A stretch of 64,000 nt of DNA from NCBI RefSeq assembly GCF_022808325.1, contig NZ_JALGCL010000002.1, positions 62,001 through 126,000 on the forward strand. The letters are read 5' to 3'. Position 1 is the stretch's first letter. Each line of letters opens with the position of its first letter. Positions 1 through 64,000 of this stretch are shown here, one piece after another. The position numbers were made by a program, and so were the translations under genes. Below the pieces are notes generated by a model that made no database searches, was not told the DNA's origin, and was given only the letters and a program-made list of their open reading frames with translations. Origin of the DNA: Cognatiluteimonas sedimenti (GTDB taxonomy: Bacteria; Pseudomonadota; Gammaproteobacteria; Xanthomonadales; Xanthomonadaceae).

Positions 1-475
1 GCAGGGTCAGCTGGTCGGGCAGCAGCTGCGTGCGCAGGTCGATGCCCGACAGCGCGACCAGGAAACAGGTCAGTACGATCGCGCCGAAGCCCTGCCAGCC
101 GAAACCGAAGCGCCACACGCAGCACAGCACCAGCAGCATGGTCAGCAGTTCAACCAGCGGGTACTGGATCGAGATCGGCGCATGGCAGTGGCGGCAGCGC
201 CCGCGCAGCGCCACCCAGCTCAGCACCGGGATGTTCTCGTACCACGACAGCTGCGCCTTGCAGTGCGGGCAGTGCGAGCGCTCGACCACGATCCCCGGCG
301 GTGGCGGATCGTAGATCTCCGGCTCGCCCAGCACTTCCAGGCTGTCGCGCTTCCACTGCCATTCCAGCCGCCTGGGCAGGCGCAGGATCACGACGTTGAG
401 GAAGCTGCCCAGCAGCAGCCCGAGGCCGGCCGCGACCGGGAAGCCGAGGCCGGGGTTCTGGTCCAGAAAAGACAT
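1..475 (-). CDS. pilD: Prepilin peptidase PilD (3' end outside window)
   Basis: This inner-membrane aspartic peptidase cuts the leader from type IV prepilins and N-methylates the new N-terminus. About 158 N-terminal residues are present; the C-terminus lies beyond the left edge. After the first hydrophobic segment there are two CxxC pairs (HCPHC and CRHCH), the cytoplasmic cysteine motif of the family. The first catalytic aspartate is in GIDLRTQLLPD near the cut end; the second (usually GxGD) is outside the window. The ATG at 475 has a purine-rich Shine-Dalgarno sequence just upstream. It is the last visible gene of a pilB-pilC-pilD series on the same strand, the usual gamma-proteobacterial order. 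Confidence 0.95.
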   Translation of the reverse strand, partial: MSFLDQNPGLGFPVAAGLGLLLGSFLNVVILRLPRRLEWQWKRDSLEVLGEPEIYDPPPPGIVVERSHCPHCKAQLSWYENIPVLSWVALRGRCRHCHAPISIQYPLVELLTMLLVLCCVWRFGFGWQGFGAIVLTCFLVALSGIDLRTQLLPDQLTL

Positions 476-621
476 TCAATCTCCCCGGGATTTCATCGGC
501 ATCGGATTCCGTGCCGAAAACTCGGAAGCGTGTAGCGCAGCGCGCGGCGGCGCGTTGGAGCGGCGTCGCTGGCAGCGATCGCCGCGGCGCGGTCAAGGAA
601 GGACATGCAGCGAGGGCAGCG

Positions 622-1872
622 TCACATTGCCGCGGCAAGCTTGAAGATCGGCAGGTACATGCCGATCACCATGCAGCCGACGATACCGCCGATGAACAAC
701 ATGATCATCGGCTCCAGCAGGCTCGACAACGCATCGACCGCGTTGTTGACCTCTTCCTCGTAGAACTCGGCGACCTTGAACAGCATCGCGTCCAGCGCGC
801 CGGCCTCTTCGCCGATGGCGGTCATCTGCACCACCATGTGCGGGAACAGGTTGACCTGCTTCATCGCCATGTTCATCTGGTAGCCGACGGCGACGTCGTT
901 CTTGATCCGGTGCACGGCCTCGGTATAGACCTTGTTGCCGGTGGCGCCGGCGACGATGTCCAGCGCCTCGACCAGGGGGACGCCGGCCCTGAAGGTGGTC
1001 GCCAGGGTACGCGCGAAGCGCGCGACCGCGGCGTCGTGCAGGATCTTCCCGACCACCGGGATCTTCAGCATCATCCGGTCGACCAGGTGCTGCAGCTGTT
1101 CGGAGCGCTTGTAGAAGTACAGGAAGGTAAAGACCGCGCCGACAATGATCAGCAATATCAGCCACCACCACTTGATCATGAAATCGCTGGCGGCGAGGAT
1201 CATCACGGTGAACGCGGGCAGGTCGGCACCGAAGCTCTGGAACACCTGCCGGAACTGCGGCACCACGAACACCAGCAGGATTGCGCTGACGATGATCGCC
1301 ACCGCGATGACGGTGGCGGGGTAGAACAGCGCCTTCTTGATCTTGCCCTTCAGGCTCTCGGTGTTTTCCTTGTAAGTGGCGATGGTGTCGAGCACCGTCT
1401 CCAGCACGCCCGCGGTCTCGCCGGCCTTGACCAGGTTGCGGTAAAGCTCGTCGAACTGCACCGGGTGCTTGAGCATGGCCTCGTACATCGACGAACCGCC
1501 GGCGATGTCCTCGCGCAGGGTGTCGATCAGCAACTTGGCCTTGGGGTTCTTCTGGCCGCCGGCAATGATCTCCAGGCCCTGCACGATCGGGACGCCGGAC
1601 TTCATCATCGTCGCCAGCTGGCGGCTGAACACGGCGATGTCCTTGGCCGTGACCCGCTTGCCGGCGCTGCCGAACAGCGGCTTGGGCTTGGCCTTGACCA
1701 TGGTCGGGTTGATGCCCTGGCGGCGCAGGTCGGCGCGGACGAAATTCTCGCTCTTGGCCGCGGCCTCGCCCTTCATCTTGGTGCCGCGCTTGTCGGTGCC
1801 TTCCCAGACGAAGGCCTTCAGCGGCTCCAGCTGGCGGGTAGCGGTCTTGGCTGCAGTACGGGTCACGGCCAT
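622..1872 (-). CDS. pilC: Type IV pilus inner-membrane platform protein PilC
   Basis: This polytopic inner-membrane protein is the platform on which the PilB and retraction ATPases act to add or remove pilin. The 416 residues match the family length. Two T2SSF-type domains are visible (roughly residues 80-200 and 280-405). Hydrophobic segments lie near 185-210, 236-255 and 385-412, and the C-terminal one carries LEPMIMLFIGGIVG. A short Ala/Lys/Arg-rich tail precedes the first domain. The ATG at 1872 is preceded by AGGAA. It sits 149 bases downstream of pilB and 146 bases upstream of pilD. Confidence 0.97.
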   Translation of the reverse strand: MAVTRTAAKTATRQLEPLKAFVWEGTDKRGTKMKGEAAAKSENFVRADLRRQGINPTMVKAKPKPLFGSAGKRVTAKDIAVFSRQLATMMKSGVPIVQGLEIIAGGQKNPKAKLLIDTLREDIAGGSSMYEAMLKHPVQFDELYRNLVKAGETAGVLETVLDTIATYKENTESLKGKIKKALFYPATVIAVAIIVSAILLVFVVPQFRQVFQSFGADLPAFTVMILAASDFMIKWWWLILLIIVGAVFTFLYFYKRSEQLQHLVDRMMLKIPVVGKILHDAAVARFARTLATTFRAGVPLVEALDIVAGATGNKVYTEAVHRIKNDVAVGYQMNMAMKQVNLFPHMVVQMTAIGEEAGALDAMLFKVAEFYEEEVNNAVDALSSLLEPMIMLFIGGIVGCMVIGMYLPIFKLAAAM

Positions 1873-1963
1873 GGGTCAGTTCCTGTGCCAGATGCAAGAG
1901 CGGGAGGGGCCGGCCGTTGCCGACCGTTCCGGGATTCCAATGAGCGGGATTGCGGGGGTTCTT

Positions 1964-2016
1964 CCTTCTCCCCGCAAGCGGGGAGGCGACGAAAGCGGCG
2001 GGCGCAGCGGGCGCAT
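1964..2016. repeat. Hairpin repeat in the pilB-pilC gap
   Basis: CTCCCCGC and GCGGGGAG (1968-1985) form an 8-bp stem around an AA loop. The opening CCTTCTCCCCGC closely resembles the first hairpin of the two repeats flanking the DUF559 gene at 31.6 and 32.05 kb. It lies between two co-directional pilus genes and has no T-run, so a dispersed intergenic repeat is more likely than a terminator. Confidence 0.5.
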
Positions 2017-2021
2017 GGCCA

Positions 2022-3746
2022 TCAATCCTTCGTCACGCGATTGATCTCGGCGAGGCTGGTGACGCCATTCTTCACCTTCATCAATGCCGACTGGCGCAGG
2101 TCGCGGACGCCGGATTGCAGCGCCGCTTCGGTCAGCTGCTGCACGTTGCCGCCGGCCAGCACGATCGCCTGGATCTCGTCGGTCATCGGCATCACCTGGT
2201 ACAAGCCGGTGCGGCCCTTGTAGCCCTCGGTGCAGTCCGGGCAGCCGACCGCCTCGTAGATGGTCAGGCCGGCGTGGACCTCGTCCGGGGTGAAGCCTTC
2301 CGCCAACAGTGCGTGCTCGGGCAACTCCTGCACGCGCTTGCAGTCGTGCAGGCGCCGTGCCAGGCGCTGCGCGATCACCAGCGTCACCGACGAGGTGATG
2401 TTGAACGGCGCCACGCCCATGTTCATCAGGCGCGAGATGGTCTGCGGCGCGTCATTGGTATGCAGGGTGGACAGCACCATGTGGCCGGTCTGCGCGGCCT
2501 TGATAGCGATCTCGGCGGTTTCCAGGTCGCGGATTTCGCCGACCATCACCACGTCCGGGTCCTGGCGCAGGAAGCTGCGCAGCGCCGCGGCGAAGGTCAT
2601 GCCGCGCTTGACGTTCATCTGCACCTGGTTGATGCCCGGTACGCGGATTTCGACCGGGTCCTCGACCGTGGAGATGTTGCGGGTGTCGTCGTTGAGGATG
2701 TTGAGCGCGGTGTACAGCGAAACGGTCTTGCCCGAGCCGGTCGGGCCGGTAACCAGCACCATGCCGTAGGGCTTCTGCACCGCGTCGAGGAAGAGCTTCT
2801 TCTGGTCTTCCTCGTAGCCCAGCTTGTCGATGCCCAGCTTGGCGGCGCCGCCGTCGAGGATGCGCAGCACGATCTTCTCGCCGAACAGGGTCGGCAGGGT
2901 GCTGACGCGGAAGTCGATCTGCTTGGTCTTGCTCAGGTTGAGCTTGATGCGGCCGTCCTGCGGCACGCGCTTCTCGGCGATGTCCAGCTGCGCCATCACC
3001 TTCAGGCGCGCGGCGATGCGCGGCGCCAGCTTGACCGGCACCTTGGCCACCTGCTTGAGCAGGCCATCGATGCGCAGGCGCACCCGGTACTTGTCCTCGT
3101 ACGGCTCGAAGTGCACGTCCGAAGCGCCGCGGCGGATACCGTCGAGCAATATCTTGTTGATGAACTTGACCACCGGGGTGTCGTCGCCCTTGGCGTCGAC
3201 GCCGCTTTCGGCGGCAAAGTCGTCCTCGCCCCCGCTGACCTCGAGGTCCTCGAGACCCTCGCTGTCGCCGACCGCGTCGGCCAGGGCATCGGCCGTCTCC
3301 AGCCACTGGTCGATGGTGCGTTTGATCCGGTCCTCGTCGACCAGGATCGCCTCGACGGTCAGGTTGGTGTGGAACTTGAGTTCGTCGAGTGCGCGGGTGT
3401 TGGTCGGGTCGGCCAGGCCGACGTACAGGCGACCGCCGCGCTTGAACAGCGGCAGCGCGTTATGTTTGCGCACCAGTTCCTCGCTGACCAGCTTGATCGC
3501 CGACTGCGCGGGATCCATCGACGAAACGTCGAACAGCGGCATGCCGAACTCGATCGAGTTGGCCGCGGCCAGGTCGGCCGGCGCGATCAGCTTGGTCTCC
3601 AGCAGGTAGTCGGCGACCCGGCGCTTATCCCGGGTGGCCGCCTCCAGCGCCGCACGCGCGTCCGCGTCGCCCAGGACCCCGTCCAGCACCAGGCGCCGGG
3701 CAATGCCGGTGATTCCCGCCAGGTTCGCAGTTGCGGCATCGGCCAT
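2022..3746 (-). CDS. pilB: Type IV pilus assembly ATPase PilB
   Basis: This hexameric cytoplasmic ATPase powers pilus extension. At 574 residues it is family length. An N-terminal MshEN/GspE-type domain (about 1-150) is followed by an acidic linker (160-190). The ATPase core has ASDVHFEP (208-215), Walker A GPTGSGKT (334-341), the Asp-box region after it and Walker B VMVGEIRD (400-407). A cysteine pair CPDC and an upstream Cys mark the zinc site typical of extension ATPases rather than PilT. The ATG at 3746 has GGAGGG upstream. Normally pilB lies directly beside pilA; here about 14.8 kb of glycan genes intervene. Confidence 0.97.
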   Translation of the reverse strand: MADAATANLAGITGIARRLVLDGVLGDADARAALEAATRDKRRVADYLLETKLIAPADLAAANSIEFGMPLFDVSSMDPAQSAIKLVSEELVRKHNALPLFKRGGRLYVGLADPTNTRALDELKFHTNLTVEAILVDEDRIKRTIDQWLETADALADAVGDSEGLEDLEVSGGEDDFAAESGVDAKGDDTPVVKFINKILLDGIRRGASDVHFEPYEDKYRVRLRIDGLLKQVAKVPVKLAPRIAARLKVMAQLDIAEKRVPQDGRIKLNLSKTKQIDFRVSTLPTLFGEKIVLRILDGGAAKLGIDKLGYEEDQKKLFLDAVQKPYGMVLVTGPTGSGKTVSLYTALNILNDDTRNISTVEDPVEIRVPGINQVQMNVKRGMTFAAALRSFLRQDPDVVMVGEIRDLETAEIAIKAAQTGHMVLSTLHTNDAPQTISRLMNMGVAPFNITSSVTLVIAQRLARRLHDCKRVQELPEHALLAEGFTPDEVHAGLTIYEAVGCPDCTEGYKGRTGLYQVMPMTDEIQAIVLAGGNVQQLTEAALQSGVRDLRQSALMKVKNGVTSLAEINRVTKD

Positions 3747-4003
3747 GACAGGCCCTCCAGAGTCCCCACCCCGACTTTACCCCAATCGCGCCCCAGCGCG
3801 AACGCTGCGCCAGCCCCGTCCCCGGCGTGCGACGGCCATCACAACGCGCCGTGCCCGGAAGTCCGCCGTGCGCCCTGCGTGCCGCGACAAGCGCGGGCCG
3901 GGCTCTACGCCACGGACGGGAAGTCGAAGAACTCCAGGCCACGACGCCGCGCACCGCCCCCAACTCCTCCTTTCAAGCTACCCTTCACGACAAGGGGCCC
4001 CGC
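3747..4003. other. Divergent intergenic region, pilB / glycan operon
   Basis: These 257 bases separate the minus-strand pilBCD operon from the plus-strand glycan operon, so both promoters should lie here. AAGGGG before 4004 is a clear ribosome binding site for the first glycan gene. I could not identify convincing -35/-10 pairs for either direction and see no gene. Confidence 0.5.
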
Positions 4004-4858
4004 ATGCAACTCACCGTCATCCTCCCGGCCAAGAACGAAGCCGAAGGCCTGCGCCAGACGCTGCCGGCCCTGCGTGCCTGCCTGCCGGATGCCGAGATCA
4101 TCGTCGTCGACGACGGCTCCGCCGACGACACCGCCGCCGTCGCCGCCCGGCACGGCGCCACCGTCATCAGTTCGCCGTATCCGATGGGCAACGGCGCCGC
4201 CATCAAGCGTGGCACCCGCGCCGCCCGCGGCGGGATCCTCGTGTTCATGGACGCCGACGGCCAGCACGACCCGGCCCTGATCCCGCAACTGCTGGCCAGG
4301 CTCGACCAAGGCTTCGACATGGTCGTCGGCGCCCGCAACGGCCAGGGCCAGGCCAACGTCGGCCGTGGTGCCGCCAATGCCTTCTACAACAGGCTCGCCA
4401 GCTGGATGACCGGGCACCGGGTCGCCGACCTGACGTCCGGTTTCCGCGCGGTGCGCGCGGACCGGTTTCGCGAGTTCCTGCACCTGCTGCCCAACGGCTT
4501 CAGCTACCCCACCACCAGCACCATGGCGTTTTTCCGCAGCGCCTACCCGGTGGCGTACGTGTCGATCCCGGTGGCGAAACGGATCGGCACCGGCAGCCAT
4601 ATACGCCCGCTCAAGGACGGCATCCGCTTCCTGCTGATCATCTTCAAGATCGCGACCCTGTACTCACCGCTCAAGCTGTTTGCGCCCACGGCGTTCCTGT
4701 TCTTCATGACCGGGCTCTGCTACTACGTGTGGACGTTCGCCACCGAGCATCGCCTGACCAACATGAGCATGTTGCTGTTCAGTGCCTCGGTGATCATTTT
4801 CCTGATCGGGCTGGTTTCGGAGCAGATCACGGCGCTGATCTACAAGCGCGCGGAATGA
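4004..4858 (+). CDS. Family 2 glycosyltransferase with C-terminal membrane helices
   Basis: This is a GT-A fold inverting glycosyltransferase of 284 residues. The N-terminus MQLTVILPAKNEAEG, the nucleotide-binding VVDDGSADDT and the DxD-type MDADGQHD are all visible. Two hydrophobic helices near the C-terminus (about 225-245 and 255-275) resemble DPM1/GtrB-like enzymes that charge polyprenyl phosphate. The ATG at 4004 was chosen because AAGGGG lies 7-12 bases upstream and the protein then starts exactly at the conserved beta strand; an upstream in-frame extension lacks support. The stop overlaps the next gene (ATGA). Likely role: starting or extending a lipid-linked glycan. The sugar is not predictable from sequence. 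Confidence 0.9.
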   Translation: MQLTVILPAKNEAEGLRQTLPALRACLPDAEIIVVDDGSADDTAAVAARHGATVISSPYPMGNGAAIKRGTRAARGGILVFMDADGQHDPALIPQLLARLDQGFDMVVGARNGQGQANVGRGAANAFYNRLASWMTGHRVADLTSGFRAVRADRFREFLHLLPNGFSYPTTSTMAFFRSAYPVAYVSIPVAKRIGTGSHIRPLKDGIRFLLIIFKIATLYSPLKLFAPTAFLFFMTGLCYYVWTFATEHRLTNMSMLLFSASVIIFLIGLVSEQITALIYKRAE

Positions 4859-6039
4859 GGGCGATGAAGACCATACGATCCCGCGCGGACCTGGCGATAA
4901 ACGGCGCCCCCCCTGCCTTCGCCGAACCGCTGCACGTGGGGCGCCCCAACATCGGCGATCGTCAGGCATTCCTGCGCAACGTCGAAAACGTCCTCGACAA
5001 CCAGTGGCTGACCAACAACGGCCCGCTGGTGCGCGAGTTCGAGCGGCGCATCGCGCAATACCTGGGCGTGAAGCACTGCGTGGCGATGTGCAACGGCACC
5101 ATCGCCCTGGAAATCGCCATCCGCGCGCTGGGGCTGCAAGGCGAGGTGATCGTGCCGTCGTGGACCTTCGTCGCGACCGCGCACGCGCTCTACTGGCAGG
5201 GCATCACCCCGGTCTTCGCGGACATCGACCCGGCCACGCACAACCTCGATCCCGGTGCGGTGCGCCGCATGATCACGCCGCGCACCACCGGCATCATCGG
5301 CGTCCACCTCTGGGGCCGGGCGGCGCCCGTCGACGAACTGCAGTCGATCGCGGACGAGCACGGACTCAAGCTCATGTTCGACGCGGCGCATGCCTTCGGC
5401 AGCACGCACAAAGGCGAGAGCATCGGTCGTTTCGGCGCCTGCGAAGTCCTGAGTTTCCACGCCACCAAGGCGTTCAACACCATGGAGGGCGGCGCGGTCG
5501 TCACCGACGACGACGAACTCGCCGAGGCCATGCGCCTGATGCGCAACTTCGGCTTCATTGGCTACGACAACGTCATCCATCCCGGCACCAACGGCAAGAT
5601 GATCGAGGTGTGCGCCGCGATGGGCCTGGCCAACCTCGGCGGGTTCGACGGCATCGTCGCGACGAACCGGCGCAACCACGCCGCGTACAACCAGGCCTTC
5701 GCGGGTGTCCCCGGCGTCGCGGTACTGGATTACGACGCGTCCGAACGCAACAGCCACCATTACGTCGTGGTCGAGGTCGGAGGGGGTTGCCCGTCCTCGC
5801 GCGACGAAATCCTCGCCGCGCTGCACGCGGAGAACATCCTCGCCCGCAAGTATTTCTGGCCCGGCAGCCACGGCATGAAACCGTACCGCGACCTGTTCCC
5901 GCATGCGGGGCTGCTGCTTCCGAATACGCGCGCGGTGGCGGAGCGGGTGCTCGTGTTGCCGAACGGCCAGTCGCTGCCTGACGGCGCTATCGAAACGGTC
6001 GCTGGCCTTTTCAAGGCCCTTAGCGGTGCTGTCCCCTGA
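4855..6039 (+). CDS. DegT/DnrJ/EryC1/StrS-family sugar aminotransferase
   Basis: This PLP enzyme of the family that aminates nucleotide-bound keto-sugars has 394 residues. K205 in FHATKAFNTMEGG is the expected Schiff-base lysine, D176 in LMFDAAHAFG the pyridine-nitrogen partner, and NGTIALEIA the cofactor phosphate loop. The ATG at 4855 overlaps the TGA of the preceding glycosyltransferase by four bases; ATG 4864 is an alternative. The stop overlaps the next start (TGATG). No sugar dehydratase or reductase that would make its keto-sugar is present nearby, so the substrate must come from elsewhere, or the enzyme acts on an unusual one. Family assignment is firm; substrate unknown. Confidence 0.92.
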   Translation: MRAMKTIRSRADLAINGAPPAFAEPLHVGRPNIGDRQAFLRNVENVLDNQWLTNNGPLVREFERRIAQYLGVKHCVAMCNGTIALEIAIRALGLQGEVIVPSWTFVATAHALYWQGITPVFADIDPATHNLDPGAVRRMITPRTTGIIGVHLWGRAAPVDELQSIADEHGLKLMFDAAHAFGSTHKGESIGRFGACEVLSFHATKAFNTMEGGAVVTDDDELAEAMRLMRNFGFIGYDNVIHPGTNGKMIEVCAAMGLANLGGFDGIVATNRRNHAAYNQAFAGVPGVAVLDYDASERNSHHYVVVEVGGGCPSSRDEILAALHAENILARKYFWPGSHGMKPYRDLFPHAGLLLPNTRAVAERVLVLPNGQSLPDGAIETVAGLFKALSGAVP

Positions 6040-7310
6040 TGCGGCTGGTAGATGCCAAGGCAGCGGTGCTGCCAAGCCACCAGGAACTCACGGCCGCCGC
6101 CGCCTTGCATGGTGACGGGTTCTGGTTGCTATCTACCGATCGGGTTCGCGGGAATATCCGCGCATTTCGAGAAGCCTTTCTGAGGGCGGGACTGCCCGAG
6201 GTCGAAATCGGCTGGTCCGTCAAGACGCAATGGCTGCCTGCTGCCATGGCGGCAGCGTTTTCCGAGGGCGCCGCGGCCGAGGTCGTCTCGGCCCACGAAA
6301 TGGAGTTGGCGCTACAAGCGGGAGCTGCCACGGCGTCGCTCATCTTCAACGGCGTCGGCAAGTCGGTCGCTGACGTGGAGCGGGCGCTTGCCTTGGGGGC
6401 GCGCGTGCATCTTGACGGCGAAGATGAAGTTCAGGACCTCATTGGGCTGGCAACTGATCATCCGAGCCACCAGTACAGGGTGGGGTTACGCGTAAATTTC
6501 GAACTGGGGCTGGGAGACCGCGGACGGTTCGGGCTGGATGCCGAATCGGGGCAATTCCAAGCTTGCTACCTTAAGCTGAGCAGCTTGCCGAACGTCGCCG
6601 TATGCGGAATACATCTCCATGTTTCCGGGGCGCGGCGTGCGAAGCAATTCAGCCAGCGCATGGCCAGGTTAGCCGGGCTGGCGAACGAGGTCCGGGCTTT
6701 TGGCGGCGAGTTGGAATACATGGACATTGGCGGTGGCTTTTGCGGATCAATGCCGGTTGAGCTCGCCGCACAGATGCCATTCGCGCCCCCATCATTCGAC
6801 GAATACGCAACGGCTATCGCAGGCGAGTTTTTGTCGCACTGGCCAATGTCCGGGCCGCGCCTGATCCTGGAGCCGGGCGTGGCCCTCGCTGCGGATACAA
6901 CCTGGTTTGCCGCGAAGGTCTTGGCAATTAAAACCATCGGCAGCCAACGTCACGCGATTACATCAGCCAGTGTTTACACGGTTAAGCCGATGCAGCACGC
7001 GATGGACATGCCGTTCATCCACGTGCCGTCAAACCCAAGCGCAGTCCAGCAAGGCGATTCAAGCAACGCAACGGTCGTCAGTGGCTACACATGCATGGAG
7101 TCCGACATCCTGCATCGGCGATGCACAGCTCCGTTGCAGCGCGGGGACTGGCTTCTGTTCCCCAACTGCGGTGCCTACACACACGTGCTGACCCCGCGTT
7201 TCATCAGGGCCACACCGGCCACCCTCTTGTTGAACGGCTCCGTGTTGCGTCCATGCATGCGAGCAGAGCGTGTTGGAGACTGGCTTGGCTTGCAGGTCCT
7301 AAGTAGATGA
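6039..7310 (+). CDS. PLP-dependent decarboxylase, LysA/ornithine-decarboxylase fold
   Basis: This is a 423-residue fold-type III PLP enzyme of the diaminopimelate/ornithine decarboxylase family. K62 in GWSVKTQW is the expected PLP lysine; DIGGGFCG is the phosphate-binding glycine loop; LEPGVALAAD corresponds to the EPGR motif; CMESD and NCGAYTH match the C-terminal active-site signatures. It is too divergent to be an ordinary LysA. The setting beside an ATP-grasp ligase resembles natural-product clusters where a carrier- or amide-linked amino acid is decarboxylated (BtrK of butirosin is a known precedent), but that comparison is inference. Its first base overlaps the preceding stop, and its stop overlaps the ATP-grasp start. 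Base composition appears less GC-rich than that of the pilus genes. Confidence 0.82.
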   Translation: MRLVDAKAAVLPSHQELTAAAALHGDGFWLLSTDRVRGNIRAFREAFLRAGLPEVEIGWSVKTQWLPAAMAAAFSEGAAAEVVSAHEMELALQAGAATASLIFNGVGKSVADVERALALGARVHLDGEDEVQDLIGLATDHPSHQYRVGLRVNFELGLGDRGRFGLDAESGQFQACYLKLSSLPNVAVCGIHLHVSGARRAKQFSQRMARLAGLANEVRAFGGELEYMDIGGGFCGSMPVELAAQMPFAPPSFDEYATAIAGEFLSHWPMSGPRLILEPGVALAADTTWFAAKVLAIKTIGSQRHAITSASVYTVKPMQHAMDMPFIHVPSNPSAVQQGDSSNATVVSGYTCMESDILHRRCTAPLQRGDWLLFPNCGAYTHVLTPRFIRATPATLLLNGSVLRPCMRAERVGDWLGLQVLSR

Positions 7311-8308
7311 ACCTACTTTTCTCCTGCATCGGCCGGCGTGGGTACATGGCCGATTATTTTCGCCCGCACCTACTTCCTGGGGAGCGAATCATAGGCACCA
7401 GTCACTCCGCATGGACGGTAGGCCTGGCTGCGTGCGACGAGGCAGTCATCCTTCCACCCATAGAATCTGGCGAATACCTCGAAACGGTTCTTGATTTATG
7501 CGGCCGCCGTGAAATCAATGCGGTACTTTCCTTCTACGATCCGGATGTCGCGTTTCTCTCATCCCATCGTGACAGCCTGGCGAACGCCGGGTGCATGCCG
7601 CTGCTGGCCACGCCGCGTACGGTAGCGATCGCATACGACAAGTCGGCGATGCATGATCGGTTGCGAGCCATGGGCTATCTTGTGCCGTACACCGTCGCAA
7701 CGATCGAAGAAGCCGAAGCGTCGATCTCCGAAGGGTTGTTGCGATTCCCATTGGTGGTCAAGCCGCGTCGCGGGTTCGGCAGCCTGAACACGTTCGTCGC
7801 AAACACCGTGGAGCAGATGCGGGTGTTTCATGGTTACGCGGCCGACATGCTGGTGCAAGAGTTCATTGTCGGGGAGGAGCTTAACTCAAGCATCTTCTCC
7901 GACATGGACGCTCGCGTGCTATCCGTTGTGCCATGTAGGAAGCGCCTGATGGCAGGTGGGGAAACGCAGCACGCGGAGAGCATCGAGCACCCGGGTCTCC
8001 TGGCACTAAGCCATCGATTGGCAGAGGATATTGGCTCGGTTGGGCCGTTGGACGTCGACTTCATGGAGTCGCGCGATGGTCGCTTGTACGTGTTGGATCT
8101 GAATCCTCGCTTTGGCGGGGCCTATCCCGTTGCGCAAGTTGCCGGCGCCGATTTTCCTTCCCTGGCGATGGCAATCATCAGGGGAAATGCTGTGGCGCCG
8201 ACGGTCGGGGCGTATCGGCGCGGCGTCTACATGATGAAGGCCATCGCGATTGCCGGCGGGCCGCTGACCAGCCTGGACGACAGGTCCTACGATGACCGAC
8301 GATATTAG
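7307..8308 (+). CDS. ATP-grasp ligase, carbamoyl-phosphate-synthase-like
   Basis: This is a 333-residue ATP-grasp protein. ATP-grasp enzymes join a carboxylate to an amine or thiol through an acyl phosphate. The N-terminal 100 residues look like the pre-ATP-grasp Rossmann domain. K152 in FPLVVKPRRGFGS and the VQEFIVGEE segment bind ATP, and DLNPRFGG (264-271) carries the metal-binding Asp/Asn typical of CarB-like members. The start overlaps the decarboxylase stop by four bases, and its last 17 bases overlap the sulfotransferase start, so expression should be coupled. I infer that it ligates an amino acid or similar group onto a glycan precursor or small molecule; no carrier-protein gene is visible. 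Confidence 0.85.
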   Translation: MNLLFSCIGRRGYMADYFRPHLLPGERIIGTSHSAWTVGLAACDEAVILPPIESGEYLETVLDLCGRREINAVLSFYDPDVAFLSSHRDSLANAGCMPLLATPRTVAIAYDKSAMHDRLRAMGYLVPYTVATIEEAEASISEGLLRFPLVVKPRRGFGSLNTFVANTVEQMRVFHGYAADMLVQEFIVGEELNSSIFSDMDARVLSVVPCRKRLMAGGETQHAESIEHPGLLALSHRLAEDIGSVGPLDVDFMESRDGRLYVLDLNPRFGGAYPVAQVAGADFPSLAMAIIRGNAVAPTVGAYRRGVYMMKAIAIAGGPLTSLDDRSYDDRRY

Positions 8309-9290
8309 GCGAGACAACGGGTTCGCCCGTAACGAGTCCCTTGAGGCCTTGCTGGTTGAGTTGAACGCCATGCTCTCCAGGGCGGAGCAGGGGTTGGCGT
8401 TGCCGTCGCAACCCACCTTGCCGGTGCTCCTCGTGGTCGGGCCGCCGCGCAGTGGGACCACCCTGGTAATGCAGTGGCTGGCTGCTACGGGGAGTTTTTC
8501 CTGGCCAACCAACCTGCTGTCGCGCTTTTACGCTGCTCCATATGTCGGTGCGCGCATTCAACAACTGCTCACCGATCCGCAATTCAACTATAGGAATGAA
8601 CTGATTGCGGATGCTTCGCCATCCGGTTTTGAGTCGGACCTCGGAAAGACTCGCGGCTTGTTGCAGCCTAATGAATTCTGGTATTTCTGGCGGCGCTTTT
8701 TTCCGCTTCAGTGGCCAGAACCACTGTCCCAGGAGCAGCAGGTGAGTGCCGACGGGGCCGGGTTCGTCGCGGGACTTGCTGCCATTGAATGCGCTCTCGG
8801 AAAGCCATTTGCCGCAAAGGCGCTGCTCCTGCAATACAACCTGACGCTGCTTTCGGCCCTGCTGCCCAAGGCCATTTTCCTGCATGTTCGGCGCAACCCT
8901 GTGGAAAACGCAGCGAGCTTGCTGCGCGCGCGAGAGCGCTTCTGGGGCGATTCCGAACAATGGTATTCGGCGCGACCTCCGGGTTCGGAGTCGCTTCTCA
9001 TCCGCAACAAGTACGAGCAAGTCGCTGGCCAGGTCGCCTATACGCATTCCTCCATAGAGCGCGAACTCTCCTTGTTGCCGAATGAGCGACATTTGCGAAT
9101 TGATCTGGAGGAATTCCGTAGCTCCACGCATCCGACCTGGCGCGCCATAGTCGAGCGATGCGAGCTCCTTGGTCATCGGTTGCCGAGCAGTCACGCTGCG
9201 CCTCGAGGCTTTGCAAGGCAGGACTCCGTGATTTCGGATGACACCGCCAGCGCGCTAACTTCGGCATTCGATCGCGTCGCGATGCCTTGA
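8292..9290 (+). CDS. Sulfotransferase family protein
   Basis: This 332-residue protein has the PAPS-binding loop GPPRSGTTLV (50-59) and the 3'-phosphate segment IFLHVRRNPVENAASLL, both diagnostic of sulfotransferases. These transfer sulfate from PAPS to a hydroxyl or amine on a carbohydrate, peptide or small molecule. It overlaps the ATP-grasp gene by 17 bases and precedes a flippase gene by 25 bases, so a glycan or glycan-linked substituent is the likely acceptor. Codon use is visibly less GC-biased than in surrounding pilus genes, as in the two genes before it. The PAPS-synthesis genes are not in the window. Confidence 0.88.
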   Translation: MTDDIRRDNGFARNESLEALLVELNAMLSRAEQGLALPSQPTLPVLLVVGPPRSGTTLVMQWLAATGSFSWPTNLLSRFYAAPYVGARIQQLLTDPQFNYRNELIADASPSGFESDLGKTRGLLQPNEFWYFWRRFFPLQWPEPLSQEQQVSADGAGFVAGLAAIECALGKPFAAKALLLQYNLTLLSALLPKAIFLHVRRNPVENAASLLRARERFWGDSEQWYSARPPGSESLLIRNKYEQVAGQVAYTHSSIERELSLLPNERHLRIDLEEFRSSTHPTWRAIVERCELLGHRLPSSHAAPRGFARQDSVISDDTASALTSAFDRVAMP

Positions 9291-9315
9291 TGGTCGCCGT
9301 CACAGCACTGGCCTT

Positions 9316-10803
9316 ATGACGTCCTCTGGCAGCCTCACCCATCGCGCCGCGAACGCCACCTGGTGGAGCGCGCTGGAGATCGCGGCGCGCTATGGCGTGC
9401 AGCTCGGGGTGATGATCGTGCTGGCGCGGCTACTCTCGCCATCCGACTTCGGCCTGGTCGCGATGCTGTTGGTGTTCACTTCGGTCGCCGTGCTGCTGGT
9501 CGATGCCGGCTTCGGCACCGCGCTGGTGCAGCAGCAGCGCACCAGCGACGACGACGAGAGCACGGTGTTCCTGACCGGCATCGGCGCCAGCGTCGTGGCC
9601 TGCTGCATCCTGTGGCTTGCGGCGCCTTCCATCGCGGCCTTCTATTCGCAACCCGTGCTGGTGCCGCTGGTCCGGCTGCTGCTGTTCGTGCTGCCGCTCA
9701 GCGCGCTGGCTGCGGTTCCCGATGCGCTGCTGACGCAGCGGCTGGACTTCCGCGCGCGGGCGAACGCGGAAGTCTTCGCCTCGCTCGCCTCGGGCGCGGT
9801 CGCGGTGCTGCTGGCCTGGCGCGGCTTCGGCGTATGGAGCCTGGCCTGGCAGTCGATCGTGGCGATCGGCGTGCGCGCCGCGCTGCTGTGGCTGTATTCC
9901 GGCTGGCGCCTGCGCGGGCGATTCCGGCTCGCATCGTTCCGGAGGTTGTTCGCATTCGGCAGCTACATGCTGTTGGCCAACCTGCTGAACACCCTCTCGA
10001 TCCGCCTGCAGTCATTGCTGATCGGGCGCATGTTCGATTCGCGCGCGCTCGGCTATTACACCCTGGCACAGAACACCCAGCAGGCGCCGGCGCAGTTCAT
10101 GAGTGGGGTATTGAACCGCGTTGGCCTGCCGGTGTTCTCGACGATCGCCGACCAGCCGGCCAAGCTGGTCGGCGCCTTGCGCCTGTCGCTGCGGGTGGCG
10201 ATCTTCGCGTTCGTGCCGTGCATGGTCGGCATCGCGGTGATAGCCAAGCCGCTGGTCGTGATGTTGTACGGTCCGCGCTGGGCGCCGGCGGCGCCGATCC
10301 TGGGCCTCCTCTCCGCCAGCGCCGCGTTCTGGCCGCTGCACGTGCTGAACATGGCCGCCATCGGGGCGCAGGGGCGCTCGGACCTGGTCTTCCGGCTCGA
10401 GCTGGTCAAGCGCATCGCATCGATCGGCCTGATCGTCGCAGCCAGCCCCCGGGGCCCGGTCGCGATCGCCTGGGCGGTCCTGGTCGCGAGCCTGTTCGCA
10501 GTCGCGGTCAATACCTGGTATTCGAAGAAGCTGCTGGGTTACGGCGCGCTGGCGCAACTGCGCGACCAGGCCGGCACGTTGCTGCTCTCGGCGCTGGCCG
10601 CGTCGGCCGGCTGGCTCGTGCTGCGATGGCTTCCCCCGGGCACCGGCGCAATGGTCGCCGCGATCGCGGCAGCGGTCATCGTGTACCTCACGGGTGCGGT
10701 GCTGGGCCGGCACCCGGCGCTCGCCGACCTGCGGGAGCTGTGGCGCGCATTGCGCACGGGCGCCGCGCCCCGACCCGCCGCCGGCGACGAGGGCAGGGCA
10801 TGA
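9316..10803 (+). CDS. Polysaccharide flippase, PST/Wzx type
   Basis: This is a 495-residue polytopic membrane protein of the polysaccharide-transport (WzxC-like) branch of the MOP exporters, which flip lipid-linked glycans across the inner membrane. The N-terminus with ALEIAARYGVQLGVMIVLARLLSP and then DFGLVAM is characteristic. Around 12-14 hydrophobic helices are spread over the length, and a basic tail follows. It returns to the high GC of the chromosome. Its TGA overlaps the next ATG (ATGA). In context it would export the glycan assembled by the GT2/aminotransferase/sulfotransferase module to the periplasm. Confidence 0.92.
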   Translation: MTSSGSLTHRAANATWWSALEIAARYGVQLGVMIVLARLLSPSDFGLVAMLLVFTSVAVLLVDAGFGTALVQQQRTSDDDESTVFLTGIGASVVACCILWLAAPSIAAFYSQPVLVPLVRLLLFVLPLSALAAVPDALLTQRLDFRARANAEVFASLASGAVAVLLAWRGFGVWSLAWQSIVAIGVRAALLWLYSGWRLRGRFRLASFRRLFAFGSYMLLANLLNTLSIRLQSLLIGRMFDSRALGYYTLAQNTQQAPAQFMSGVLNRVGLPVFSTIADQPAKLVGALRLSLRVAIFAFVPCMVGIAVIAKPLVVMLYGPRWAPAAPILGLLSASAAFWPLHVLNMAAIGAQGRSDLVFRLELVKRIASIGLIVAASPRGPVAIAWAVLVASLFAVAVNTWYSKKLLGYGALAQLRDQAGTLLLSALAASAGWLVLRWLPPGTGAMVAAIAAAVIVYLTGAVLGRHPALADLRELWRALRTGAAPRPAAGDEGRA

Positions 10804-11756
10804 GTCCGCCGCGCGTCACCGTATGCGTGGCGACCTGCAACCAGCGCGGTTTCATCGCGCAATGCCTGCGCAGCGTCGTCGAACAGCACGCCGATGCGGA
10901 CCTGCGGTTGCTGGTCGGCGACGACGCATCCGATGATGGCACCAGCCAGATCGTCGCGGCGCTCGCGGACGAATACCCCGGGACGATCCTGCCGTTGCGG
11001 CGCCCGCGGCGAGTGGGTGCCTTCGCCAACATGCGCGACCTCATCGCCTGCGCCGACGGCGATTTCGTCGCGCGGATGGACGGCGATGATTACTGGCTCC
11101 CGGGGAAACTGCAGCGGCAGCTGGACTACCTGCAGGCGCACGCCGACTGCGCCGCGGTTTACACCAACGCGATCACCGTGGACGCGGCCGGCAACAGGAT
11201 CGGGCTGTTCAACGACGTGGGCGATGCGCGGTTCGACCTGGCTGCCATGCTTCGCCGCGGGAACTTCCTCAACAACAGTTCCGTGCTGTTCCGGGCGTCG
11301 GGTCGGCGGGCCTGGCTGGATGTCGAGGTCCCGCAGATCGACTACCGCGCGCATCTGTGGCATGCGCGGCACGGCCATCTCGCGCACCTGGGCGAGCCGC
11401 TGGCGGCTTACCGGGTTGCGACGCGCGGGTCGATGGTCGCGGAAATGAACGACCGGGTCCGCGCGTTGTACTGGGAGGCCATCCAGAGCGTGCCGCGCGG
11501 CGCCGTCGCCGACGCGGACCTGGCCGCCGGGATGGCGGATTTCATGCGCAAGACCGCATTCCATGCATTGCGGTCGGGCAATGCCTCCCTCGTGCACGAA
11601 TGGCTGCCGCGGGTGATGGCCGCGTCCCCCGTGGCCCGCTGGCGTTTGCTCGCCCTGCTTGCGTCATCGGTCGCGCGTGGCGCCGCGGGGGAGGCCTGGG
11701 GGCGGCTGGCGGACGCGGCCCGTGGCGGCGGGCATGCCGTCCTTTACCGGAGGTGA
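10800..11756 (+). CDS. Family 2 glycosyltransferase
   Basis: This is a 318-residue GT-A glycosyltransferase. TVCVATCNQRGF opens the fold, DDASDDGT is the nucleotide-binding site and ARMDGDDYWL holds the metal-binding aspartates. The C-terminal third has no clear domain. The ATG at 10800 overlaps the flippase stop by four bases and gives an N-terminus exactly at the conserved first strand; longer in-frame readings run antisense-like through the flippase and were rejected. It is probably a cytoplasmic enzyme adding a residue to the glycan; donor and linkage are unknown. Confidence 0.9.
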   Translation: MSPPRVTVCVATCNQRGFIAQCLRSVVEQHADADLRLLVGDDASDDGTSQIVAALADEYPGTILPLRRPRRVGAFANMRDLIACADGDFVARMDGDDYWLPGKLQRQLDYLQAHADCAAVYTNAITVDAAGNRIGLFNDVGDARFDLAAMLRRGNFLNNSSVLFRASGRRAWLDVEVPQIDYRAHLWHARHGHLAHLGEPLAAYRVATRGSMVAEMNDRVRALYWEAIQSVPRGAVADADLAAGMADFMRKTAFHALRSGNASLVHEWLPRVMAASPVARWRLLALLASSVARGAAGEAWGRLADAARGGGHAVLYRR

Positions 11757-11761
11757 CGCGG

Positions 11762-12535
11762 ATGCGGTTCCACGACCCGATCAAGCTGCTGCGTTACGCC
11801 CTGGCTGGCTGGCTGCCGGGCGGCAGGCGCCGATGCGTGATGTGCGGGCATTGCGTCTGGCGGTTCATGCCCTACCGGAGTGGCCTGCGGGTCGCGTTGA
11901 TGGACGCGCTCGATATGGTCGGCAGCGATACCCGCAACCATGCATGCCCGCGCTGCGGGGCGCACGACCGCGAACGACACCTGCTCATGTACATGCAGGC
12001 CTCCGGCCTCTGGGATGGACTTCGCGGGCTGCGGGTCCTGCACTTCGCCCCCGAACGCCACCTGTCGCCCCGGATTGCCGCGGCGGGCCCGGAAGCCTAC
12101 GTCCGTTGCGACCTGCACCCGCGCTCGGACGACGTCCGCCAGGCCGACATCCAGGAGATGCCATTCGATGCCGGCAGCTTCGACCTCGTCATCGCCAATC
12201 ATGTGCTGGAGCACGTCGGCGACGACCGGCGCGCCCTTGCGGAGATCCACCGGGTACTGAAGCCGGGCGGCGCCGCGATCCTGCAGACACCTTACAGCGC
12301 CGCCCTGCACCATACCTGGAGCGATCCGGGGATCGCGAGCGAGCAGGCGCGGTTGCAGGCCTACGGCCAGGAAGACCACGCCAGGCTCTTCGGCCGCGAC
12401 ATTTTCGATCGCTTCGCCGCCAGCGGCCTGCGCGCATGCATTGCCACCCACGACGAACTGCTTCCCGGTTGCGATGCGCGGGAACACGGCGTCAACCGGC
12501 GCGAGCCCTTCTTCCTGTACCGCCGCGCCGGTTGA
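11762..12535 (+). CDS. SAM-dependent methyltransferase with N-terminal zinc ribbon
   Basis: This is a 257-residue class I methyltransferase. Two cysteine pairs, C25/C28 and C62/C65, suggest a zinc ribbon in front of the catalytic domain. The SAM site is RVLHFAPERHLSP followed by the acidic DLHP, then FDLVIANHVLEHV and HRVLKPGG, the typical motif series. It lies five bases after the previous stop and is the last gene of the plus-strand glycan operon. The opposing operon ends six bases away. It is likely to methylate a sugar or its substituent; a ubiquinone- or protein-type substrate cannot be excluded. Confidence 0.85.
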   Translation: MRFHDPIKLLRYALAGWLPGGRRRCVMCGHCVWRFMPYRSGLRVALMDALDMVGSDTRNHACPRCGAHDRERHLLMYMQASGLWDGLRGLRVLHFAPERHLSPRIAAAGPEAYVRCDLHPRSDDVRQADIQEMPFDAGSFDLVIANHVLEHVGDDRRALAEIHRVLKPGGAAILQTPYSAALHHTWSDPGIASEQARLQAYGQEDHARLFGRDIFDRFAASGLRACIATHDELLPGCDAREHGVNRREPFFLYRRAG

Positions 12536-12541
12536 GTTCGG

Positions 12542-13567
12542 TCAGTTGCCGATCGCGGGGAAACCGTGGCGCAGCAGCATGGCCAGTTTTTGCGGGATCC
12601 AGCGCGTGAACGCGAACAGCGTGGCCGGCGGGGCCGTTCGCCGTTGCCGCAGGCTTCGTCGCAGCGCCCTGGCCTGCCGCCGCCGCGCCCACAACTGCCG
12701 CGGCAGCGGGGCATAGATCGCCAGCACCGTCGCGGCCCCCGCGCCGGACACCAGCAGGGCGCAGGCTTCGATCGCCAGCAGCAGCGCATGGATCGGCAGG
12801 ATGCAGGCCAGGGCAGGCCACGGATAGCAGCACAGCATCGTCAGCGTCTTGTTGCGTTCGCTCAACGCGCGACGCCGCACCGTGGTCTGCAATCCACCAT
12901 CCACCAGCTTCCCGCCCCCCAGTTGCTTGCCTACCCAGTGGTCGAAGCCGGGGCCATCGAGCACGAAGACGCGATGGCCGAGCAGGCGCGCGGCCAGGCA
13001 CAGGAAGATGTCCTCGGCAACCGACTCGAACCACGGCGGGAATCCGCCCACCTCGTCCCATGTCTGTCTTGGTATCCACAGGCAAGCGCCGGTCGCCACG
13101 CCGACCTCATGGGTTTGCGGGTCGAGCATGGGGATTGGATTCAGGAAAGGATCCGTGCGGTAGCCGCGATCCACCAGCGCTCCATCCGCCATGGCGTACT
13201 GCGGCAGTCCCAGGATGCAGTCCTGGTGGCCCTCCTCGGCGAACCGGAGCAGGCGTTGCAGGCTGCCGGGGCGCAACACCGCATCGTTGTTGAGCAGCAG
13301 CAAGTAGCGGCCGCTGGCTGCCGCGGCCATGCGGTTGTTGCTGATGCAGAAGCCACAATTCGCTTCGCTGGCGATTACCCGTGCGTTCGGGAACCGTGCG
13401 CGTATCCGTTCTGGCGAGCCATCGCTGGACGCGTCATCGTGGACGAGCACTTCGATCCGGAAGCCGCCCTGCTGCGCAAACGCCGAGTCGAGGCACTCAA
13501 GCACGAGTTCGCCGCCGTTGTAGTTGGCGATGCATACGCTGATATCCGGCTGGCTCACGCTGCTCAT
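12542..13567 (-). CDS. Family 2 glycosyltransferase, rhamnosyltransferase-like
   Basis: This 341-residue protein has SVCIANYNGGELVLECL, HDDASSDGS and LLLLNNDAVL, the layout of WbbL-type GT2 enzymes that often move rhamnose or similar deoxysugars onto polyprenyl-linked acceptors. A hydrophobic stretch near 245-290 may anchor it to the membrane. The start overlaps the stop of the upstream GT4 gene by four bases (ATGA), so it is the last cistron of the minus-strand operon that begins after pilA. The sugar is not predictable. Confidence 0.9.
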   Translation of the reverse strand: MSSVSQPDISVCIANYNGGELVLECLDSAFAQQGGFRIEVLVHDDASSDGSPERIRARFPNARVIASEANCGFCISNNRMAAAASGRYLLLLNNDAVLRPGSLQRLLRFAEEGHQDCILGLPQYAMADGALVDRGYRTDPFLNPIPMLDPQTHEVGVATGACLWIPRQTWDEVGGFPPWFESVAEDIFLCLAARLLGHRVFVLDGPGFDHWVGKQLGGGKLVDGGLQTTVRRRALSERNKTLTMLCCYPWPALACILPIHALLLAIEACALLVSGAGAATVLAIYAPLPRQLWARRRQARALRRSLRQRRTAPPATLFAFTRWIPQKLAMLLRHGFPAIGN

Positions 13568-14718
13568 GCCAGGCGCCTCGTCGCATGCCTGGCGGCGAGT
13601 TGGCGCACCAAGGGCAACAGGCGGTCGCCGATTACGCGCCCGGACAGGCGTTGCTCGTACAGCGCCCGCCCGCGCCTGCCGATGGCGGGCAGTTCCGCGC
13701 GATGGTCATGCGCCCATCGGATCGCCTCCGCCAGCGCCGCGGCATTGCCCTGTTCCACCAGTAGGCAATTGTCGCGGTCGATGAATCCGTAGTCCTCGTC
13801 GATCCGCCCGATGACCGTGGCCTTGCCCGACGCCATGCATTGCGATGCCTTGCCGGTGACCACGCGGCGCGCCTGCGGCGTACCGCCGAACGGGCCACCC
13901 AGGCACAAGTCGGCGCCCGGGATTTCGTGCTGCAGCAAGTGCTCTAACGGAACCCAGCGGCGATGCGTGTAGCGCTGGATGCCCCGGGTGTTGCAGGCGG
14001 CGCGGAACTGCCGTGCCTGGGCACGGCTGCCGCCGATGAAATCGAACTCGATCGGCAGGTCGGAAAGGCTTGCAGCCGCATCCAGGATCACGTCCATGCC
14101 ATGCAATGGCAGGAACGAGCCATAGAACAGCACGCGCAAGGGCCCATGCGATGCCGTCGACGGGGGAATCGCCGGATCGCCCGCGCGCTCGATCGCGCCA
14201 ACCGGTATCGCGATGACCTTGTCGACGGGTAGGCGGAACTCATCGCGGTAGTACGCGGCCTGCAGGTGCGTGTCGGCCAGCACCGCGTCGGCCAGGTGCA
14301 GGATCGCGCCCTCGTACCGCCGCCAGCATGGCGCCAGCACCCGGCCCAGGAGCCCCAGCTTCCCCTCTTCCTTCATCGCGGCATAGGGCGACATCAGCGC
14401 GTCCAGGACCAGCTGCCTGTCGCGTGTCAGCCAGCGGACCAGCCACGCGATTTCGTGGCCGCGGAATCCGAGGATGTAGACATCGGGATCGAAATTGCTG
14501 CGCACGTGCAGCAATTGGCGGATCGATTGCCAGTACCGCCTGATGCCCTTGGTGCGATTGACCGCCAGCCACAGGTCGACCGCCCCGGAGCCTGCGAGTG
14601 CCGCGCAGAGCGCGCGCCCGCGGATGTAGTCGGGTGCACGATAGGCCAGAACGAAGCAGACCTTCGGCTTGGCCCCCCCGGGATGGCCTGGTGGCGCACT
14701 CGCGGCACGGGCACTCAA
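13564..14718 (-). CDS. Family 4-like (GT-B) glycosyltransferase
   Basis: This 384-residue protein has a GT-B layout. The N-terminal Rossmann part starts at PKVCFVLAYRAPD. The second domain begins near PLRVLFYGSFLPLHGMDV, the usual GT4 donor-binding entry. GKASQCMASGKATVIG and DNCLLVEQGN replace the canonical E-x7-E region, as in divergent GT4 members. The N-terminal tail is Ala/Gly/Pro-rich. It overlaps the gene before it (14715-14718) and the one after it (13564-13567) by four bases each, indicating tight translational coupling with the GT-C proteins. Confidence 0.87.
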   Translation of the reverse strand: MSARAASAPPGHPGGAKPKVCFVLAYRAPDYIRGRALCAALAGSGAVDLWLAVNRTKGIRRYWQSIRQLLHVRSNFDPDVYILGFRGHEIAWLVRWLTRDRQLVLDALMSPYAAMKEEGKLGLLGRVLAPCWRRYEGAILHLADAVLADTHLQAAYYRDEFRLPVDKVIAIPVGAIERAGDPAIPPSTASHGPLRVLFYGSFLPLHGMDVILDAAASLSDLPIEFDFIGGSRAQARQFRAACNTRGIQRYTHRRWVPLEHLLQHEIPGADLCLGGPFGGTPQARRVVTGKASQCMASGKATVIGRIDEDYGFIDRDNCLLVEQGNAAALAEAIRWAHDHRAELPAIGRRGRALYEQRLSGRVIGDRLLPLVRQLAARHATRRLA

Positions 14719-16574
14719 TTGGGCCGGTCCCGGTAGCGCGCCATCAGCTGGCGGAACCGGCGGGTTTCATCGCCTTCCCGCAGGCGTGGTTCAAGCTGCG
14801 TGGCCAAGGCATCGGCTTTCGCGGATTCGCCCCGGGCCAGGTAGGCCCCGAGCAATTCCAGGGCTGCGTCATTGCGCGCCGCATCCGCCGCCACCGCTTC
14901 CGCGAGCAGGGCTTCGTAGCCGCTTTCATCGCTGAAGTTGCGTTGCAGGCGGGCCTTGGCGAGCAGCGCATCGCCCGCGCCACCGGCCAGCCCGCGTCGC
15001 CCGTATTCCGCTGCCAGGTCATCGAGGAATTCCTCAAGCTGGCCGCGGCCGATGCCGTTGCAGGGATAGGGATTGGTGTTGTCCGCGATCGATACAAGCG
15101 CGCTGGACGACCAGGGATCCTCAGGGTGCAGCAGCGCCACGCGTCGCAATTCGGGCCAGTCCGGCGGCCCGGGCAGGAGCCGGCATGCGACCAGGATGAG
15201 CTTTTGCGATTGGGCGAAGAAGTTGTCCGGGAAGCGCGAAGCGAGCAGGGCGGTCGAGCTTGCCATGCCCTTCTCGTCGCCGTGGCGGAAATGGTACTCG
15301 CCCAGATTGTTCAAGGCGCGGAAAGATTGGGGATGCCGTTGTGCTTCCAGGCGCAGGAAGCGGCCTTCATCCGACCATTCACGGGCACGCTGCAGGGTGC
15401 AGGCCCCCAGCATGGCCGCCACGATGCAGGCGAGCCAGGGGAAGGCACGCGGCCGCGCGGAGCAAACACTCCATGCACACCCCGCCGCCCACAGGGCGAC
15501 GCCGAACAGCGCCAGGTAATTGCGATGTTCGAAGGCCAGTTCCAGGCCGAAAACGGTGGATTCGAGCAGGTGGCATCCAAGGAACCAGAGGATGGCGAAC
15601 GCGGCCAACGGGAAGCGCCTGCGACCGATCCATGCAGTGACTGCCGCGAGCAGCCAGAACCCGGTCGCGGCCAGGGATGCTGCATCGCCGGGCTGGTGCA
15701 AGGGATAGTCCAGGTGCAAGCCCATCTGGCGGATGTCGGGCCATAGCATCGCGCCCAGGTAGTGCAGCAGGATCACCGGCTCCGTGGCCAGGCGCTGCGG
15801 TAGCGTGAAGTCGCGACGCTGGTAGCTCGCGATGACGACATCCCAGTTCACCAGCAACAGCAAGGCATACAGGGCCGCCGGCAGGACTGCGGCCAGCAGC
15901 ACGAACACGCGGCGGCTGCGGCGGGCCTGGGCGCCATCCGGCGCAGGGATGAAGGCCGCCAGCAGCCCGATGAGGACTGGCACCAGTACCGTGATTTCCT
16001 TGGCCAGCAAGCCCAGGACACTGCAGAGGACGACCAGCGCCAGGGTGCGCGCGCTGCGGCGCGGGCCAAAGTCATTCCCGCCCAGGAAACGCGCCGTCAC
16101 CAGCAGGGAAAGCAGCATGCCGGTGGTCGCCAGCAGCGTCATCCGTTGCACCACGTACAGGACACTGCCCACCTGCAACGGATGCAACAGCCAGAGCGCT
16201 GTGGCGAGCAGGGCCACGCCGCGCGCCTGCGTGGGCATTGTGGCGCGGGCCATGGCGGGATAGAGCTGACTGGCAAGCGCGAACACCAGCAGCCCGTTGC
16301 AGCCATGGATCAGCACGTTCACCAGCTTGTAGCCCAGCGGAAACTCGCCGGAGACCATGGCGTTTGCAGCGAAGCTGGCCATTGCCAGCGGCCGGCCGAA
16401 GGGGCCGGACGCATTGCCGGAAATCGCGCGCCACCAGTCGCCGTCCTGCAGTGCGGACAGCACGGGCTGCAGGTTGACGTTGTCGTCAAGCATGAACGGC
16501 CCGGCGATGCCGGGCAGGAACGGCAACAGGCACAGGCCGATGACAAGCCACACGGCGCGCTTACCGGATGGCAT
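14715..16574 (-). CDS. GT-C-like multispanning membrane protein with TPR-like C-terminus (paralog 2)
   Basis: This 619-residue protein belongs to the bacterial group related to TMTC/PMT mannosyltransferases. An N-terminal helix is followed by the acidic pair in FMLDDNVNL (D30, D31), placed like the catalytic carboxylates of GT-C enzymes. Later come GRPLAMASF, LYVVQRM, KEITVL, DFTLPQRLATEP and FEHRNYLALFG, and then a soluble helical C-terminal third. About ten hydrophobic segments are visible. A GTG at 16580, overlapping the previous stop as GTGA, is an alternative start to the ATG at 16574. It is paralogous to the next gene upstream. I infer a periplasmic glycan transferase, possibly acting on pilin. 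Confidence 0.75.
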   Translation of the reverse strand: MPSGKRAVWLVIGLCLLPFLPGIAGPFMLDDNVNLQPVLSALQDGDWWRAISGNASGPFGRPLAMASFAANAMVSGEFPLGYKLVNVLIHGCNGLLVFALASQLYPAMARATMPTQARGVALLATALWLLHPLQVGSVLYVVQRMTLLATTGMLLSLLVTARFLGGNDFGPRRSARTLALVVLCSVLGLLAKEITVLVPVLIGLLAAFIPAPDGAQARRSRRVFVLLAAVLPAALYALLLLVNWDVVIASYQRRDFTLPQRLATEPVILLHYLGAMLWPDIRQMGLHLDYPLHQPGDAASLAATGFWLLAAVTAWIGRRRFPLAAFAILWFLGCHLLESTVFGLELAFEHRNYLALFGVALWAAGCAWSVCSARPRAFPWLACIVAAMLGACTLQRAREWSDEGRFLRLEAQRHPQSFRALNNLGEYHFRHGDEKGMASSTALLASRFPDNFFAQSQKLILVACRLLPGPPDWPELRRVALLHPEDPWSSSALVSIADNTNPYPCNGIGRGQLEEFLDDLAAEYGRRGLAGGAGDALLAKARLQRNFSDESGYEALLAEAVAADAARNDAALELLGAYLARGESAKADALATQLEPRLREGDETRRFRQLMARYRDRPN

Positions 16575-16576
16575 GT

Positions 16577-18493
16577 TCACGGCGCGCGCTTGCCGGGTGC
16601 GGGCGCGGTCCCTGGCGATGGTGCGGCGGCCATGCGTGCTTGTGTGACCTGCGCATCCAGTTCGTCGATGCGGTAGCCGACCAGGCGGTGTCCCGGCTGC
16701 CGCCGCCGCAGCTCCGCGACAGCATCGGCTGCGGCTTCGGGGCGGCCGCGATTGAGTTCGAGGTAGGCCAGGTCGAACAGCACCTCCACCGCACCGGGTG
16801 CTTCCTTGGCCGTGCGCCGCATCCAGCGCGCCGCACGCGCGGTATCGCCCTGGCTGCTGGCCATCCAGCCAAGATAGCTGCCGAAGGATTCGACCTGGTT
16901 GCCGTTGCCGTCCGCGAGCGCCCTGGCATACGCGGTTTCGAGCAGGCGTGCGAGGCGGGGGCGATCCAGGTGCGGGCACTTGCCTTCGATCATGTTGATG
17001 GCCGCCTGTCGTAGCATCTTCATGGTAGCGGCATCGGTGCCGTCCCGATGGATGCGTCGCGCCAGCGTATCCCACTGCACCGGCGTTTCGGGTTGGCTGC
17101 AGCGGATCGACAGATCCAGCGCCAGCGGCCACGACGCGTCCGGGTCCAGTGCGTGGATCCTGCGACGCATCGAGGCAGTGGCGGCCACGTCGCCGTTGGC
17201 GACGTACAGGGCAAGCAACTGGGTCGCCGCGCGGTCGGAGCGTGGATGGTGGGCGTATTCGCTGGCGGCGAACAGCTGCGGTGAAGACCAGTCATGCGCG
17301 CGCTGCAGCGTGGCGCCGGCCAGCAACACGATGGCGGCCGCGGCTGCCAGCGCTGCATGGATCCGCAGCCGCTCCGACAGCCGCACAATCGCGCTTGCGC
17401 TCAGCAGTGCGATGCCCGGCAGGGCGAGGTAGTTGCGGTGCTCGTACACCAGTTCCAGCGGCAGGACGGTCGATTCCATCGCATGCGCGGCGAGGAACCA
17501 CAGCGCCGCGAACGCGGCCAGGGGATAGCGTCGCCGCCAGTGCCAGGCGCCGGCCAGGACCGCCAGCCACGCCGCGATCGCCGCCCATCCACCCCAGTCG
17601 CCGACGCCGAACGTGGGCAGGTCGTTGTACAGCCCCATCCACGGTATCCACGGGATGAACCACAGGCGCAGGTAATGCCACAGCACCACCGCTTCGGTCA
17701 GCAGGCGCTGCGGCAGGGTGAAATCGCGGCCGGCGTAGCCGCCCAGGACGAAATCCGGGCGCAGCGCGAAGGCGAGCACGCCCAGCAGCAGGGGCAGCGC
17801 GATGCTGACCCCCGGCAACCATGCCGGTGGCCGCGGCTGCCCGCGATTGACGGTGCGGTGCATGCCCCATTGCACTGCCATCAGCAGTGGCGCGAGCGCG
17901 CCGTTCTCCTTGGACGCCACCGCCAGCAGGACCAGCACGGCCCAGCGAGGCAGGAAGCGCAGCGCAGCGCGGGTGCTGGCGTCGCCGCGGTTGAGATACC
18001 GCTGGAACTGCCAGGCCAGCAGCAGCAGGAACAGCGTCGAGAGCTGCGCCATCCTTTGCACCACGTAGAGCGCGGTGCTGGCCTGCAACGGGTGCACGGT
18101 CCACAGCATTGCCGCCAGCAGCGCCACCGCATTGCGGCGCGCGGGCGACGCCTGCGGCCACAGGCCCGCCAGCAGGGCGCGGCCGAAGGCCAGCAGCGCC
18201 AACCCGCAGGCGCCGTGCAGCAACAGGTTCACTACCTTGAAGCCGAACGGCGTGCGCCCGTGCAGCCAGAGGTCGGCGGCGAAGCTCAGGTTCGACAGCG
18301 GCCGATGCAACGGCCCGGTCGGGTTGCGCAGCGCCGCGTCGACGGCGCCCTGCAGCGACAACGGCCCCACCAGCAGGTTGCGCAGGTTGGCCTCGTCGTC
18401 GAGCAGGAACGGCCCGCCCAGCCCTGGCAGGAACGGCAGCAGGCAGGCCAGCACGCACAGCCAGGGCGGCAGTCGGCGCAGGGAAGCGTTCAT
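16577..18493 (-). CDS. GT-C-like multispanning membrane protein with TPR-like C-terminus (paralog 1)
   Basis: This 638-residue protein has the same architecture as the gene that follows it: GPFLLDDEANL with the acidic D32-D33-E34, HRPLSNLSF, LYVVQRM, SKENGAL, DFTLPQRLLTEAV and YEHRNYLALPG. About ten membrane helices precede a periplasmic helical-repeat domain (about 420-610). It is the first gene behind pilA, 77 bases away across a terminator hairpin. Known pilin glycosylation genes (tfpO, tfpW) occupy the same position next to pilA in Pseudomonas, which is the reason for proposing a pilin-modifying role. Sequence alone does not prove the reaction. Confidence 0.78.
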   Translation of the reverse strand: MNASLRRLPPWLCVLACLLPFLPGLGGPFLLDDEANLRNLLVGPLSLQGAVDAALRNPTGPLHRPLSNLSFAADLWLHGRTPFGFKVVNLLLHGACGLALLAFGRALLAGLWPQASPARRNAVALLAAMLWTVHPLQASTALYVVQRMAQLSTLFLLLLAWQFQRYLNRGDASTRAALRFLPRWAVLVLLAVASKENGALAPLLMAVQWGMHRTVNRGQPRPPAWLPGVSIALPLLLGVLAFALRPDFVLGGYAGRDFTLPQRLLTEAVVLWHYLRLWFIPWIPWMGLYNDLPTFGVGDWGGWAAIAAWLAVLAGAWHWRRRYPLAAFAALWFLAAHAMESTVLPLELVYEHRNYLALPGIALLSASAIVRLSERLRIHAALAAAAAIVLLAGATLQRAHDWSSPQLFAASEYAHHPRSDRAATQLLALYVANGDVAATASMRRRIHALDPDASWPLALDLSIRCSQPETPVQWDTLARRIHRDGTDAATMKMLRQAAINMIEGKCPHLDRPRLARLLETAYARALADGNGNQVESFGSYLGWMASSQGDTARAARWMRRTAKEAPGAVEVLFDLAYLELNRGRPEAAADAVAELRRRQPGHRLVGYRIDELDAQVTQARMAAAPSPGTAPAPGKRAP

Positions 18494-18515
18494 CGGCCTA
18501 GTCTAGTGCGCGGGC

Positions 18516-18543
18516 AAAAAAATACCCCGCCGAAGCGGGGTAT
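18516..18543 (-). terminator. Rho-independent terminator of pilA
   Basis: On the minus strand ATACCCCGC and GCGGGGTAT form a perfect 9-bp stem closed by a TTCG tetraloop, followed directly by a run of T. It lies 27 bases after the pilA stop. It should end most pilA transcripts and let only read-through reach the glycan operon, unless that operon has its own promoter. Confidence 0.92.
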
Positions 18544-18570
18544 CGGGTGTTGCGCAACGGCAGCCCTGGA

Positions 18571-18990
18571 TCAGCGGCAGGTGCCCGGCGCGTACTTGGT
18601 GGTGCCGGTGGCCTTGCACTTCCAGTCGATGTCGCCGCTGGTGGCGTTGACGGTGGGCGAGTCGATGATGGTGACGTTGCCGGTACCGCCGGTCTTGGTG
18701 GACGGAGCTTGAACCGAGATCACGCCGTTGGCGATCGTCAGCTGGTCGCAGTACTTGGTCGCCTGCGTGTCCACGCCGGCGGCAGCGGCATTGGTCGGCA
18801 GCGCGGTGTGCGATGCGCGGTACTCGGCCACGGCGGTCTTGGCGGACGCCATCATGTTGGCGCACTCCGACACCTTGGCGCGGACGGTGTAGTCCTGGTA
18901 CGCCGGCAGCGCAATGGCGATCAGGATGCCGAGGATCGCGATGACGATCATCAGCTCGATCAGGGTGAAGCCTTGCTGGTACTTCTTCAT
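18571..18990 (-). CDS. pilA: Type IV major pilin PilA
   Basis: This is a 139-residue prepilin. The short basic leader MKKYQQG ends at Gly7, and the mature protein begins [16 protein letters not shown], with the essential Glu at position 5 of the mature chain. The C-terminal disulfide loop is probably C124-C138; C43 and C81 could form a second pair. A Ser/Thr/Gly-rich stretch (about 96-118) is a plausible O-glycosylation region. Its neighbours are a pilin accessory gene and pilR-pilS on one side and two GT-C proteins on the other. A good terminator follows. Transcription is probably sigma-54 and PilR dependent (see the promoter entry). Confidence 0.96.
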
Positions 18991-19140
18991 GGTGTATCCC
19001 CTAGGAGTGGTTGAACTTCACGTGCCCCGCGTGGCCGGCCATTCCGGTCCGTCGGGTAGCCGTGCAACGATGCACGTGCACGTGGATCATACGCAGAAGC
19101 CATGCCAGCAAGGCCAGCGGGCAGGGCGGTGGACGCAACT

Positions 19141-19167
19141 GTCACCGGCGTCACAAAAATCGTGCCG
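19141..19167 (-). promoter_or_regulatory. Candidate sigma-54 promoter of pilA
   Basis: On the minus strand CGGCACGATTTTTGTG (19152-19167) matches the -24 element GGCACG well, with the right spacing to the -12 element. The -12 has GT where GC is expected. The implied start near 19141 leaves a leader of about 150 bases before pilA. PilR-regulated pilA genes use sigma-54, and pilR lies close by. Confidence 0.45.
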
Positions 19168-19277
19168 GTTGCGATGGGCGGGTGTGACCCGTTGCGTCAC
19201 CATGCGCCGCCGACGTGACCATTTGCGGCAGGCAGTCCGCCCGCCCGGTGTTGCGCCGGCGCGACATGGGTGCAGTT

Positions 19278-20018
19278 TCAATCCCCGGCCAGCTCCAGCG
19301 GCAAGGCGCGCAGCGGACGGCCATTGCCGGCATCGACCAGCATGGTGGCGCGGCCGGCGCGCGAGCTCACCGGGATGGCGCGCACCTGTGACTCCACGCG
19401 CCCGAGGCTGGCGAGTGCGTCGGTGATCGTGGCCTGGTCCCGTGCCGTGCGCGCGGCGGTTGCCGCCACCGGACTGGCGTTGGCCAGCAGCGTCGGCGCC
19501 GATCGTCCGTAGGCAATATAAAAAGCTGGTTGCTCCGGATACTGGCGGGCATACACGCCCGCCGCCAGCAGGTCCCGTGCTTCAAAACCCGGTACCTGGA
19601 GGCCGACCAGGCGCGGGCCGGTCCAGGACAATGCGTGCGGGTCGATGCCGGCGTCGGCCAGGTCGCCGCGATCGATGTCCATGGCCCGCACCAGCACCAG
19701 GTGGTCGCCGGCGGCGACCAGGAATACCGGCCGGATCCGGCTGAGCATGAAGCAGGCGTACGACAGGAAAGCCACCTGGATCAGCACGATCACCACCAGG
19801 TCGAGGCGCAGCGTTTTCTTGCCCGCGCGGTACGCCATCAGGGTCAGCCCCGGCCCTGCCAGCAGCACGGCCAGGAACAGGCCGGCAAGCGCCGGCCCCA
19901 GCCCCGACAAGGGCCACATGTCGAAGTGGTACCACAGCAGCATCGGTGCCAGCAGCGCAGCCGCGGTGACGACGGTGCTGGCGGCGAGGTGGATGCCGGC
20001 CGCTTTCCAGCGGGTCAT
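19278..20018 (-). CDS. TfpX/TfpZ-family type IV pilin accessory protein
   Basis: This 246-residue membrane protein begins MTRWKAAGIHLAAS, the hallmark opening of the TfpX/TfpZ family encoded beside certain pilin alleles. Three hydrophobic helices lie at about 8-30, 40-63 and 73-92. GPGLTLMAYRAGKK and LRLDLVVI match conserved family stretches, and a periplasmic C-terminal domain follows. ATG 20018 is preferred over an upstream in-frame ATG because family proteins start at MTRW and GGGGACA precedes it. In Pseudomonas such proteins assist assembly of their cognate pilin. Here it sits between pilA and pilR, same strand. Confidence 0.82.
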   Translation of the reverse strand: MTRWKAAGIHLAASTVVTAAALLAPMLLWYHFDMWPLSGLGPALAGLFLAVLLAGPGLTLMAYRAGKKTLRLDLVVIVLIQVAFLSYACFMLSRIRPVFLVAAGDHLVLVRAMDIDRGDLADAGIDPHALSWTGPRLVGLQVPGFEARDLLAAGVYARQYPEQPAFYIAYGRSAPTLLANASPVAATAARTARDQATITDALASLGRVESQVRAIPVSSRAGRATMLVDAGNGRPLRALPLELAGD

Positions 20019-20078
20019 GGTCGATTGTCCCCGGCCGGGGCGCGCCGGCGACGGCATGGCTTGGCGGCCCCCATCTGC

Positions 20079-21512
<1,434 letters not shown>

Positions 21513-21649
21513 GCGCGCACCTTAGCGGAAGCGTGGCGCGGGGGCCAAGTGTGGCTTTCGGGGCTTTGCCCTCGCCCCGCGCCGTGCTGCCGTCGCCCGG
21601 GCAGCGGAAGAGGGGCGGCGCGCAACGCGGCAGGGTGGGGGCGGCGGCC

Positions 21650-23263
21650 CTACGCCGGCAGCAGTGCGTTCGGACCCGGCAGGGTGACGCGGAAGCAGCT
21701 GCCGCCACCGGGGACGGGCACGTAGTCGAGCGTTGCTTCGTTGGCGCGGCACAGTTCGCGCGCGATGTAGAGCCCCAGGCCGGTGCCGTGCTCGGAAGTG
21801 GTGAAGAACGGGCGGAACAGCTGCACCTGCGCGCCGGCGGAGATGCCCGGGCCACGGTCGAGCACGTCGATGGTGGGGAGGCCGTCGGCGGCGTGCACCG
21901 CCAGCGTCACCCGCGCCGGGTCGCCGGGCAGGTGGCCGTAGGTGAGCGCGTTCTGCAGCAGCACGGTCAGCACCTGCTGCAGGTGGCGCGGGTCGGCCAG
22001 CGCCGGCACCGGCAGCGGGCCGCCGGTGACCTGCACGCTGCCCGATTCGGGCGGCAGCATCTGCTTGTAGTCCTCGACGAAGCGGCGGGTGAACGTCACC
22101 AGGTCGACGTGCTCGGCGCTGGCGCGCTCGCGCCGCGCCAGTCCGAGCACGCTCTCGACGATGCCGTTGGTGCGCAGGCATTGCTGGTGGACGATCTGCA
22201 GCAGGCGGCGGTCGCCGGCGGAGATCTCGGTGGATTCCTCCAGCAGCTGGGTGGCGTAGCTGATCGCCGCCAGCGGGTTGCGGATCTCGTGGGCGAGGCT
22301 GGCGGAGAAGCGGCCCAACGTGGCCAGGGTCATCGATTCGGCGCGGCGCGACACCAGGCTGGTGTCGTCGAGGAACACCAGGGTGCTGTCGCCCTGCGCC
22401 AGCAGGCGGGCGAAGCGCGGCAGCACTTCGAGCTGCTCGCTGCCGAAGCGAAGCGGGCTGTCGTCGGGCTCGCCGTCGCGCAGCCATTTGCGCAGGCGGC
22501 GCGCCAGTTCCGGCGCGGCCAGCGCGAGGTTGCGCTCGCCTTCGACCTCGCCCAGCAGCAGCAGCGCGGCCTCGTTGGCCAAGCGGATGTGGCAGTCGCC
22601 GTCGACCAGCAGCACGCCGGTGCGCATGCGGCGGATGATCAGTTCGTTGATCGCGGCCAGGTCGGCGACCTCGGCGCCGCGGCGTGCGGCCAGCTCCTGG
22701 CTTTCGCGCATCTGCCGGCCGAGCAGGTAGGTGAGCATCGCGATCGAGAGGTAGCTGACCGCGAACATCACGCGCTCGGCCAACGGGTGCCCGGTATCGG
22801 TGTCGAACAGCGCGTTCCAGACGAACTCGGCGATCATCGTCGCGCTGGCCAGCGCCCCCAGGCCCAGGCCGTAGCGCAGCGGCACGATCAGCGCCGCCGC
22901 GCCGATGTTGAACATCAGCAGCAGTGCGATGCCGGGTGCGGCCATCGGCAGCGAGTGGATCGCCAGGGTGGCGGCGGCGATGTCGATGGTGGTGCCGACG
23001 ATCACCTGCGTGCGCGGTGCGCGCCGGCGCTGCGCCCAGTACAGCAGCAACCCCGAGGCCGCGAGGTAGACGACGGTGGTGGCCTTGCCAACCAGGGCGT
23101 GACGCGGTTCGCCGATCAGCGCGCCGGTCGGGCTGAACAGCATCAGCGCCAGCAGCGCGGCTTCGAACACCCGGTAGAGGCTGAAGAAATACTGGTCGCG
23201 ACGATGGGCGTCGGCGTCGGAAGGCGCGTTGGTCCGTCGCGCGGTGGCGGGGCTGGGCGGCAC
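21650..23263 (-). CDS. pilS: Sensor histidine kinase PilS
   Basis: This inner-membrane kinase is the partner of PilR; PilS is known to sense pilin subunits in the membrane. About 537 residues. The N-terminal half has six hydrophobic helices, followed by a PAS-like region ([19 protein letters not shown]). The H-box is [17 protein letters not shown], the N-box QNALTYG, and DRGPGIS and GTGLGLYIA are the ATP-lid boxes. No ATG fits, so GTG at 23263 is chosen, with GGAG six bases upstream. A much longer in-frame reading continues antisense through sucC and is an artefact of high GC. Confidence 0.92.
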
Positions 23264-23473
23264 GCGGGCTCCGGGCGGGCGGTGTCGCCGGCGAGTATAG
23301 GCGGGTGTCGCGGGCCCCTTGCGCCCCGGCTCGCCGGGCGCCCCGGTTTTGCCCGCGGCCGGCGCATGCGCGACAATGGCGGTTCCGCTCGCGTTTCGAC
23401 GGCGTGCCGGCCGGCCCGATGGGCCTGCGTGGCGCGGCCCGCCCGGGCGTTCCCCTCCTCCGCTGGACGATCG

Positions 23474-24640
<1,167 letters not shown>

Positions 24641-24660
24641 CGCTCGCATTGTTTCCGTTT

Positions 24661-24724
24661 CTCCAGCCCCCTTGAGTCAAGGGGGCGACCTCGACGCGAA
24701 GCGGCGAGGTGGGGGATGTGGGGA
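24661..24724. repeat. Intergenic palindromic repeat between sucC and sucD
   Basis: CCCCCTTGA and TCAAGGGGG (24667-24685) form a near-perfect palindrome; a second pairing, CGACCTCG/CGAGGTGG, follows. The segment has no start codon context and no T-run, so it looks like a dispersed hairpin repeat that widened the sucC-sucD gap rather than a terminator. Confidence 0.5.
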
Positions 24725-24805
24725 CACGGTTTGGCGGACAACGGTATTGGGCGTTGTCCGACGTGGCCGAAGTCCCGGCAATCAATATCCAAGGAACTCC
24801 AAGAA

Positions 24806-25681
24806 ATGTCCGTTTTGGTCAACAAGAACACCAAGGTCATCGTCCAGGGCTTCACCGGCACCCAGGGCACCTTCCACGCCGAGCAGATGCTCGACTACGG
24901 CACCAAGGTCGTCGGCGGCGTGACCCCGGGCAAGGGCGGCAGCGAGCACCTGGGCCTGCCGGTGTTCGACACCGTCGCCGACGCGGTCGCCGAGACCGGC
25001 GCCGACGCCTCCGTCATCTACGTGCCGCCGCCGTACGCGGCCGACGCGATCCTGGAAGCGGCCGACGCCGGCATCAAGGTGATCGTCGCCATCACCGAGG
25101 GCATCCCGGTGCTGGACATGCTGCGGGTCAAGAACACGCTGAAGGGCTACGAGGACGTGGTGCTGGTCGGGCCGAACTGCCCGGGCATCATCACCCCCGG
25201 CGAGTGCAAGATCGGGATCATGCCGGGGCACATCCACATGCCGGGCAAGGTCGCGATCGTCTCGCGCTCGGGCACGCTGACCTATGAAGCCGTGAAGCAG
25301 ACCACCGACGCCGGCCTGGGCCAGTCGACGGTGATCGGCATCGGCGGCGACCCGATCAACGGCCTGAACTTCATCGACTGCCTGAAGCTGTTCCAGGACG
25401 ACCCGCAGACCGAGGGCATCATCATGGTCGGCGAGATCGGCGGTTCCGCGGAAGAGGAAGCGGCGGAGTTCATCAGCGAATACGTCACCAAGCCGGTGGT
25501 CGGCTTCATCGCCGGCGCCTCGGCGCCCAAGGGCAAGCGCATGGGCCACGCCGGCGCGATCGCGTCGGGCGGCGCCGGTACCGCGGAAGGCAAGTTCGCG
25601 GCGATGGAGAAGGCCGGCGTCACCACCGTGAAGTCGCCCGGCGACCTCGGCGCGGCGATCGCGAAGCGGCTGGCGAAGTAG
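24806..25681 (+). CDS. sucD: Succinyl-CoA synthetase alpha subunit
   Basis: This is the CoA-binding subunit that carries the phosphohistidine intermediate; it works with SucC. 291 residues. [15 protein letters not shown] and GGVTPGKGG form the CoA site, and H248 in [13 protein letters not shown] is the phosphorylated histidine. The ATG at 24806 begins the conserved MSVLVNKNT; an upstream in-frame ATG would add an unconserved 30 residues. A strong terminator follows. Confidence 0.97.
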
Positions 25682-25701
25682 GCGCGCCGCCACTGGGGTG
25701 T

Positions 25702-25736
25702 CGCGAAGGGCCGCATTGTGCGGCCCTTCGCGTTTT
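25702..25736 (+). terminator. Rho-independent terminator of sucCD
   Basis: CGCGAAGGGCCGCA and TGCGGCCCTTCGCG form a perfect 14-bp stem with a TTG loop, followed by TTTT. It begins 20 bases after the sucD stop. Confidence 0.93.
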
Positions 25737-25799
25737 GCACGGGCCTATCGGCCGCGATCACCCGTTACGATGATGGACCGCCCCGTGCAGGTACCCCCC

Positions 25800-26771
25800 A
25801 TGCAATACCGCCGCCTCGGATCCTCCGGCCTGCAACTGTCGGTGCTGTCGTTCGGCGCCTGGGTGACCTTCGGCAACCAGGTCGGGCGTGGCGCGGCCCG
25901 CGAGATGGTCGCGGCGGCCTGGGACCACGGCATCAACTTCTTCGACAACGCCGAGGCCTACGCCAATGGCGAAGCCGAGCGCGTGATGGGCGACGTGCTG
26001 GCGGACCTGCGCCTGCCGCGCGACGGCTATTGCGTGTCGAGCAAGGTGTTCTTCGGCGCCGCGAAGGAGCCGGGGCCGACGCAGAAGGGGCTGTCGCGCA
26101 AGCACGTGGTCGATGCCTGCCACGCTGCATTGAAGCGCCTGCGCGTGGACTACCTCGACCTGTACTACTGCCACCGTCCCGATCCGGACACCCCGATCGA
26201 GGAAACCGTGCGCGCGATGGACGGCCTGGTGCGCCAGGGCAAGGTGCTGTACTGGGGCACGTCGGAATGGTCGGCGCAGCAGATCCGCGAGGCGCACAAG
26301 ATCGCGCGCCTGCGACACCTGGAACCGCCGACGATGGAGCAGCCGCAATACAACCTGATGCACCGCGAGCGGGTCGAACTGGAATACGCGCCGCTGTACG
26401 CCGAGTTCGGCATGGGCACCACCACCTGGTCGCCGCTCGCGTCGGGCCTGCTCACCGGCAAGTACAACCACGGCGTGCCGCCGGAGACGCGGCTCGGGCA
26501 GGAAGGGTACGGCTGGCTGCAGCGCATGGTGCTGGGCGAGGCGAAAGAGCGCCGGGTGGAGCGCGCGCGCCGGTTCACGCTGCTGGCGCGCGACCTCGGG
26601 GTGGCGCCGGCGCCGCTGGCGATCGCCTGGTGCCTGCGCAACCCGCATGTGTCCACGGTGCTGCTCGGCGCCTCGCGCACCGAACAGCTGCTGCAGAACA
26701 TGGAGGCGCTGACGCTGGGCGAACGCCTGGACGAGAACGCCTGGAAACGCGTGGAGGCGGCGACCGCCTGA
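25800..26771 (+). CDS. Aldo/keto reductase, Kv-beta-like (AKR)
   Basis: This NADPH-dependent TIM-barrel oxidoreductase has 323 residues. The catalytic tetrad is complete: D49, Y54, K82 and H125. LYYCHRPDPDTPIEET and LGASRTEQL, the latter at the cofactor end, place it with the voltage-gated potassium-channel beta-subunit-like branch (YghZ type), enzymes that reduce reactive aldehydes and ketones. The ATG at 25800 is preferred since the family begins MQYRRLG; ATGs at 25770 and 25773 would add ten or nine residues. It is monocistronic between the sucD terminator and the stomatin gene. Confidence 0.9.
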   Translation: MQYRRLGSSGLQLSVLSFGAWVTFGNQVGRGAAREMVAAAWDHGINFFDNAEAYANGEAERVMGDVLADLRLPRDGYCVSSKVFFGAAKEPGPTQKGLSRKHVVDACHAALKRLRVDYLDLYYCHRPDPDTPIEETVRAMDGLVRQGKVLYWGTSEWSAQQIREAHKIARLRHLEPPTMEQPQYNLMHRERVELEYAPLYAEFGMGTTTWSPLASGLLTGKYNHGVPPETRLGQEGYGWLQRMVLGEAKERRVERARRFTLLARDLGVAPAPLAIAWCLRNPHVSTVLLGASRTEQLLQNMEALTLGERLDENAWKRVEAATA

Positions 26772-26857
26772 GAGGCGCGACGCTCGAACCGCTTTCCGCA
26801 AGCCCGGCGCCGTATGATGGGACTGCGCCCGGGGGGCGCTCCTACGAGGGGTCCGCA

Positions 26858-27814
26858 ATGTCCGTATCGCTGCTCGCCATCGTCCTGCTGGTCGCAGGCG
26901 TCATCATCCTGTTCAAGACCGTGCGCATGGTGCCGCAGGGCTGGGAGTGGACGGTGGAGCGCTTCGGCCGCTACACCGAGACCCTGAGCCCGGGCCTGCA
27001 TTTCCTGGTGCCGATCGTGTACGGGATCGGGCGCAAGGTGAACATGATGGAGCAGGTGCTGGAGGTGCCGTCGCAGGACGTCATCACCAAGGACAACGCC
27101 GTGGTCAAGGTCGACGGCATCGTCTTCTTCCAGGTGCTGGACGCGGCCAAGGCGGCGTATGAAGTGGCCACCCTGGAGATCGCGATCCTCAACCTGGTGA
27201 TGACCAACATCCGCACCGCGATAGGCTCGATGGACCTGGACGAGTCGCTGTCCAAGCGCGACGAGATCAACGCCAAGGTGCTGGTGGCGGTCGACCAGGC
27301 GACGCATCCCTGGGGCATCAAGGTCAACCGCATCGAGCTCAAGGACATCGCGCCGCCGCGCGACCTGGTCGAGGCGATGGCGCGGCAGATGAAGGCCGAG
27401 CGCGAGAAGCGCGCCAACATCCTCGAGGCCGAGGGCTTCCGCCAGGCGGCGATCCTCAAGGCCGAGGGCGAAAAGCAGTCGACGATCCTGGAAGCCGAGG
27501 GCGACAAGGAGGCCGCATTCCGCCAGGCCGAGGCGCGCGAGCGCCTGGCCGAGGCCGAGGCGGCGGCGACCAAGGCGGTGTCCGATGCGATCGCCGGCGG
27601 CAACGTGCAGGCGATCAACTACTTCGTGGCGCAGAAGTACATCGAGGCGTTCAAGGCGCTGGCCGAGGCGCCGAACCAGAAGTTCGTGATGATGCCGATG
27701 GAATCGGCCGGCGTGATCGGTTCGCTCGGCGGCATCGCCGAACTGGCCAAGGAAGCGCTGCACCAGCAACCGGGCCGCGCCGTGATCGCGCCGGCGCCGC
27801 GCGCCGGAGGCTGA
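26858..27814 (+). CDS. SPFH/band 7 (stomatin-like, QmcA-type) membrane protein
   Basis: This 318-residue protein has an N-terminal membrane helix (about 3-20) and a band 7 domain starting at VPQGWEWTVERFGRY. A long charged coiled-coil region (about 180-235) carries the repeated motif ILEAEGFRQAAILKAEGEK. Such proteins form oligomers in membrane microdomains and act with membrane proteases. GAGGGG lies seven bases before the ATG. The next gene, an NfeD protein, starts three bases after the stop; SPFH-NfeD pairs are a known conserved operon, which supports both calls. Confidence 0.93.
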   Translation: MSVSLLAIVLLVAGVIILFKTVRMVPQGWEWTVERFGRYTETLSPGLHFLVPIVYGIGRKVNMMEQVLEVPSQDVITKDNAVVKVDGIVFFQVLDAAKAAYEVATLEIAILNLVMTNIRTAIGSMDLDESLSKRDEINAKVLVAVDQATHPWGIKVNRIELKDIAPPRDLVEAMARQMKAEREKRANILEAEGFRQAAILKAEGEKQSTILEAEGDKEAAFRQAEARERLAEAEAAATKAVSDAIAGGNVQAINYFVAQKYIEAFKALAEAPNQKFVMMPMESAGVIGSLGGIAELAKEALHQQPGRAVIAPAPRAGG

Positions 27815-27817
27815 GCC

Positions 27818-28249
27818 ATGCGCTGGGACGTGTTCGCGTGGGCCGCGGTCGCGCTGCTGCTGTTCGCGGCGGAAGCGCTGGCGCCGGGGGCGTTCATGCT
27901 GTGGCTGGGGCTGGCCGCGGCGGTGGTGTTCCTGGCGGTATGGATCGTGCCCGGGATCCCGCTGCTGCTGCAGGTCGGCGCCTTCGTGGTGCTGAGCTTC
28001 GTCTCGATCCAGGTCTACCGGCGCTGGTTCCGCGGACGCGAACCGGCCAGCGACCAGCCGGCGCTGAACCGGCGCGCCGTCGCGCTGGTCGGCCGCGTGG
28101 TGCCGCTGCAGGCGGCGATCGTCAACGGCCGCGGCCGCGTGCAGATCGCCGACGCGTACTGGGACGTCAGCGGCCCCGACCTGCCGGTCGGCACCGCGGT
28201 GCGCATCACCGGGGCCGAGGACATGCTGTTGCAGGTGGAACCGGCCTGA
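27818..28249 (+). CDS. NfeD-family short membrane protein
   Basis: This 143-residue protein has two to three N-terminal hydrophobic helices (LLLFAAEALAPGAFMLWLG onwards) and a C-terminal OB-fold-like NfeD domain: ALVGRVVPLQAAIVNGRG to GTAVRITGAED. It is the short form without a protease domain. GGAGG inside the end of the stomatin gene serves as its ribosome binding site, so the two are coupled. It probably partners the SPFH oligomer. Confidence 0.9.
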   Translation: MRWDVFAWAAVALLLFAAEALAPGAFMLWLGLAAAVVFLAVWIVPGIPLLLQVGAFVVLSFVSIQVYRRWFRGREPASDQPALNRRAVALVGRVVPLQAAIVNGRGRVQIADAYWDVSGPDLPVGTAVRITGAEDMLLQVEPA

Positions 28250-28340
28250 GGCGCGCGCGCGCGGCGCAGGCGCCGTGGGCACGAGCAGGATTGGCCGTGG
28301 CGCGGGATAATCGCCGTCTCCCCACGCCCGAGCCACCGCG

Positions 28341-29471
28341 ATGACCCAGAAGACCATCCTCAACGACGCCCATCGCGCCCTGGGCGCCAAGATGGTCGAC
28401 TTCGGCGGCTGGGACATGCCGCTGCATTACGGCTCGCAGGTCGAGGAACACCACCAGGTGCGGCGCGACGCCGGCATGTTCGACGTCTCGCACATGACCG
28501 TGGTCGACCTCGAGGGCGCGCGCGTGCGCGAGTTCCTGCGCCACCTCGTCGCCAACTCGGTGGACAAGCTGCAGAAGCCGGGCAAGGCCCTGTACACCTG
28601 CATGCTGAATGCGCAGGGTGGGGTGATCGACGACCTGATCATCTATTACCTGGCCGACGATTTCTTCCGGCTGGTGGTCAACGCCGCCACCCGCGACAAG
28701 GACCTGGCGTGGATCAACGCGCAGGCGCAGGCGTTCGCGGTGGCCGTCACCGAGCGCCGCGACTTCAGCATGATCGCGGTGCAGGGCCCGGGCGCGCGCG
28801 AACGCGTGCTCGGCCTGCTCGATGCCGACGGCGCCAGGGTCGCCGGCAAGCTCGGCAAGTTCGCTGCCGCGCAAGTGAAGGCCGCCGACGGCGGCGCGCT
28901 GTTCATCGCCCGCACCGGCTACACCGGCGAGGACGGTTTCGAGATCGTGGTGCCCGGGGAGCGCGCGGTCGCGCTGTGGGATGCGCTGCTCGCGGCCGGG
29001 GTCAAGCCCGCGGGCCTGGGTGCGCGCGACACGCTGCGGCTGGAAGCGGGCATGAACCTCTACGGCCAGGACATGGACGAGACGGTGACGCCGTACGAGG
29101 CGGGCCTGGCGTGGACCGTGGCGCTGGACGACGGCGCGGACGGCAAGCCGCGCGACTTCATCGGCCGCGACGTGCTGCAGGCGCAGAAGGACGCGGGCGT
29201 GCCGCGCCAGCTGATCGGGCTGGTGATGGACGACAAGGGCGTGCTGCGCCATGGCCAGCGCGTGCTCACGCCGCACGGCGACGGCGAGATCCTCTCGGGC
29301 ACGTTCTCGCCGACGCTGGGCAAGGCGATCGCGTTCGCGCGGGTGCCGGCCGGCGACATCGCCATGGGCGCGGGCGGGCAGGTACGCGTGGACATCCGCG
29401 GCAAGGAAGTGCCGGTGCGCGTGGTGCGGTTCCCGTTCGTGCGCGACGGCAAGCCGCAGGACGGCATTTGA
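28341..29471 (+). CDS. gcvT: Glycine cleavage system T protein (aminomethyltransferase)
   Basis: This is the tetrahydrofolate-dependent aminomethyltransferase of glycine cleavage: it takes the aminomethyl group from lipoyl-GcvH, releasing ammonia and methylene-THF. 376 residues. The N-terminus [20 protein letters not shown] and the folate-binding region with [12 protein letters not shown] are typical, and the C-terminal barrel includes FIGRDVL. gcvH follows after 76 bases. No glycine riboswitch fits in the 91 bases upstream, and the gcvP gene is not in the window. Confidence 0.96.
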
Positions 29472-29547
29472 TTTTCCCGCCCCCGGCTTGGCTAAACTAC
29501 GATCCCTACCACGACGGTCCGACCGACCCGTACCCCCGGAGCACACG

Positions 29548-29943
29548 ATGAGCGAGATCCCCGGCGACCTGAAGTTCCTGAAGTCCCACGAGTGGGCCCG
29601 CGTCGAAGGCGACGGCAAGGTCACCATCGGCATCTCCGACCATGCGCAGGGCCTGCTCGGCGACTTGGTCTATGTCGAACTGCCGAGCGTCGGCGACCGC
29701 GTCGAAGCCGGCAACGCCAGCGCCGTGGTCGAGTCGGTGAAAGCGGCGTCGGACGTGTACAGCCCGGTCACCGGCACCGTGGTCGAGGTCAACAGCGCGC
29801 TGTCGGACAAGCCCGAGACGATCAACGAAGACGCCTACGGCGACGGCTGGCTGTTCGTGGTCGAAGCCGAGGAACCGGACCAGCTGAACGAGTTGCTGGA
29901 CCCGGACGCCTACGCCGAACTGCTCGAGGAAGAAGACCACTGA
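29548..29943 (+). CDS. gcvH: Glycine cleavage system H protein
   Basis: This lipoyl carrier shuttles the aminomethyl intermediate between the P, T and L proteins. 131 residues, family length. K65 in [15 protein letters not shown] is the lipoylated lysine, and [18 protein letters not shown] is the conserved N-terminal strand region. Starts upstream of 29548 are antisense-like and unconserved. It belongs to one operon with gcvT. Confidence 0.97.
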
Positions 29944-29970
29944 CGCGTTCGCGCGCAGCGTCGTTCCGCT

Positions 29971-30000
29971 CCGGCCGCCATGTGCGGCCGGATTCGTTTC
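29971..30000 (+). terminator. Probable terminator of gcvT-gcvH
   Basis: CCGGCCGC and GCGGCCGG (29971-29991) make a perfect 8-bp stem with a CATGT loop, followed by a weak T-rich tail. The position 28 bases after gcvH fits a terminator, but the T-run is poor. Confidence 0.45.
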
Positions 30001-30503
30001 CGGGGGTCGCACGCTTGCCCGGCGCTGTGGACCAGGTGCGCCGGCGGGGGACGCGCGGTTGTGTTCGCGGCACACCGCGCGGATGCGAAGAGTTGTTTCG
30101 CGAGGGCGAAGACACGGGTTGCAGCGCCGTCGCGACGGCTTCGAACGGCGTTCGCGGGAACCGCGCGGGCGCCGGAATTCTTGCGCACTTTGGCGCATTC
30201 GGGCTGTTGCGACGCGCAACCGGTGCTTCGGCCGCGGTCGCCCGATGCGCGTCGGTTCAGCGCCTGTCGACGCCGCCGGCGACGTCGCGTGCAGCATCCG
30301 TGCAACAGCGCCGGTTGCGCCGCCGTCGTTGCGACGCGCATGCACAAACCGCATAAAACGCGGCATTTTTTGCACGACGCGATTCGTGTTGCGTCGTCGG
30401 CCGGCGATCGTCGTCGCACGTGTCGCCGCTGTCGCGCGCTCGCCGCGCCCCGAGCGGCGACGGCGGCCGCGGCCGCCGGGCAGGATTTTTTTGCGACAGG
30501 TTG
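30001..30503. other. GC-rich gene-free stretch
   Basis: No protein gene is supported here. Several frames stay open, but they read as Arg/Ala/Pro-rich chains with no recognisable domain and no ribosome binding site. The end holds an 18-bp perfect palindrome (30461-30478) and a T-run (30485-30491), directly upstream of a promoter. Confidence 0.6.
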
Positions 30504-30532
30504 TTGACAGTTGAAAAAACCGTGATTAGGTT
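30504..30532 (+). promoter_or_regulatory. Sigma-70-type promoter
   Basis: TTGACA (30504-30509) is a perfect -35 box, followed after 17 bases by TAGGTT (30527-30532) as -10. The predicted start is near 30540. An A-tract lies in the spacer. It could drive a small RNA, the H1-like gene at 30908, or both. Confidence 0.7.
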
Positions 30533-30539
30533 TCGCCCC

Positions 30540-30711
30540 AGCAGACGTGACCTGCGGACGAGAGTGAGTCGAGCAACCAAGACAACGAGCAGCACAACGC
30601 AGCCCTCCGCCCCGGCAGTCTCGAAGGTGGACGCGGGCACCGTCTCCTCCGCGAAAACAGATTCCAACCCCGAACACGCCGACCTGCATCGCCTCGCGAC
30701 GCGGGTTTTTT
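30540..30711 (+). ncRNA. Candidate small RNA or long structured leader
   Basis: A strong promoter upstream and a stem CTCGC/GCGGG (693-705 of this kilobase) plus six T at 30706-30711 bound a 172-base transcript with no good reading frame. Internal complementary segments such as CGCGG/CCGCG suggest folding. Alternatively it is the 5' leader of the H1-like gene with an attenuator. I do not recognise a known RNA family. Confidence 0.45.
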
Positions 30712-30907
30712 ATTGCCGGCAGGCGCGCGCCGGCATCCCCTTGGTGCGGATCCGTCCGCAGGAGCCGGCGCTTCCAGGCGCGGGCTCGCCAGCAAGATCC
30801 GTTCCGGTGCGCCTTGCGCGCCGGCGGTTGATCGCGGGTCCGACTCCCGCGATGTCGTTTCGTACTGGGCTGCAGTACCTGTAAGTCAACTGACGAGGAG
30901 CCATCCC

Positions 30908-31396
30908 ATGGCCATGAAGAAAGCTGCGAAGAAGTCCGCCAAGAAGGCGACGAAGAAGGCCGCCCGTAAACCGGCGGCGAAGAAGGCTGCGAAGAAGACC
31001 GTGCGCAAGGCCGCCAAGAAGACCGCGCGCAAGGCCACCAAGAAGACCGCGAAGAAGGCCGTCCGCAAGACTGCCGCCAAGCGTCGTCCGGCCAAGAAGG
31101 CCGCCAGGAAGACCGCGAAGAAGGCGACCCGCAAGACCGCCGCCAAGCGTCGTCCGGCCAAGAAGGCTGCCAAGAAGACCGCGAAGAAGACGGCCCGCAA
31201 GGCCGCCAAGCGTCCGGCGAAGAAGGCCGCGGCCAAGCGCCGTCCGGCGAAGAAGGCCGCGAAGAAGACCGCCAAGAAGGCGGCGAAGCGTCCTGCCAAG
31301 AAGACCGCCAAGAAGGCCGCGAAGAAGGCCAAGCGTCCTGCGAAGCGAAAGGCTGCCCCGGTGGCAATGCCCTCCGCTCCCGCACCGATGATGTAA
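30908..31396 (+). CDS. Histone H1-like lysine/alanine-rich DNA-binding protein
   Basis: This 162-residue protein is almost entirely Lys, Ala, Arg, Thr and Pro in repeats such as KKAAKKTAKKA and AAKRRPAKKA, resembling the C-terminal tail of eukaryotic histone H1, Chlamydia HctB and the tail of AlgP. Such proteins bind and condense DNA without a folded domain. GAGGAG precedes ATG 30908. A GTACTG/CAGTAC hairpin (30862-30878) stands just before the ribosome binding site, and a strong terminator follows. The repeats are also visible in the DNA as imperfect direct repeats, so repeat number may vary between strains. Confidence 0.9.
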   Translation: MAMKKAAKKSAKKATKKAARKPAAKKAAKKTVRKAAKKTARKATKKTAKKAVRKTAAKRRPAKKAARKTAKKATRKTAAKRRPAKKAAKKTAKKTARKAAKRPAKKAAAKRRPAKKAAKKTAKKAAKRPAKKTAKKAAKKAKRPAKRKAAPVAMPSAPAPMM

Positions 31397-31414
31397 GCAA
31401 GACCCGATTAGCCG

Positions 31415-31954
31415 TCATCGAGACTCCCTCTCCGCACGCCCAGGCGGAGGGGGAGTTTTTTTATGGGCCAATGTCGCCTTCCGCCCGCCGCGCCGCGTCC
31501 CCGCAACGGCGGCCGCGCCGCGTCCCCGAAACATCGGCCGCACGCGCCGGTCTTTCCTTCTCCCGCCAGGCGGGAGAAGGTGCCCCGAAGGGGCGGATGA
31601 GGGCAGTACGTCAGTCAGCCGCAGGGCCCGCAGGACCTCCTCGAGCACTTCCTCCTGCGCCCGCAGCACCTGGTGGTTCCAGAACCTCAACACCCGATAC
31701 CCGCGCGATTCCAGGTAGGTCGTCCTCGTCCGGTCGTAACCCGCCTGATCCAAATGCTGTCCACCGTCCGCTTCGATGACCAGCCGGCGGTCGATGCAGG
31801 CGAAGTCGGCGAAATACGGGCCGATGGATTGCTGTCGACGAAACTTGAATCCTTCCAGCCGGCGATCGCGCAGCAGGTGCCATAGGCGGCGTTCGGCATT
31901 GGTCTGGCGACGCCGCAGGATGCGTGCGCGATTGCAGTCCTGGCCTCTCCGCAT
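31415..31954 (-). CDS. DUF559 family protein (restriction-endonuclease-like fold)
   Basis: The start at 31954 gives MRRGQDCNRARILRRRQTNAE; an in-frame ATG at 32053 would add 33 residues. The DUF559 core spans about 110 residues: TNAERRLWHLLRDRRLEG, KFRRQQSIGPYFADFACI, LVIEADGGQH and YRVLRFWNHQVL. The acidic D and E residues in DFAC and IEADG correspond to the PD-(D/E)XK-like catalytic positions of Vsr-like nucleases. Biochemical function is unknown. The last about 70 residues after RALRL are encoded through an intergenic repeat and look like a non-native tail. The gene is framed by 49-bp inverted repeats, suggesting a small transposable or recombining unit. Confidence 0.85.
   Translation of the reverse strand: MRRGQDCNRARILRRRQTNAERRLWHLLRDRRLEGFKFRRQQSIGPYFADFACIDRRLVIEADGGQHLDQAGYDRTRTTYLESRGYRVLRFWNHQVLRAQEEVLEEVLRALRLTDVLPSSAPSGHLLPPGGRRKDRRVRPMFRGRGAAAVAGTRRGGRKATLAHKKTPPPPGRAERESR
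31423..31463 (+). terminator. Rho-independent terminator of the H1-like gene
   Basis: ACTCCCTCTCCGC and GCGGAGGGGGAGT form a 13-bp stem (one G-T pair) with a short loop, followed by seven T. It overlaps the end of the convergent DUF559 gene. Confidence 0.92.
31556..31604 (+). repeat. Left inverted repeat of the DUF559 unit
   Basis: This 49-base element has two hairpins. An 11-bp stem CCTTCTCCCGC/GCGGGAGAAGG with CAG loop is followed by CCCC-GAA-GGGG and the tail CGGATGAGGGC. It matches the reverse complement of 32046-32094 at 44 of 49 positions. Confidence 0.9.
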
Positions 31955-32045
31955 GGTCGTGCGCCCGTTGCCGTGATCAGGCAATGGTGCGTTCGCGAAG
32001 ACACGCCGGGAATCGGAAAGGTCTTTGTTCTGGTGTGGGTGAAGC

Positions 32046-32094
32046 GCCCTCATCCGCCGCTACGCGGCACCTTCTCCCGCTTTGCGGGAGAAGG
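32046..32094 (-). repeat. Right inverted repeat of the DUF559 unit
   Basis: Read on the minus strand it repeats the left element. The first loop is AAA instead of CAG, and the second hairpin is CCGC-GTA-GCGG on that strand in place of CCCC-GAA-GGGG. The changed stem bases keep pairing, which is compensatory covariation. Confidence 0.9.
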
Positions 32095-32162
32095 AAAGGA
32101 TGGTTCCTTTGCGGCGTCGGGCGTCGGGCGTCGGGCGTCCGCCTGCCGACGGTGCGGAAGCG

Positions 32163-33605
32163 TTATTCCGGCTTCGCGCGCGAGGTCGAAGCCTCGCTGC
32201 CGGCCTGCGACGGCGTCGCCTGCGCCGGGCGCTGCTGCGCATACAGCAGGTCGACCTCGTCCTCGTCCAGGTCCAGCCAGTCGCCGGACGGCAGCCCGAT
32301 CGCGCTGTCGAGGATGGTCGGCATCAGTCCGCTCGGGACGCCGCTGGTGCTGTTCCAGAGGATCACCACGCCGAGGTCGCGCTCGGGCACCAGCGCGATC
32401 GAGGCGCGATAGCCCTGCACCGCGCCGCCATGGAACACCACCCGGTGGCCGGCGTAGTCGTACACGCGCCAGCCGATGCCGTAGCCGGCCGCGCCGAGGC
32501 GTTCGCGCCGCCACGAGGAGCCGCGCATTTCGGTCGGCGTGTCGATCACCGGCGCGTGCAGCGTGGCCAGCAGCGATTCGGGCAGCACGTCGGGACGGTG
32601 CCCGGTTTGCGCGACCAGCCATTGCGCCATGTCGCTGATGCTGGCGTTGACGCCGGCGGCGGGGGCGACGCGGTAGTAGGTCGGCTTCGGGGTCAGCGCC
32701 ACCCATCCCCTGCCGCCGCGCACGTGCGGGCGCGCCCAGCGCGGGCTGTTCTCGATGCCTTCCAGGCCGTAGCTGGCGTCGTCCATGCCCAGCGGCTTGA
32801 AGATGCGGCGCGCGACGGTTTCGCTGAAGAAGCGCCCGGTGGCGGCGAACACCACGTCGCCGATCAGGCTGAAGGCGACGTTCTGGTAGGCGTAGCACTG
32901 GCCGGGCGCGCACTTCATCGGCGCGTAGGCGAGCCGCTGCACCAGGCTGCGATAGTCGGCGCCGTCCTCGATGTCGCGGTCGTAGGCGTTGTGGGTGAGG
33001 CCGACGCGCTGGCTGAGCACTTCGGCGACGGTGAGCTGCTGCGCGGCGCCGGGTTGCGACAGGCGCAGGTCGGGCATGAAGTCGGCGACGCGGCTGTCCC
33101 AGCGCAGCGCGCCCTCGGACACCAGCATGCCGGTGACGGTACCGGCGAAGGCCTTGGACAGCGACGCCAGCCGGAACACGGTGTGCGCGTCGACCGGTTC
33201 GGGCTGGCCGACGTCGGTGACGCCATAGCCGCGCGCGCTGACGATGCGGCCATCCTTCACCACCGCCAGCGCCAGGCCCGGCACGCGGCCGTCGGCGACC
33301 ATCGCCTGCGCCATCGCCTCGAAGCGATGCACGTCGAAGCTCGGGGCCAGCGGCAGCGCGCGCGGCGGTGGCGGTGCATAGGCGATCTGGTGCGGCGACA
33401 CCGGCGCGGCCGGCAGCGACGGCGTGACCACGGTGGCCAGGCGGGTGGCCTGTGGCGACGGCTGCCAGCGCAGCGATGTCTGTGCGGTGGAACCCAGCGC
33501 CAGCGGCAGCAGCACCGCCAGCGCGGCGAGCCGCGGCGTGCGCCAGCGATGGCTGGCCTGGTCGCGTGGAGCCTGGAAGCCGGGCCGGATCGCGTCGTCT
33601 TTCAT
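32163..33605 (-). CDS. Serine hydrolase, beta-lactamase class C / DD-peptidase family
   Basis: This is a 480-residue exported or membrane-anchored hydrolase. An N-terminal hydrophobic segment (about 25-42) is followed by a Pro-rich linker and then the catalytic domain from about 90. S148-L-S-K151 is the SxxK nucleophile motif, YQN (in YAYQNVAF) the YxN motif, and FHGGAVQGY the KTG equivalent. An Asp/Glu-rich C-terminal tail (WLDLDEDEVDL) is unusual. Members include peptidases and esterases as well as beta-lactamases, so resistance should not be assumed. ATG 33605 is preferred over an upstream ATG that overlaps the divergent LemA gene; GGGGG lies about ten bases upstream. Confidence 0.87.
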   Translation of the reverse strand: MKDDAIRPGFQAPRDQASHRWRTPRLAALAVLLPLALGSTAQTSLRWQPSPQATRLATVVTPSLPAAPVSPHQIAYAPPPPRALPLAPSFDVHRFEAMAQAMVADGRVPGLALAVVKDGRIVSARGYGVTDVGQPEPVDAHTVFRLASLSKAFAGTVTGMLVSEGALRWDSRVADFMPDLRLSQPGAAQQLTVAEVLSQRVGLTHNAYDRDIEDGADYRSLVQRLAYAPMKCAPGQCYAYQNVAFSLIGDVVFAATGRFFSETVARRIFKPLGMDDASYGLEGIENSPRWARPHVRGGRGWVALTPKPTYYRVAPAAGVNASISDMAQWLVAQTGHRPDVLPESLLATLHAPVIDTPTEMRGSSWRRERLGAAGYGIGWRVYDYAGHRVVFHGGAVQGYRASIALVPERDLGVVILWNSTSGVPSGLMPTILDSAIGLPSGDWLDLDEDEVDLLYAQQRPAQATPSQAGSEASTSRAKPE

Positions 33606-33687
33606 CGGGCATGCCCCCTGCGTATGCTGCGCCTGCAGGCCGATCATAGCGCCTGCTCCGGACTTTGCATGAACAAGGGGAACTTCG

Positions 33688-34284
33688 ATGGGCACGCTCC
33701 TGATTCTGCTGGTAATTGTGGTCGCCGTCGCATTCTTCGCCGTGGCTATCTACAACGGCCTGGTCACCGCCCGCAATGCCTTCAGGAATGCCTTCGCCCA
33801 GATCGACGTGCAGCTGCAACGCCGGTTCGACCTGATCCCCAACCTGGTCGAGACCGCCAAGGGCTACCTGACGCACGAGCGCGAGACCTTCGAGGCGGTG
33901 ACCGCCGCGCGCGCGGCGGCGATGTCCGGGCTGGCGGCGGCCAAGGCCAGCCCCGGCGATCCGGCGGCGATGGCCGAGCTGGGCAAGGCCGAGGGCGTGC
34001 TGAACGGCGCGCTTGGACGCCTGATGGTGTCGGTCGAGGCCTATCCGGAACTCAAGGCCAGCCAGAACATGATGCAGGTGTCCGAGGAACTGACCTCGAC
34101 CGAGAACAAGGTCGCGTTCGCGCGCCAGGCGTTCAACGATTCGGTGATGGCCTACAACAACAAGCGCGAAGTGTTCCCGTCGAGCGTGGTCGCCGGCATG
34201 TTCAACTTCGCCCCCGCGGCGCTGCTGGAGATTCCCGAAGCGCAGCAGGCAGCGGTGCGTGCGGCGCCCAGGGTGCAGTTCTGA
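33688..34284 (+). CDS. LemA family protein
   Basis: This 198-residue protein has an N-terminal membrane helix (about 3-22) followed by YNGLVTARNAFRNAFAQIDVQLQRRFDLIPNL split by the conserved RR-DLIPNLVETAKGY core, and a long helical domain. LemA proteins are conserved, helical and mostly uncharacterised. GGGGAA precedes the start. It is paired with the downstream M48 protease gene, a combination often seen and consistent with a membrane-protein quality-control or surface role. Confidence 0.92.
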   Translation: MGTLLILLVIVVAVAFFAVAIYNGLVTARNAFRNAFAQIDVQLQRRFDLIPNLVETAKGYLTHERETFEAVTAARAAAMSGLAAAKASPGDPAAMAELGKAEGVLNGALGRLMVSVEAYPELKASQNMMQVSEELTSTENKVAFARQAFNDSVMAYNNKREVFPSSVVAGMFNFAPAALLEIPEAQQAAVRAAPRVQF

Positions 34285-34373
34285 TCGATGCCCGTCCACG
34301 CCGGGCGGGCGCACGGGTCGGCGCCGCCCCTCGTCGCCCTGTGCCGTAGGCAGGCAAGGGGAACCCACACGCC

Positions 34374-36272
34374 ATGAACTTCTTCGAACACCAGGCCGCC
34401 GCGCGCCGCACCTCCACGCGGCTGGTAGTGTTGTTCGCGCTGGCGGTGCTGGGGATCGTGCTCGCGGTCGATTTCGCGGTGTACGTGCTGTTCGGTGGCG
34501 CGTCCGGGCAGGGTGGCGCGCTGCTGGCGTTCACCACCGTCGCGACGCTGGGCATCATCGGCCTGGGTTCGCTGTACCGGATCGCCTCGCTGCGTGGCGG
34601 TGGCGAACCGGTGGCACTGCAGCTGGGCGGCGTGCCCGTTCCCGAGGACACCGCCGACTTCAACCTGCGCCGGCTGCGCAACGTGGTCGAGGAGATCGCG
34701 ATCGCTTCCGGGGTACCGGTGCCCAAGGTCTACGTGCTCGAGCACGAGGCGGCGATCAACGCCTTCGCCGCCGGCTACACGCCGTCGGACGCGGTGGTCG
34801 CGGTCACCCGGGGCGCGCTCGACCGGCTCAACCGCGACGAACTGCAGGGCGTGATCGCGCACGAGTTCAGCCACATCCTCAACGGCGACATGCGCCTGAA
34901 CGTGCGCCTGATCGGCGTGCTGTTCGGTATCCTGATGCTGGGCATCATCGGCCGCAAGGTGCTGCAGTTCGGGCCTCGCGGGCGCAACAACAAGGGTGCC
35001 GGCGCGATCATGGTGGCGGCGCTGGTCGCGCTCGTGGTCGGCTACATCGGGCTGTTCTTCGGGCGCATGATCAAGGCCGGGGTGAGCCGCACGCGCGAGT
35101 CGCTGGCCGATGCCAGCGCGGTGCAGTTCACCCGGCAGACGCAGGGCCTGGCGGGCGCGCTGAAGAAGATCGGTGGCCTCGGCGAAGGCTCGAAGCTCAA
35201 CGATCGCGGCGATGCCGAGGAGGTCAGCCACATGCTGTTCGGCGACGGCATCGGTTTCTCCGGCCTGTTCGCCACCCATCCACCCTTGCTCAAGCGGATC
35301 CAGCTGCTGGATCCGCAGTTCCGCGCCGACCAGCTCGGCGAACTGCAGCGGCGCTGGCTGGCGTCGCCACCGGACGGACTGGAGGAGGACGCGCGCCTGG
35401 GCCTGACTGCAGGCACCGCCGCTGCACTGCCGGGCGCTGCCAGCCAGTTTTCGGTGACGCCGCCGATGGTGGTGGCGCAGGTGGCGACGCCGGCCGCGGA
35501 CGACTATCGGCGGGCCGATGCGATCGTCGCCCGCATTCCCGACGAGCTGCGCGCGCTCGCCGCGCGCCGCGACGCGGTGATGCCGCTGCTGCTCGGCCTG
35601 CTGCTGGCCGACGACCCGGCGCTGGCGCGGATCCAGGGCACCGAGATCTCCGCGCGGCTGGGCGCGGCCGCGGCCGAGGCGGCCACGGCGTTGCATGCGC
35701 GGCAGCTGGCCGGGCTGCACCCGATGTTGCGGCTGCCGCTGGCGGCGCTGGCGTTCCCGGTGCTGCGGTTGCGGCCGCGACCGGAGCTCGACACGTTCCT
35801 GGACACCGTGCACGCGGTGGTCAATGCCGATGGCGAGGTATCGCTGTTCGAGTATTGCCTGGGGCGGCTGCTGCAGGTGCAGGTGCGCGAGTCGCTGGAT
35901 CCCGGGCGCAACGCGACCTTCGGTCGCCGCAAGCTGTCGGCGGTGCGCAGCGAGGTCTCCACGTTGTTGTGCGTGGTCGCGCAGGCCGGCAACGGCAATC
36001 CGGCCGACGCGCAGCGCGCCTACCTGGCCGGCATCCAGCGGGTGCTGCCGAGCGACCACCTGCCGTACCTGGCGCGCGAAGGCGTACGCGCCCTGGATGC
36101 GGTGTGGGAGCCGCTGGATGCGCTCGATCCGCTGGCCCGGCAGGCGCTGGTCGAAGGCATCACCGCGACCATCAGCCACGACGGCCGCGTCAACGTCGCC
36201 GAGTCGGAACTGCTGCGCACGATCTGCGGCGTGCTGCACTGTCCGCTGCCGCCGATGCTCGAGCACTCCTGA
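34374..36272 (+). CDS. M48 family (HtpX-like) membrane metalloprotease with long C-terminal extension
   Basis: This 632-residue protein has two N-terminal helices (about 17-40, 50-72) and a cytoplasmic zinc-protease domain with HEFSH at 163-167, followed by two further helices around 183-226. The third zinc ligand is the Glu in RESLADASA. HtpX is about 290 residues; here another 300 or so residues form a helical C-terminal region with GEVSLFEYCL, similar to TerB-like domains, so it is a fused form. GGGG lies upstream of the ATG. It probably degrades misfolded membrane proteins together with LemA. Confidence 0.9.
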   Translation: MNFFEHQAAARRTSTRLVVLFALAVLGIVLAVDFAVYVLFGGASGQGGALLAFTTVATLGIIGLGSLYRIASLRGGGEPVALQLGGVPVPEDTADFNLRRLRNVVEEIAIASGVPVPKVYVLEHEAAINAFAAGYTPSDAVVAVTRGALDRLNRDELQGVIAHEFSHILNGDMRLNVRLIGVLFGILMLGIIGRKVLQFGPRGRNNKGAGAIMVAALVALVVGYIGLFFGRMIKAGVSRTRESLADASAVQFTRQTQGLAGALKKIGGLGEGSKLNDRGDAEEVSHMLFGDGIGFSGLFATHPPLLKRIQLLDPQFRADQLGELQRRWLASPPDGLEEDARLGLTAGTAAALPGAASQFSVTPPMVVAQVATPAADDYRRADAIVARIPDELRALAARRDAVMPLLLGLLLADDPALARIQGTEISARLGAAAAEAATALHARQLAGLHPMLRLPLAALAFPVLRLRPRPELDTFLDTVHAVVNADGEVSLFEYCLGRLLQVQVRESLDPGRNATFGRRKLSAVRSEVSTLLCVVAQAGNGNPADAQRAYLAGIQRVLPSDHLPYLAREGVRALDAVWEPLDALDPLARQALVEGITATISHDGRVNVAESELLRTICGVLHCPLPPMLEHS

Positions 36273-36360
36273 TCCGGCGATCGCCCCTTCCCCGTGACTT
36301 CGGGCACGCGCGCCGTGCGCGAAGGCTGCGATGCTTGGCCGGACCCGAGGGGGAACCACC

Positions 36361-36945
36361 ATGGACCTGCCGTACGACAAGATCATCAAGACCATCTGGC
36401 TGGCGTTCGCCCTGTGCTGGCTGTGGTACGCGCGCCAGGCCAAGGCGGTGCAGCGACGCGAATCGCCCGGGTTGCGTTTCGCCAAGTACTGGCTGCCGCT
36501 GATCGCGGCCGGGGCGCTGCTCGGCCCCGGAGAGTGGTACGACGCGGCCGGCGCCTGGCTGAAGTTGCGGTGGCTGCCCGAAAGCGACTGGCTGCGGGCG
36601 CTGGGCTGCCTGCTGGCGCTGGTCGGCATCGCGTTCGCGGTGCGCGCGCGCCAGGTGCTGGGCGAGAACTGGAGCGTCGCGGTGCAGCTCAAGCGCGGGC
36701 ACGAGTTGATCGAGCGCGGCCCCTATCGCTGGGTACGGCATCCGATCTACACCGGGCTGCTGCTGGCGTTCCTCGGCACCGCGGTGCTGATCGGAGAGTT
36801 GCGCGGCCTGTTGGCGCTGGCGATCGTGGCGGCGTCGTTCTGGTTCAAGCTGCGGCTGGAGGAGCGCTGGCTGGGCGAGCAGTTCGGGCCGGCGTATGCC
36901 GACTACAAGACGCGGGTGAAGGCGCTGGTCCCCGGTCTCCTTTGA
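36361..36945 (+). CDS. Isoprenylcysteine carboxyl-methyltransferase-like membrane protein
   Basis: This 194-residue polytopic protein has four to five helices. The C-terminal motif GPYRWVRHPIYTG (120-132), followed by EERWL and FGPAYADYK, is the SAM-binding signature of the ICMT/PEMT group. Bacterial members methylate lipids or unknown small molecules since they lack prenylated proteins. The start with GAGGGGG a few bases upstream is preferred over an ATG 30 bases earlier. No operon partner is evident; it follows the M48 gene by 88 bases. Confidence 0.85.
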   Translation: MDLPYDKIIKTIWLAFALCWLWYARQAKAVQRRESPGLRFAKYWLPLIAAGALLGPGEWYDAAGAWLKLRWLPESDWLRALGCLLALVGIAFAVRARQVLGENWSVAVQLKRGHELIERGPYRWVRHPIYTGLLLAFLGTAVLIGELRGLLALAIVAASFWFKLRLEERWLGEQFGPAYADYKTRVKALVPGLL

Positions 36946-37449
36946 GGGCATGCCGGGGCGTCGGACCGACGCTTCGCCCGGCGACTGCGCGAGCTTGGAG
37001 ATGCTTCTTCGAGTGGTTCTTGCGACCCCACTCCCGGTTCCCGGGAGGGGCTTCCGCACGATTGTTCGGCCGCATGCCTTCGCGGAGGCTTGGCGGGCCC
37101 CGGCGCGGCCGGCAGCGCTTCGCCGCGATCTGACAGCCCGGCGTGGCCGCCACCCCTTCGGGGCGAATGTCCCCCGGCCTGCGGCCTCCTCCTTGATTTC
37201 GCCCCGAAGGGCTGGCGGCCACGCCGGGACGTCGGATCGCAGGCCTGCGGAAGAGCGCTGCCCTGCTTTGTCTTGTGAGTCACCCCGCAACTCGCAACGC
37301 ATCCGGCGCCCGACGAATGCACGTATCCGCGCGCCCGGCCATTCCGCAGGCGAAGCGCTTTCCCTTCAATCGGGCGCGCGTTGTTTCGGGCGCCGGCACT
37401 CTCGCGGCGGTGCCTGCATCTTCCCTGGCGATCGCGGCGCCTGTCTTGA
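36946..37449. other. Gene-free region holding a long inverted repeat
   Basis: The 504 bases between the methyltransferase and the GMC oxidoreductase contain no supported gene. Its centre is a long hairpin (37111-37262, listed separately). The flanks are ordinary high-GC sequence. Confidence 0.7.
37111..37262. repeat. Long inverted repeat (31-bp arms)
   Basis: The arms at 37137-37167 and 37198-37228 pair at 30 of 31 positions around a 30-base loop. Each arm contains CCCGGCGTGGCCGCCA or its complement. Outer segments also pair: GGCAGCGCT (37111-37119) with AGCGCTGCC (37254-37262), and GCGATC with GATCGC. The loop ends TTGATTT. No T-run follows directly. It resembles a dispersed intergenic hairpin repeat. 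Confidence 0.9.
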
Positions 37450-39084
37450 CTACGCCGGGGGGGCGTGGCCGCGGATCAGGTCCGCCGCGCGCTCGGCGAT
37501 CATGATCGTCGGTGCGTTGGTGTTGCCGGTGGGCAGGGTGGGCATCACCGAGGCGTCGACCACGCGCAGGCCATCGACGCCGCGCACGCGCAGCTGCGGG
37601 TCGACCACCGCGGCGTCGTCGCTGCCCATGCGGCAGCTGCCGACCGGGTGGTACACGGTTTCGGCCTTGGCGCGGACGAAGTCGACCAGTTCGGCGTCGG
37701 TGAGACCATCGCGCGCGGGGAAGATCGGCGCGCCACGGTAGGCATCGAATGCCGGCTGCGCGAACAGCTCGCGCGATACCTTCGCGCATTCAACCATCAT
37801 CCGCAGGTCGTGGCCCTCGGCGTCGCCGAGGTAGTTGGCCTCGATCCGCGCCTTGTCGCTGGCACGGTTGCTGGCGAGCGCGATGCGGCCGCGGCTGCGC
37901 GGGTGCAGGAAGCAGGCGTGCAGGGTGTAGCCGTCGCCGGGCAGGCGATGGCGGCCGTGGTCGTCGAGCATCGCCGGCACGAAGTGGAACTGCATGTCGC
38001 AGCGCTCGTCGGCGGCCAGCGCCGAGCGGAAGAAACCGCCGGCCTCGGCGATGTTGCTGCTGCCGGCGCCGCGATGCCCGCGCAGGAACCAGTCGAACGC
38101 GGTCTTCAATTCGCTGGCGCGGTCGTAGCTCAGGCCGGGTGGGCAATGGCGCAGGGTGCAGATGTCGAGGTGGTCCTGCAGGTTGCGGCCGACGTCGCCG
38201 GCGTCGACCACCACGTCGATCCGGTGCCGGCGCAACTCCGCGGCCGGGCCGACGCCCGACAGCATCAACAGTTGCGGCGAATTGATCGCGCCGCCGCAGA
38301 CGATGACCTCGCGCGCAGCCTGCTGGTGGAAGGCCTTGCCGAGCATCGAATAGGTGACGCCGTTGGCGCGCGGATTGGAAGATGAGGCCTTGTCGAAGGT
38401 GATGCGGCTGGCCAGCGCGCGGGTATGCACGGTGAGGTTGGGCCGCGGTTTCGCCGGGTCCAGGTAGGCCACCGCGGCCGAGCAGCGCGCGCCGTCGCGC
38501 TGGGTGACCTGGTAGAGGCCGACGCCCGCCTGGGCGGGACCGTTGAAATCGGGGTTGTGTCGCAGCCCGGCCTGCTGCCCGGCTTCGACGAAGGCACGCG
38601 ACAGCGGATTGACGTGGCGCAGGTCCGAGACCGTCAGCGGGCCATCGCCGCCGTGCAGCTTTTTCCAGTCCCGCTCATCCTGAGCTTGTCGAAGGACGCG
38701 GGTGTTGCCTTCGCTGCGGCGGAAGTACGGCAATACCGCTTCCCAGTTCCAGCCGTCGGCGCCGGCGGCCGCCCAGCTGTCGTAGTCGGCGGGGACGCCG
38801 CGGATGTAGCACATCGCATTGATCGAACTCGAGCCGCCCAGCACCTTGCCGCGTGGCCACCAGAGCGTGCGGTTGTCCAGTTGCGGTTGCGGTGCGGTGT
38901 CGTAGTCCCAGTTGACGCCCTTCTGCCCAACCAGCCTGGCCAGGCCCGCGGGCATGTGGATGAAGGGGTGCCAGTCGCGGCCGCCGGCCTCCAGCAGCAG
39001 CACCTTGCAGTCCGGATCCTCGCTGAGGCGGTTGGCGAGCACGCAGCCGGCCGAACCGGCGCCGATGATGATGTAGTCGTACAC
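37450..39084 (-). CDS. GMC family FAD-dependent oxidoreductase (choline-dehydrogenase-like)
   Basis: This 544-residue flavoenzyme has the N-terminal VYDYIIIGAGSAGCVLANRL FAD-binding fold and LLLEAGG. GKVLGGSSSINAMCYIRG is GMC signature 1 and GGAINSPQLLMLSGVG signature 2. The active-site YHPVGSCRMG and the closing GNTNAPTIMIAERAADLI are also visible. It oxidises alcohols, probably a primary alcohol such as choline, but the substrate is uncertain. GTG 39084 is chosen since the protein then starts at the Rossmann strand and GGGGCGG precedes it. Residues 131-138 (LRQAQDER) are encoded by a dispersed repeat inserted in frame. Confidence 0.9.
   Translation of the reverse strand: MYDYIIIGAGSAGCVLANRLSEDPDCKVLLLEAGGRDWHPFIHMPAGLARLVGQKGVNWDYDTAPQPQLDNRTLWWPRGKVLGGSSSINAMCYIRGVPADYDSWAAAGADGWNWEAVLPYFRRSEGNTRVLRQAQDERDWKKLHGGDGPLTVSDLRHVNPLSRAFVEAGQQAGLRHNPDFNGPAQAGVGLYQVTQRDGARCSAAVAYLDPAKPRPNLTVHTRALASRITFDKASSSNPRANGVTYSMLGKAFHQQAAREVIVCGGAINSPQLLMLSGVGPAAELRRHRIDVVVDAGDVGRNLQDHLDICTLRHCPPGLSYDRASELKTAFDWFLRGHRGAGSSNIAEAGGFFRSALAADERCDMQFHFVPAMLDDHGRHRLPGDGYTLHACFLHPRSRGRIALASNRASDKARIEANYLGDAEGHDLRMMVECAKVSRELFAQPAFDAYRGAPIFPARDGLTDAELVDFVRAKAETVYHPVGSCRMGSDDAAVVDPQLRVRGVDGLRVVDASVMPTLPTGNTNAPTIMIAERAADLIRGHAPPA
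38675..38696. repeat. Dispersed repeat inside a coding region
   Basis: The sequence TCATCCTGAGCTTGTCGAAG plus GA is a short motif I recognise as frequent in intergenic regions of many high-GC proteobacteria. Here it lies inside the GMC oxidoreductase, in frame. Confidence 0.7.
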
Positions 39085-39239
39085 GGACCGCCCCGCGGCA
39101 CGGAGCGTGCCGATCTGCAGCCAAACTATGCCGCGATACTGGAGCAATTGCTCGGCCACGCGGCGCCGCGCTGGCGGCCGGCGCCCGCCATCGGCTAACG
39201 TGCACGCGCTGCCGGGCCGGCAGCGACAGTGGAGCGGCG

Positions 39240-40547
39240 ATGGCCGACAGCCGCAAACGCGTCCATGCCGGCGAACTGCACGCGCTGGCGCTGTCGTTCA
39301 CCTATTTCTTCTGCGTGCTGGCCGCGTACTACATGATCCGGCCGGTGCGCGAGCAGCTGTCGGCGGCGGTCGGTTCGACCCAGCTTCCGTGGTTCTACGC
39401 CGCCACCTTCGTGGCGATGCTGGCGCTGGCGCCGGTGTTCGGGGCGCTGGTGTCACGCTACCCGCGGCGGGTCGTGGTGCCGTTGCTCAACCTCGTGTTC
39501 ATCGCCTGCCTGGTCGGCTTCGTGCCGCTGTTCACGCAGTCGGGGCTGCTGTCGCCGCGCGCGCTGGGGGTGCTGTTCTTCGTCTGGGTGAGCGTGTTCA
39601 ACCTGTTCGTCGTGTCGGTGTTCTGGATCTTCATGACCGACATCTGGAGCGTGGAACAGGCGCGGCGCCTGTTCCCGCTGATCGCCCTGGCCGGGACCGC
39701 CGGCGCGGTGGCCGGGCCGATGCTGACCCGCGGCCTGGTCACGGTCGTCGGCGTGGCGCCGCTGCTGCTGGTCTCCGCCAGTTTGCTCGGCGTGGCGGTC
39801 GCGTGCGTGGTGCTGCTGGGGCGCTGGGCGCGCAGGCACGGCGCCGGCCGCCACGACGCGCGCCACGAGGCCGCGGTCGGCGGCGGCATGTGGGACGGGC
39901 TGAAGCAGATCTTCGCCACGCCGTTCATGCGCGCGATGGCGATCCTGCTGTTGCTCGCCGACGGCATCGGCACGGTCAACTACGCGTTGGTCACCGACTA
40001 TTCGAAGGCGGCATTCACCGATGCGGTGGCGCGCACCGCGTTTGCCGCCAACGTCGACCTCGCCACCAACGTGCTGACCGCGCTGGTGCAGCTGACGCTG
40101 ACCCGCTGGCTGCTGCCGCGCCACGGCGCCGGCCCGACCATCCTGGTGTGGGCAATCACCAGCATCGCGATGCTGTTGCTGGTGGTGTTTTCCGCCGATC
40201 CGCACGCGCCGCTGCTGGCGGGCATGCCGGCGGTGGCGCTCGCGCTGATCGTCAGTCGCGGCCTGGCCTACGGCATGGCCGAACCTGCACGCCACAGCCT
40301 GTTCGCCGGGGTGCCGCGCAACATCCGCTACAAGGGCCAGAACGCGGTGGACACGGCGGTGTGGCGCTTTGGGGACGTGACCATCGCGCTGGGCATGAAC
40401 GCACTGCGCGCGCTCGGCGCGACCGTCTCGACCTTTGCCGCGATCAGCGCGGTATCGGCGCTTGCGGCCGGCGCGATCGGCTGGCGCACTGCGCGAGAGG
40501 TCGACCGCGGCATGGCCGGGCGGGCACGGGCGGAAGCGTCGCCATGA
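39240..40547 (+). CDS. ATP/ADP-translocase-like (NTP/NDP exchange) MFS-fold carrier
   Basis: This 435-residue membrane protein has about twelve helices. The opening SFTYFFCVLAAYYMIRPVRE and WIFMTDIWS are characteristic of the free-living bacterial members related to the rickettsial/chlamydial Tlc nucleotide carriers. These distant members are of unknown substrate; nucleotide exchange is not expected for a free-living cell. GGAG lies before the ATG. The phosphoesterase gene follows after 40 bases on the same strand. Confidence 0.85.
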   Translation: MADSRKRVHAGELHALALSFTYFFCVLAAYYMIRPVREQLSAAVGSTQLPWFYAATFVAMLALAPVFGALVSRYPRRVVVPLLNLVFIACLVGFVPLFTQSGLLSPRALGVLFFVWVSVFNLFVVSVFWIFMTDIWSVEQARRLFPLIALAGTAGAVAGPMLTRGLVTVVGVAPLLLVSASLLGVAVACVVLLGRWARRHGAGRHDARHEAAVGGGMWDGLKQIFATPFMRAMAILLLLADGIGTVNYALVTDYSKAAFTDAVARTAFAANVDLATNVLTALVQLTLTRWLLPRHGAGPTILVWAITSIAMLLLVVFSADPHAPLLAGMPAVALALIVSRGLAYGMAEPARHSLFAGVPRNIRYKGQNAVDTAVWRFGDVTIALGMNALRALGATVSTFAAISAVSALAAGAIGWRTAREVDRGMAGRARAEASP

Positions 40548-40587
40548 CCGCGCCGCGGGTGCGACCGAAGGCGCGATCGCGCGTGCC

Positions 40588-41493
40588 ATGAGGGACCAGG
40601 CCCTCGAGCAGGCGATACCCGAGCGCTCGCGTCGCCATCGCCGCTGGGGGCAGCGCGCGCTGTGGCTGCTGGCCGCGCTGCTGCTGGCCTTCCTGGCCTG
40701 GGGTTTCGTCTGGGAACCGGCGCAGCTGGTCGAACGCGATTACACGCTGGCGTTGCCGCGTTGGCCGGCGCGTTGCGACGGCTTGCGCGTGGACGTGGTC
40801 GCCGACCTGCACACCGGCTCGCCGCGCAACGGCGTCGACAAGCTCGACCGCGTCGTCCGCCGCCTCGAGGCCAGCGACAGCGACGCGGTGCTGCTGGCCG
40901 GCGATTACGTGATCCTCAAGGTGCTGCTGGGCCGTTACGTGGCGCCGGAAGTGGTTGCCGCGCACCTGCGGCCACTGGCGGCGCGCAAGCCGGTGTACGC
41001 GGTGCTGGGCAACCACGACTGGTGGAAGAACGGTCGCAAGGTCCGGCGCGCGCTGGAATCGGCCGGGATCGTGGTGCTGGAGAACCAGGCGCGCGAACTG
41101 AGCTTGCGCGGTTGTCGCTTCTGGCTGGTCGGGATCGGCGACCTGTGGGAAGGGCATCCGGATGTCCGCGGCAGTTTCGCGCAGGTGCGCGACGCCGCGC
41201 CGGTGATCGCGCTGACCCACAACCCGGAGATCTTCCCGCGGATGCCGGCGCGCGCATCGCTGGTGGTCGCCGGGCACACCCATGGCGGCCAGGTCTGGCT
41301 GCTGCCGGGGCGTCCGTCGATGCGCGGCCCCCATTACCTGGCCGGGCAAATTGTCGAGGGCGGGCGGCGCTTGTTCGTCAGCCCCGGGATCGGCACCAGC
41401 ATCCTGCCGTTCCGTTTCCGGGTCCCGCCGGAGATCTCGCGCCTCACCTTGCGCCGGATGGCCCCCGGGCCACTTCCGCCCGCGCCGCCTTAA
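40588..41493 (+). CDS. Metallophosphoesterase, membrane-anchored
   Basis: This 301-residue calcineurin-like phosphoesterase has a single N-terminal helix (about 22-42). The metal-site motif series is complete: VADLHTG, LLAGDYV, LGNHDWW, ALTHNPE and AGHTHGGQ. The architecture matches YkuE/YaeI-type enzymes acting on the periplasmic face of the membrane, some on lipid phosphates. The ATG at 40588 gives a short basic N-terminus before the helix. It may be cotranscribed with the preceding carrier. Confidence 0.9.
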   Translation: MRDQALEQAIPERSRRHRRWGQRALWLLAALLLAFLAWGFVWEPAQLVERDYTLALPRWPARCDGLRVDVVADLHTGSPRNGVDKLDRVVRRLEASDSDAVLLAGDYVILKVLLGRYVAPEVVAAHLRPLAARKPVYAVLGNHDWWKNGRKVRRALESAGIVVLENQARELSLRGCRFWLVGIGDLWEGHPDVRGSFAQVRDAAPVIALTHNPEIFPRMPARASLVVAGHTHGGQVWLLPGRPSMRGPHYLAGQIVEGGRRLFVSPGIGTSILPFRFRVPPEISRLTLRRMAPGPLPPAPP

Positions 41494-41525
41494 ACCCGAG
41501 GCCGCGTGGCGGCATCGGACTGGAT

Positions 41526-42119
41526 ATGCTCACCCTCACCGTGACCGACTGGCTTCCCGATACCGACCCTGCCGCGTCCGCGGCCGATGTCGACCAGGCC
41601 TTGGCGCGTTCGGCCGCCGCCGGCGACACCGGAGCCTTCGAGGCGCTGTACCGGCGGCACGCGGCGCGCGTGCATGGGGTGGTCGCGCGGCTGGTCGGGT
41701 TCGACCGCGCCCGGGCCGAAGACCTGGTGCAGGAGGCCTTCGTCCGCGCCTGGCAGGCATTGCCGGCGTACCGCTTCGAGAGCGCGTTCGGCACCTGGCT
41801 GCACCGGCTGGCGGTCAACACCGCGCTGATGGAGCTGCGCGCGCGTCGCAGCCGGCCGCAGGCCGATGGCGACGACGAGGCGCTGGAGCGCCTCGGCGCG
41901 CCGGATTCGGCGGGTCATGCGACCGCCTTGTCGCTGGACCTGGAACGCGCCGTCGCGACCTTGCCGCCGCGCGCCCGCGCGGTGCTGGTGCTGTACGACG
42001 TGGAAGGCTGGAAACACGAGGAGATCGCCGACGCGCTGGGCATGGCGGTCGGCAGCTCCAAGGCGCAACTGCACCGCGCCCGGGGCCTGTTGCGCACACG
42101 CTTGGGAGAACACGCATGA
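41526..42119 (+). CDS. ECF-type RNA polymerase sigma factor
   Basis: This 197-residue group 4 sigma factor has region 2 FEALYRRHAARVHGVV to AEDLVQEAFVRAWQALP and WLHRLAVNTALMELR. Region 4 has LPPRARAVLVLYDVEGWKH split by the EEIADALGMAVGSSKAQLHRAR helix-turn-helix. A Ser/Asp-rich 25-residue N-terminus precedes region 2. Its stop overlaps the next gene's start (ATGA); that gene looks like the cognate anti-sigma factor. I expect it to direct its own operon, including the DUF4097 gene. Confidence 0.92.
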   Translation: MLTLTVTDWLPDTDPAASAADVDQALARSAAAGDTGAFEALYRRHAARVHGVVARLVGFDRARAEDLVQEAFVRAWQALPAYRFESAFGTWLHRLAVNTALMELRARRSRPQADGDDEALERLGAPDSAGHATALSLDLERAVATLPPRARAVLVLYDVEGWKHEEIADALGMAVGSSKAQLHRARGLLRTRLGEHA

Positions 42120-42649
42120 ACGACCACGTCGATCCGTCCCGCGACGACGCCCCGCTCGACGCCAGCCTGCGCCTGCAGTTGCGGGGCCTGCGCCGCGAAC
42201 TGGCGCCGGAACACGACCTGTGGCCGGGAATCGCGGCGCGCATCGCCGCGGTGCCCGCCGCAAAGCATCGCGCATCGCCACGACGCTTCGCGCCATGGGC
42301 GCTGGCGGCTTCGCTGGTGCTGGCGCTCGGCGTGGCGTGGCAATTGCAGCCGCCGTCGTCGCCGGTGGCCAAGCAGGATTCGACCTCGCAGGCATCGGCC
42401 GGCCTGATCGACCGCGAAGCCGAGGCGATGACCCGCGAATATCGCGCCGCGCTGCGCGAACTCCAGGCCTCGACGCCGCCTTCGGGCACGCCACAACCGG
42501 TGCAGCCCGCATTGCGTGAGCTCGATCGCAGCGCGCGGCAGATCCGCACTGCGCTGGCCCGCGATCCCGACGCGCGCTTCCTGCTCGAGCGCCTGCGCCG
42601 CACCTATTCACTGCGCCTGGAGTTGACCCAGCGCGCGGCCCTGACCTGA
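42116..42649 (+). CDS. Probable anti-sigma factor, single membrane helix
   Basis: This 177-residue protein has a cytoplasmic N-terminal region of about 55 residues (LRLQLRGLRRELAPEHDLWPGIAARI split by its charged core). One membrane helix (RFAPWALAASLVLALGVAW, about 60-78) and a periplasmic helical C-terminus follow. No zinc-binding HxxxCxxC motif is visible. The four-base overlap with the sigma gene and the topology support an anti-sigma role; sequence similarity alone would leave it hypothetical. Confidence 0.75.
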   Translation: MNDHVDPSRDDAPLDASLRLQLRGLRRELAPEHDLWPGIAARIAAVPAAKHRASPRRFAPWALAASLVLALGVAWQLQPPSSPVAKQDSTSQASAGLIDREAEAMTREYRAALRELQASTPPSGTPQPVQPALRELDRSARQIRTALARDPDARFLLERLRRTYSLRLELTQRAALT

Positions 42650-42696
42650 TTCGCCGCGTCGCGAATCGACCGATCGAATTTTCCCGGAGAACCCCC

Positions 42697-43608
42697 ATGC
42701 GCCCTTCCATCCACGTCCTGACGCTGGCCCTGCTGGCCGGCGTCGCCAGTGCGCCGCTGTTCGCGGCCACCCCGATCGACCAGACCCGGCCGCTGGATCC
42801 GCGCGGCCGGGTCGAGATCGACAACCTCAAGGGCCGCATCCAGGTCCGCGCCTGGGATCGCAATGAAGTCCACGTCACCGGAACGCTGGGCGAAGGCGTG
42901 GAAAAACTGGTGGTCGAGGGCGACGCCGGGCACCTCCTGGTCCGCGTCCAGTACCCGAAGAACATCGGCGCCTGGCGCACCGACCAGACCGGGCCCAGCA
43001 ACCTGCAGCTGCAGGTCCCGCTGCAGGCGGACCTCGAAATCGAATCGGTTTCGGCCGACATGGACATCGATGGCGTCGCCCCCGGCGAGCTCGACCTCAA
43101 CACCGTCAGCGGCAACGTGGTCGTCGCCGCCGCGCCCGGGCACGCCGACATCAACAGCGTCAGCGGCGACCTGCGGCTGACCCTCAACAGCCGCGAGGCT
43201 TCGGCCGAAACGGTCAGCGGCGACATCCTCCTGGCCGGGCGCCTGGACGGTGAAGTACATGCCGAGTCGGTGTCCGGGGACGTCACCATCGACAGTCGCG
43301 GCAAGCGCCTGCGTCGCCTGTCGACCGGCACCGTGTCCGGCGACATCACGGCGCGCTTCGGCCTGCTCGATGGCGGCCAGGTCAAGTCCGAAACCGTCAG
43401 CGGCGACATCCGCCTGCGCCTGCCGCGGTCGCTGTCGGCGCGCGTCAGCGGCGAGAGCTTCAGCGGCGACCTCGACGCGCCGGGCGCGAACGTCCGCAAG
43501 GAGGAGTTCGGGCCGGGGAAGAGCTTCGAGGCGAGCTACGGCAGCGGCGCCGGCGAAATCCGCATGGAGACCTTCTCCGGCGATGCCGAGCTGATCCTCG
43601 GCGACTGA
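42697..43608 (+). CDS. Exported DUF4097 beta-strand repeat protein
   Basis: This 303-residue protein has a signal peptide (cleavage near APLFA-ATP, residue 23). The remainder is a repetitive beta-solenoid-like domain with recurrent T/N/E-VSG-D/N units such as LNTVSGNVVV, INSVSGDLRL, AETVSGDILL, AESVSGDVTI, TGTVSGDIT and SETVSGDIRL, spaced about 20 residues apart. DUF4097 proteins are periplasmic or surface proteins of unknown function, frequently next to ECF sigma/anti-sigma pairs. It is 47 bases after the anti-sigma gene and likely in the same regulon. Confidence 0.88.
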   Translation: MRPSIHVLTLALLAGVASAPLFAATPIDQTRPLDPRGRVEIDNLKGRIQVRAWDRNEVHVTGTLGEGVEKLVVEGDAGHLLVRVQYPKNIGAWRTDQTGPSNLQLQVPLQADLEIESVSADMDIDGVAPGELDLNTVSGNVVVAAAPGHADINSVSGDLRLTLNSREASAETVSGDILLAGRLDGEVHAESVSGDVTIDSRGKRLRRLSTGTVSGDITARFGLLDGGQVKSETVSGDIRLRLPRSLSARVSGESFSGDLDAPGANVRKEEFGPGKSFEASYGSGAGEIRMETFSGDAELILGD

Positions 43609-43634
43609 ACCCGGCGCTGGGAGACCGGGCGGCC

Positions 43635-44105
43635 TCAACCCCGCCTGGGCGACACCCACATGTCGATGCGCGCGCGGAACACCGTCTCGCCGGCATCGTT
43701 GGCGACATCGACGTCGAGGGGCAACGCGTAACCGGCGTCGGCGGCCACCGGCTCGAACGCGGGCACGGCCAGCGCATGCATGCGACCGGCCGCCTTCTTC
43801 AGGTATTCGACCGCCATCCCTTTCGGGATCCAGCGCATCGACGCGGGAATGCTGGCCTCGCAGGTCAGCCCGCCGATGAATTCGGCCAGGTTGCACAGCG
43901 CGATCGCATGCACGGTCCCGAGGTGGTTGCTCACCGCGTGCCGGTGCCGCAGCGTGGCTTCGCCGCGCCCGGGTGCCAGCGACACGATCCGCGGCGCGAT
44001 GCTGGAGAAATACGGCGCCTTCCAGCACACCAGCCGCGAGAACAGCCAGCGGCCGGCAGGCCAGCGCGATATGCGCTTGTACAGCCGCAGCACCGACGCC
44101 GCCAT
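43635..44105 (-). CDS. DUF4442 hotdog-fold protein (thioesterase-like)
   Basis: This 156-residue protein has the pattern of a DUF4442/hotdog acyl-thioesterase: NHLGTVHAIALCNLAEFIGG (the conserved N..G/T..H...L...E segment) and FRARIDMWVS. It starts three bases after fadE ends, on the same strand, so it is probably cotranscribed and may hydrolyse acyl-CoA to relieve overflow from beta-oxidation. The catalytic role is inferred from fold and context only. Confidence 0.82.
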   Translation of the reverse strand: MAASVLRLYKRISRWPAGRWLFSRLVCWKAPYFSSIAPRIVSLAPGRGEATLRHRHAVSNHLGTVHAIALCNLAEFIGGLTCEASIPASMRWIPKGMAVEYLKKAAGRMHALAVPAFEPVAADAGYALPLDVDVANDAGETVFRARIDMWVSPRRG

Positions 44106-44107
44106 CG

Positions 44108-46582
44108 TTACGCGGCCGCGCGTGCGCCCGGGGTGCCGTGCAGGCGGGCGTAACCGGCGGAGCGCAGTTCCGCGGGGTCGAAGTCGTCGACCGTGATCGC
44201 GTCCAGCGTCATCGCCCGCAGCTCCTCGAGTTGCGCGCGCTCCTCTGCGGTGATCCAGCCTTCGCGCACGCCTTCCTCCAGCTGCCCGGCGAACTCGAGC
44301 GCCTCGATGTCGCTGTGCTTCAGCGCCTTGAGGAACTTGCGTTCGACAGGCTCCGCCAGCACCACCTTGGGCAGGTAGCTGTCGATGCGCCCGGCCGGGT
44401 TGTTGGCGCAGGGCGTGAGGAACACGCCCTCGGCAAGGCGCGCGCGCGCGTCGCACGGCGTCATCAGCAGCGCCGCGGCGCGGCGGCTGAGGCGGTCGCC
44501 CGGGGCCTGGGCGCGACGGCCGAGCGGGAACACCAGCAGCCACAGCAGCCAGCCCATGGGCCGGATCGGGAAGTTGCGCAACGCCAGCGACAACGCGGTC
44601 TCGATCTTGTTGACCGCGTCGTGCACGGCCCACGCCAGCAGCGGCTGGTCGCCCTCGGGCGCACCTTCGTCCTGGTAGCGCTTGAGCATGGCGCTGCAGA
44701 TGTACAGCTGGCTGAGCACGTCGCCCAGGCGCCCGGACAGCGACTCCTTGAACTTGAGCTTGCCGCCGAGCAGCAGCATCGAGGTGTCGGCCATCACCGC
44801 CAGCGTCGCCGAGTAACGGTCGAGCTTGCGGTAGAAGCGGCGGGTGTAGGCATCGCCCGGCGCGCGCCCGACCTTGGCGAAGGTGAGGCCGTACCAGAAC
44901 GCGCGCACGGCATTGGAGATCGCCGCGCCGATGTGCCGGAACAGGTACTTGTCGAACTCCTCCAGGCGCTGCGCCGGATCTTCCAGCTGCGCCGCCTTCA
45001 TCTCCTTCAGCACCCACGGATGGCACAGGATCGCGCCCTGGCCGAAGATCATCAGCGATCGCGTCATGATGTTCGCGCCCTCGACGGTGATGCTGATCGG
45101 GGTCGCCTGCCAGCCGCGGCCGAGGTAGTTGCGCGGCCCTAGGATGATGCCCTTGCCGCCGTGGACGTCCATCGCGTCCTTGACCACTTCGCGGCCCATC
45201 TCGGTGCAGTGGTACTTGGCGATGGTCGACGGCACCGCCGGGTTCTCGCCGCGCGACACCGCCGCTGCGGTCGCCTGCGACAGCGCGCTGATCGCATAGG
45301 CCTTGCCGGCGATCCGCGACAGCGCTTCCTGCACGCCCTCGAAGCGACCGATCGAGAGGCCGAACTGCTTGCGGATGCGCGCATAGGCGCCGGTCACCAC
45401 CGCGGCCATCTTGGCGCCGCCGCTGGCGGTGGAGGGCAGGGTGATCGAACGCCCGATCGACAGGCATTCCATCAGCATCTGCCAGCCGCGGCCGGCGTAG
45501 TCCTCGCCGCCGATCAGCTGCGACAGCGGGACGAACACGCCCTCGCCGTGGATCGGGCCGTTCTGGAACGGCGTATTGAGCGGGAAATGGCGACGCCCGA
45601 TCTCCAGCCCCGGCGTGTCGGCGGGCACCAGCGCCAGCGAGATGCCGATGTCGGGCTTGTCGCCGAGCAGCCCGTCGGGGTCGTACATGCGGAACGCGAC
45701 GCCGACCAGCGTCGCCACCGGCGCCAGGGTGATGTAGCGCTTGTTGAGCGTGAGCCGGATGCCCAGTACCTGCGCACCACCCCATTCGCCCATCGCGACG
45801 ATCCCGTAGTCGGGGATCGAGGTGGCGTCGGAGCCGGCGAACGGCCCGGTCAGCGCGAAGCACGGGACGTCGGTGCCGTCGGCCAGGCGCGGCAGGTAAT
45901 GCCGCTTCTGCTCTTCGGTGCCGTAGTGCATCAGCAGTTCCGCCGGCCCCAGCGAATTGGGCACGCCGACGGTGGAGCTGACCACGGACGAGATCGACGC
46001 CAGCTTCTGGATCACCTTGTGGTTCATCAGCGCCGAGAAACCCAGGCCGCCGTATTCCTTCGGGATGTTCAGGCCGAAGAAGCCCTGCGTTTTCACGAAC
46101 TCCCACATCTCCGGCGGCAGGTCTGCGCGCACGTGGGTGATGTCCCAGTCGTCGACCATCCTGCACAGCTGCTCGCAGGGGCCGTCGAGATAGGCCTGTT
46201 CCTCGGCGGTGAGCTCAGGCTTGGGCTGCGACAGCAACTGGCTCCAGTCCGGTTTGCCGGAGAACAGCTGGCCCTCGAAGCCGACCGTTCCCGACTCGAT
46301 CGCGGTGCGCTCGGTATCCGACAGCGGCGGCAGGATCCGGGTGTAGAAGCCGAGCAACGGCGCGGTGATGTAGGGCTTGCGGATCCCGGGGAGCAGCAGC
46401 GGCAACGCGACCAGCGCCACCAGCAGCGCGGCGACCGCGGTCGCGGCCGGGCTTGCGCCGAGCAGCCAGCAGGCCAGCAGCAGGCAGGCGGTGAGTGCCG
46501 CCCAGACCGCCAGCCGCAGCCGGTGGTAGGCGGCGAACGCGCCGGCGAACAGGAAGGCGAGGAAGGGAATGGCGACGCTCAT
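44108..46582 (-). CDS. fadE: Acyl-CoA dehydrogenase FadE
   Basis: This large membrane-associated acyl-CoA dehydrogenase carries out the first beta-oxidation step. 824 residues; E. coli FadE is 814. Two N-terminal hydrophobic segments are followed by the dehydrogenase core with FGLNIPKEYGGLGFS, CFALTGPFAGSDATSIPD and LNKRYITLAPVA, then MDVHGGKGIILG and YLGRGWQATPISITVEGAN. The FadE-type C-terminal domain follows. GGAG precedes ATG 46582. A longer in-frame start would run into the divergent tetR gene. The neighbouring regulator and operator-like palindrome suggest repression relieved by fatty acids or acyl-CoA. Confidence 0.95.
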   Translation of the reverse strand: MSVAIPFLAFLFAGAFAAYHRLRLAVWAALTACLLLACWLLGASPAATAVAALLVALVALPLLLPGIRKPYITAPLLGFYTRILPPLSDTERTAIESGTVGFEGQLFSGKPDWSQLLSQPKPELTAEEQAYLDGPCEQLCRMVDDWDITHVRADLPPEMWEFVKTQGFFGLNIPKEYGGLGFSALMNHKVIQKLASISSVVSSTVGVPNSLGPAELLMHYGTEEQKRHYLPRLADGTDVPCFALTGPFAGSDATSIPDYGIVAMGEWGGAQVLGIRLTLNKRYITLAPVATLVGVAFRMYDPDGLLGDKPDIGISLALVPADTPGLEIGRRHFPLNTPFQNGPIHGEGVFVPLSQLIGGEDYAGRGWQMLMECLSIGRSITLPSTASGGAKMAAVVTGAYARIRKQFGLSIGRFEGVQEALSRIAGKAYAISALSQATAAAVSRGENPAVPSTIAKYHCTEMGREVVKDAMDVHGGKGIILGPRNYLGRGWQATPISITVEGANIMTRSLMIFGQGAILCHPWVLKEMKAAQLEDPAQRLEEFDKYLFRHIGAAISNAVRAFWYGLTFAKVGRAPGDAYTRRFYRKLDRYSATLAVMADTSMLLLGGKLKFKESLSGRLGDVLSQLYICSAMLKRYQDEGAPEGDQPLLAWAVHDAVNKIETALSLALRNFPIRPMGWLLWLLVFPLGRRAQAPGDRLSRRAAALLMTPCDARARLAEGVFLTPCANNPAGRIDSYLPKVVLAEPVERKFLKALKHSDIEALEFAGQLEEGVREGWITAEERAQLEELRAMTLDAITVDDFDPAELRSAGYARLHGTPGARAAA

Positions 46583-46680
46583 GCAAAGGTCTCCAGCAGG
46601 CCCTGGCCGCAGTCCGCAGCCAATCGAGGGAGGCACGCCGGGCGGCGCGGATCCGACTGGCGGAGTGTGCACCCGGGCTA

Positions 46681-46702
46681 TACCATACGCCCAAGTATGG
46701 AT
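46681..46702. promoter_or_regulatory. Operator-like inverted repeat between fadE and tetR
   Basis: CCATAC (46683-46688) and GTATGG (46695-46700) are perfect inverted repeats separated by GCCCAA, with TA/TA outside. The spot is central between the divergent fadE and TetR genes, in the least GC-rich part of the gap, as expected for a TetR-family operator. Confidence 0.6.
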
Positions 46703-46785
46703 AGGCGGCCGAGGCACTGTCAATCGACGGGCGCGGCGGCGATTGCCCTGACCCGATCCGGGGCTAGCGCGTACTATTACCCGAT

Positions 46786-47412
46786 ATGGCGTATGGACAA
46801 CCCCCACCGATGACGGCTGCCACGACCCCGGCCAGATCCAATCCGCACGCGCGCGGGACCGGCCGGCTCAGCGCCGGGGACTGGGCCCAGGCTGCACTCG
46901 ACCTGATCGCCGAGCAGGGCGTGGCCGCGGTGGCGGTGGAACCGCTGGCGCGGCGGCTCGGCGTTACCAAGGGCAGCTTCTACTGGCACTTTCCCTCGCG
47001 CGAGGCCTTGCTGGTGGCGGCGCTGGAGCGCTGGGAAAAGGTCGAACAGGAAGAAGTCTTCGGCCAGCTCGAGGCGATCCCGGATCCCGGCCAGCGCCTG
47101 CGCGCACTGTTCGACCTGGTCGCGCACGAGGCGCGCTCGCACATCATCTACAGCGAGCTGCTCAAGGCGCTGGACCACCCGGTGGTCAAGCCGGTGATCG
47201 GCCGCGTCTCCGCGCGCCGGCTGGAATACCTGACCGCCTCGTTCCGCCAGGCCGGGCTCAGCCGCAGCGATGCCCGGCATCGCGCGCGCCTGGCCTACGC
47301 GGCCTACGTCGGCTTCCTGCAGCTGAGCCTGCAGTTGCACCAGCCGCGGCTGCCGCACGACGAGTTCGAGGCCTACGTCGAGCACGTCATGGCCACGCTG
47401 ATCCCGTCCTGA
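46786..47412 (+). CDS. TetR/AcrR family transcriptional regulator
   Basis: This 208-residue regulator has an N-terminal helix-turn-helix (about 30-75): AQAALDLIAEQGVAAVAVEPL followed by ARRLGVTKGSFYWHF. The C-terminal ligand domain is all-helical. It is divergent from fadE, with a palindrome in the gap, so fadE is the probable target and a fatty acid or acyl-CoA the likely ligand. TACTAT lies nine bases before the ATG, so the mRNA may be leaderless. ATG 46810 is an alternative start. Confidence 0.9.
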   Translation: MAYGQPPPMTAATTPARSNPHARGTGRLSAGDWAQAALDLIAEQGVAAVAVEPLARRLGVTKGSFYWHFPSREALLVAALERWEKVEQEEVFGQLEAIPDPGQRLRALFDLVAHEARSHIIYSELLKALDHPVVKPVIGRVSARRLEYLTASFRQAGLSRSDARHRARLAYAAYVGFLQLSLQLHQPRLPHDEFEAYVEHVMATLIPS

Positions 47413-47452
47413 ATTCCCCTTTCTGTTCTCGATTCCGCTGGAGGCGACACCG

Positions 47453-49246
47453 GTGAACGCAATTTCCAAAGACCTGCCCGCGCCCGGAAGCGCGGGCAGC
47501 ACGCTGCAGGCCTTGAACCAATGGGTGGTGGACGTCGCGGCACTGACCCGGCCCGATGCGATCCACTGGTGCGACGGCAGCGATGCCGAGAACGCGGCCC
47601 TGGTCGCGAAGATGGAAGCCGATGGCACCCTGGTTCGACTCAACGAGCAGACCCATCCGCAAAGCTGGTTGCACCGCTCGCACCCCGACGACGTGGCGCG
47701 CGTGGAGCACCTGACGCTGGTATGCACGCCCGAACGCGAGGACGCCGGCCCCAACAACCACTGGATGGCGCCGGCGCAGGCGCACGCGAAGATCGACGCG
47801 CTGTTCGACGGCTGCATGCGGGGCCGCACGATGTACGTCATCCCGTATTGCATGGGCCCGATCGATTCGCCGCTGTCGCGTTGCGGCGTCGAGGTCACCG
47901 ATTCGCCGTACGTGGTCGCCAACATGCGGATCATGACCCGCATGGGCGCGCCGGCGCTGGCGCGGATCGAGCGCGAAGGCTCCTTCGTCAAGGGCCTGCA
48001 CTCGATCGGCGAGCTCGATCCGGAGCGCCGCTTCATCATGCATTTCCCCGAGGAACTGACGATCAAGTCGTACGGCTCGGGCTACGGCGGCAACGCGCTG
48101 CTGGGCAAGAAGTGCCATGCGCTGCGCATCGCCTCGCACCAGGCGCGCAGCGAAGGTTGGCTGGCCGAGCACATGCTGATCCTCGGGCTCGAGGATCCGC
48201 AGGGGAAAACCCATTACATCGCCGCCGCATTCCCGTCGGCCTGCGGCAAGACCAACCTGGCGATGCTGATCCCGCCGGAGGGCTACCGCGAGGCCGGCTG
48301 GAAGATCTGGACCATCGGCGACGACATCTGCTGGATGCGCCCGGGCGCCGATGGCCGCCTGTACGCGATCAACCCGGAGGCCGGCTTTTTCGGCGTTGCG
48401 CCGGGCACGTCGAGGAAGTCGAACCCGAATGCGCTGGCGTCGATCCAGTCGCACACGATCTTCACCAATGTCGGCGTCACCGCCGACAACCAGCCGTGGT
48501 GGGAAGGCATCGGCGACGACCGGCAGCCCGTCACCGACTGGCGCGGCGAACCGTACGACGCCGCCAAGGGCCCCGCCGCGCATCCCAATTCGCGCTTCAC
48601 CGTCTCCGCGAAGCGTTGCCCGAGTTACTCGGACAAGGCCGAAGACGCGCAGGGCGTGCCGATTTCGGCGATCGTGTTCGGCGGTCGCCGCGCCTCGCTG
48701 GTGCCGCTGGTGTTCGAGGCGCGCGACTGGACCCACGGCGTGCTGGTGGGCGCCGCGATGGGTTCGGAAACAACGGCCGCGGCGACCGGTGCGGTTGGCG
48801 TGATGCGTCGCGATCCGATGGCGATGAAACCGTTCTGCGGCTACAACTTCGCCGACTACTTCGCGCACTGGCTGTCGTTCGACCAGCCCGGCGCGCAGCT
48901 GCCCAAGGTCTTCCACGTCAACTGGTTCCGCAAGGGTGACGACGGCAAGTTCCTGTGGCCGGGCTTCGGCGACAACCTGCGGGTGCTGGAGTGGATGATC
49001 CGGCGTGTCGACGGCAGCGCCGAGGGCGTCGAGACCCCGATCGGCGTGCTGCCGCAGGCGGGCGAGATCGACCTCGAAGGCGTTGCCTTGGCGCCAGGCG
49101 CCCGGGACATGCTGCTGGGCTTCGACCGCGAGGGCTGGCGCGCCGAATTCGAGGCGTTGGGGGCTTACCTGGCCGAATACGGCCCGCGGATGCCCGAGGC
49201 GCTCCGGGCCGAGCAGCAGCGGATCGCGGAGCAGTTGCAGGGCTGA
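47453..49246 (+). CDS. pckG: Phosphoenolpyruvate carboxykinase (GTP)
   Basis: This gluconeogenic enzyme decarboxylates and phosphorylates oxaloacetate with GTP. 597 residues. P-loop FPSACGKTN (260-268) includes the hyper-reactive Cys264 found only in GTP-type enzymes, and GDDICWM (289-295) is the metal-binding second motif. SYGSGYGGN is the substrate region. It starts at GTG with GGAGG eight bases upstream. It lies 40 bases after the TetR gene on the same strand, linking fatty-acid breakdown to gluconeogenesis by position. A terminator follows. Confidence 0.97.
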   Translation: MNAISKDLPAPGSAGSTLQALNQWVVDVAALTRPDAIHWCDGSDAENAALVAKMEADGTLVRLNEQTHPQSWLHRSHPDDVARVEHLTLVCTPEREDAGPNNHWMAPAQAHAKIDALFDGCMRGRTMYVIPYCMGPIDSPLSRCGVEVTDSPYVVANMRIMTRMGAPALARIEREGSFVKGLHSIGELDPERRFIMHFPEELTIKSYGSGYGGNALLGKKCHALRIASHQARSEGWLAEHMLILGLEDPQGKTHYIAAAFPSACGKTNLAMLIPPEGYREAGWKIWTIGDDICWMRPGADGRLYAINPEAGFFGVAPGTSRKSNPNALASIQSHTIFTNVGVTADNQPWWEGIGDDRQPVTDWRGEPYDAAKGPAAHPNSRFTVSAKRCPSYSDKAEDAQGVPISAIVFGGRRASLVPLVFEARDWTHGVLVGAAMGSETTAAATGAVGVMRRDPMAMKPFCGYNFADYFAHWLSFDQPGAQLPKVFHVNWFRKGDDGKFLWPGFGDNLRVLEWMIRRVDGSAEGVETPIGVLPQAGEIDLEGVALAPGARDMLLGFDREGWRAEFEALGAYLAEYGPRMPEALRAEQQRIAEQLQG

Positions 49247-49297
49247 GGCGTCCACGTCGGCTTAACGAACTGGCGTGCTGCATCGCAACAACACTGG

Positions 49298-49334
49298 CGC
49301 CGGCGGGCTGGAACTGGCCGCCGGCGTTTTCTTT
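49298..49334 (+). terminator. Rho-independent terminator of pckG
   Basis: CGCCGGCGG and CCGCCGGCG form a 9-bp stem with an 11-base loop, followed by TTTTCTTT. It begins 52 bases after the pckG stop. Confidence 0.85.
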
Positions 49335-49425
49335 GCAAAACAACGGGATGCGCCAAGAATGAGGCCCGGTCGCGGGCTTGGGGGCGAAACCGTCCGGTTT
49401 CAACGCGATTCACGGGCGAAAGGGG

Positions 49426-49455
49426 TTGTTAAAGAATTGTTGCCTGTTCTATAGT
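49426..49455 (+). promoter_or_regulatory. Sigma-70-type promoter of the TonB receptor gene
   Basis: TTGTTA (49426-49431) and TATAGT (49450-49455) are separated by 18 bases. The start would be near 49462, giving a leader of about 70 bases that ends with the ribosome binding site GGGGG. Confidence 0.65.
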
Positions 49456-49531
49456 CGGCCGGTCTAGCCATCCTCGGCTTTGACGTACATGTACATCTCA
49501 AGGTCCTTCGTCCCTATGGGGGTTACAAAAA

Positions 49532-52500
49532 ATGGCTTCTAAGAATCTCGCCAAAGGCCTGAAGCGAAGCGCACTGACCGCGGCACTGGGTCTTTGCTTC
49601 GTGGGTGGCGCCTATGCACAGACCAACGCGGCCGGTGCGATCACCGGTAGCGCCAATCCCGGCGACACCATCACCGTCACCAACGCCTCGCGCGGCTTCA
49701 GCCGCACGATCACCGTCGGTGCCGATGGCAACTATCGCTTCTCCGCCCTGCCGACCGGCCAGTACGAGGTCTCGGACAACGGCGGCGCGGCGCGCCCGGT
49801 CACCGTCAACGTCGGTACCTCGAGCACGGTCAACTTCACCAGCGGTGATGCGACCACGCTTGGCACCGTGACCGTTGTCGGCACCAACCAGGTCAACCCG
49901 ATCGACGTCTCCTCGGTGGAGTCGACCACGATCCTGACCGCCGAGCAGATCGCCAAGATCCCGGTTCCGCGCGACGGCACTTCCGTGGCCCTGCTGGCAC
50001 CGGGCACCGTGCGTGGCGACTCCGCGTTCGGCAACCTGGCCTCGTTCGGCGGTTCGTCCGTTGCCGAGAACCAGTACTACCTCAACGGCTTCAACATCAC
50101 CAATACGTTCGCCAACCTGAACTTCGTGCAGGTGCCGTTCGAAGGCATCGCCGAGCAGCAGGTCAAGACGGGTGGTTACGGCGCCGAATTCGGTCGTTCG
50201 ACCGGTGGCGTGCTGAACCAGATCACCAAGCGCGGCAGCAACGAGTTCCACGCCGGCGGCAACATCTTCTACTCGCCGGAATCGTTGGACGGAAACCCGC
50301 ACGACCTGTTCCTCAACGACGGCACGCTGGTGCGTGACCGCTCCGAGAACAGCTCCTGGGATGCCACGGCCGCGATCTGGGCCAGCGGCGCGCTGGTCAA
50401 GGACCGCCTGTTCGCCTACGGGTTGCTGCAGTACGGCAAGTCCGAATCCGATGCCTACCCGGGCGTGCTCGAGGGCGGTTCCAACATCGCTTCCAGCCAG
50501 AAGCGCCCGAACTGGCTGTTGAAGATGGACTGGAACATCAACGACAGCAACATCCTCGAACTGACCTCGATGTCGGATACCCGCAAGACGGATACCGATT
50601 ACTTCGAGACCAACTTCGACGCGGATGGCAAGCCGAGCCGCGGCGACTACCTGGGCACCGACTACAGCGAGAGCGGTGGTGACTTCTACGTGCTGAAGTA
50701 CACCGGCTACCTGACCGACACCTTCACCCTGTCGGCGCTGGCGGGCCATGGCACCTTCAAGCGCAACAACTACAGCGTCTCGGCCAATGGCCTGACCAAC
50801 TCCTACAGCGGCAATGTTGGTGGCGCGGTCCCGGGCTGCCCGCTGGTGATCGACGGCCGTCCGCCGAGCCAGAAGGACGTCACCGGCGTGTACTCGGGCT
50901 GTGACCTGGCTTCGCAGCTGGGCCGTCCGGACGCCCAGGACACCCGCGACCAGTACCGCATCGACGCCGAATGGCAGTTGGGCGACCACCTGCTCCGCGG
51001 CGGCGTCGACATCGACAACTTCGAGTCGGTCGCCGGCGAGTCCTACAGCGGCGGCATCTACTGGCGCTACATCCAGGACGGCGTCGTGCGCAAGCGCGTG
51101 TTCCAGTCCGGCGCCACGGTCGAGGTCGACCAGACTGCCTATTACATCGAGGACAGCTGGAGCATCACCGACAACTTCATCGCCTACCTGGGCCTGCGCT
51201 GGGATACGTTCGAGAACAAGAACGGCAATGGCGAGACCTTCGCCAAGATCAGCAACCAGTTCGCACCGCGCCTGGGCTTCTCCTGGGACGTGTTCGGCGA
51301 CTCCACCTTCAAGGTGTTCGGCAACGCGGGCCGTTATGCCCTGCCGCTCACCGCGACGGTGGCCGTCCGCGGCGCCAGCGCATCGCTGTTCAGCGAGGAG
51401 TACTACACCTACACCGGCGTCGCCACCGACGGTACCGGCGCACCGACGGGTATCGCTCCCATCCCGGGCACCTTCCGCTACCTGAACAACGAGTTCGGCG
51501 TCGGCAAGAACCCGGCCACGATCGCGTCGTCCACGCTTGATCCGATGTACCAGGACGAGTACATCCTGGGCTTCCAGAAGCAGCTGACCGACAACGTCTC
51601 GCTCGGTGTCCGCGGCATCTACCGTGACCTGAAGCGCGCCATCGACGATACCTGCGACTACCGTCCGATCATCGACTGGGCGCTGGCCAACGGCTTTACC
51701 GCCAACGACGGTATCTTCCAGGCTCCGGAAGACCGCAGCGCACCGAACGAAATGGCCTTCTACAACCCGGGCTTCCCGTTCTGCCGCCTGTACAACCCGG
51801 GCCAGGATTCGGTCTACCACATGGACGTCAACGGCGACGGCGTGCTCGAGACCATCCCGGTCTCCGCCGAGGACGCCGGCGCGGGCGCGAAGCGTACCTA
51901 CTCGGCGCTGGAGTTCTTCTTCCAGGGCAACTGGGACCGCTTCTTCCTGCAGGGGTCGTACACCTACGCCAAGAGCAAGGGCAACACCGAAGGTGGCGTC
52001 AAGTCCGATATCGGCCAGTCCGATACCGGCACCACGCAGGACTTCGACTACCCCGAGCTGACCTACGGCGCCTACGGCTACCTGCCGAACGATCGCCGCC
52101 ACACCCTGAAGCTGTTCGGCAACTACGAGATCACCGATGAGTGGTCCGTGGGCGCCAACCTGCTGGTGCAGTCCGGCCGTCCGGTCAACTGCTTCGGCGC
52201 GTACGGTGCACGTCCGGACCATGGCTACGGCAACGGTTACTTCTCGTGCGATCCGGGCGTCCCTGATGCTGACCAGAACAATGGCTACACCATCGTTCCG
52301 CGTGGCAGCCAGGGCACGACGCCGTGGACCAAGACCCTGGACCTGAACGTGGCTTACCAGCCTGCGTTCGCCCCGGGCCTGCAGTTCAAGGTCGACGTGT
52401 TCAACGTGTTCAACGCCCAATCGGCCTCGACCTTCGACGAGTTCGGCGAGGACGCAGCGGGTAACCCGACCCCTGAAACCTACAAGCGCGCCACTGAGTA

Positions 52501-52546
52501 CCAGGCCCCGCGTTCGGTGCGTTTCATGGTCCAGTACGATTTCTAA
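49532..52546 (+). CDS. TonB-dependent receptor, Oar-like with N-terminal carboxypeptidase-regulatory-like domain
   Basis: This 1004-residue outer-membrane receptor has a signal peptide cleaved near AYA-Q (residue 29). A small beta domain (about 34-105, YRFSALPTGQYEV) is followed by a plug (SVAENQYYLNGFNITNT, YGAEFGRSTGGVLNQ) and a 22-strand barrel ending in phenylalanine (RFMVQYDF). It has the Oar-like layout. Such receptors import or export unknown ligands with TonB energy. The codon choice near the start and strong signals suggest high expression. A terminator separates it from a TPR-sulfotransferase gene, a pairing I have seen in xanthomonads. Confidence 0.93.
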   Translation: MASKNLAKGLKRSALTAALGLCFVGGAYAQTNAAGAITGSANPGDTITVTNASRGFSRTITVGADGNYRFSALPTGQYEVSDNGGAARPVTVNVGTSSTVNFTSGDATTLGTVTVVGTNQVNPIDVSSVESTTILTAEQIAKIPVPRDGTSVALLAPGTVRGDSAFGNLASFGGSSVAENQYYLNGFNITNTFANLNFVQVPFEGIAEQQVKTGGYGAEFGRSTGGVLNQITKRGSNEFHAGGNIFYSPESLDGNPHDLFLNDGTLVRDRSENSSWDATAAIWASGALVKDRLFAYGLLQYGKSESDAYPGVLEGGSNIASSQKRPNWLLKMDWNINDSNILELTSMSDTRKTDTDYFETNFDADGKPSRGDYLGTDYSESGGDFYVLKYTGYLTDTFTLSALAGHGTFKRNNYSVSANGLTNSYSGNVGGAVPGCPLVIDGRPPSQKDVTGVYSGCDLASQLGRPDAQDTRDQYRIDAEWQLGDHLLRGGVDIDNFESVAGESYSGGIYWRYIQDGVVRKRVFQSGATVEVDQTAYYIEDSWSITDNFIAYLGLRWDTFENKNGNGETFAKISNQFAPRLGFSWDVFGDSTFKVFGNAGRYALPLTATVAVRGASASLFSEEYYTYTGVATDGTGAPTGIAPIPGTFRYLNNEFGVGKNPATIASSTLDPMYQDEYILGFQKQLTDNVSLGVRGIYRDLKRAIDDTCDYRPIIDWALANGFTANDGIFQAPEDRSAPNEMAFYNPGFPFCRLYNPGQDSVYHMDVNGDGVLETIPVSAEDAGAGAKRTYSALEFFFQGNWDRFFLQGSYTYAKSKGNTEGGVKSDIGQSDTGTTQDFDYPELTYGAYGYLPNDRRHTLKLFGNYEITDEWSVGANLLVQSGRPVNCFGAYGARPDHGYGNGYFSCDPGVPDADQNNGYTIVPRGSQGTTPWTKTLDLNVAYQPAFAPGLQFKVDVFNVFNAQSASTFDEFGEDAAGNPTPETYKRATEYQAPRSVRFMVQYDF

Positions 52547-52570
52547 GAAAAGCGTTTGATGCACGGATTG

Positions 52571-52600
52571 AGCGGCCGCCTTCGGGCGGCCGCTTTTTTT
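52571..52600 (+). terminator. Rho-independent terminator of the TonB receptor gene
   Basis: AGCGGCCGCC and GGCGGCCGCT form a perfect 10-bp stem with a TTCG loop, followed by seven T. It lies 25 bases after the stop. Confidence 0.95.
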
Positions 52601-52628
52601 GTGGGCGGGCGATATGGGACCATGGCCC

Positions 52629-54185
52629 ATGACCACGCAAACCATCGGCCTGTGGCAGGCCGCACAGCAACAGTTCGCGCGCAAGGACTGGCCCGGTGCC
52701 CGGCGTTCCCTGCTGTCGATCCTGTCGATCCAGCCCGAACACGTCGCCGCCTTGCTGCATCTGTCATACGTGGAGTCGTACCTGGGGCACTACCGGGCCG
52801 CCAGGGAGTGCACCCTGCGTGCCCGGCACCTGGAGGTGCGCCACCCCGAGCTGCTGATGGACCTGTTCGGCCGGCTCCGCACCTTCAACGAGGCGGAAGC
52901 CTTCTTCAGCCGGCTCCAGTCGTTGCCGCCGCTGTCCCAGGTGGGCATACCGGTACTGCTCACGATTGCCGCGCAGCTGAGCTACCTGAACCTGCAGGAG
53001 CGCGCCTTGCCGTTCCTCGCGGAGGCGCGGAAGGGGGATCCGGACTACCCGCCGATGTTGCTGGCATCCGCGCAGGTACTGATTTACCTCGGGCGCTTCG
53101 ATGAAGCGGAGGCCGATCTGGCGCGCTGCCTGCGTGTGGCGCCGGACTTGGCTCCCGCCTATTGGCAGTTGGCGCGCCTGCGTCGCCAGACCCCGGCTGA
53201 TAACCACGTCGACCGGCTCCGTGAACTGCTTCGCAAGGATGCTTCCCCGGCCGAGCGCACGACCCTGCTCGCCTATGCCTTGCACAAGGAACTCGATGAC
53301 CTGGGCGACCACGCCGGGGCTTGGCGGGCGCTCGAAACTGCGCTCCGCGCCAAGCGCCAGGCCTTGGCCTACGACCCAGAGGATTCCAGGCGACTGGTAG
53401 AGCAATTGATGACCTTGCCTGGAGCGCCGATAACGCAACCGGCATCGGGCGAGGGTGGGCGCACGCCCATCTTCATCGTCGGCATGCACCGCTCGGGGAC
53501 GACGCTGCTCGAACAACTCCTGGACGGCCACGATGATGTCAAGGGCGTCGGCGAGTTGTACGACTTCACCAGCCAGATGCGCTACGCGACCGACCACCAC
53601 TGCCGCGGCGTCATCGACGCGACCATCATGGAGCGCGCCGGCAGCGTGGACTTCGAAGCGGTCGGCCGCGGCTACCTGGACAAGATCGGATGGCGGCTAG
53701 GCAGGGAACGCTGTTTCACGGACAAACTGCCATCCAACTTCTTGAATATCGGCTTCATCTGCCAGGCGCTGCCGCAGGCGAAGATCCTGCACATGGTGCG
53801 CGATCCGGTCGAGACCTGCTTTTCCAACCTGCGCGAGCTGTTTTCCGATGCCAACCCCTATTCCTACGACCAGCTGGAGTTGGCGGCGTTCTACAGGCAG
53901 TATCGCCGCCTGATGGCGCACTGGCACAAGGCCTGGCCCGGCCGGATCCTCGACGTGGACTACGCCGAACTGACGCGGGATCCCGAAACGGTGCTAAGGC
54001 GGGTATGCGCGTTCTGTGGGCTGGACTTCGAGCCGCGGATGCTGGCGCTCACGGAAAGGGAGCGTGGAGTGGCAACTGCGAGCGCGGTTCAGGTGCGGCA
54101 GGGGATCGTCGCCCGCGAACGCCCCAAGTGGGCGCCATACGAGGCTTATCTGCAGCCGCTGATCCAGGCGCTGCGCGAGGACTGA
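52629..54185 (+). CDS. TPR-containing sulfotransferase
   Basis: This 518-residue protein has an N-terminal half of tetratricopeptide-type helical repeats (about 1-245; for example LLHLSYVESYLGHYRAARE) and a C-terminal sulfotransferase domain. The PAPS loop is GMHRSGTTLLE (285-295), and the 3'-phosphate site is ILHMVRDPVETCFSNL. Plant- and animal-type tyrosylprotein sulfotransferases share the loop, and TPR modules bind peptides, so a peptide or protein acceptor is possible. ATG 52629 is chosen; 52614 is an in-frame alternative. It lies 29 bases after the receptor's terminator, so it may depend on read-through. Confidence 0.88.
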   Translation: MTTQTIGLWQAAQQQFARKDWPGARRSLLSILSIQPEHVAALLHLSYVESYLGHYRAARECTLRARHLEVRHPELLMDLFGRLRTFNEAEAFFSRLQSLPPLSQVGIPVLLTIAAQLSYLNLQERALPFLAEARKGDPDYPPMLLASAQVLIYLGRFDEAEADLARCLRVAPDLAPAYWQLARLRRQTPADNHVDRLRELLRKDASPAERTTLLAYALHKELDDLGDHAGAWRALETALRAKRQALAYDPEDSRRLVEQLMTLPGAPITQPASGEGGRTPIFIVGMHRSGTTLLEQLLDGHDDVKGVGELYDFTSQMRYATDHHCRGVIDATIMERAGSVDFEAVGRGYLDKIGWRLGRERCFTDKLPSNFLNIGFICQALPQAKILHMVRDPVETCFSNLRELFSDANPYSYDQLELAAFYRQYRRLMAHWHKAWPGRILDVDYAELTRDPETVLRRVCAFCGLDFEPRMLALTERERGVATASAVQVRQGIVARERPKWAPYEAYLQPLIQALRED

Positions 54186-54239
54186 GTGCCGGATGCAGGG
54201 CGCGGAAAGGCCGTGGCGGCCCCGAGCGACGTGCGCCGG

Positions 54240-55106
54240 CTACAGGTCCTGCTCGTAACGCACGTACGGCACGGTCCCATCACCGGAATCGCCGTTGCCG
54301 CTGGTCGAGAACGGGTTCTTGCCCCGGGTCACGACATTGTCCGCGCCGACCGTGAGCTGTCCGCTCCAGGGCGTACGCCAGGTCAGGCCAAGTCCCAGGC
54401 CGCTCCACTTGGGTTGGCCAGGGGTGTCGATGACGTGGCCAACGATGTTTGCGCCAAACGCGCCGAATCCACCGCCGATCGTCAACGACTTGCTGCTCCA
54501 GCGGTCCGTGAGCTCCGGTGCCTGCGAAGCCGGAACCAGGCGCGCCTTGGCGACGGTGCCGGCGATCGAGACGAAGCCTTCATTGCGCAGGTTCTTCTGC
54601 GCGAACACGGTGAGGTCGTTGACGTCGACCTGGTTGCGCGGCGCGCCGGGGACCAGCCAGCCTGGCAGGGTGTCGTGTCCGCTGCCGGCGCTTACGCCGA
54701 GCTTGCCGCCGTCGCGGCTGAAGGCCGCGGTCGCGCTGGCGCGGCGGCTGCCGTTGCGATTGTCGTCGTCAAGACTGTCGCCGAGCGCGGCGAGCAGGCA
54801 ATTGTTGGGCAGGTTGCCGAGCGCGCCGACGATGCCGCTCTTGCGGTTGCACAGCAGTGCCAGCGAATCACCGGCTTCGAGGCCGAAAGTGGTGTCCAGC
54901 GAGTTGTTGCCGAAGCGCCAACGGGTGCCGACCTGCGGCGCTTCGGTCGGTTCAAGCACCAGATAGGCTTCGAGCTTGCCGCTGGCGTTGTTCCAGACCG
55001 GCAGCCAGGTGCTCTTGTCGCTGTGCCGCGTCTGCGCGGCCGCGCCTGCCACCATGCAGAGCAGGAGCAGCAGGGCCAACGGCAATTTCAGCAACCGGAT
55101 GGTCAT
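54240..55106 (-). CDS. Exported protein of unknown function, probable outer-membrane barrel
   Basis: This 288-residue protein has a signal peptide (LLKLPLALLLLLCMVAGAAA, cleavage near residue 25). The rest is rich in short alternating strands, for example KWSGLGLGLTWRTPWSGQLTVGADN split by GLTWRT, and ends VPYVRYEQDL, which resembles an outer-membrane beta-barrel closing strand although the last residue is Leu rather than Phe. No family is recognised. It is transcribed toward the TPR-sulfotransferase gene with only 54 bases between the stops. Start ATG 55106 is fixed by the signal peptide. Confidence 0.7.
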   Translation of the reverse strand: MTIRLLKLPLALLLLLCMVAGAAAQTRHSDKSTWLPVWNNASGKLEAYLVLEPTEAPQVGTRWRFGNNSLDTTFGLEAGDSLALLCNRKSGIVGALGNLPNNCLLAALGDSLDDDNRNGSRRASATAAFSRDGGKLGVSAGSGHDTLPGWLVPGAPRNQVDVNDLTVFAQKNLRNEGFVSIAGTVAKARLVPASQAPELTDRWSSKSLTIGGGFGAFGANIVGHVIDTPGQPKWSGLGLGLTWRTPWSGQLTVGADNVVTRGKNPFSTSGNGDSGDGTVPYVRYEQDL

Positions 55107-55209
55107 CGGCGGATCTGACCTCGGGGTCCCGGTCGAGTTCCCGGGAGGGGGAAGCCTGAATCTACTGGATTTATGTTTCTTTAACAATCGGTGAAGCGTG
55201 AAGGACGTC

Positions 55210-56163
55210 TCATTGCAGCCGTTCCGGCGCCTCGACGGCGACCGACCCGGCCGGGAACAGGGCCGCGATTTCCTCCAGGCCAAACCGGTATTGCTCTCCG
55301 CAGAACTCGCAACGGATCTCTGCGTCGCCAGCGGCCGCCGCGGCCCGAGCCTCCTCCTCGCCCAGCGACTGCAGCATGGCCGCCACCCGGTCCCGGGAGC
55401 AGGAGCAGGCAAAACGCAACTGACGCTCGCCCAGCACCTCGACCCCGTCCTCCTGGAACAACCGCTGCAGCAGCGTGGTGGCGGGCGCGACCAGCAGTTC
55501 GGTGGGCGACAGGGTCTCGAACAGGGCGCACGCGCGATCCCAGCCGTCGTCGTCGCCGCCATCGCCGGGCAGCTTCTGCAGCATCAACCCGGCTGCCCGG
55601 TGCCCGTCCGCGGCCAGCAGCAGGCGCGTCGGCAGTTGTTCGGACTGGCGGAAGTAGTCCTCGAAGGCACCGGCGAGCGATTCGGACGCCAGTGCCACCA
55701 GCCCTTGGTAGCGCACCGGCTCGCGGCCGGCGCCGCCCGGGTTCTCGATCGTGATCGCCAGCACTGCCTCCGCGCCCAGCGCACGCAGGTCGCGCGGCAT
55801 TGGCGCGGCGTCCGGCCGGACCTGGGCGATCCCGCGCAAGGTCCCCGCGGCCGTGCACTCGGCGAACAGGGTGCGCACGGGGCCGTCGCCACGCAGTTGC
55901 ACCGAGAGCCGGCCTTCGATCTTGGCGTGGCCGGTGAACAGCGCGGCGGCGACGGCGGCTTCGCCCAGCAGTTCGGTCACCGCAACCGGCACGTCGTCGC
56001 CGGCGCGCTCGCGGATGCGTGCCCAGGTTTCGTCCAGTTGCACGTGCACGCCGCGGACCCCGGCCGCCTGCAGCAGGAAACGGGTCAGGCGGTCCGGGCC
56101 GACATTGCTGGCGACACTGGCGGGAGGGACGTGCGTGCTCGTGGGCATGGTCATGGAACTCAT
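55210..56163 (-). CDS. hslO: Redox-regulated chaperone Hsp33
   Basis: This cytoplasmic holdase is activated by oxidative unfolding. About 317 residues. The C-terminal zinc site FACSCSRDR with RCEFCGEQY gives the CxC...CxxC cysteines that switch the protein; the N-terminal chaperone domain contains FTGHAKIEGRLSVQLRG split by KIEGR. The start is uncertain: ATGs at 56163, 56154 and 56148 are all in frame, none with a good Shine-Dalgarno sequence, and the conserved part begins about 15-20 residues later. It is divergent from mtgA. Confidence 0.93.
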   Translation of the reverse strand: MSSMTMPTSTHVPPASVASNVGPDRLTRFLLQAAGVRGVHVQLDETWARIRERAGDDVPVAVTELLGEAAVAAALFTGHAKIEGRLSVQLRGDGPVRTLFAECTAAGTLRGIAQVRPDAAPMPRDLRALGAEAVLAITIENPGGAGREPVRYQGLVALASESLAGAFEDYFRQSEQLPTRLLLAADGHRAAGLMLQKLPGDGGDDDGWDRACALFETLSPTELLVAPATTLLQRLFQEDGVEVLGERQLRFACSCSRDRVAAMLQSLGEEEARAAAAAGDAEIRCEFCGEQYRFGLEEIAALFPAGSVAVEAPERLQ

Positions 56164-56247
56164 TGTGGAGGCATGCGAGGCAGCGCGCGACGGTGATAAT
56201 GCGCGTGCGCGGGCCGCTGTCCGCTCAATGGGGACCAGGGGCCGCCC

Positions 56248-56988
56248 GTGCAAGCCGAACCACTGCAGACAGCCGATCCCAAGCGCTCGTTGCGCCGCCG
56301 TCGCTGGCGCTGGCTGCTGGCCTTGCCACTACTCGCATTGCTGGCCACGGTGCTGCAGGTGCTGGCGCTGCGCTTCGTCGATCCGCCGTTCACCGCGTTC
56401 ATGGCCGCGCGCCAGCTTTCGGCGTGGCGCGAGGGCGACTGGGATTACGGCATCGTCTACGACTGGCGCGACCTCGACCACATCGCGCCGAACCTGCCGC
56501 TGGCGCTGGTCGCCGCCGAGGATCAGAACTTTCCCGTCCACCACGGCTTCGACTTCAAGGCGATCGAGAAGGCGCGGCGCAACAATGCGCGCGGGCGCAA
56601 GGTCCGCGGCGCCAGCACCATCAGCCAGCAGGTGGCCAAGAACCTGTTCCTGTGGAGCGGCCGCAGTTGGGTGCGCAAGGGCATCGAAGCCTGGTACACG
56701 GTGCTGATCGAGGCCTTGTGGCCCAAGCGGCGGATCCTGGAGATGTACGCCAACATCGCCGAGTTCGGCGACGGCGTGTATGGCGCGCAGGCGGCGGCGC
56801 GCAGCTTCTTCGGCAAGGATGCCGCCCGGCTGTCCGCTGCCGAGTGCGCGCGGCTGGCGGCGGTGCTGCCCAACCCCGCGCGCTACGATGCCCGCAACCC
56901 CGGGCCTTACGTGCAGCGCCGCAGCAACGGCATCCAGCGGCAGATGCGGCACCTGGGCGGCAGTGCCTACCTCGAACGCCTGGACTGA
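56248..56988 (+). CDS. mtgA: Monofunctional peptidoglycan glycosyltransferase
   Basis: This 246-residue GT51 enzyme polymerises lipid II in the periplasm. One N-terminal helix (about 22-42) is followed by the catalytic domain: [15 protein letters not shown] with the catalytic Glu, [16 protein letters not shown], and [17 protein letters not shown]. It starts at GTG 56248; ATG alternatives would lose the helix. Divergent from hslO, and the GtrB-like gene follows 33 bases later. Confidence 0.95.
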
Positions 56989-57021
56989 CCCGGTCGCCCG
57001 GGCTGCAGGTACGATGGCGCC

Positions 57022-58044
57022 ATGGCCCAGGACCTGCTGACCGTCGTCGTCGCCGCCTACAACGAAGCCGAGGCATTGCCTGCGCTGCACCCGCGCCTGT
57101 CCGCGGTGCTGGAAGGACTGCGCGATGACGGCGTCGACGGCCGCGTGCTGTATGTCGACGACGGCAGCAGCGACGGCACCTGGGCGGTGCTGCAGAGGAT
57201 CGCCGCTGGCGATCCGCGGGTGTCGCTGCTGCGGCTGTCGCGCAACTTCGGCAAGGAGGCGGCGTTGACCGCGGGCCTGGACCGGGTCGTGGACGGCGCC
57301 GCCCTGATCCTGGACGCCGATGCCCAGGATCCGCCGGAGCTGATCCCCCGGTTCGTGGCCAAGTGGCGCGAAGGCTATGACGACGTCCATGGCACCCGCA
57401 TCGCCCGCGACGGCGAGGGCCTGCTCAAGCGCGGGACCGCGCACCTGTTCTATCGACTGATCGGGCGCCTGTCGAAGACGCCGATCCCGCAGGACACCGG
57501 TGATTTCCGCTTGCTGTCGCCGCGCGCGCTGGCGGCGCTGCGGCAATTGCGCGAGCGCCACCGCTTCATGAAGGGCCTGTTCGGCTGGGTCGGCTTCGAG
57601 CAGGTCGCAATCCCCTACCAGCGCGAGCGCCGGATCGCCGGGAGCAGCAAGTTCAATTTCTGGAAGCTGTGGAATTTCGCGCTCGAGGGCATCACCAGTT
57701 TCACCACCGCGCCGCTGCGGCTGGCGACCTACCTGGGCGTCGCCACCGCGCTGCTGGCGTTCGTCTATGCGCTGTGGATCGTCCTGAAGGCGCTGCTGTG
57801 GGGCGACCCGGTCGCCGGGTGGCCGACGATGATGTCGGCGATCCTGTTCCTGGGCGGCGTGCAGCTGGTGGCGCTGGGCCTGATCGGTGAATACCTCGGC
57901 CGCCTCTACCTGGAATCCAAGCAGCGTCCGTTGTACCTGGTCGATGCCTGGCAGCCGGCGACCGGAGTATCCTCGCAACAGTCCCCTGTGCAAGGAGATG
58001 GCCATGCGCACCGTGAGGCAATTGCTGGAGGCCAAGGCGCCTGA
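57022..58044 (+). CDS. GtrB/DPM1-like polyprenyl-phosphate glycosyltransferase
   Basis: This 340-residue GT2 enzyme has VVVAAYNEAEALP, YVDDGSSDGTW and ILDADAQDPPELI, with RLSRNFGKEAALTAG between them, the hallmark order of undecaprenyl-phosphate glucosyl- or mannosyltransferases. Two C-terminal membrane helices (around 240-262 and 275-297) follow. The tail of about 25 residues (TGVSSQQSPVQGDG) is low complexity and overlaps the start of the next gene by 41 bases. No GtrA-type flippase is adjacent, so the product pathway is open. Confidence 0.9.
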   Translation: MAQDLLTVVVAAYNEAEALPALHPRLSAVLEGLRDDGVDGRVLYVDDGSSDGTWAVLQRIAAGDPRVSLLRLSRNFGKEAALTAGLDRVVDGAALILDADAQDPPELIPRFVAKWREGYDDVHGTRIARDGEGLLKRGTAHLFYRLIGRLSKTPIPQDTGDFRLLSPRALAALRQLRERHRFMKGLFGWVGFEQVAIPYQRERRIAGSSKFNFWKLWNFALEGITSFTTAPLRLATYLGVATALLAFVYALWIVLKALLWGDPVAGWPTMMSAILFLGGVQLVALGLIGEYLGRLYLESKQRPLYLVDAWQPATGVSSQQSPVQGDGHAHREAIAGGQGA

Positions 58045-58432
58045 GATCTTCGCCATCGGCCCGGATGCGCCGGTGGTCGACGCGATCCGGCTGATGGCCG
58101 AGAAGCGCATCGGCGCGGTGCTGGTGATGCAGGCCGGCCGGCTTGCGGGGATCCTGTCCGAGCGCGACTACGCGCGCAAGATCGTGCTGCAGGGGCGCTC
58201 GTCCAAGGACACGCCGGTGCGCGACATCATGACCGCGCAGGTGGTCAGCGTCGGCCTGGGCGACAGTACCGACCACTGCATGCAGCTGGTCACCGACAAG
58301 CGCATCCGCCACCTGCCGGTGCTCGACGGCGACAACGTGCTCGGCGTGGTCTCGATCGGAGACCTGGTCAAGGCGGTGATCGAGGACCAGCAACTGGAAC
58401 TGGACCAGCTGCAGCGCTATATCGCCAGCTGA
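58004..58432 (+). CDS. Two-CBS-domain protein
   Basis: This 142-residue protein consists of two CBS motifs (about 8-60 and 75-130): PVVDAIRLMAEKRIGAVLVM and TDHCMQLVTDKRIRHLPVLD. CBS pairs bind adenine nucleotides and act as energy or ionic-strength sensors. ATG 58004 is chosen because AAGGAG stands exactly six bases upstream; ATG 57998 touches that Shine-Dalgarno sequence. The start lies inside the end of the preceding glycosyltransferase in another frame. Confidence 0.9.
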   Translation: MRTVRQLLEAKAPEIFAIGPDAPVVDAIRLMAEKRIGAVLVMQAGRLAGILSERDYARKIVLQGRSSKDTPVRDIMTAQVVSVGLGDSTDHCMQLVTDKRIRHLPVLDGDNVLGVVSIGDLVKAVIEDQQLELDQLQRYIAS

Positions 58433-58455
58433 CGGATTCATCCTTGCCTGTGTTT

Positions 58456-58477
58456 GTGGGAGCGGCTTCAGCCGCGA
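58456..58477. repeat. REP hairpin
   Basis: GTGGGAGCGGCTTCAGCCGC followed by GA contains the stem GCGGCT/AGCCGC with loop TC. This is a common intergenic REP type in xanthomonads and pseudomonads. It lies between convergent genes; no transposase of the REP-associated type is in the window. Confidence 0.8.
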
Positions 58478-58555
58478 GCTCCCTGGTTGTGACAGTCGCC
58501 AGGAACTCGCAGCCAAAAGGCGCCCCGCGGATGAGCGCAGCCGCGCCTGCAAGCC

Positions 58556-60529
58556 TCATTTCGCGTATTTGCCGCCGCAGCCCGAGTCCTCGCCCGGGCC
58601 CAGTTCCAGCGTCGCCAGCAACGCCGCCGGTGGCGCGATGCTGCCCAGCACCAGCGCGATCGCGCCGCGCAGGCCGACGCGCGCGTAATCGGGGTGGAAC
58701 TTCGGCGCCTTGAAGCTGCCCTCGACGATCAGCGGCGAGCGGAATACCAGCAGGCTGCGGTCCTTCGGCCGCGGCCGCAGCTTCAGGTGCAGGGACTCGT
58801 CGCGGAGGCTGATCGTGCCTTCGCCGACGATGATCGTGTCGGTGGTGTCGAAGGCCAGCGCGCGCGTGGTCATCACCCCGTCCTTGACCGCGAAGTCGCC
58901 GAAGGCGCAACGGATCGGGATCTTGCGGTCGCCGCTCACCAGGAATTTCAGCGCTTCGGCGATGTCGAGCCCGGCGTATTCCATCAGCAGGTTGCTGATC
59001 TGGCCGCGGCCCATGCCGATCGCCGCGTTGCCGTTGCTGCTTCCGAGCATGCGCGCGATCGAATTGCCGCTGCCGCTGAGGGCGATGTTGCCACCGACCT
59101 TGCCGATGGCGTCCTGCGCCTGCTTCACGTCCGGCAGCAGCGGTGCCAGGTTGAGGCCGCGCGCGGCGATATCGGCCCGGGTGCGGATCGGCGATTCGCG
59201 CGCATCCATGCGGATGTCGGAACGGATGTCGCCACCGGCGACGCCGAAGTTGAGCGGCTTGAGCTGCAGCAGGCCGTTTTCCAGCACCAGGCGGGCATCC
59301 ATGTCGTCCAGCGGCAGCTTCGGCGCACTGATCCGCTGCGCCTTCCAATGCACGTCGGCGTCCATCGCCCTCAGTTTGTCGAGTTCATACGGCGTATCGG
59401 GCAAGACCCTGGCGCTGGCCCGTTGGCGCGCGGCCTGGGCGGCGAGTTCCGGATTGGTGCTTTCCCTGCCGCCAGCCTGTGGCGCTGCGCCGACGAAACC
59501 GGCCAGGTCGTCGAAATCCAGGGTCTTGGACACCAGGTCCGCGCGCAGGTAGGGGCGCGCACCGCCGGTGGTGACGCTGGCGCTGCCGGACAGGTCGCTG
59601 TCGCCGACCTTGCCGCCGAAACCGTCGTAATGCCAGGTCGTGCGGCCGTCCTTGATGTCGCGCGTCAGGCGGCCGTCGAGGCTGTACGGCGGGGTCGGCG
59701 GGGTGGCAACGCCGATCAGGGGGTACAGGTCGGCCATGTCCTGGCCCGCCAGTGCCAGCTTCAGGTCGAAATCCCGCAGTCGCAGGGGATCGACCAGGAT
59801 GCCTCGTGCGTGCGCCCTGGTGTCGCCGGCCTGGGCGTGGGCATCGATGCGATACGGGCTGCGTGGATCGCGCAGGTCCAGCGGCGATTCGGCGTGGCCG
59901 CGCACGCTGAACTTGTTGCCATGCCAGCGGCCGCCGCCTTCGACGTCGATTGGAGGCGCATCCTGGCCCTTGCCCTGCGCGCTGCTGTCGACCGCGACAT
60001 CGATGTCGGTCTTGTTCGCGGCATCGAGGAAACGCAGGCGGCCGTCGTCGATCCACAGCCGCCGGAACTGCGGCTGCATCCCGCCAGGCTCGCCGAACAC
60101 CCAGTTGCCGACGCCCTTGGGTCCCTTTTCCAGCCGCAGGTGCGGCTTGGCGAGGTGGATGTCCGGGATCAATACCTCCCGGTGCAGCAGCAATGGCCAC
60201 ACGGCGATGCCGAATTCGAGCCGTTCCGTGCTGGCCATGATCGGTGCCTTCGACCAGGCCGCGTTGCCGAAGCTGAGTGCGTCGGCGCGGATCGTGGTGA
60301 CGCGCCCGAGGTCGACATCCAGGTTGCCGCCGATTTCAAAACTGCGCCCGGTGCGAGCCTCGACCTGGCGTTCGATCGGGCCGCGGAACCAGTTCCAGTC
60401 CCACAGCGCAACCAGGATCGCGATCCCGACCAGCAGCACGGCCAGCAAAGACAACCAGGGGTGGCGTCGAACCCCCGCCCACGCCTTGCGTGGATCGAAG
60501 TTCGGCGCGCTGGTGTCCGGGGTCGCCAT
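58556..60529 (-). CDS. AsmA family protein
   Basis: This 657-residue membrane-anchored periplasmic protein has an N-terminal basic segment and a helix (about 25-43, WLSLLAVLLVGIAILVALW). An AsmA-type lipid-transfer domain begins RTGRSFEIGGNLDVDLG and LIPDIHLAKPHLRLEKGPKG, written here split as LIPDIHLAKPHL and RLEKGPKG. The C-terminal region has GEGTISLRDESLHLKLRPRP. AsmA-like proteins bridge the periplasm and help deliver phospholipids to the outer membrane. It lies 18 bases after the MliC-like gene on the same strand. Confidence 0.88.
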   Translation of the reverse strand: MATPDTSAPNFDPRKAWAGVRRHPWLSLLAVLLVGIAILVALWDWNWFRGPIERQVEARTGRSFEIGGNLDVDLGRVTTIRADALSFGNAAWSKAPIMASTERLEFGIAVWPLLLHREVLIPDIHLAKPHLRLEKGPKGVGNWVFGEPGGMQPQFRRLWIDDGRLRFLDAANKTDIDVAVDSSAQGKGQDAPPIDVEGGGRWHGNKFSVRGHAESPLDLRDPRSPYRIDAHAQAGDTRAHARGILVDPLRLRDFDLKLALAGQDMADLYPLIGVATPPTPPYSLDGRLTRDIKDGRTTWHYDGFGGKVGDSDLSGSASVTTGGARPYLRADLVSKTLDFDDLAGFVGAAPQAGGRESTNPELAAQAARQRASARVLPDTPYELDKLRAMDADVHWKAQRISAPKLPLDDMDARLVLENGLLQLKPLNFGVAGGDIRSDIRMDARESPIRTRADIAARGLNLAPLLPDVKQAQDAIGKVGGNIALSGSGNSIARMLGSSNGNAAIGMGRGQISNLLMEYAGLDIAEALKFLVSGDRKIPIRCAFGDFAVKDGVMTTRALAFDTTDTIIVGEGTISLRDESLHLKLRPRPKDRSLLVFRSPLIVEGSFKAPKFHPDYARVGLRGAIALVLGSIAPPAALLATLELGPGEDSGCGGKYAK

Positions 60530-60547
60530 GCCGGTCGGCGCAGCCGC

Positions 60548-60922
60548 TTACTGCGGCCGGCAGGTCAGCTCGTTGGTCTCGTCGCCGCGCGACAGGTGCG
60601 CGCCGCTGTCTCCGATCGCGAAGTACAGTTCGCCGCCGGTGAACACCGGCGGTGCGCTGCCGGCGACCTTGGACAGGGTGACGTCGGGTCCGTCGGGCAG
60701 GTCCACCCGGGCCGTGTCGCTGCCCAGGATCGCCACGCTGGTGTTGCCGTCGCAGGCGTAACGCATGGTGACGTCCTTATCGTCGGTGCCGGCCGGTGCA
60801 GTGGCGGACGCGGGCGGGGTGGTGTCGGCGGGGGTAGCGGAACCGGCATCGGCGCCAGTGTCGCGATTGCATGCGCCGAGCAGCAGCGCGCCGGCCAGCG
60901 GGAGAAAAACGGAAAGGCGCAT
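60548..60922 (-). CDS. MliC-family lipoprotein (C-type lysozyme inhibitor-like)
   Basis: This 124-residue lipoprotein precursor has the lipobox LLLGAC with Cys18 as lipidation site, then an Ala/Thr/Pro/Asp-rich linker to about residue 50. The MliC domain follows: MRYACDGNTSVAI to GGELYFAIGDSGAHL, with the conserved cysteine pair (C57 and C121). MliC proteins block host or predator C-type lysozyme at the outer membrane. It is first in a two-gene operon with the AsmA protein. Confidence 0.85.
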   Translation of the reverse strand: MRLSVFLPLAGALLLGACNRDTGADAGSATPADTTPPASATAPAGTDDKDVTMRYACDGNTSVAILGSDTARVDLPDGPDVTLSKVAGSAPPVFTGGELYFAIGDSGAHLSRGDETNELTCRPQ

Positions 60923-61003
60923 GGAAAGCCTCGTGGCTCAGCGGGATCGTCGGCCACCATCGCCATTGCGGGGTCAAGCGACAGTGAAGCCGCCCATCAC
61001 GGT

Positions 61004-61642
61004 TCAGCGTGCGGGAAGCATCAGCGGCAGCACCGCGAGGTAATGGCAGACGCTGCCGGTGATCACGAACAGGTGCCACACCGCATGCGAATAGGGCAAT
61101 GACGGCCGGTGGTAGAACACCGTGCCCAGGGTGTAGGCGGCGCCGCCGGCCAGCAGCCAGCGCAGGCTCCAGGCGTCCAGTGCGACCAGCAGTGGCTCGA
61201 TCGCGACCAGGGCCAGCCAGCCCATGGCAATGTACAGCAGGGTCGACACCAGCTTGAAGCGGCCGGTGAAGCGGAGCTTGAACAGCACCCCCAGCGCCGC
61301 CAGCGACCAGATCGCGGCGAACAGCCACCAACCGACATTGCCGCGCAACGCGACCAGGGTGAACGGCGTGTAGGTGCCGGCGATCAGCAGGTAGATCGCG
61401 CAGTGGTCGATCACCTTCAGCCGCGCCTTGGCGTCAGGCTGTCGCGCGCAGTGGTACAGGGTGGAGGCGAGGTACAGCAGCAGCAGGCTGGTGGAAAACA
61501 CGATCGCCGCGGCCAGGCGCCAGGCGTCCCCATGCGCGGCCGCGAGCGCGACCAGCACCACGCCGCCGGCCAGCGCCGCCAGCGCGCCAAGGCCGTGGGT
61601 CAGGGCGTTGGCGGCTTCCTCCCGGTGTGCCGATGCGTGCAT
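61004..61642 (-). CDS. PAQR/hemolysin III family membrane protein
   Basis: This 212-residue protein has seven hydrophobic helices. The N-terminal EEAANALTHGLG, STLYHCARQ and the C-terminal HAVWHLFVITGSVCHY provide the Glu, Ser and His residues forming the zinc site of the family. Bacterial members (YqfA-like) are of unknown function despite the hemolysin name. ATG 61642 is preferred to 61684, which adds 14 unconserved residues. Confidence 0.9.
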   Translation of the reverse strand: MHASAHREEAANALTHGLGALAALAGGVVLVALAAAHGDAWRLAAAIVFSTSLLLLYLASTLYHCARQPDAKARLKVIDHCAIYLLIAGTYTPFTLVALRGNVGWWLFAAIWSLAALGVLFKLRFTGRFKLVSTLLYIAMGWLALVAIEPLLVALDAWSLRWLLAGGAAYTLGTVFYHRPSLPYSHAVWHLFVITGSVCHYLAVLPLMLPAR

Positions 61643-61799
61643 GCCGCCCGAGCATCCTCGCGTAGGCTGGAGCAAATGCTCCATGAAAGGCCGGTGCGAC
61701 GATGGGCACGCCCGGTCGTCGTCGCTCCGCTACCGCAATGCGCGTGCACGCAGCGACGGCCGCGCATGCGCACGGGACCGCGGGTTGTTGCCCCGGGGA

Positions 61800-63404
<1,605 letters not shown>

Positions 63405-63465
63405 GGCGGCGGCGCGCGGCGGGCGCGGGGAACGGCGGGGAAGGGCGCGATTATACGGGGCGCGG

Positions 63466-64000
63466 TCAGCGCCGGTCGCCGAAACGCAGTTCGCCCCGTG
63501 GTCCCAGCATCCGGAACGGGATCGACTCCAGGCGCATGCCGCGGTTGACCTGCACCGCGAAATGCAGGTGCGGGCCGGTGGTGAAGCCGGTATTGCCCGA
63601 TAGCCCGATCTGCTGCCCGGCCTGCACCCGCTGGCCCACGCGCACCATCACCCCCTCGGGCTTGAGGTGCGCGTACAGCGCCATGGTGCCGTCGTCGTGC
63701 AGGATGCGGACGAAGTTGGCGCGACCGCCGTATTTCTCGCGGTTGAGACCGGCCTTGTCGAAATCGTTTTCGACCTGCATCACCACCCCGGCGCGCGCGG
63801 CCAGCACGCTGGTACCGACGTCGGCGGCGAAATCGACCGCGTACAGGTTCTGCGGATCCGTGTGGCTGAAGCTGCCGCCGTAACCCTGGTCGACCTGCAG
63901 CGCGCCCTGGCGCAGCGGCAACAGGTACTGGACGTCGCTCGGCCGCGCCGACGGATCCCCGGGAATGCCGTCCAGGCGCAATTCGAATTCGCCCGGTTGC
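63466..64000 (-). CDS. M23 family metallopeptidase (5' end outside window)
   Basis: About 178 residues of the C-terminal part are visible. The lysostaphin-type domain has [15 protein letters not shown] with the first zinc His and Asp, YAHL, and the closing GPHLHFAVQ with the last His ligand. These enzymes cut peptidoglycan peptides in the periplasm or outside the cell. The frame stays open to the right edge, so the start and any signal peptide lie beyond it; a TTG at 63981 inside is not the true start. Confidence 0.88.

Follow-up and report, generated by a model that had tools for sequence, protein, structure and literature searches.

Surface-glycan chemistry is known to include the N-acylation of 4-amino sugars, and in flagellin viosamine islands DesI/VioA-type aminotransferases occur with N-acylation genes. 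BtrJ of butirosin biosynthesis belongs to the ATP-grasp class. Alanine-racemase-fold decarboxylases outside polyamine metabolism include FigC/FslC, SbnH, AcsE, MccE and BtrK, and FigC, SbnH, AcsE, MccE and BtrK are described as acting on conjugated amino acids, the substrate of BtrK being carrier-bound glutamate, with M355 of FigC standing next to the catalytic Cys (PMC7857480). A PLP decarboxylase of this fold (DC) was analysed here in the window, a 64,000-nucleotide stretch of Cognatiluteimonas sedimenti, where it adjoins an ATP-grasp ligase in an operon with glycosyltransferases and a flippase; no description of such a pair in a glycan locus was found in titles and abstract openings of the open-access literature.

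Operon layout and slot contents within the genus

The operon lies on the forward strand and starts with a family 2 glycosyltransferase (4004..4858; Glycos_transf_2, 98 bits), for which ATG 4004 was taken as the start of a frame open from 3827, and which has 75–83% identity in 6/6 related loci read. It is followed by a DegT/DesI-like sugar aminotransferase (AT; 4855..6039; Pfam DegT, 365.7 bits), DC (6039..7310; Orn_Arg_deC_N and a C-terminal sheet domain), a PylC/2pn1-like ATP-grasp ligase (7307..8308; Pfam PylC-like_N and ATP-grasp_3), a sulfotransferase (ST; 8292..9290; Pfam Sulfotransfer_3, 51.2 bits against a gathering score of 27), a Wzx-type flippase (Wzx; 9316..10803; Polysacc_synt_3, 284 bits; 272 of 720 bits against the O-glycosylation flippase model NF058658), a second family 2 glycosyltransferase (10800..11756; Glycos_transf_2, 84 bits) and a methyltransferase (11762..12535, ATG at 11762 from sequence; Methyltransf_11, 63 bits). 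AT and DC overlap by 1 base (TGATG at 6039), DC and ATP-grasp by 4 bases (ATGA, 7307–7310), and ATP-grasp and ST by 17 bases (8292–8308). AT starts at either ATG 4855, giving an ATGA overlap with the upstream glycosyltransferase, or ATG 4864, giving none. Wzx starts 25 bases past the end of ST, the operon thus continuing beyond it, and overlaps the downstream glycosyltransferase by ATGA (10800–10803). Re-reading of the junctions reproduced the coordinates and overlaps (TGATG or ATGA, ATGA, 17 bases) that an earlier, sequence-only reading had given for the four genes from AT to ST; the translational coupling it proposed is supported by the overlap at each junction, and its enzyme classes (aminotransferase, PLP decarboxylase, ATP-grasp, sulfotransferase) by Pfam.

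On the reverse strand, upstream of the operon, lie genes for a pilC-like T2SSF protein (622..1872; Pfam T2SSF, 212 bits) and a pilB-like ATPase (2022..3746; Pfam T2SSE, 480 bits, and MshEN), orthologs of the latter serving as anchors for the equivalent locus in 6 related genomes within the genus. Further along, also on the reverse strand, are a pilin-like protein recognized by motif only (18571..18990; GFTLIEL N-terminus), which is a candidate glycan acceptor, and a TfpX/TfpZ-like pilin accessory protein (19278..20057; NF041437, 125 bits, below the cut-off of 200). With an NtrC-type regulator also among the pilus-region genes, the pilC-like, pilB-like, pilin-like and TfpZ-like genes uphold the earlier placement of the operon in a pilus neighbourhood.

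Only DC, ATP-grasp and ST deviate in composition from their neighbours, with GC3 of 0.70, 0.695 and 0.676, against 0.82–0.94 for the other 15 genes measured nearby (AT, 0.88). These three genes occupy the interval between AT and Wzx, in which two related species hold other genes. In L128, AT (78%) is followed by a Gfo/Idh oxidoreductase, an ATP-grasp of a different subfamily and Wzx, and in L130, AT (69%) is followed by WbqC, a sulfotransferase of a different subfamily and Wzx; the latter sulfotransferase has the Pfam family of the window ST in common with it (BLASTP E 0.3), and no DC or ATP-grasp match was found in the L130 slot. A further related locus, L129, holds a different AT adjoining a hexapeptide-repeat transferase. 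AT looks native to the locus, since its codon usage is local and the same position is kept in L128 and L130. DC, ATP-grasp and ST form a foreign-looking cassette of which AT is not part, so the four genes are not one module, and the three probably arrived together, given the 17-base overlap between ST and ATP-grasp and their common deviant composition.

The decarboxylase subfamily and its gene partners

DC was matched along its length by the NCBIfam lysA equivalog model at 140.4 bits (cut-off 297.9), and scored 87.6 bits against the FslC model for N-citrylornithine decarboxylase (cut-off 500). The exosortase-A-associated decarboxylase of TIGR03099 has an exopolysaccharide setting, as DC does, and the same fold, but DC reached only 69.2 of 478 bits against that model. 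The nearest PDB chain to DC was 7kh2, a rhizoferrin enzyme, and the BtrK structure 2j66 matched weakly (E 5.9e-8). The residue set of alanine-racemase-fold decarboxylases is present, as in FigC/FslC, SbnH, AcsE, MccE and BtrK: K62 (PLP), H194 (stacking), the glycine loop G231–233, E278, C352 and Y380. By this likeness DC would decarboxylate a conjugated amino acid; it differs from the FigC group in its EPG[not R] and TCxExD motifs, its glycan loci, and an ATP-grasp partner instead of an NIS synthetase. DC has EPGV, KPMQH and CM where the two LysA-type proteins of the host have EPGR, RPxLY (RPSLY in LysA) and CE, and so lacks the LysA residues.

A scan of GTDB with DC as single query gave 45 pattern matches and no relative. 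A later scan used a four-sequence alignment (two ATP-grasp-type and two aldolase-type sequences), whose patterns contain SxKT and TC[MI]E motifs, and gave 138 pattern matches and 103 confirmed loci, of which the best 80 were analysed. At 1e-40, DC was matched in 1/395 genomes of the family (own only); at 1e-30, in 15/369 genomes of the class, own included, with 2 subfamily members (G704, G716) and 12 outgroup members among the others; and at 1e-45, in 3/398 genomes of the phylum, own included. No plasmid match was found with DC at 1e-20 or with the L034 relative at 1e-30, the L078 relative as query gave 11 plasmid records (24.8–29.4% identity), and one of 39 pattern matches on viral contigs (L118) was a DC relative. 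A gammaproteobacterial group (L021–L033 and L037) was set aside as outgroup, having EPGR in 14/14 sequences and TCxExD in 0/14; its loci, where tested, hold a PqqD-like protein and a urea transporter/M23 peptidase fusion.

EPG[not R] with TCxExD was found in 85/85 DC-subfamily sequences (L036 and L069 being an identical protein) and 0/14 outgroup sequences, the TCxExD part being partly built in, since one of the two scan patterns required TC[MI]E, and the EPG[not R] part not. On these sequences, DC is a member of an unnamed, glycan-associated alanine-racemase-fold subfamily defined here. The residue after the catalytic Cys, M353 in DC as M355 in FigC, is Met in 58/65 ATP-grasp-side sequences (Ile, Val or Leu in the rest) and Ile in 18/20 aldolase-side sequences; by sequence it speaks against a diaminopimelate or ornithine enzyme, but it is not diagnostic of the subfamily, since Met also stands there in 13/14 outgroup sequences. 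In 20/65 ATP-grasp-side sequences, Asp stands where DC has Lys316, and substrates therefore probably differ within the subfamily. Residues for binding diaminopimelate or ornithine are missing from DC, and the host genome contains a separate lysA (482 bits, over the cut-off) and a further match at 282 bits; for both reasons, activity on plain diaminopimelate or ornithine only appears less likely.

Counts of gene partners refer to the best 80 of the 103 loci and to profiles (ATP-grasp, aminotransferase, sugar transferase) iterated on the same loci in which they were counted, where contig ends conceal neighbours and, in GC-rich loci, gene calls include spurious opposite-strand frames; Fisher tests on the counts take no account of phylogeny. 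An ATP-grasp gene was found within 300 bases of DC on the same strand in 52/80 loci, and within 4 kb on either strand in 6 more; past 4 kb, there were 3 matches in 759 kb of flank. A class-IV (IlvE-like) aminotransferase and an HpcH-like aldolase, with no ATP-grasp within 4 kb, were found in 18/80 loci, and judging from these, DC relatives do not always need an ATP-grasp conjugate. Neither partner lay within 4 kb in 4/80, two of which (L074, L105) had ATP-grasp matches at greater distance. By best match, the ATP-grasp was of the window type in 50 of the 58 loci and of another subfamily in 8; only 7/52 adjacent pairs had an ATP-grasp gene on the upstream side alone, DC coming first in most. A DegT aminotransferase lay within 4 kb of DC in 19 of the best 80 loci (18/52 adjacent, 1/6 within 4 kb, 0/4 with neither partner, 0/18 aldolase-type), and was missing within 10 kb in 21/52 adjacent-pair loci, some of whose contigs end sooner, so an amino-sugar acceptor may not be general across the pairs. 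An initiating sugar-transferase homolog lay within 300 bases of the DC relative in 36 of the best 80. Distance trees of DC and ATP-grasp correlated with r 0.45 (n=60; best of 1000 permutations 0.157), a correlation that species relatedness alone can produce and that is not proof of partnership. By record title, the pair is presumably present in at least 8 phyla (Proteobacteria, Cyanobacteria, Bacteroidota, Firmicutes, Actinobacteria, Planctomycetota, Verrucomicrobiota and Chloroflexi).

The ATP-grasp core K112, K152 and R268 was present in 60/60 sequences and a PylC-like N domain was found, in agreement with a PylC/2pn1-like ligase; in the class, the window ATP-grasp was matched in 1/205 genomes (own only) at 1e-45. 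AT scored 482.5 bits against TIGR04427 (DesI; cut-off 650), which was still its best model, and its best PDB match was 2po3 (E=3.2e-119). As in DesI/VioA-type loci, an aminotransferase is followed by presumed acylation genes with a surface-protein gene adjacent. The one annotated vioA locus read, on a Burkholderia glumae plasmid (L147), has a ketoacyl-ACP synthase, an acyl carrier protein and an acetyltransferase in place of ATP-grasp and decarboxylase. A flagellin island (L145) holds AT (66%) and a window-type ATP-grasp (47%) without DC, and a cluster on an E. coli plasmid (L148) holds a window-type ATP-grasp and a DesI/VioA-like aminotransferase without DC, together with rfbA, dTDP-glucose 4,6-dehydratase, a GNAT gene and a PLP enzyme annotated as ACC deaminase/D-cysteine desulfhydrase. 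A Sphingobium plasmid (L149) resembles L148 in that a window-type ATP-grasp, a DegT aminotransferase (closer to PseC than to DesI) and an amino-acid PLP enzyme are adjacent. In both, unlike the window, a GNAT acetyltransferase and an ACC-deaminase/D-cysteine-desulfhydrase-like enzyme (208 and 192 of 289 bits against TIGR01275, below cut-off) replace the decarboxylase, and no annotated sulfotransferase was found in the stretches examined. L145 and L148 point to a ligase that accompanies an amino sugar, with DC optional.

The sulfotransferase, the proposed pathway and its rivals

ST carries GPPRSGTT, picked out by eye, which we take to be a PAPS-loop-like motif, and the host has an APS kinase domain. 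In the family, ST was matched in 1/297 genomes (own only) at 1e-20. Among DC loci, a profile of the window ST matched itself only, and a three-seed profile matched L039 and the window. Because Sulfotransfer_3 was present in 11/22 genomes holding DC loci, 23 of the matches in these genomes were used as seeds for a broad profile, the window ST not being among them; it gave the window ST 64.6 bits and, besides, detected L039 alone among 85 loci searched. ST as a member of a conserved DC set was rejected: among the best 80 of 103 loci, a sulfotransferase lies close to DC only in L039, where the gene order is ATP-grasp, DC, ST and two sulfotransferases stand at distances of 79 and 4978 bases. The proposal that the four genes form one co-occurring module falls with these counts: the pair recurs (ATP-grasp within 4 kb in 58/80), and that half of the expected co-occurrence stands, but DegT (19/80) and ST (1/80) are mostly absent near DC.

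Gene content, coupling, deviant composition, the slots of related species, the recurrent DC/ATP-grasp pairing and the DC signature are observed, and as a whole they are best explained, with confidence evenly balanced, by an acquired cassette producing an omega-aminoacylated, sulfated zwitterionic sugar on a pilin or surface glycan. DC, ATP-grasp and ST would have entered a pilus-linked glycan operon by horizontal transfer, at its slot for amino-sugar modification. The host has RmlB, and the native AT would convert its dTDP-4-keto-6-deoxyglucose to dTDP-4-amino-4,6-dideoxyglucose. ATP-grasp would join an amino acid to the sugar N4, most simply via the side-chain carboxylate (Asp or Glu), DC would remove the alpha-carboxylate of the already sugar-bound amino acid to leave an omega-aminoacyl group (beta-alanyl or 4-aminobutyryl), and ST would add sulfate to give a zwitterionic sugar, which Wzx would flip for placement on pilin or another surface glycan. 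We infer every substrate, the step order, the acceptor and the transfer event; in general terms, the sulfated sugar with an aminoacyl group or amine that the sequence-only reading advanced is supported. Butirosin BtrJ/BtrK, which makes a 4-aminobutyryl group, would have the same logic of a ligase and an alpha-decarboxylase that together provide an amino sugar with an omega-aminoacyl group, BtrJ being likened by class only; unlike butirosin, the eight-gene operon has no carrier protein. Against the acquired-cassette explanation stand the AT score below the DesI cut-off and the presence of ST in 1 of the best 80 of 103 loci, as well as the adjacent pairs lacking DegT, the aldolase-type loci, the Met shared with the outgroup and the Asp at the Lys316 position given above.

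Compatible with this explanation, and only slightly short of an even chance, is that DC and ATP-grasp make up a single function and ST is an independent hitch-hiker sulfating another sugar of the same glycan. The single ST-bearing locus (L039) and the L130 slot, with its other-subfamily sulfotransferase and no DC or ATP-grasp match, favour this, whereas the 17-base overlap with ATP-grasp and the common deviant composition speak against it, as signs of a probable joint arrival.

A reversed order, in which DC would first convert a free amino acid to an amine or omega-amino acid, for ATP-grasp to attach to a glycan precursor (for example as the amide of a sugar acid, or as beta-alanine or GABA on an amino sugar), seems rather unlikely. 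DC precedes ATP-grasp in most pairs, although gene order is a weak guide to reaction order; the 18 aldolase-type loci (best 80 of 103) resemble free-amine synthesis, and the 21/52 adjacent pairs without DegT in 10 kb point the same way. Set against these are two further settings in which an ATP-grasp gene adjoins a DesI/VioA-like aminotransferase and DC is absent, the conjugated substrates described for FigC, SbnH, AcsE, MccE and BtrK (PMC7857480), and the absence by Pfam of a sugar-acid gene from the eight-gene operon.

It is improbable that the product is a siderophore fragment or other diffusible natural product instead of a glycan: there is a likeness to citryl-amino-acid decarboxylases and to aminoglycoside side-chain genes, the rhizoferrin enzyme 7kh2 is the closest solved relative and BtrK acts on carrier-bound glutamate (PMC7857480), but the operon consists of glycosyltransferase, AT, cassette, flippase, glycosyltransferase and methyltransferase, by Pfam none of its eight genes encodes a carrier protein or an NIS synthetase, and initiating sugar-transferase homologs adjoin 36 of the best 80 of 103 DC relatives. 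Scarcely credible is an ordinary diaminopimelate or ornithine decarboxylase recruited beside unrelated genes, which would account for the lysA profile match along DC (140 bits), but not for a score far below 297.9, the host's own lysA and 282-bit match, or the 85/85 sequences in which the Arg of EPGR is missing and the catalytic Cys is followed by a non-acidic residue.

The comparison within the genus suggests that pilus-linked glycans are rewired by exchanging cassettes of two or three genes while the aminotransferase ahead of them stays fixed. More tentatively, the acquired-cassette explanation may extend to a new phylum-crossing glycan decoration, in which side-chain ligation and on-sugar decarboxylation would give omega-aminoacyl sugars, here with sulfate as a pilus zwitterion. 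If true, an unnamed decarboxylase subfamily would gain a role in the glycan loci of 8 or more phyla, and a positive and a negative charge would be placed on one pilin sugar of checkable mass, with possible effects on adhesion and phage binding.

Operon layout and composition of the proposed cassette

Four plus-strand genes, encoding a DesI-like DegT aminotransferase (AT, 4855..6039), an alanine-racemase-fold PLP decarboxylase (DC, 6039..7310), a PylC/2pn1-like ATP-grasp ligase (7307..8308) and a Sulfotransfer_3 sulfotransferase (ST, 8292..9290), overlap at every junction as the sequence-only reading described, by 1 base (AT/DC, TGATG), 4 bases (DC/ATP-grasp, ATGA) and 17 bases (ATP-grasp/ST). 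If AT starts at 4855, it has a further ATGA overlap with the glycosyltransferase gene upstream. The Wzx flippase gene (9316..10803, plus strand) begins 25 bases beyond ST and itself overlaps a second glycosyltransferase gene; given these overlaps and this spacing, the four genes are the central part of a longer operon that extends from 4004 to 12535. Upstream, on the opposite strand, are pilC- and pilB-like genes, and at 18.5-21.5 kb in the window come a pilin-like gene, a TfpZ-like gene (model score below cut-off) and an NtrC-type regulator gene, the first and last being read by position as candidate pilA and pilR. Two large minus-strand membrane proteins with TPR-like tails (14715-18493), encoded between the glycan genes and that for the pilin-like protein, have homologs in related loci, no NCBIfam match, and a Pfam match to TPR alone, in the second protein; they are candidate pilin glycosyltransferases.

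GC3 was 0.70 for DC, 0.695 for ATP-grasp and 0.676 for ST, against 0.82-0.94 for the other 15 genes measured (AT 0.88, Wzx 0.91). DC had no match at 1e-40 among 394 other genomes of the family, ST had none at 1e-20 among 296, and ATP-grasp had 2 at 1e-30 among 296 (both 47%, one other genus). DC, ATP-grasp and ST would thus be a single acquired cassette, and by composition this foreign cassette appears to have been joined to a native AT. The earlier interpretation of one coupled four-gene module beside pilus genes is partly right; the four genes are not a co-inherited set, since GC3 divides AT from the other three and it is the core pair, DC and ATP-grasp, that recurs.

A genus search covered 9 genomes, 7 of which, including the window's own, carry a pilB ortholog, and the flanking regions in the remaining six were compared. 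The first glycosyltransferase is retained in 6/6 (75-83%) and AT in 2/6 (L128, 78%; L130, 69%), tblastn at 1e-8 finding no AT in L126, L127 or L131. Between AT and Wzx, L128 carries a Gfo/Idh oxidoreductase and an ATP-grasp of a different subfamily, and L130 carries WbqC and a Sulfotransfer_3 protein without a BLASTP match to the window ST (E 0.3); in L129 the aminotransferase is another one (40%), and the gene after it encodes a hexapeptide-repeat transferase. From these differing contents, the interval behind AT looks like an exchangeable slot for amino-sugar modification. GC3 is also low for AT (0.60) and Wzx (0.64) in L130, so the composition break between AT and cassette is specific to the window.

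The decarboxylase subfamily and its partners

A GTDB scan based on an alignment of four DC relatives gave 138 pattern matches, of which 103 were confirmed and the best 80 kept; adding the window, L019, L020, L036 and L118 produced a set of 85, with L036 and L069 identical. The PLP lysine Lys62, His194, Glu278, Cys352, Glu354, Asp356 and Tyr380 are invariant (85/85), the constancy of TCxE being partly built in because it was one of the scan patterns. The Arg of EPGR occurs in 0/85 versus 14/14 sequences of a Gammaproteobacterial outgroup (L021-L033, L037), and in two host LysA-type proteins; Arg199, present in 81/85, may substitute for it at the PLP phosphate. All 85 have Met, Ile, Val or Leu directly after the catalytic Cys, and 0 have an acidic residue there; Met also takes this position in 13/14 outgroup sequences. 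At position 316, 65 ATP-grasp-side sequences have Lys (39) or Asp (20) in most cases, a split by which the amino acid handled probably differs among them. Every NCBIfam model matching the window DC scored below its cut-off (lysA 140/298, FslC 88/500 and TIGR03099 69/478 bits).

Outgroup loci L022-L033 and L037 share a conserved module of PqqD-like protein (Pfam basis, L025), ATP-grasp, EPGR-type DC and urea transporter/M23 peptidase fusion (Pfam basis, L028), with two additional conserved proteins in several loci. A DC-subfamily gene at 347-1426 of a 6455-base IMG/VR contig (L118), either virus or misassigned host DNA, falls very close to L082 in the tree.

ATP-grasp lies within 300 bases of DC on the same strand in 52/80 loci and within 4 kb on either strand in 6 more, with 3 matches in 759 kb beyond 4 kb. 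An IlvE-like aminotransferase and HpcH-like aldolase, without ATP-grasp within 4 kb, accompany DC in 18/80, neither partner in 4/80 and both in 0/80 (Fisher p 2e-14, phylogeny ignored). Sorted by best match, the 58 partner ligases comprise 50 of window type (weak matches for L082 and L113) and 8 of a second subfamily (weak for L095 and L111); the members of the latter in L039 and L044 barely match the window ATP-grasp. That two ligase lineages pair with a single decarboxylase subfamily points to a shared task. In 36/80 loci (17/52 adjacent-pair, 3/6, 16/18 aldolase-type, 0/4) a homolog of initiating sugar transferases sits no more than 300 bases away, and a DegT aminotransferase is present within 4 kb in 18/52 adjacent-pair versus 0/18 aldolase-type loci. 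Among the loci compared, the closest by DC is L038, a Halochromatium record (DC 39%, ATP-grasp 42%), ordered DC, ATP-grasp, DegT aminotransferase (38%), with Wzx and WbqC before them on the opposite strand; by ATP-grasp, L048 is closer. With a broad profile able to pick up the window ST, a sulfotransferase was found near DC in L039 only (ATP-grasp, DC, ST), and Sulfotransfer_3 occurs somewhere in 11/22 DC-locus genomes. Judged by gene neighbourhood, DC and ATP-grasp are a recurrent two-gene glycan module and the putative core of the cassette; no assigned function for the pair was found in the open-access literature.

The aldolase-type loci (L019, L051, L057, L063-L065, L067-L070, L072, L073, L075-L077, L081, L097, L109, L115) mostly adjoin an initiating sugar transferase. 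In L019 the IlvE-like protein exceeds two NCBIfam BCAT cut-offs and the aldolase is HpcH_HpaI (41 bits); a possible product of this module is an amino-alcohol or hydroxy-amino acyl group. L095, a Fibrobacter record, has a row (2574-11233) of Wzx, DegT aminotransferase, ATP-grasp, two proteins without Pfam match (PaaK-like and DegT-like by eye), a second, weak ATP-grasp match and DC, perhaps an enlarged DC/ATP-grasp module.

Ligation, decarboxylation and the proposed product

In L145, from another genus of the family, a flagellin island (6000-19800) with flagellin and FliD, beside a sigma-54 regulator, carries a DesI-like AT sharing 66% identity with that of the window, a window-type ATP-grasp (47%) and two methyltransferases; DC gave no match there at 1e-4 within 20 kb. 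L148, an E. coli plasmid cluster found in 4/5426 E. coli genomes and plasmid-borne in all, encodes dTDP-glucose 4,6-dehydratase, rfbA, a 'lipopolysaccharide biosynthesis protein', a DegT aminotransferase (38% to AT; DesI best model, below cut-off), GNAT, a PLP enzyme annotated as ACC deaminase/D-cysteine desulfhydrase, and ATP-grasp (30%). L149, on a Sphingobium plasmid, has a sugar transferase, a PLP enzyme of the same class, GNAT, ATP-grasp and DegT. L148 and L149 form a third variant, in which window-type ATP-grasp occurs with the ACC-deaminase/D-cysteine-desulfhydrase-like enzyme, GNAT and DegT aminotransferase; DC as query had no match at 1e-20 in the plasmid collection. By the contents of L145, L148 and L149, ATP-grasp accompanies amino-sugar aminotransferases, whereas the second PLP enzyme may be a decarboxylase, a desulfhydrase-like protein or missing altogether. 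This fits a scheme in which ligation to the amino sugar is constant and decarboxylation, where it occurs, comes afterwards.

The best solved relative of AT is 2po3 (DesI; E 3.2e-119), and the DesI model is its best NCBIfam match, below cut-off. The host encodes RmlB (over model cut-off) and an APS kinase domain, which makes it likely that dTDP-Qui4N precursors are at hand and that sulfate can be activated; its lysA over cut-off and an additional 282-bit match make lysine synthesis independent of DC. ATP-grasp would join Asp or Glu to the amino sugar via the side chain, and DC would then decarboxylate it. Side-chain-linked Asp or Glu would be the simplest substrate, because joining the alpha-carboxylate would leave DC nothing to remove, and may be likened to the carrier-bound glutamate given for BtrK in PMC7857480. 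It is also possible that DC works first, on the free amino acid. Ligation first is the preferred reading. N-acylation of amino sugars is a known kind of chemistry.
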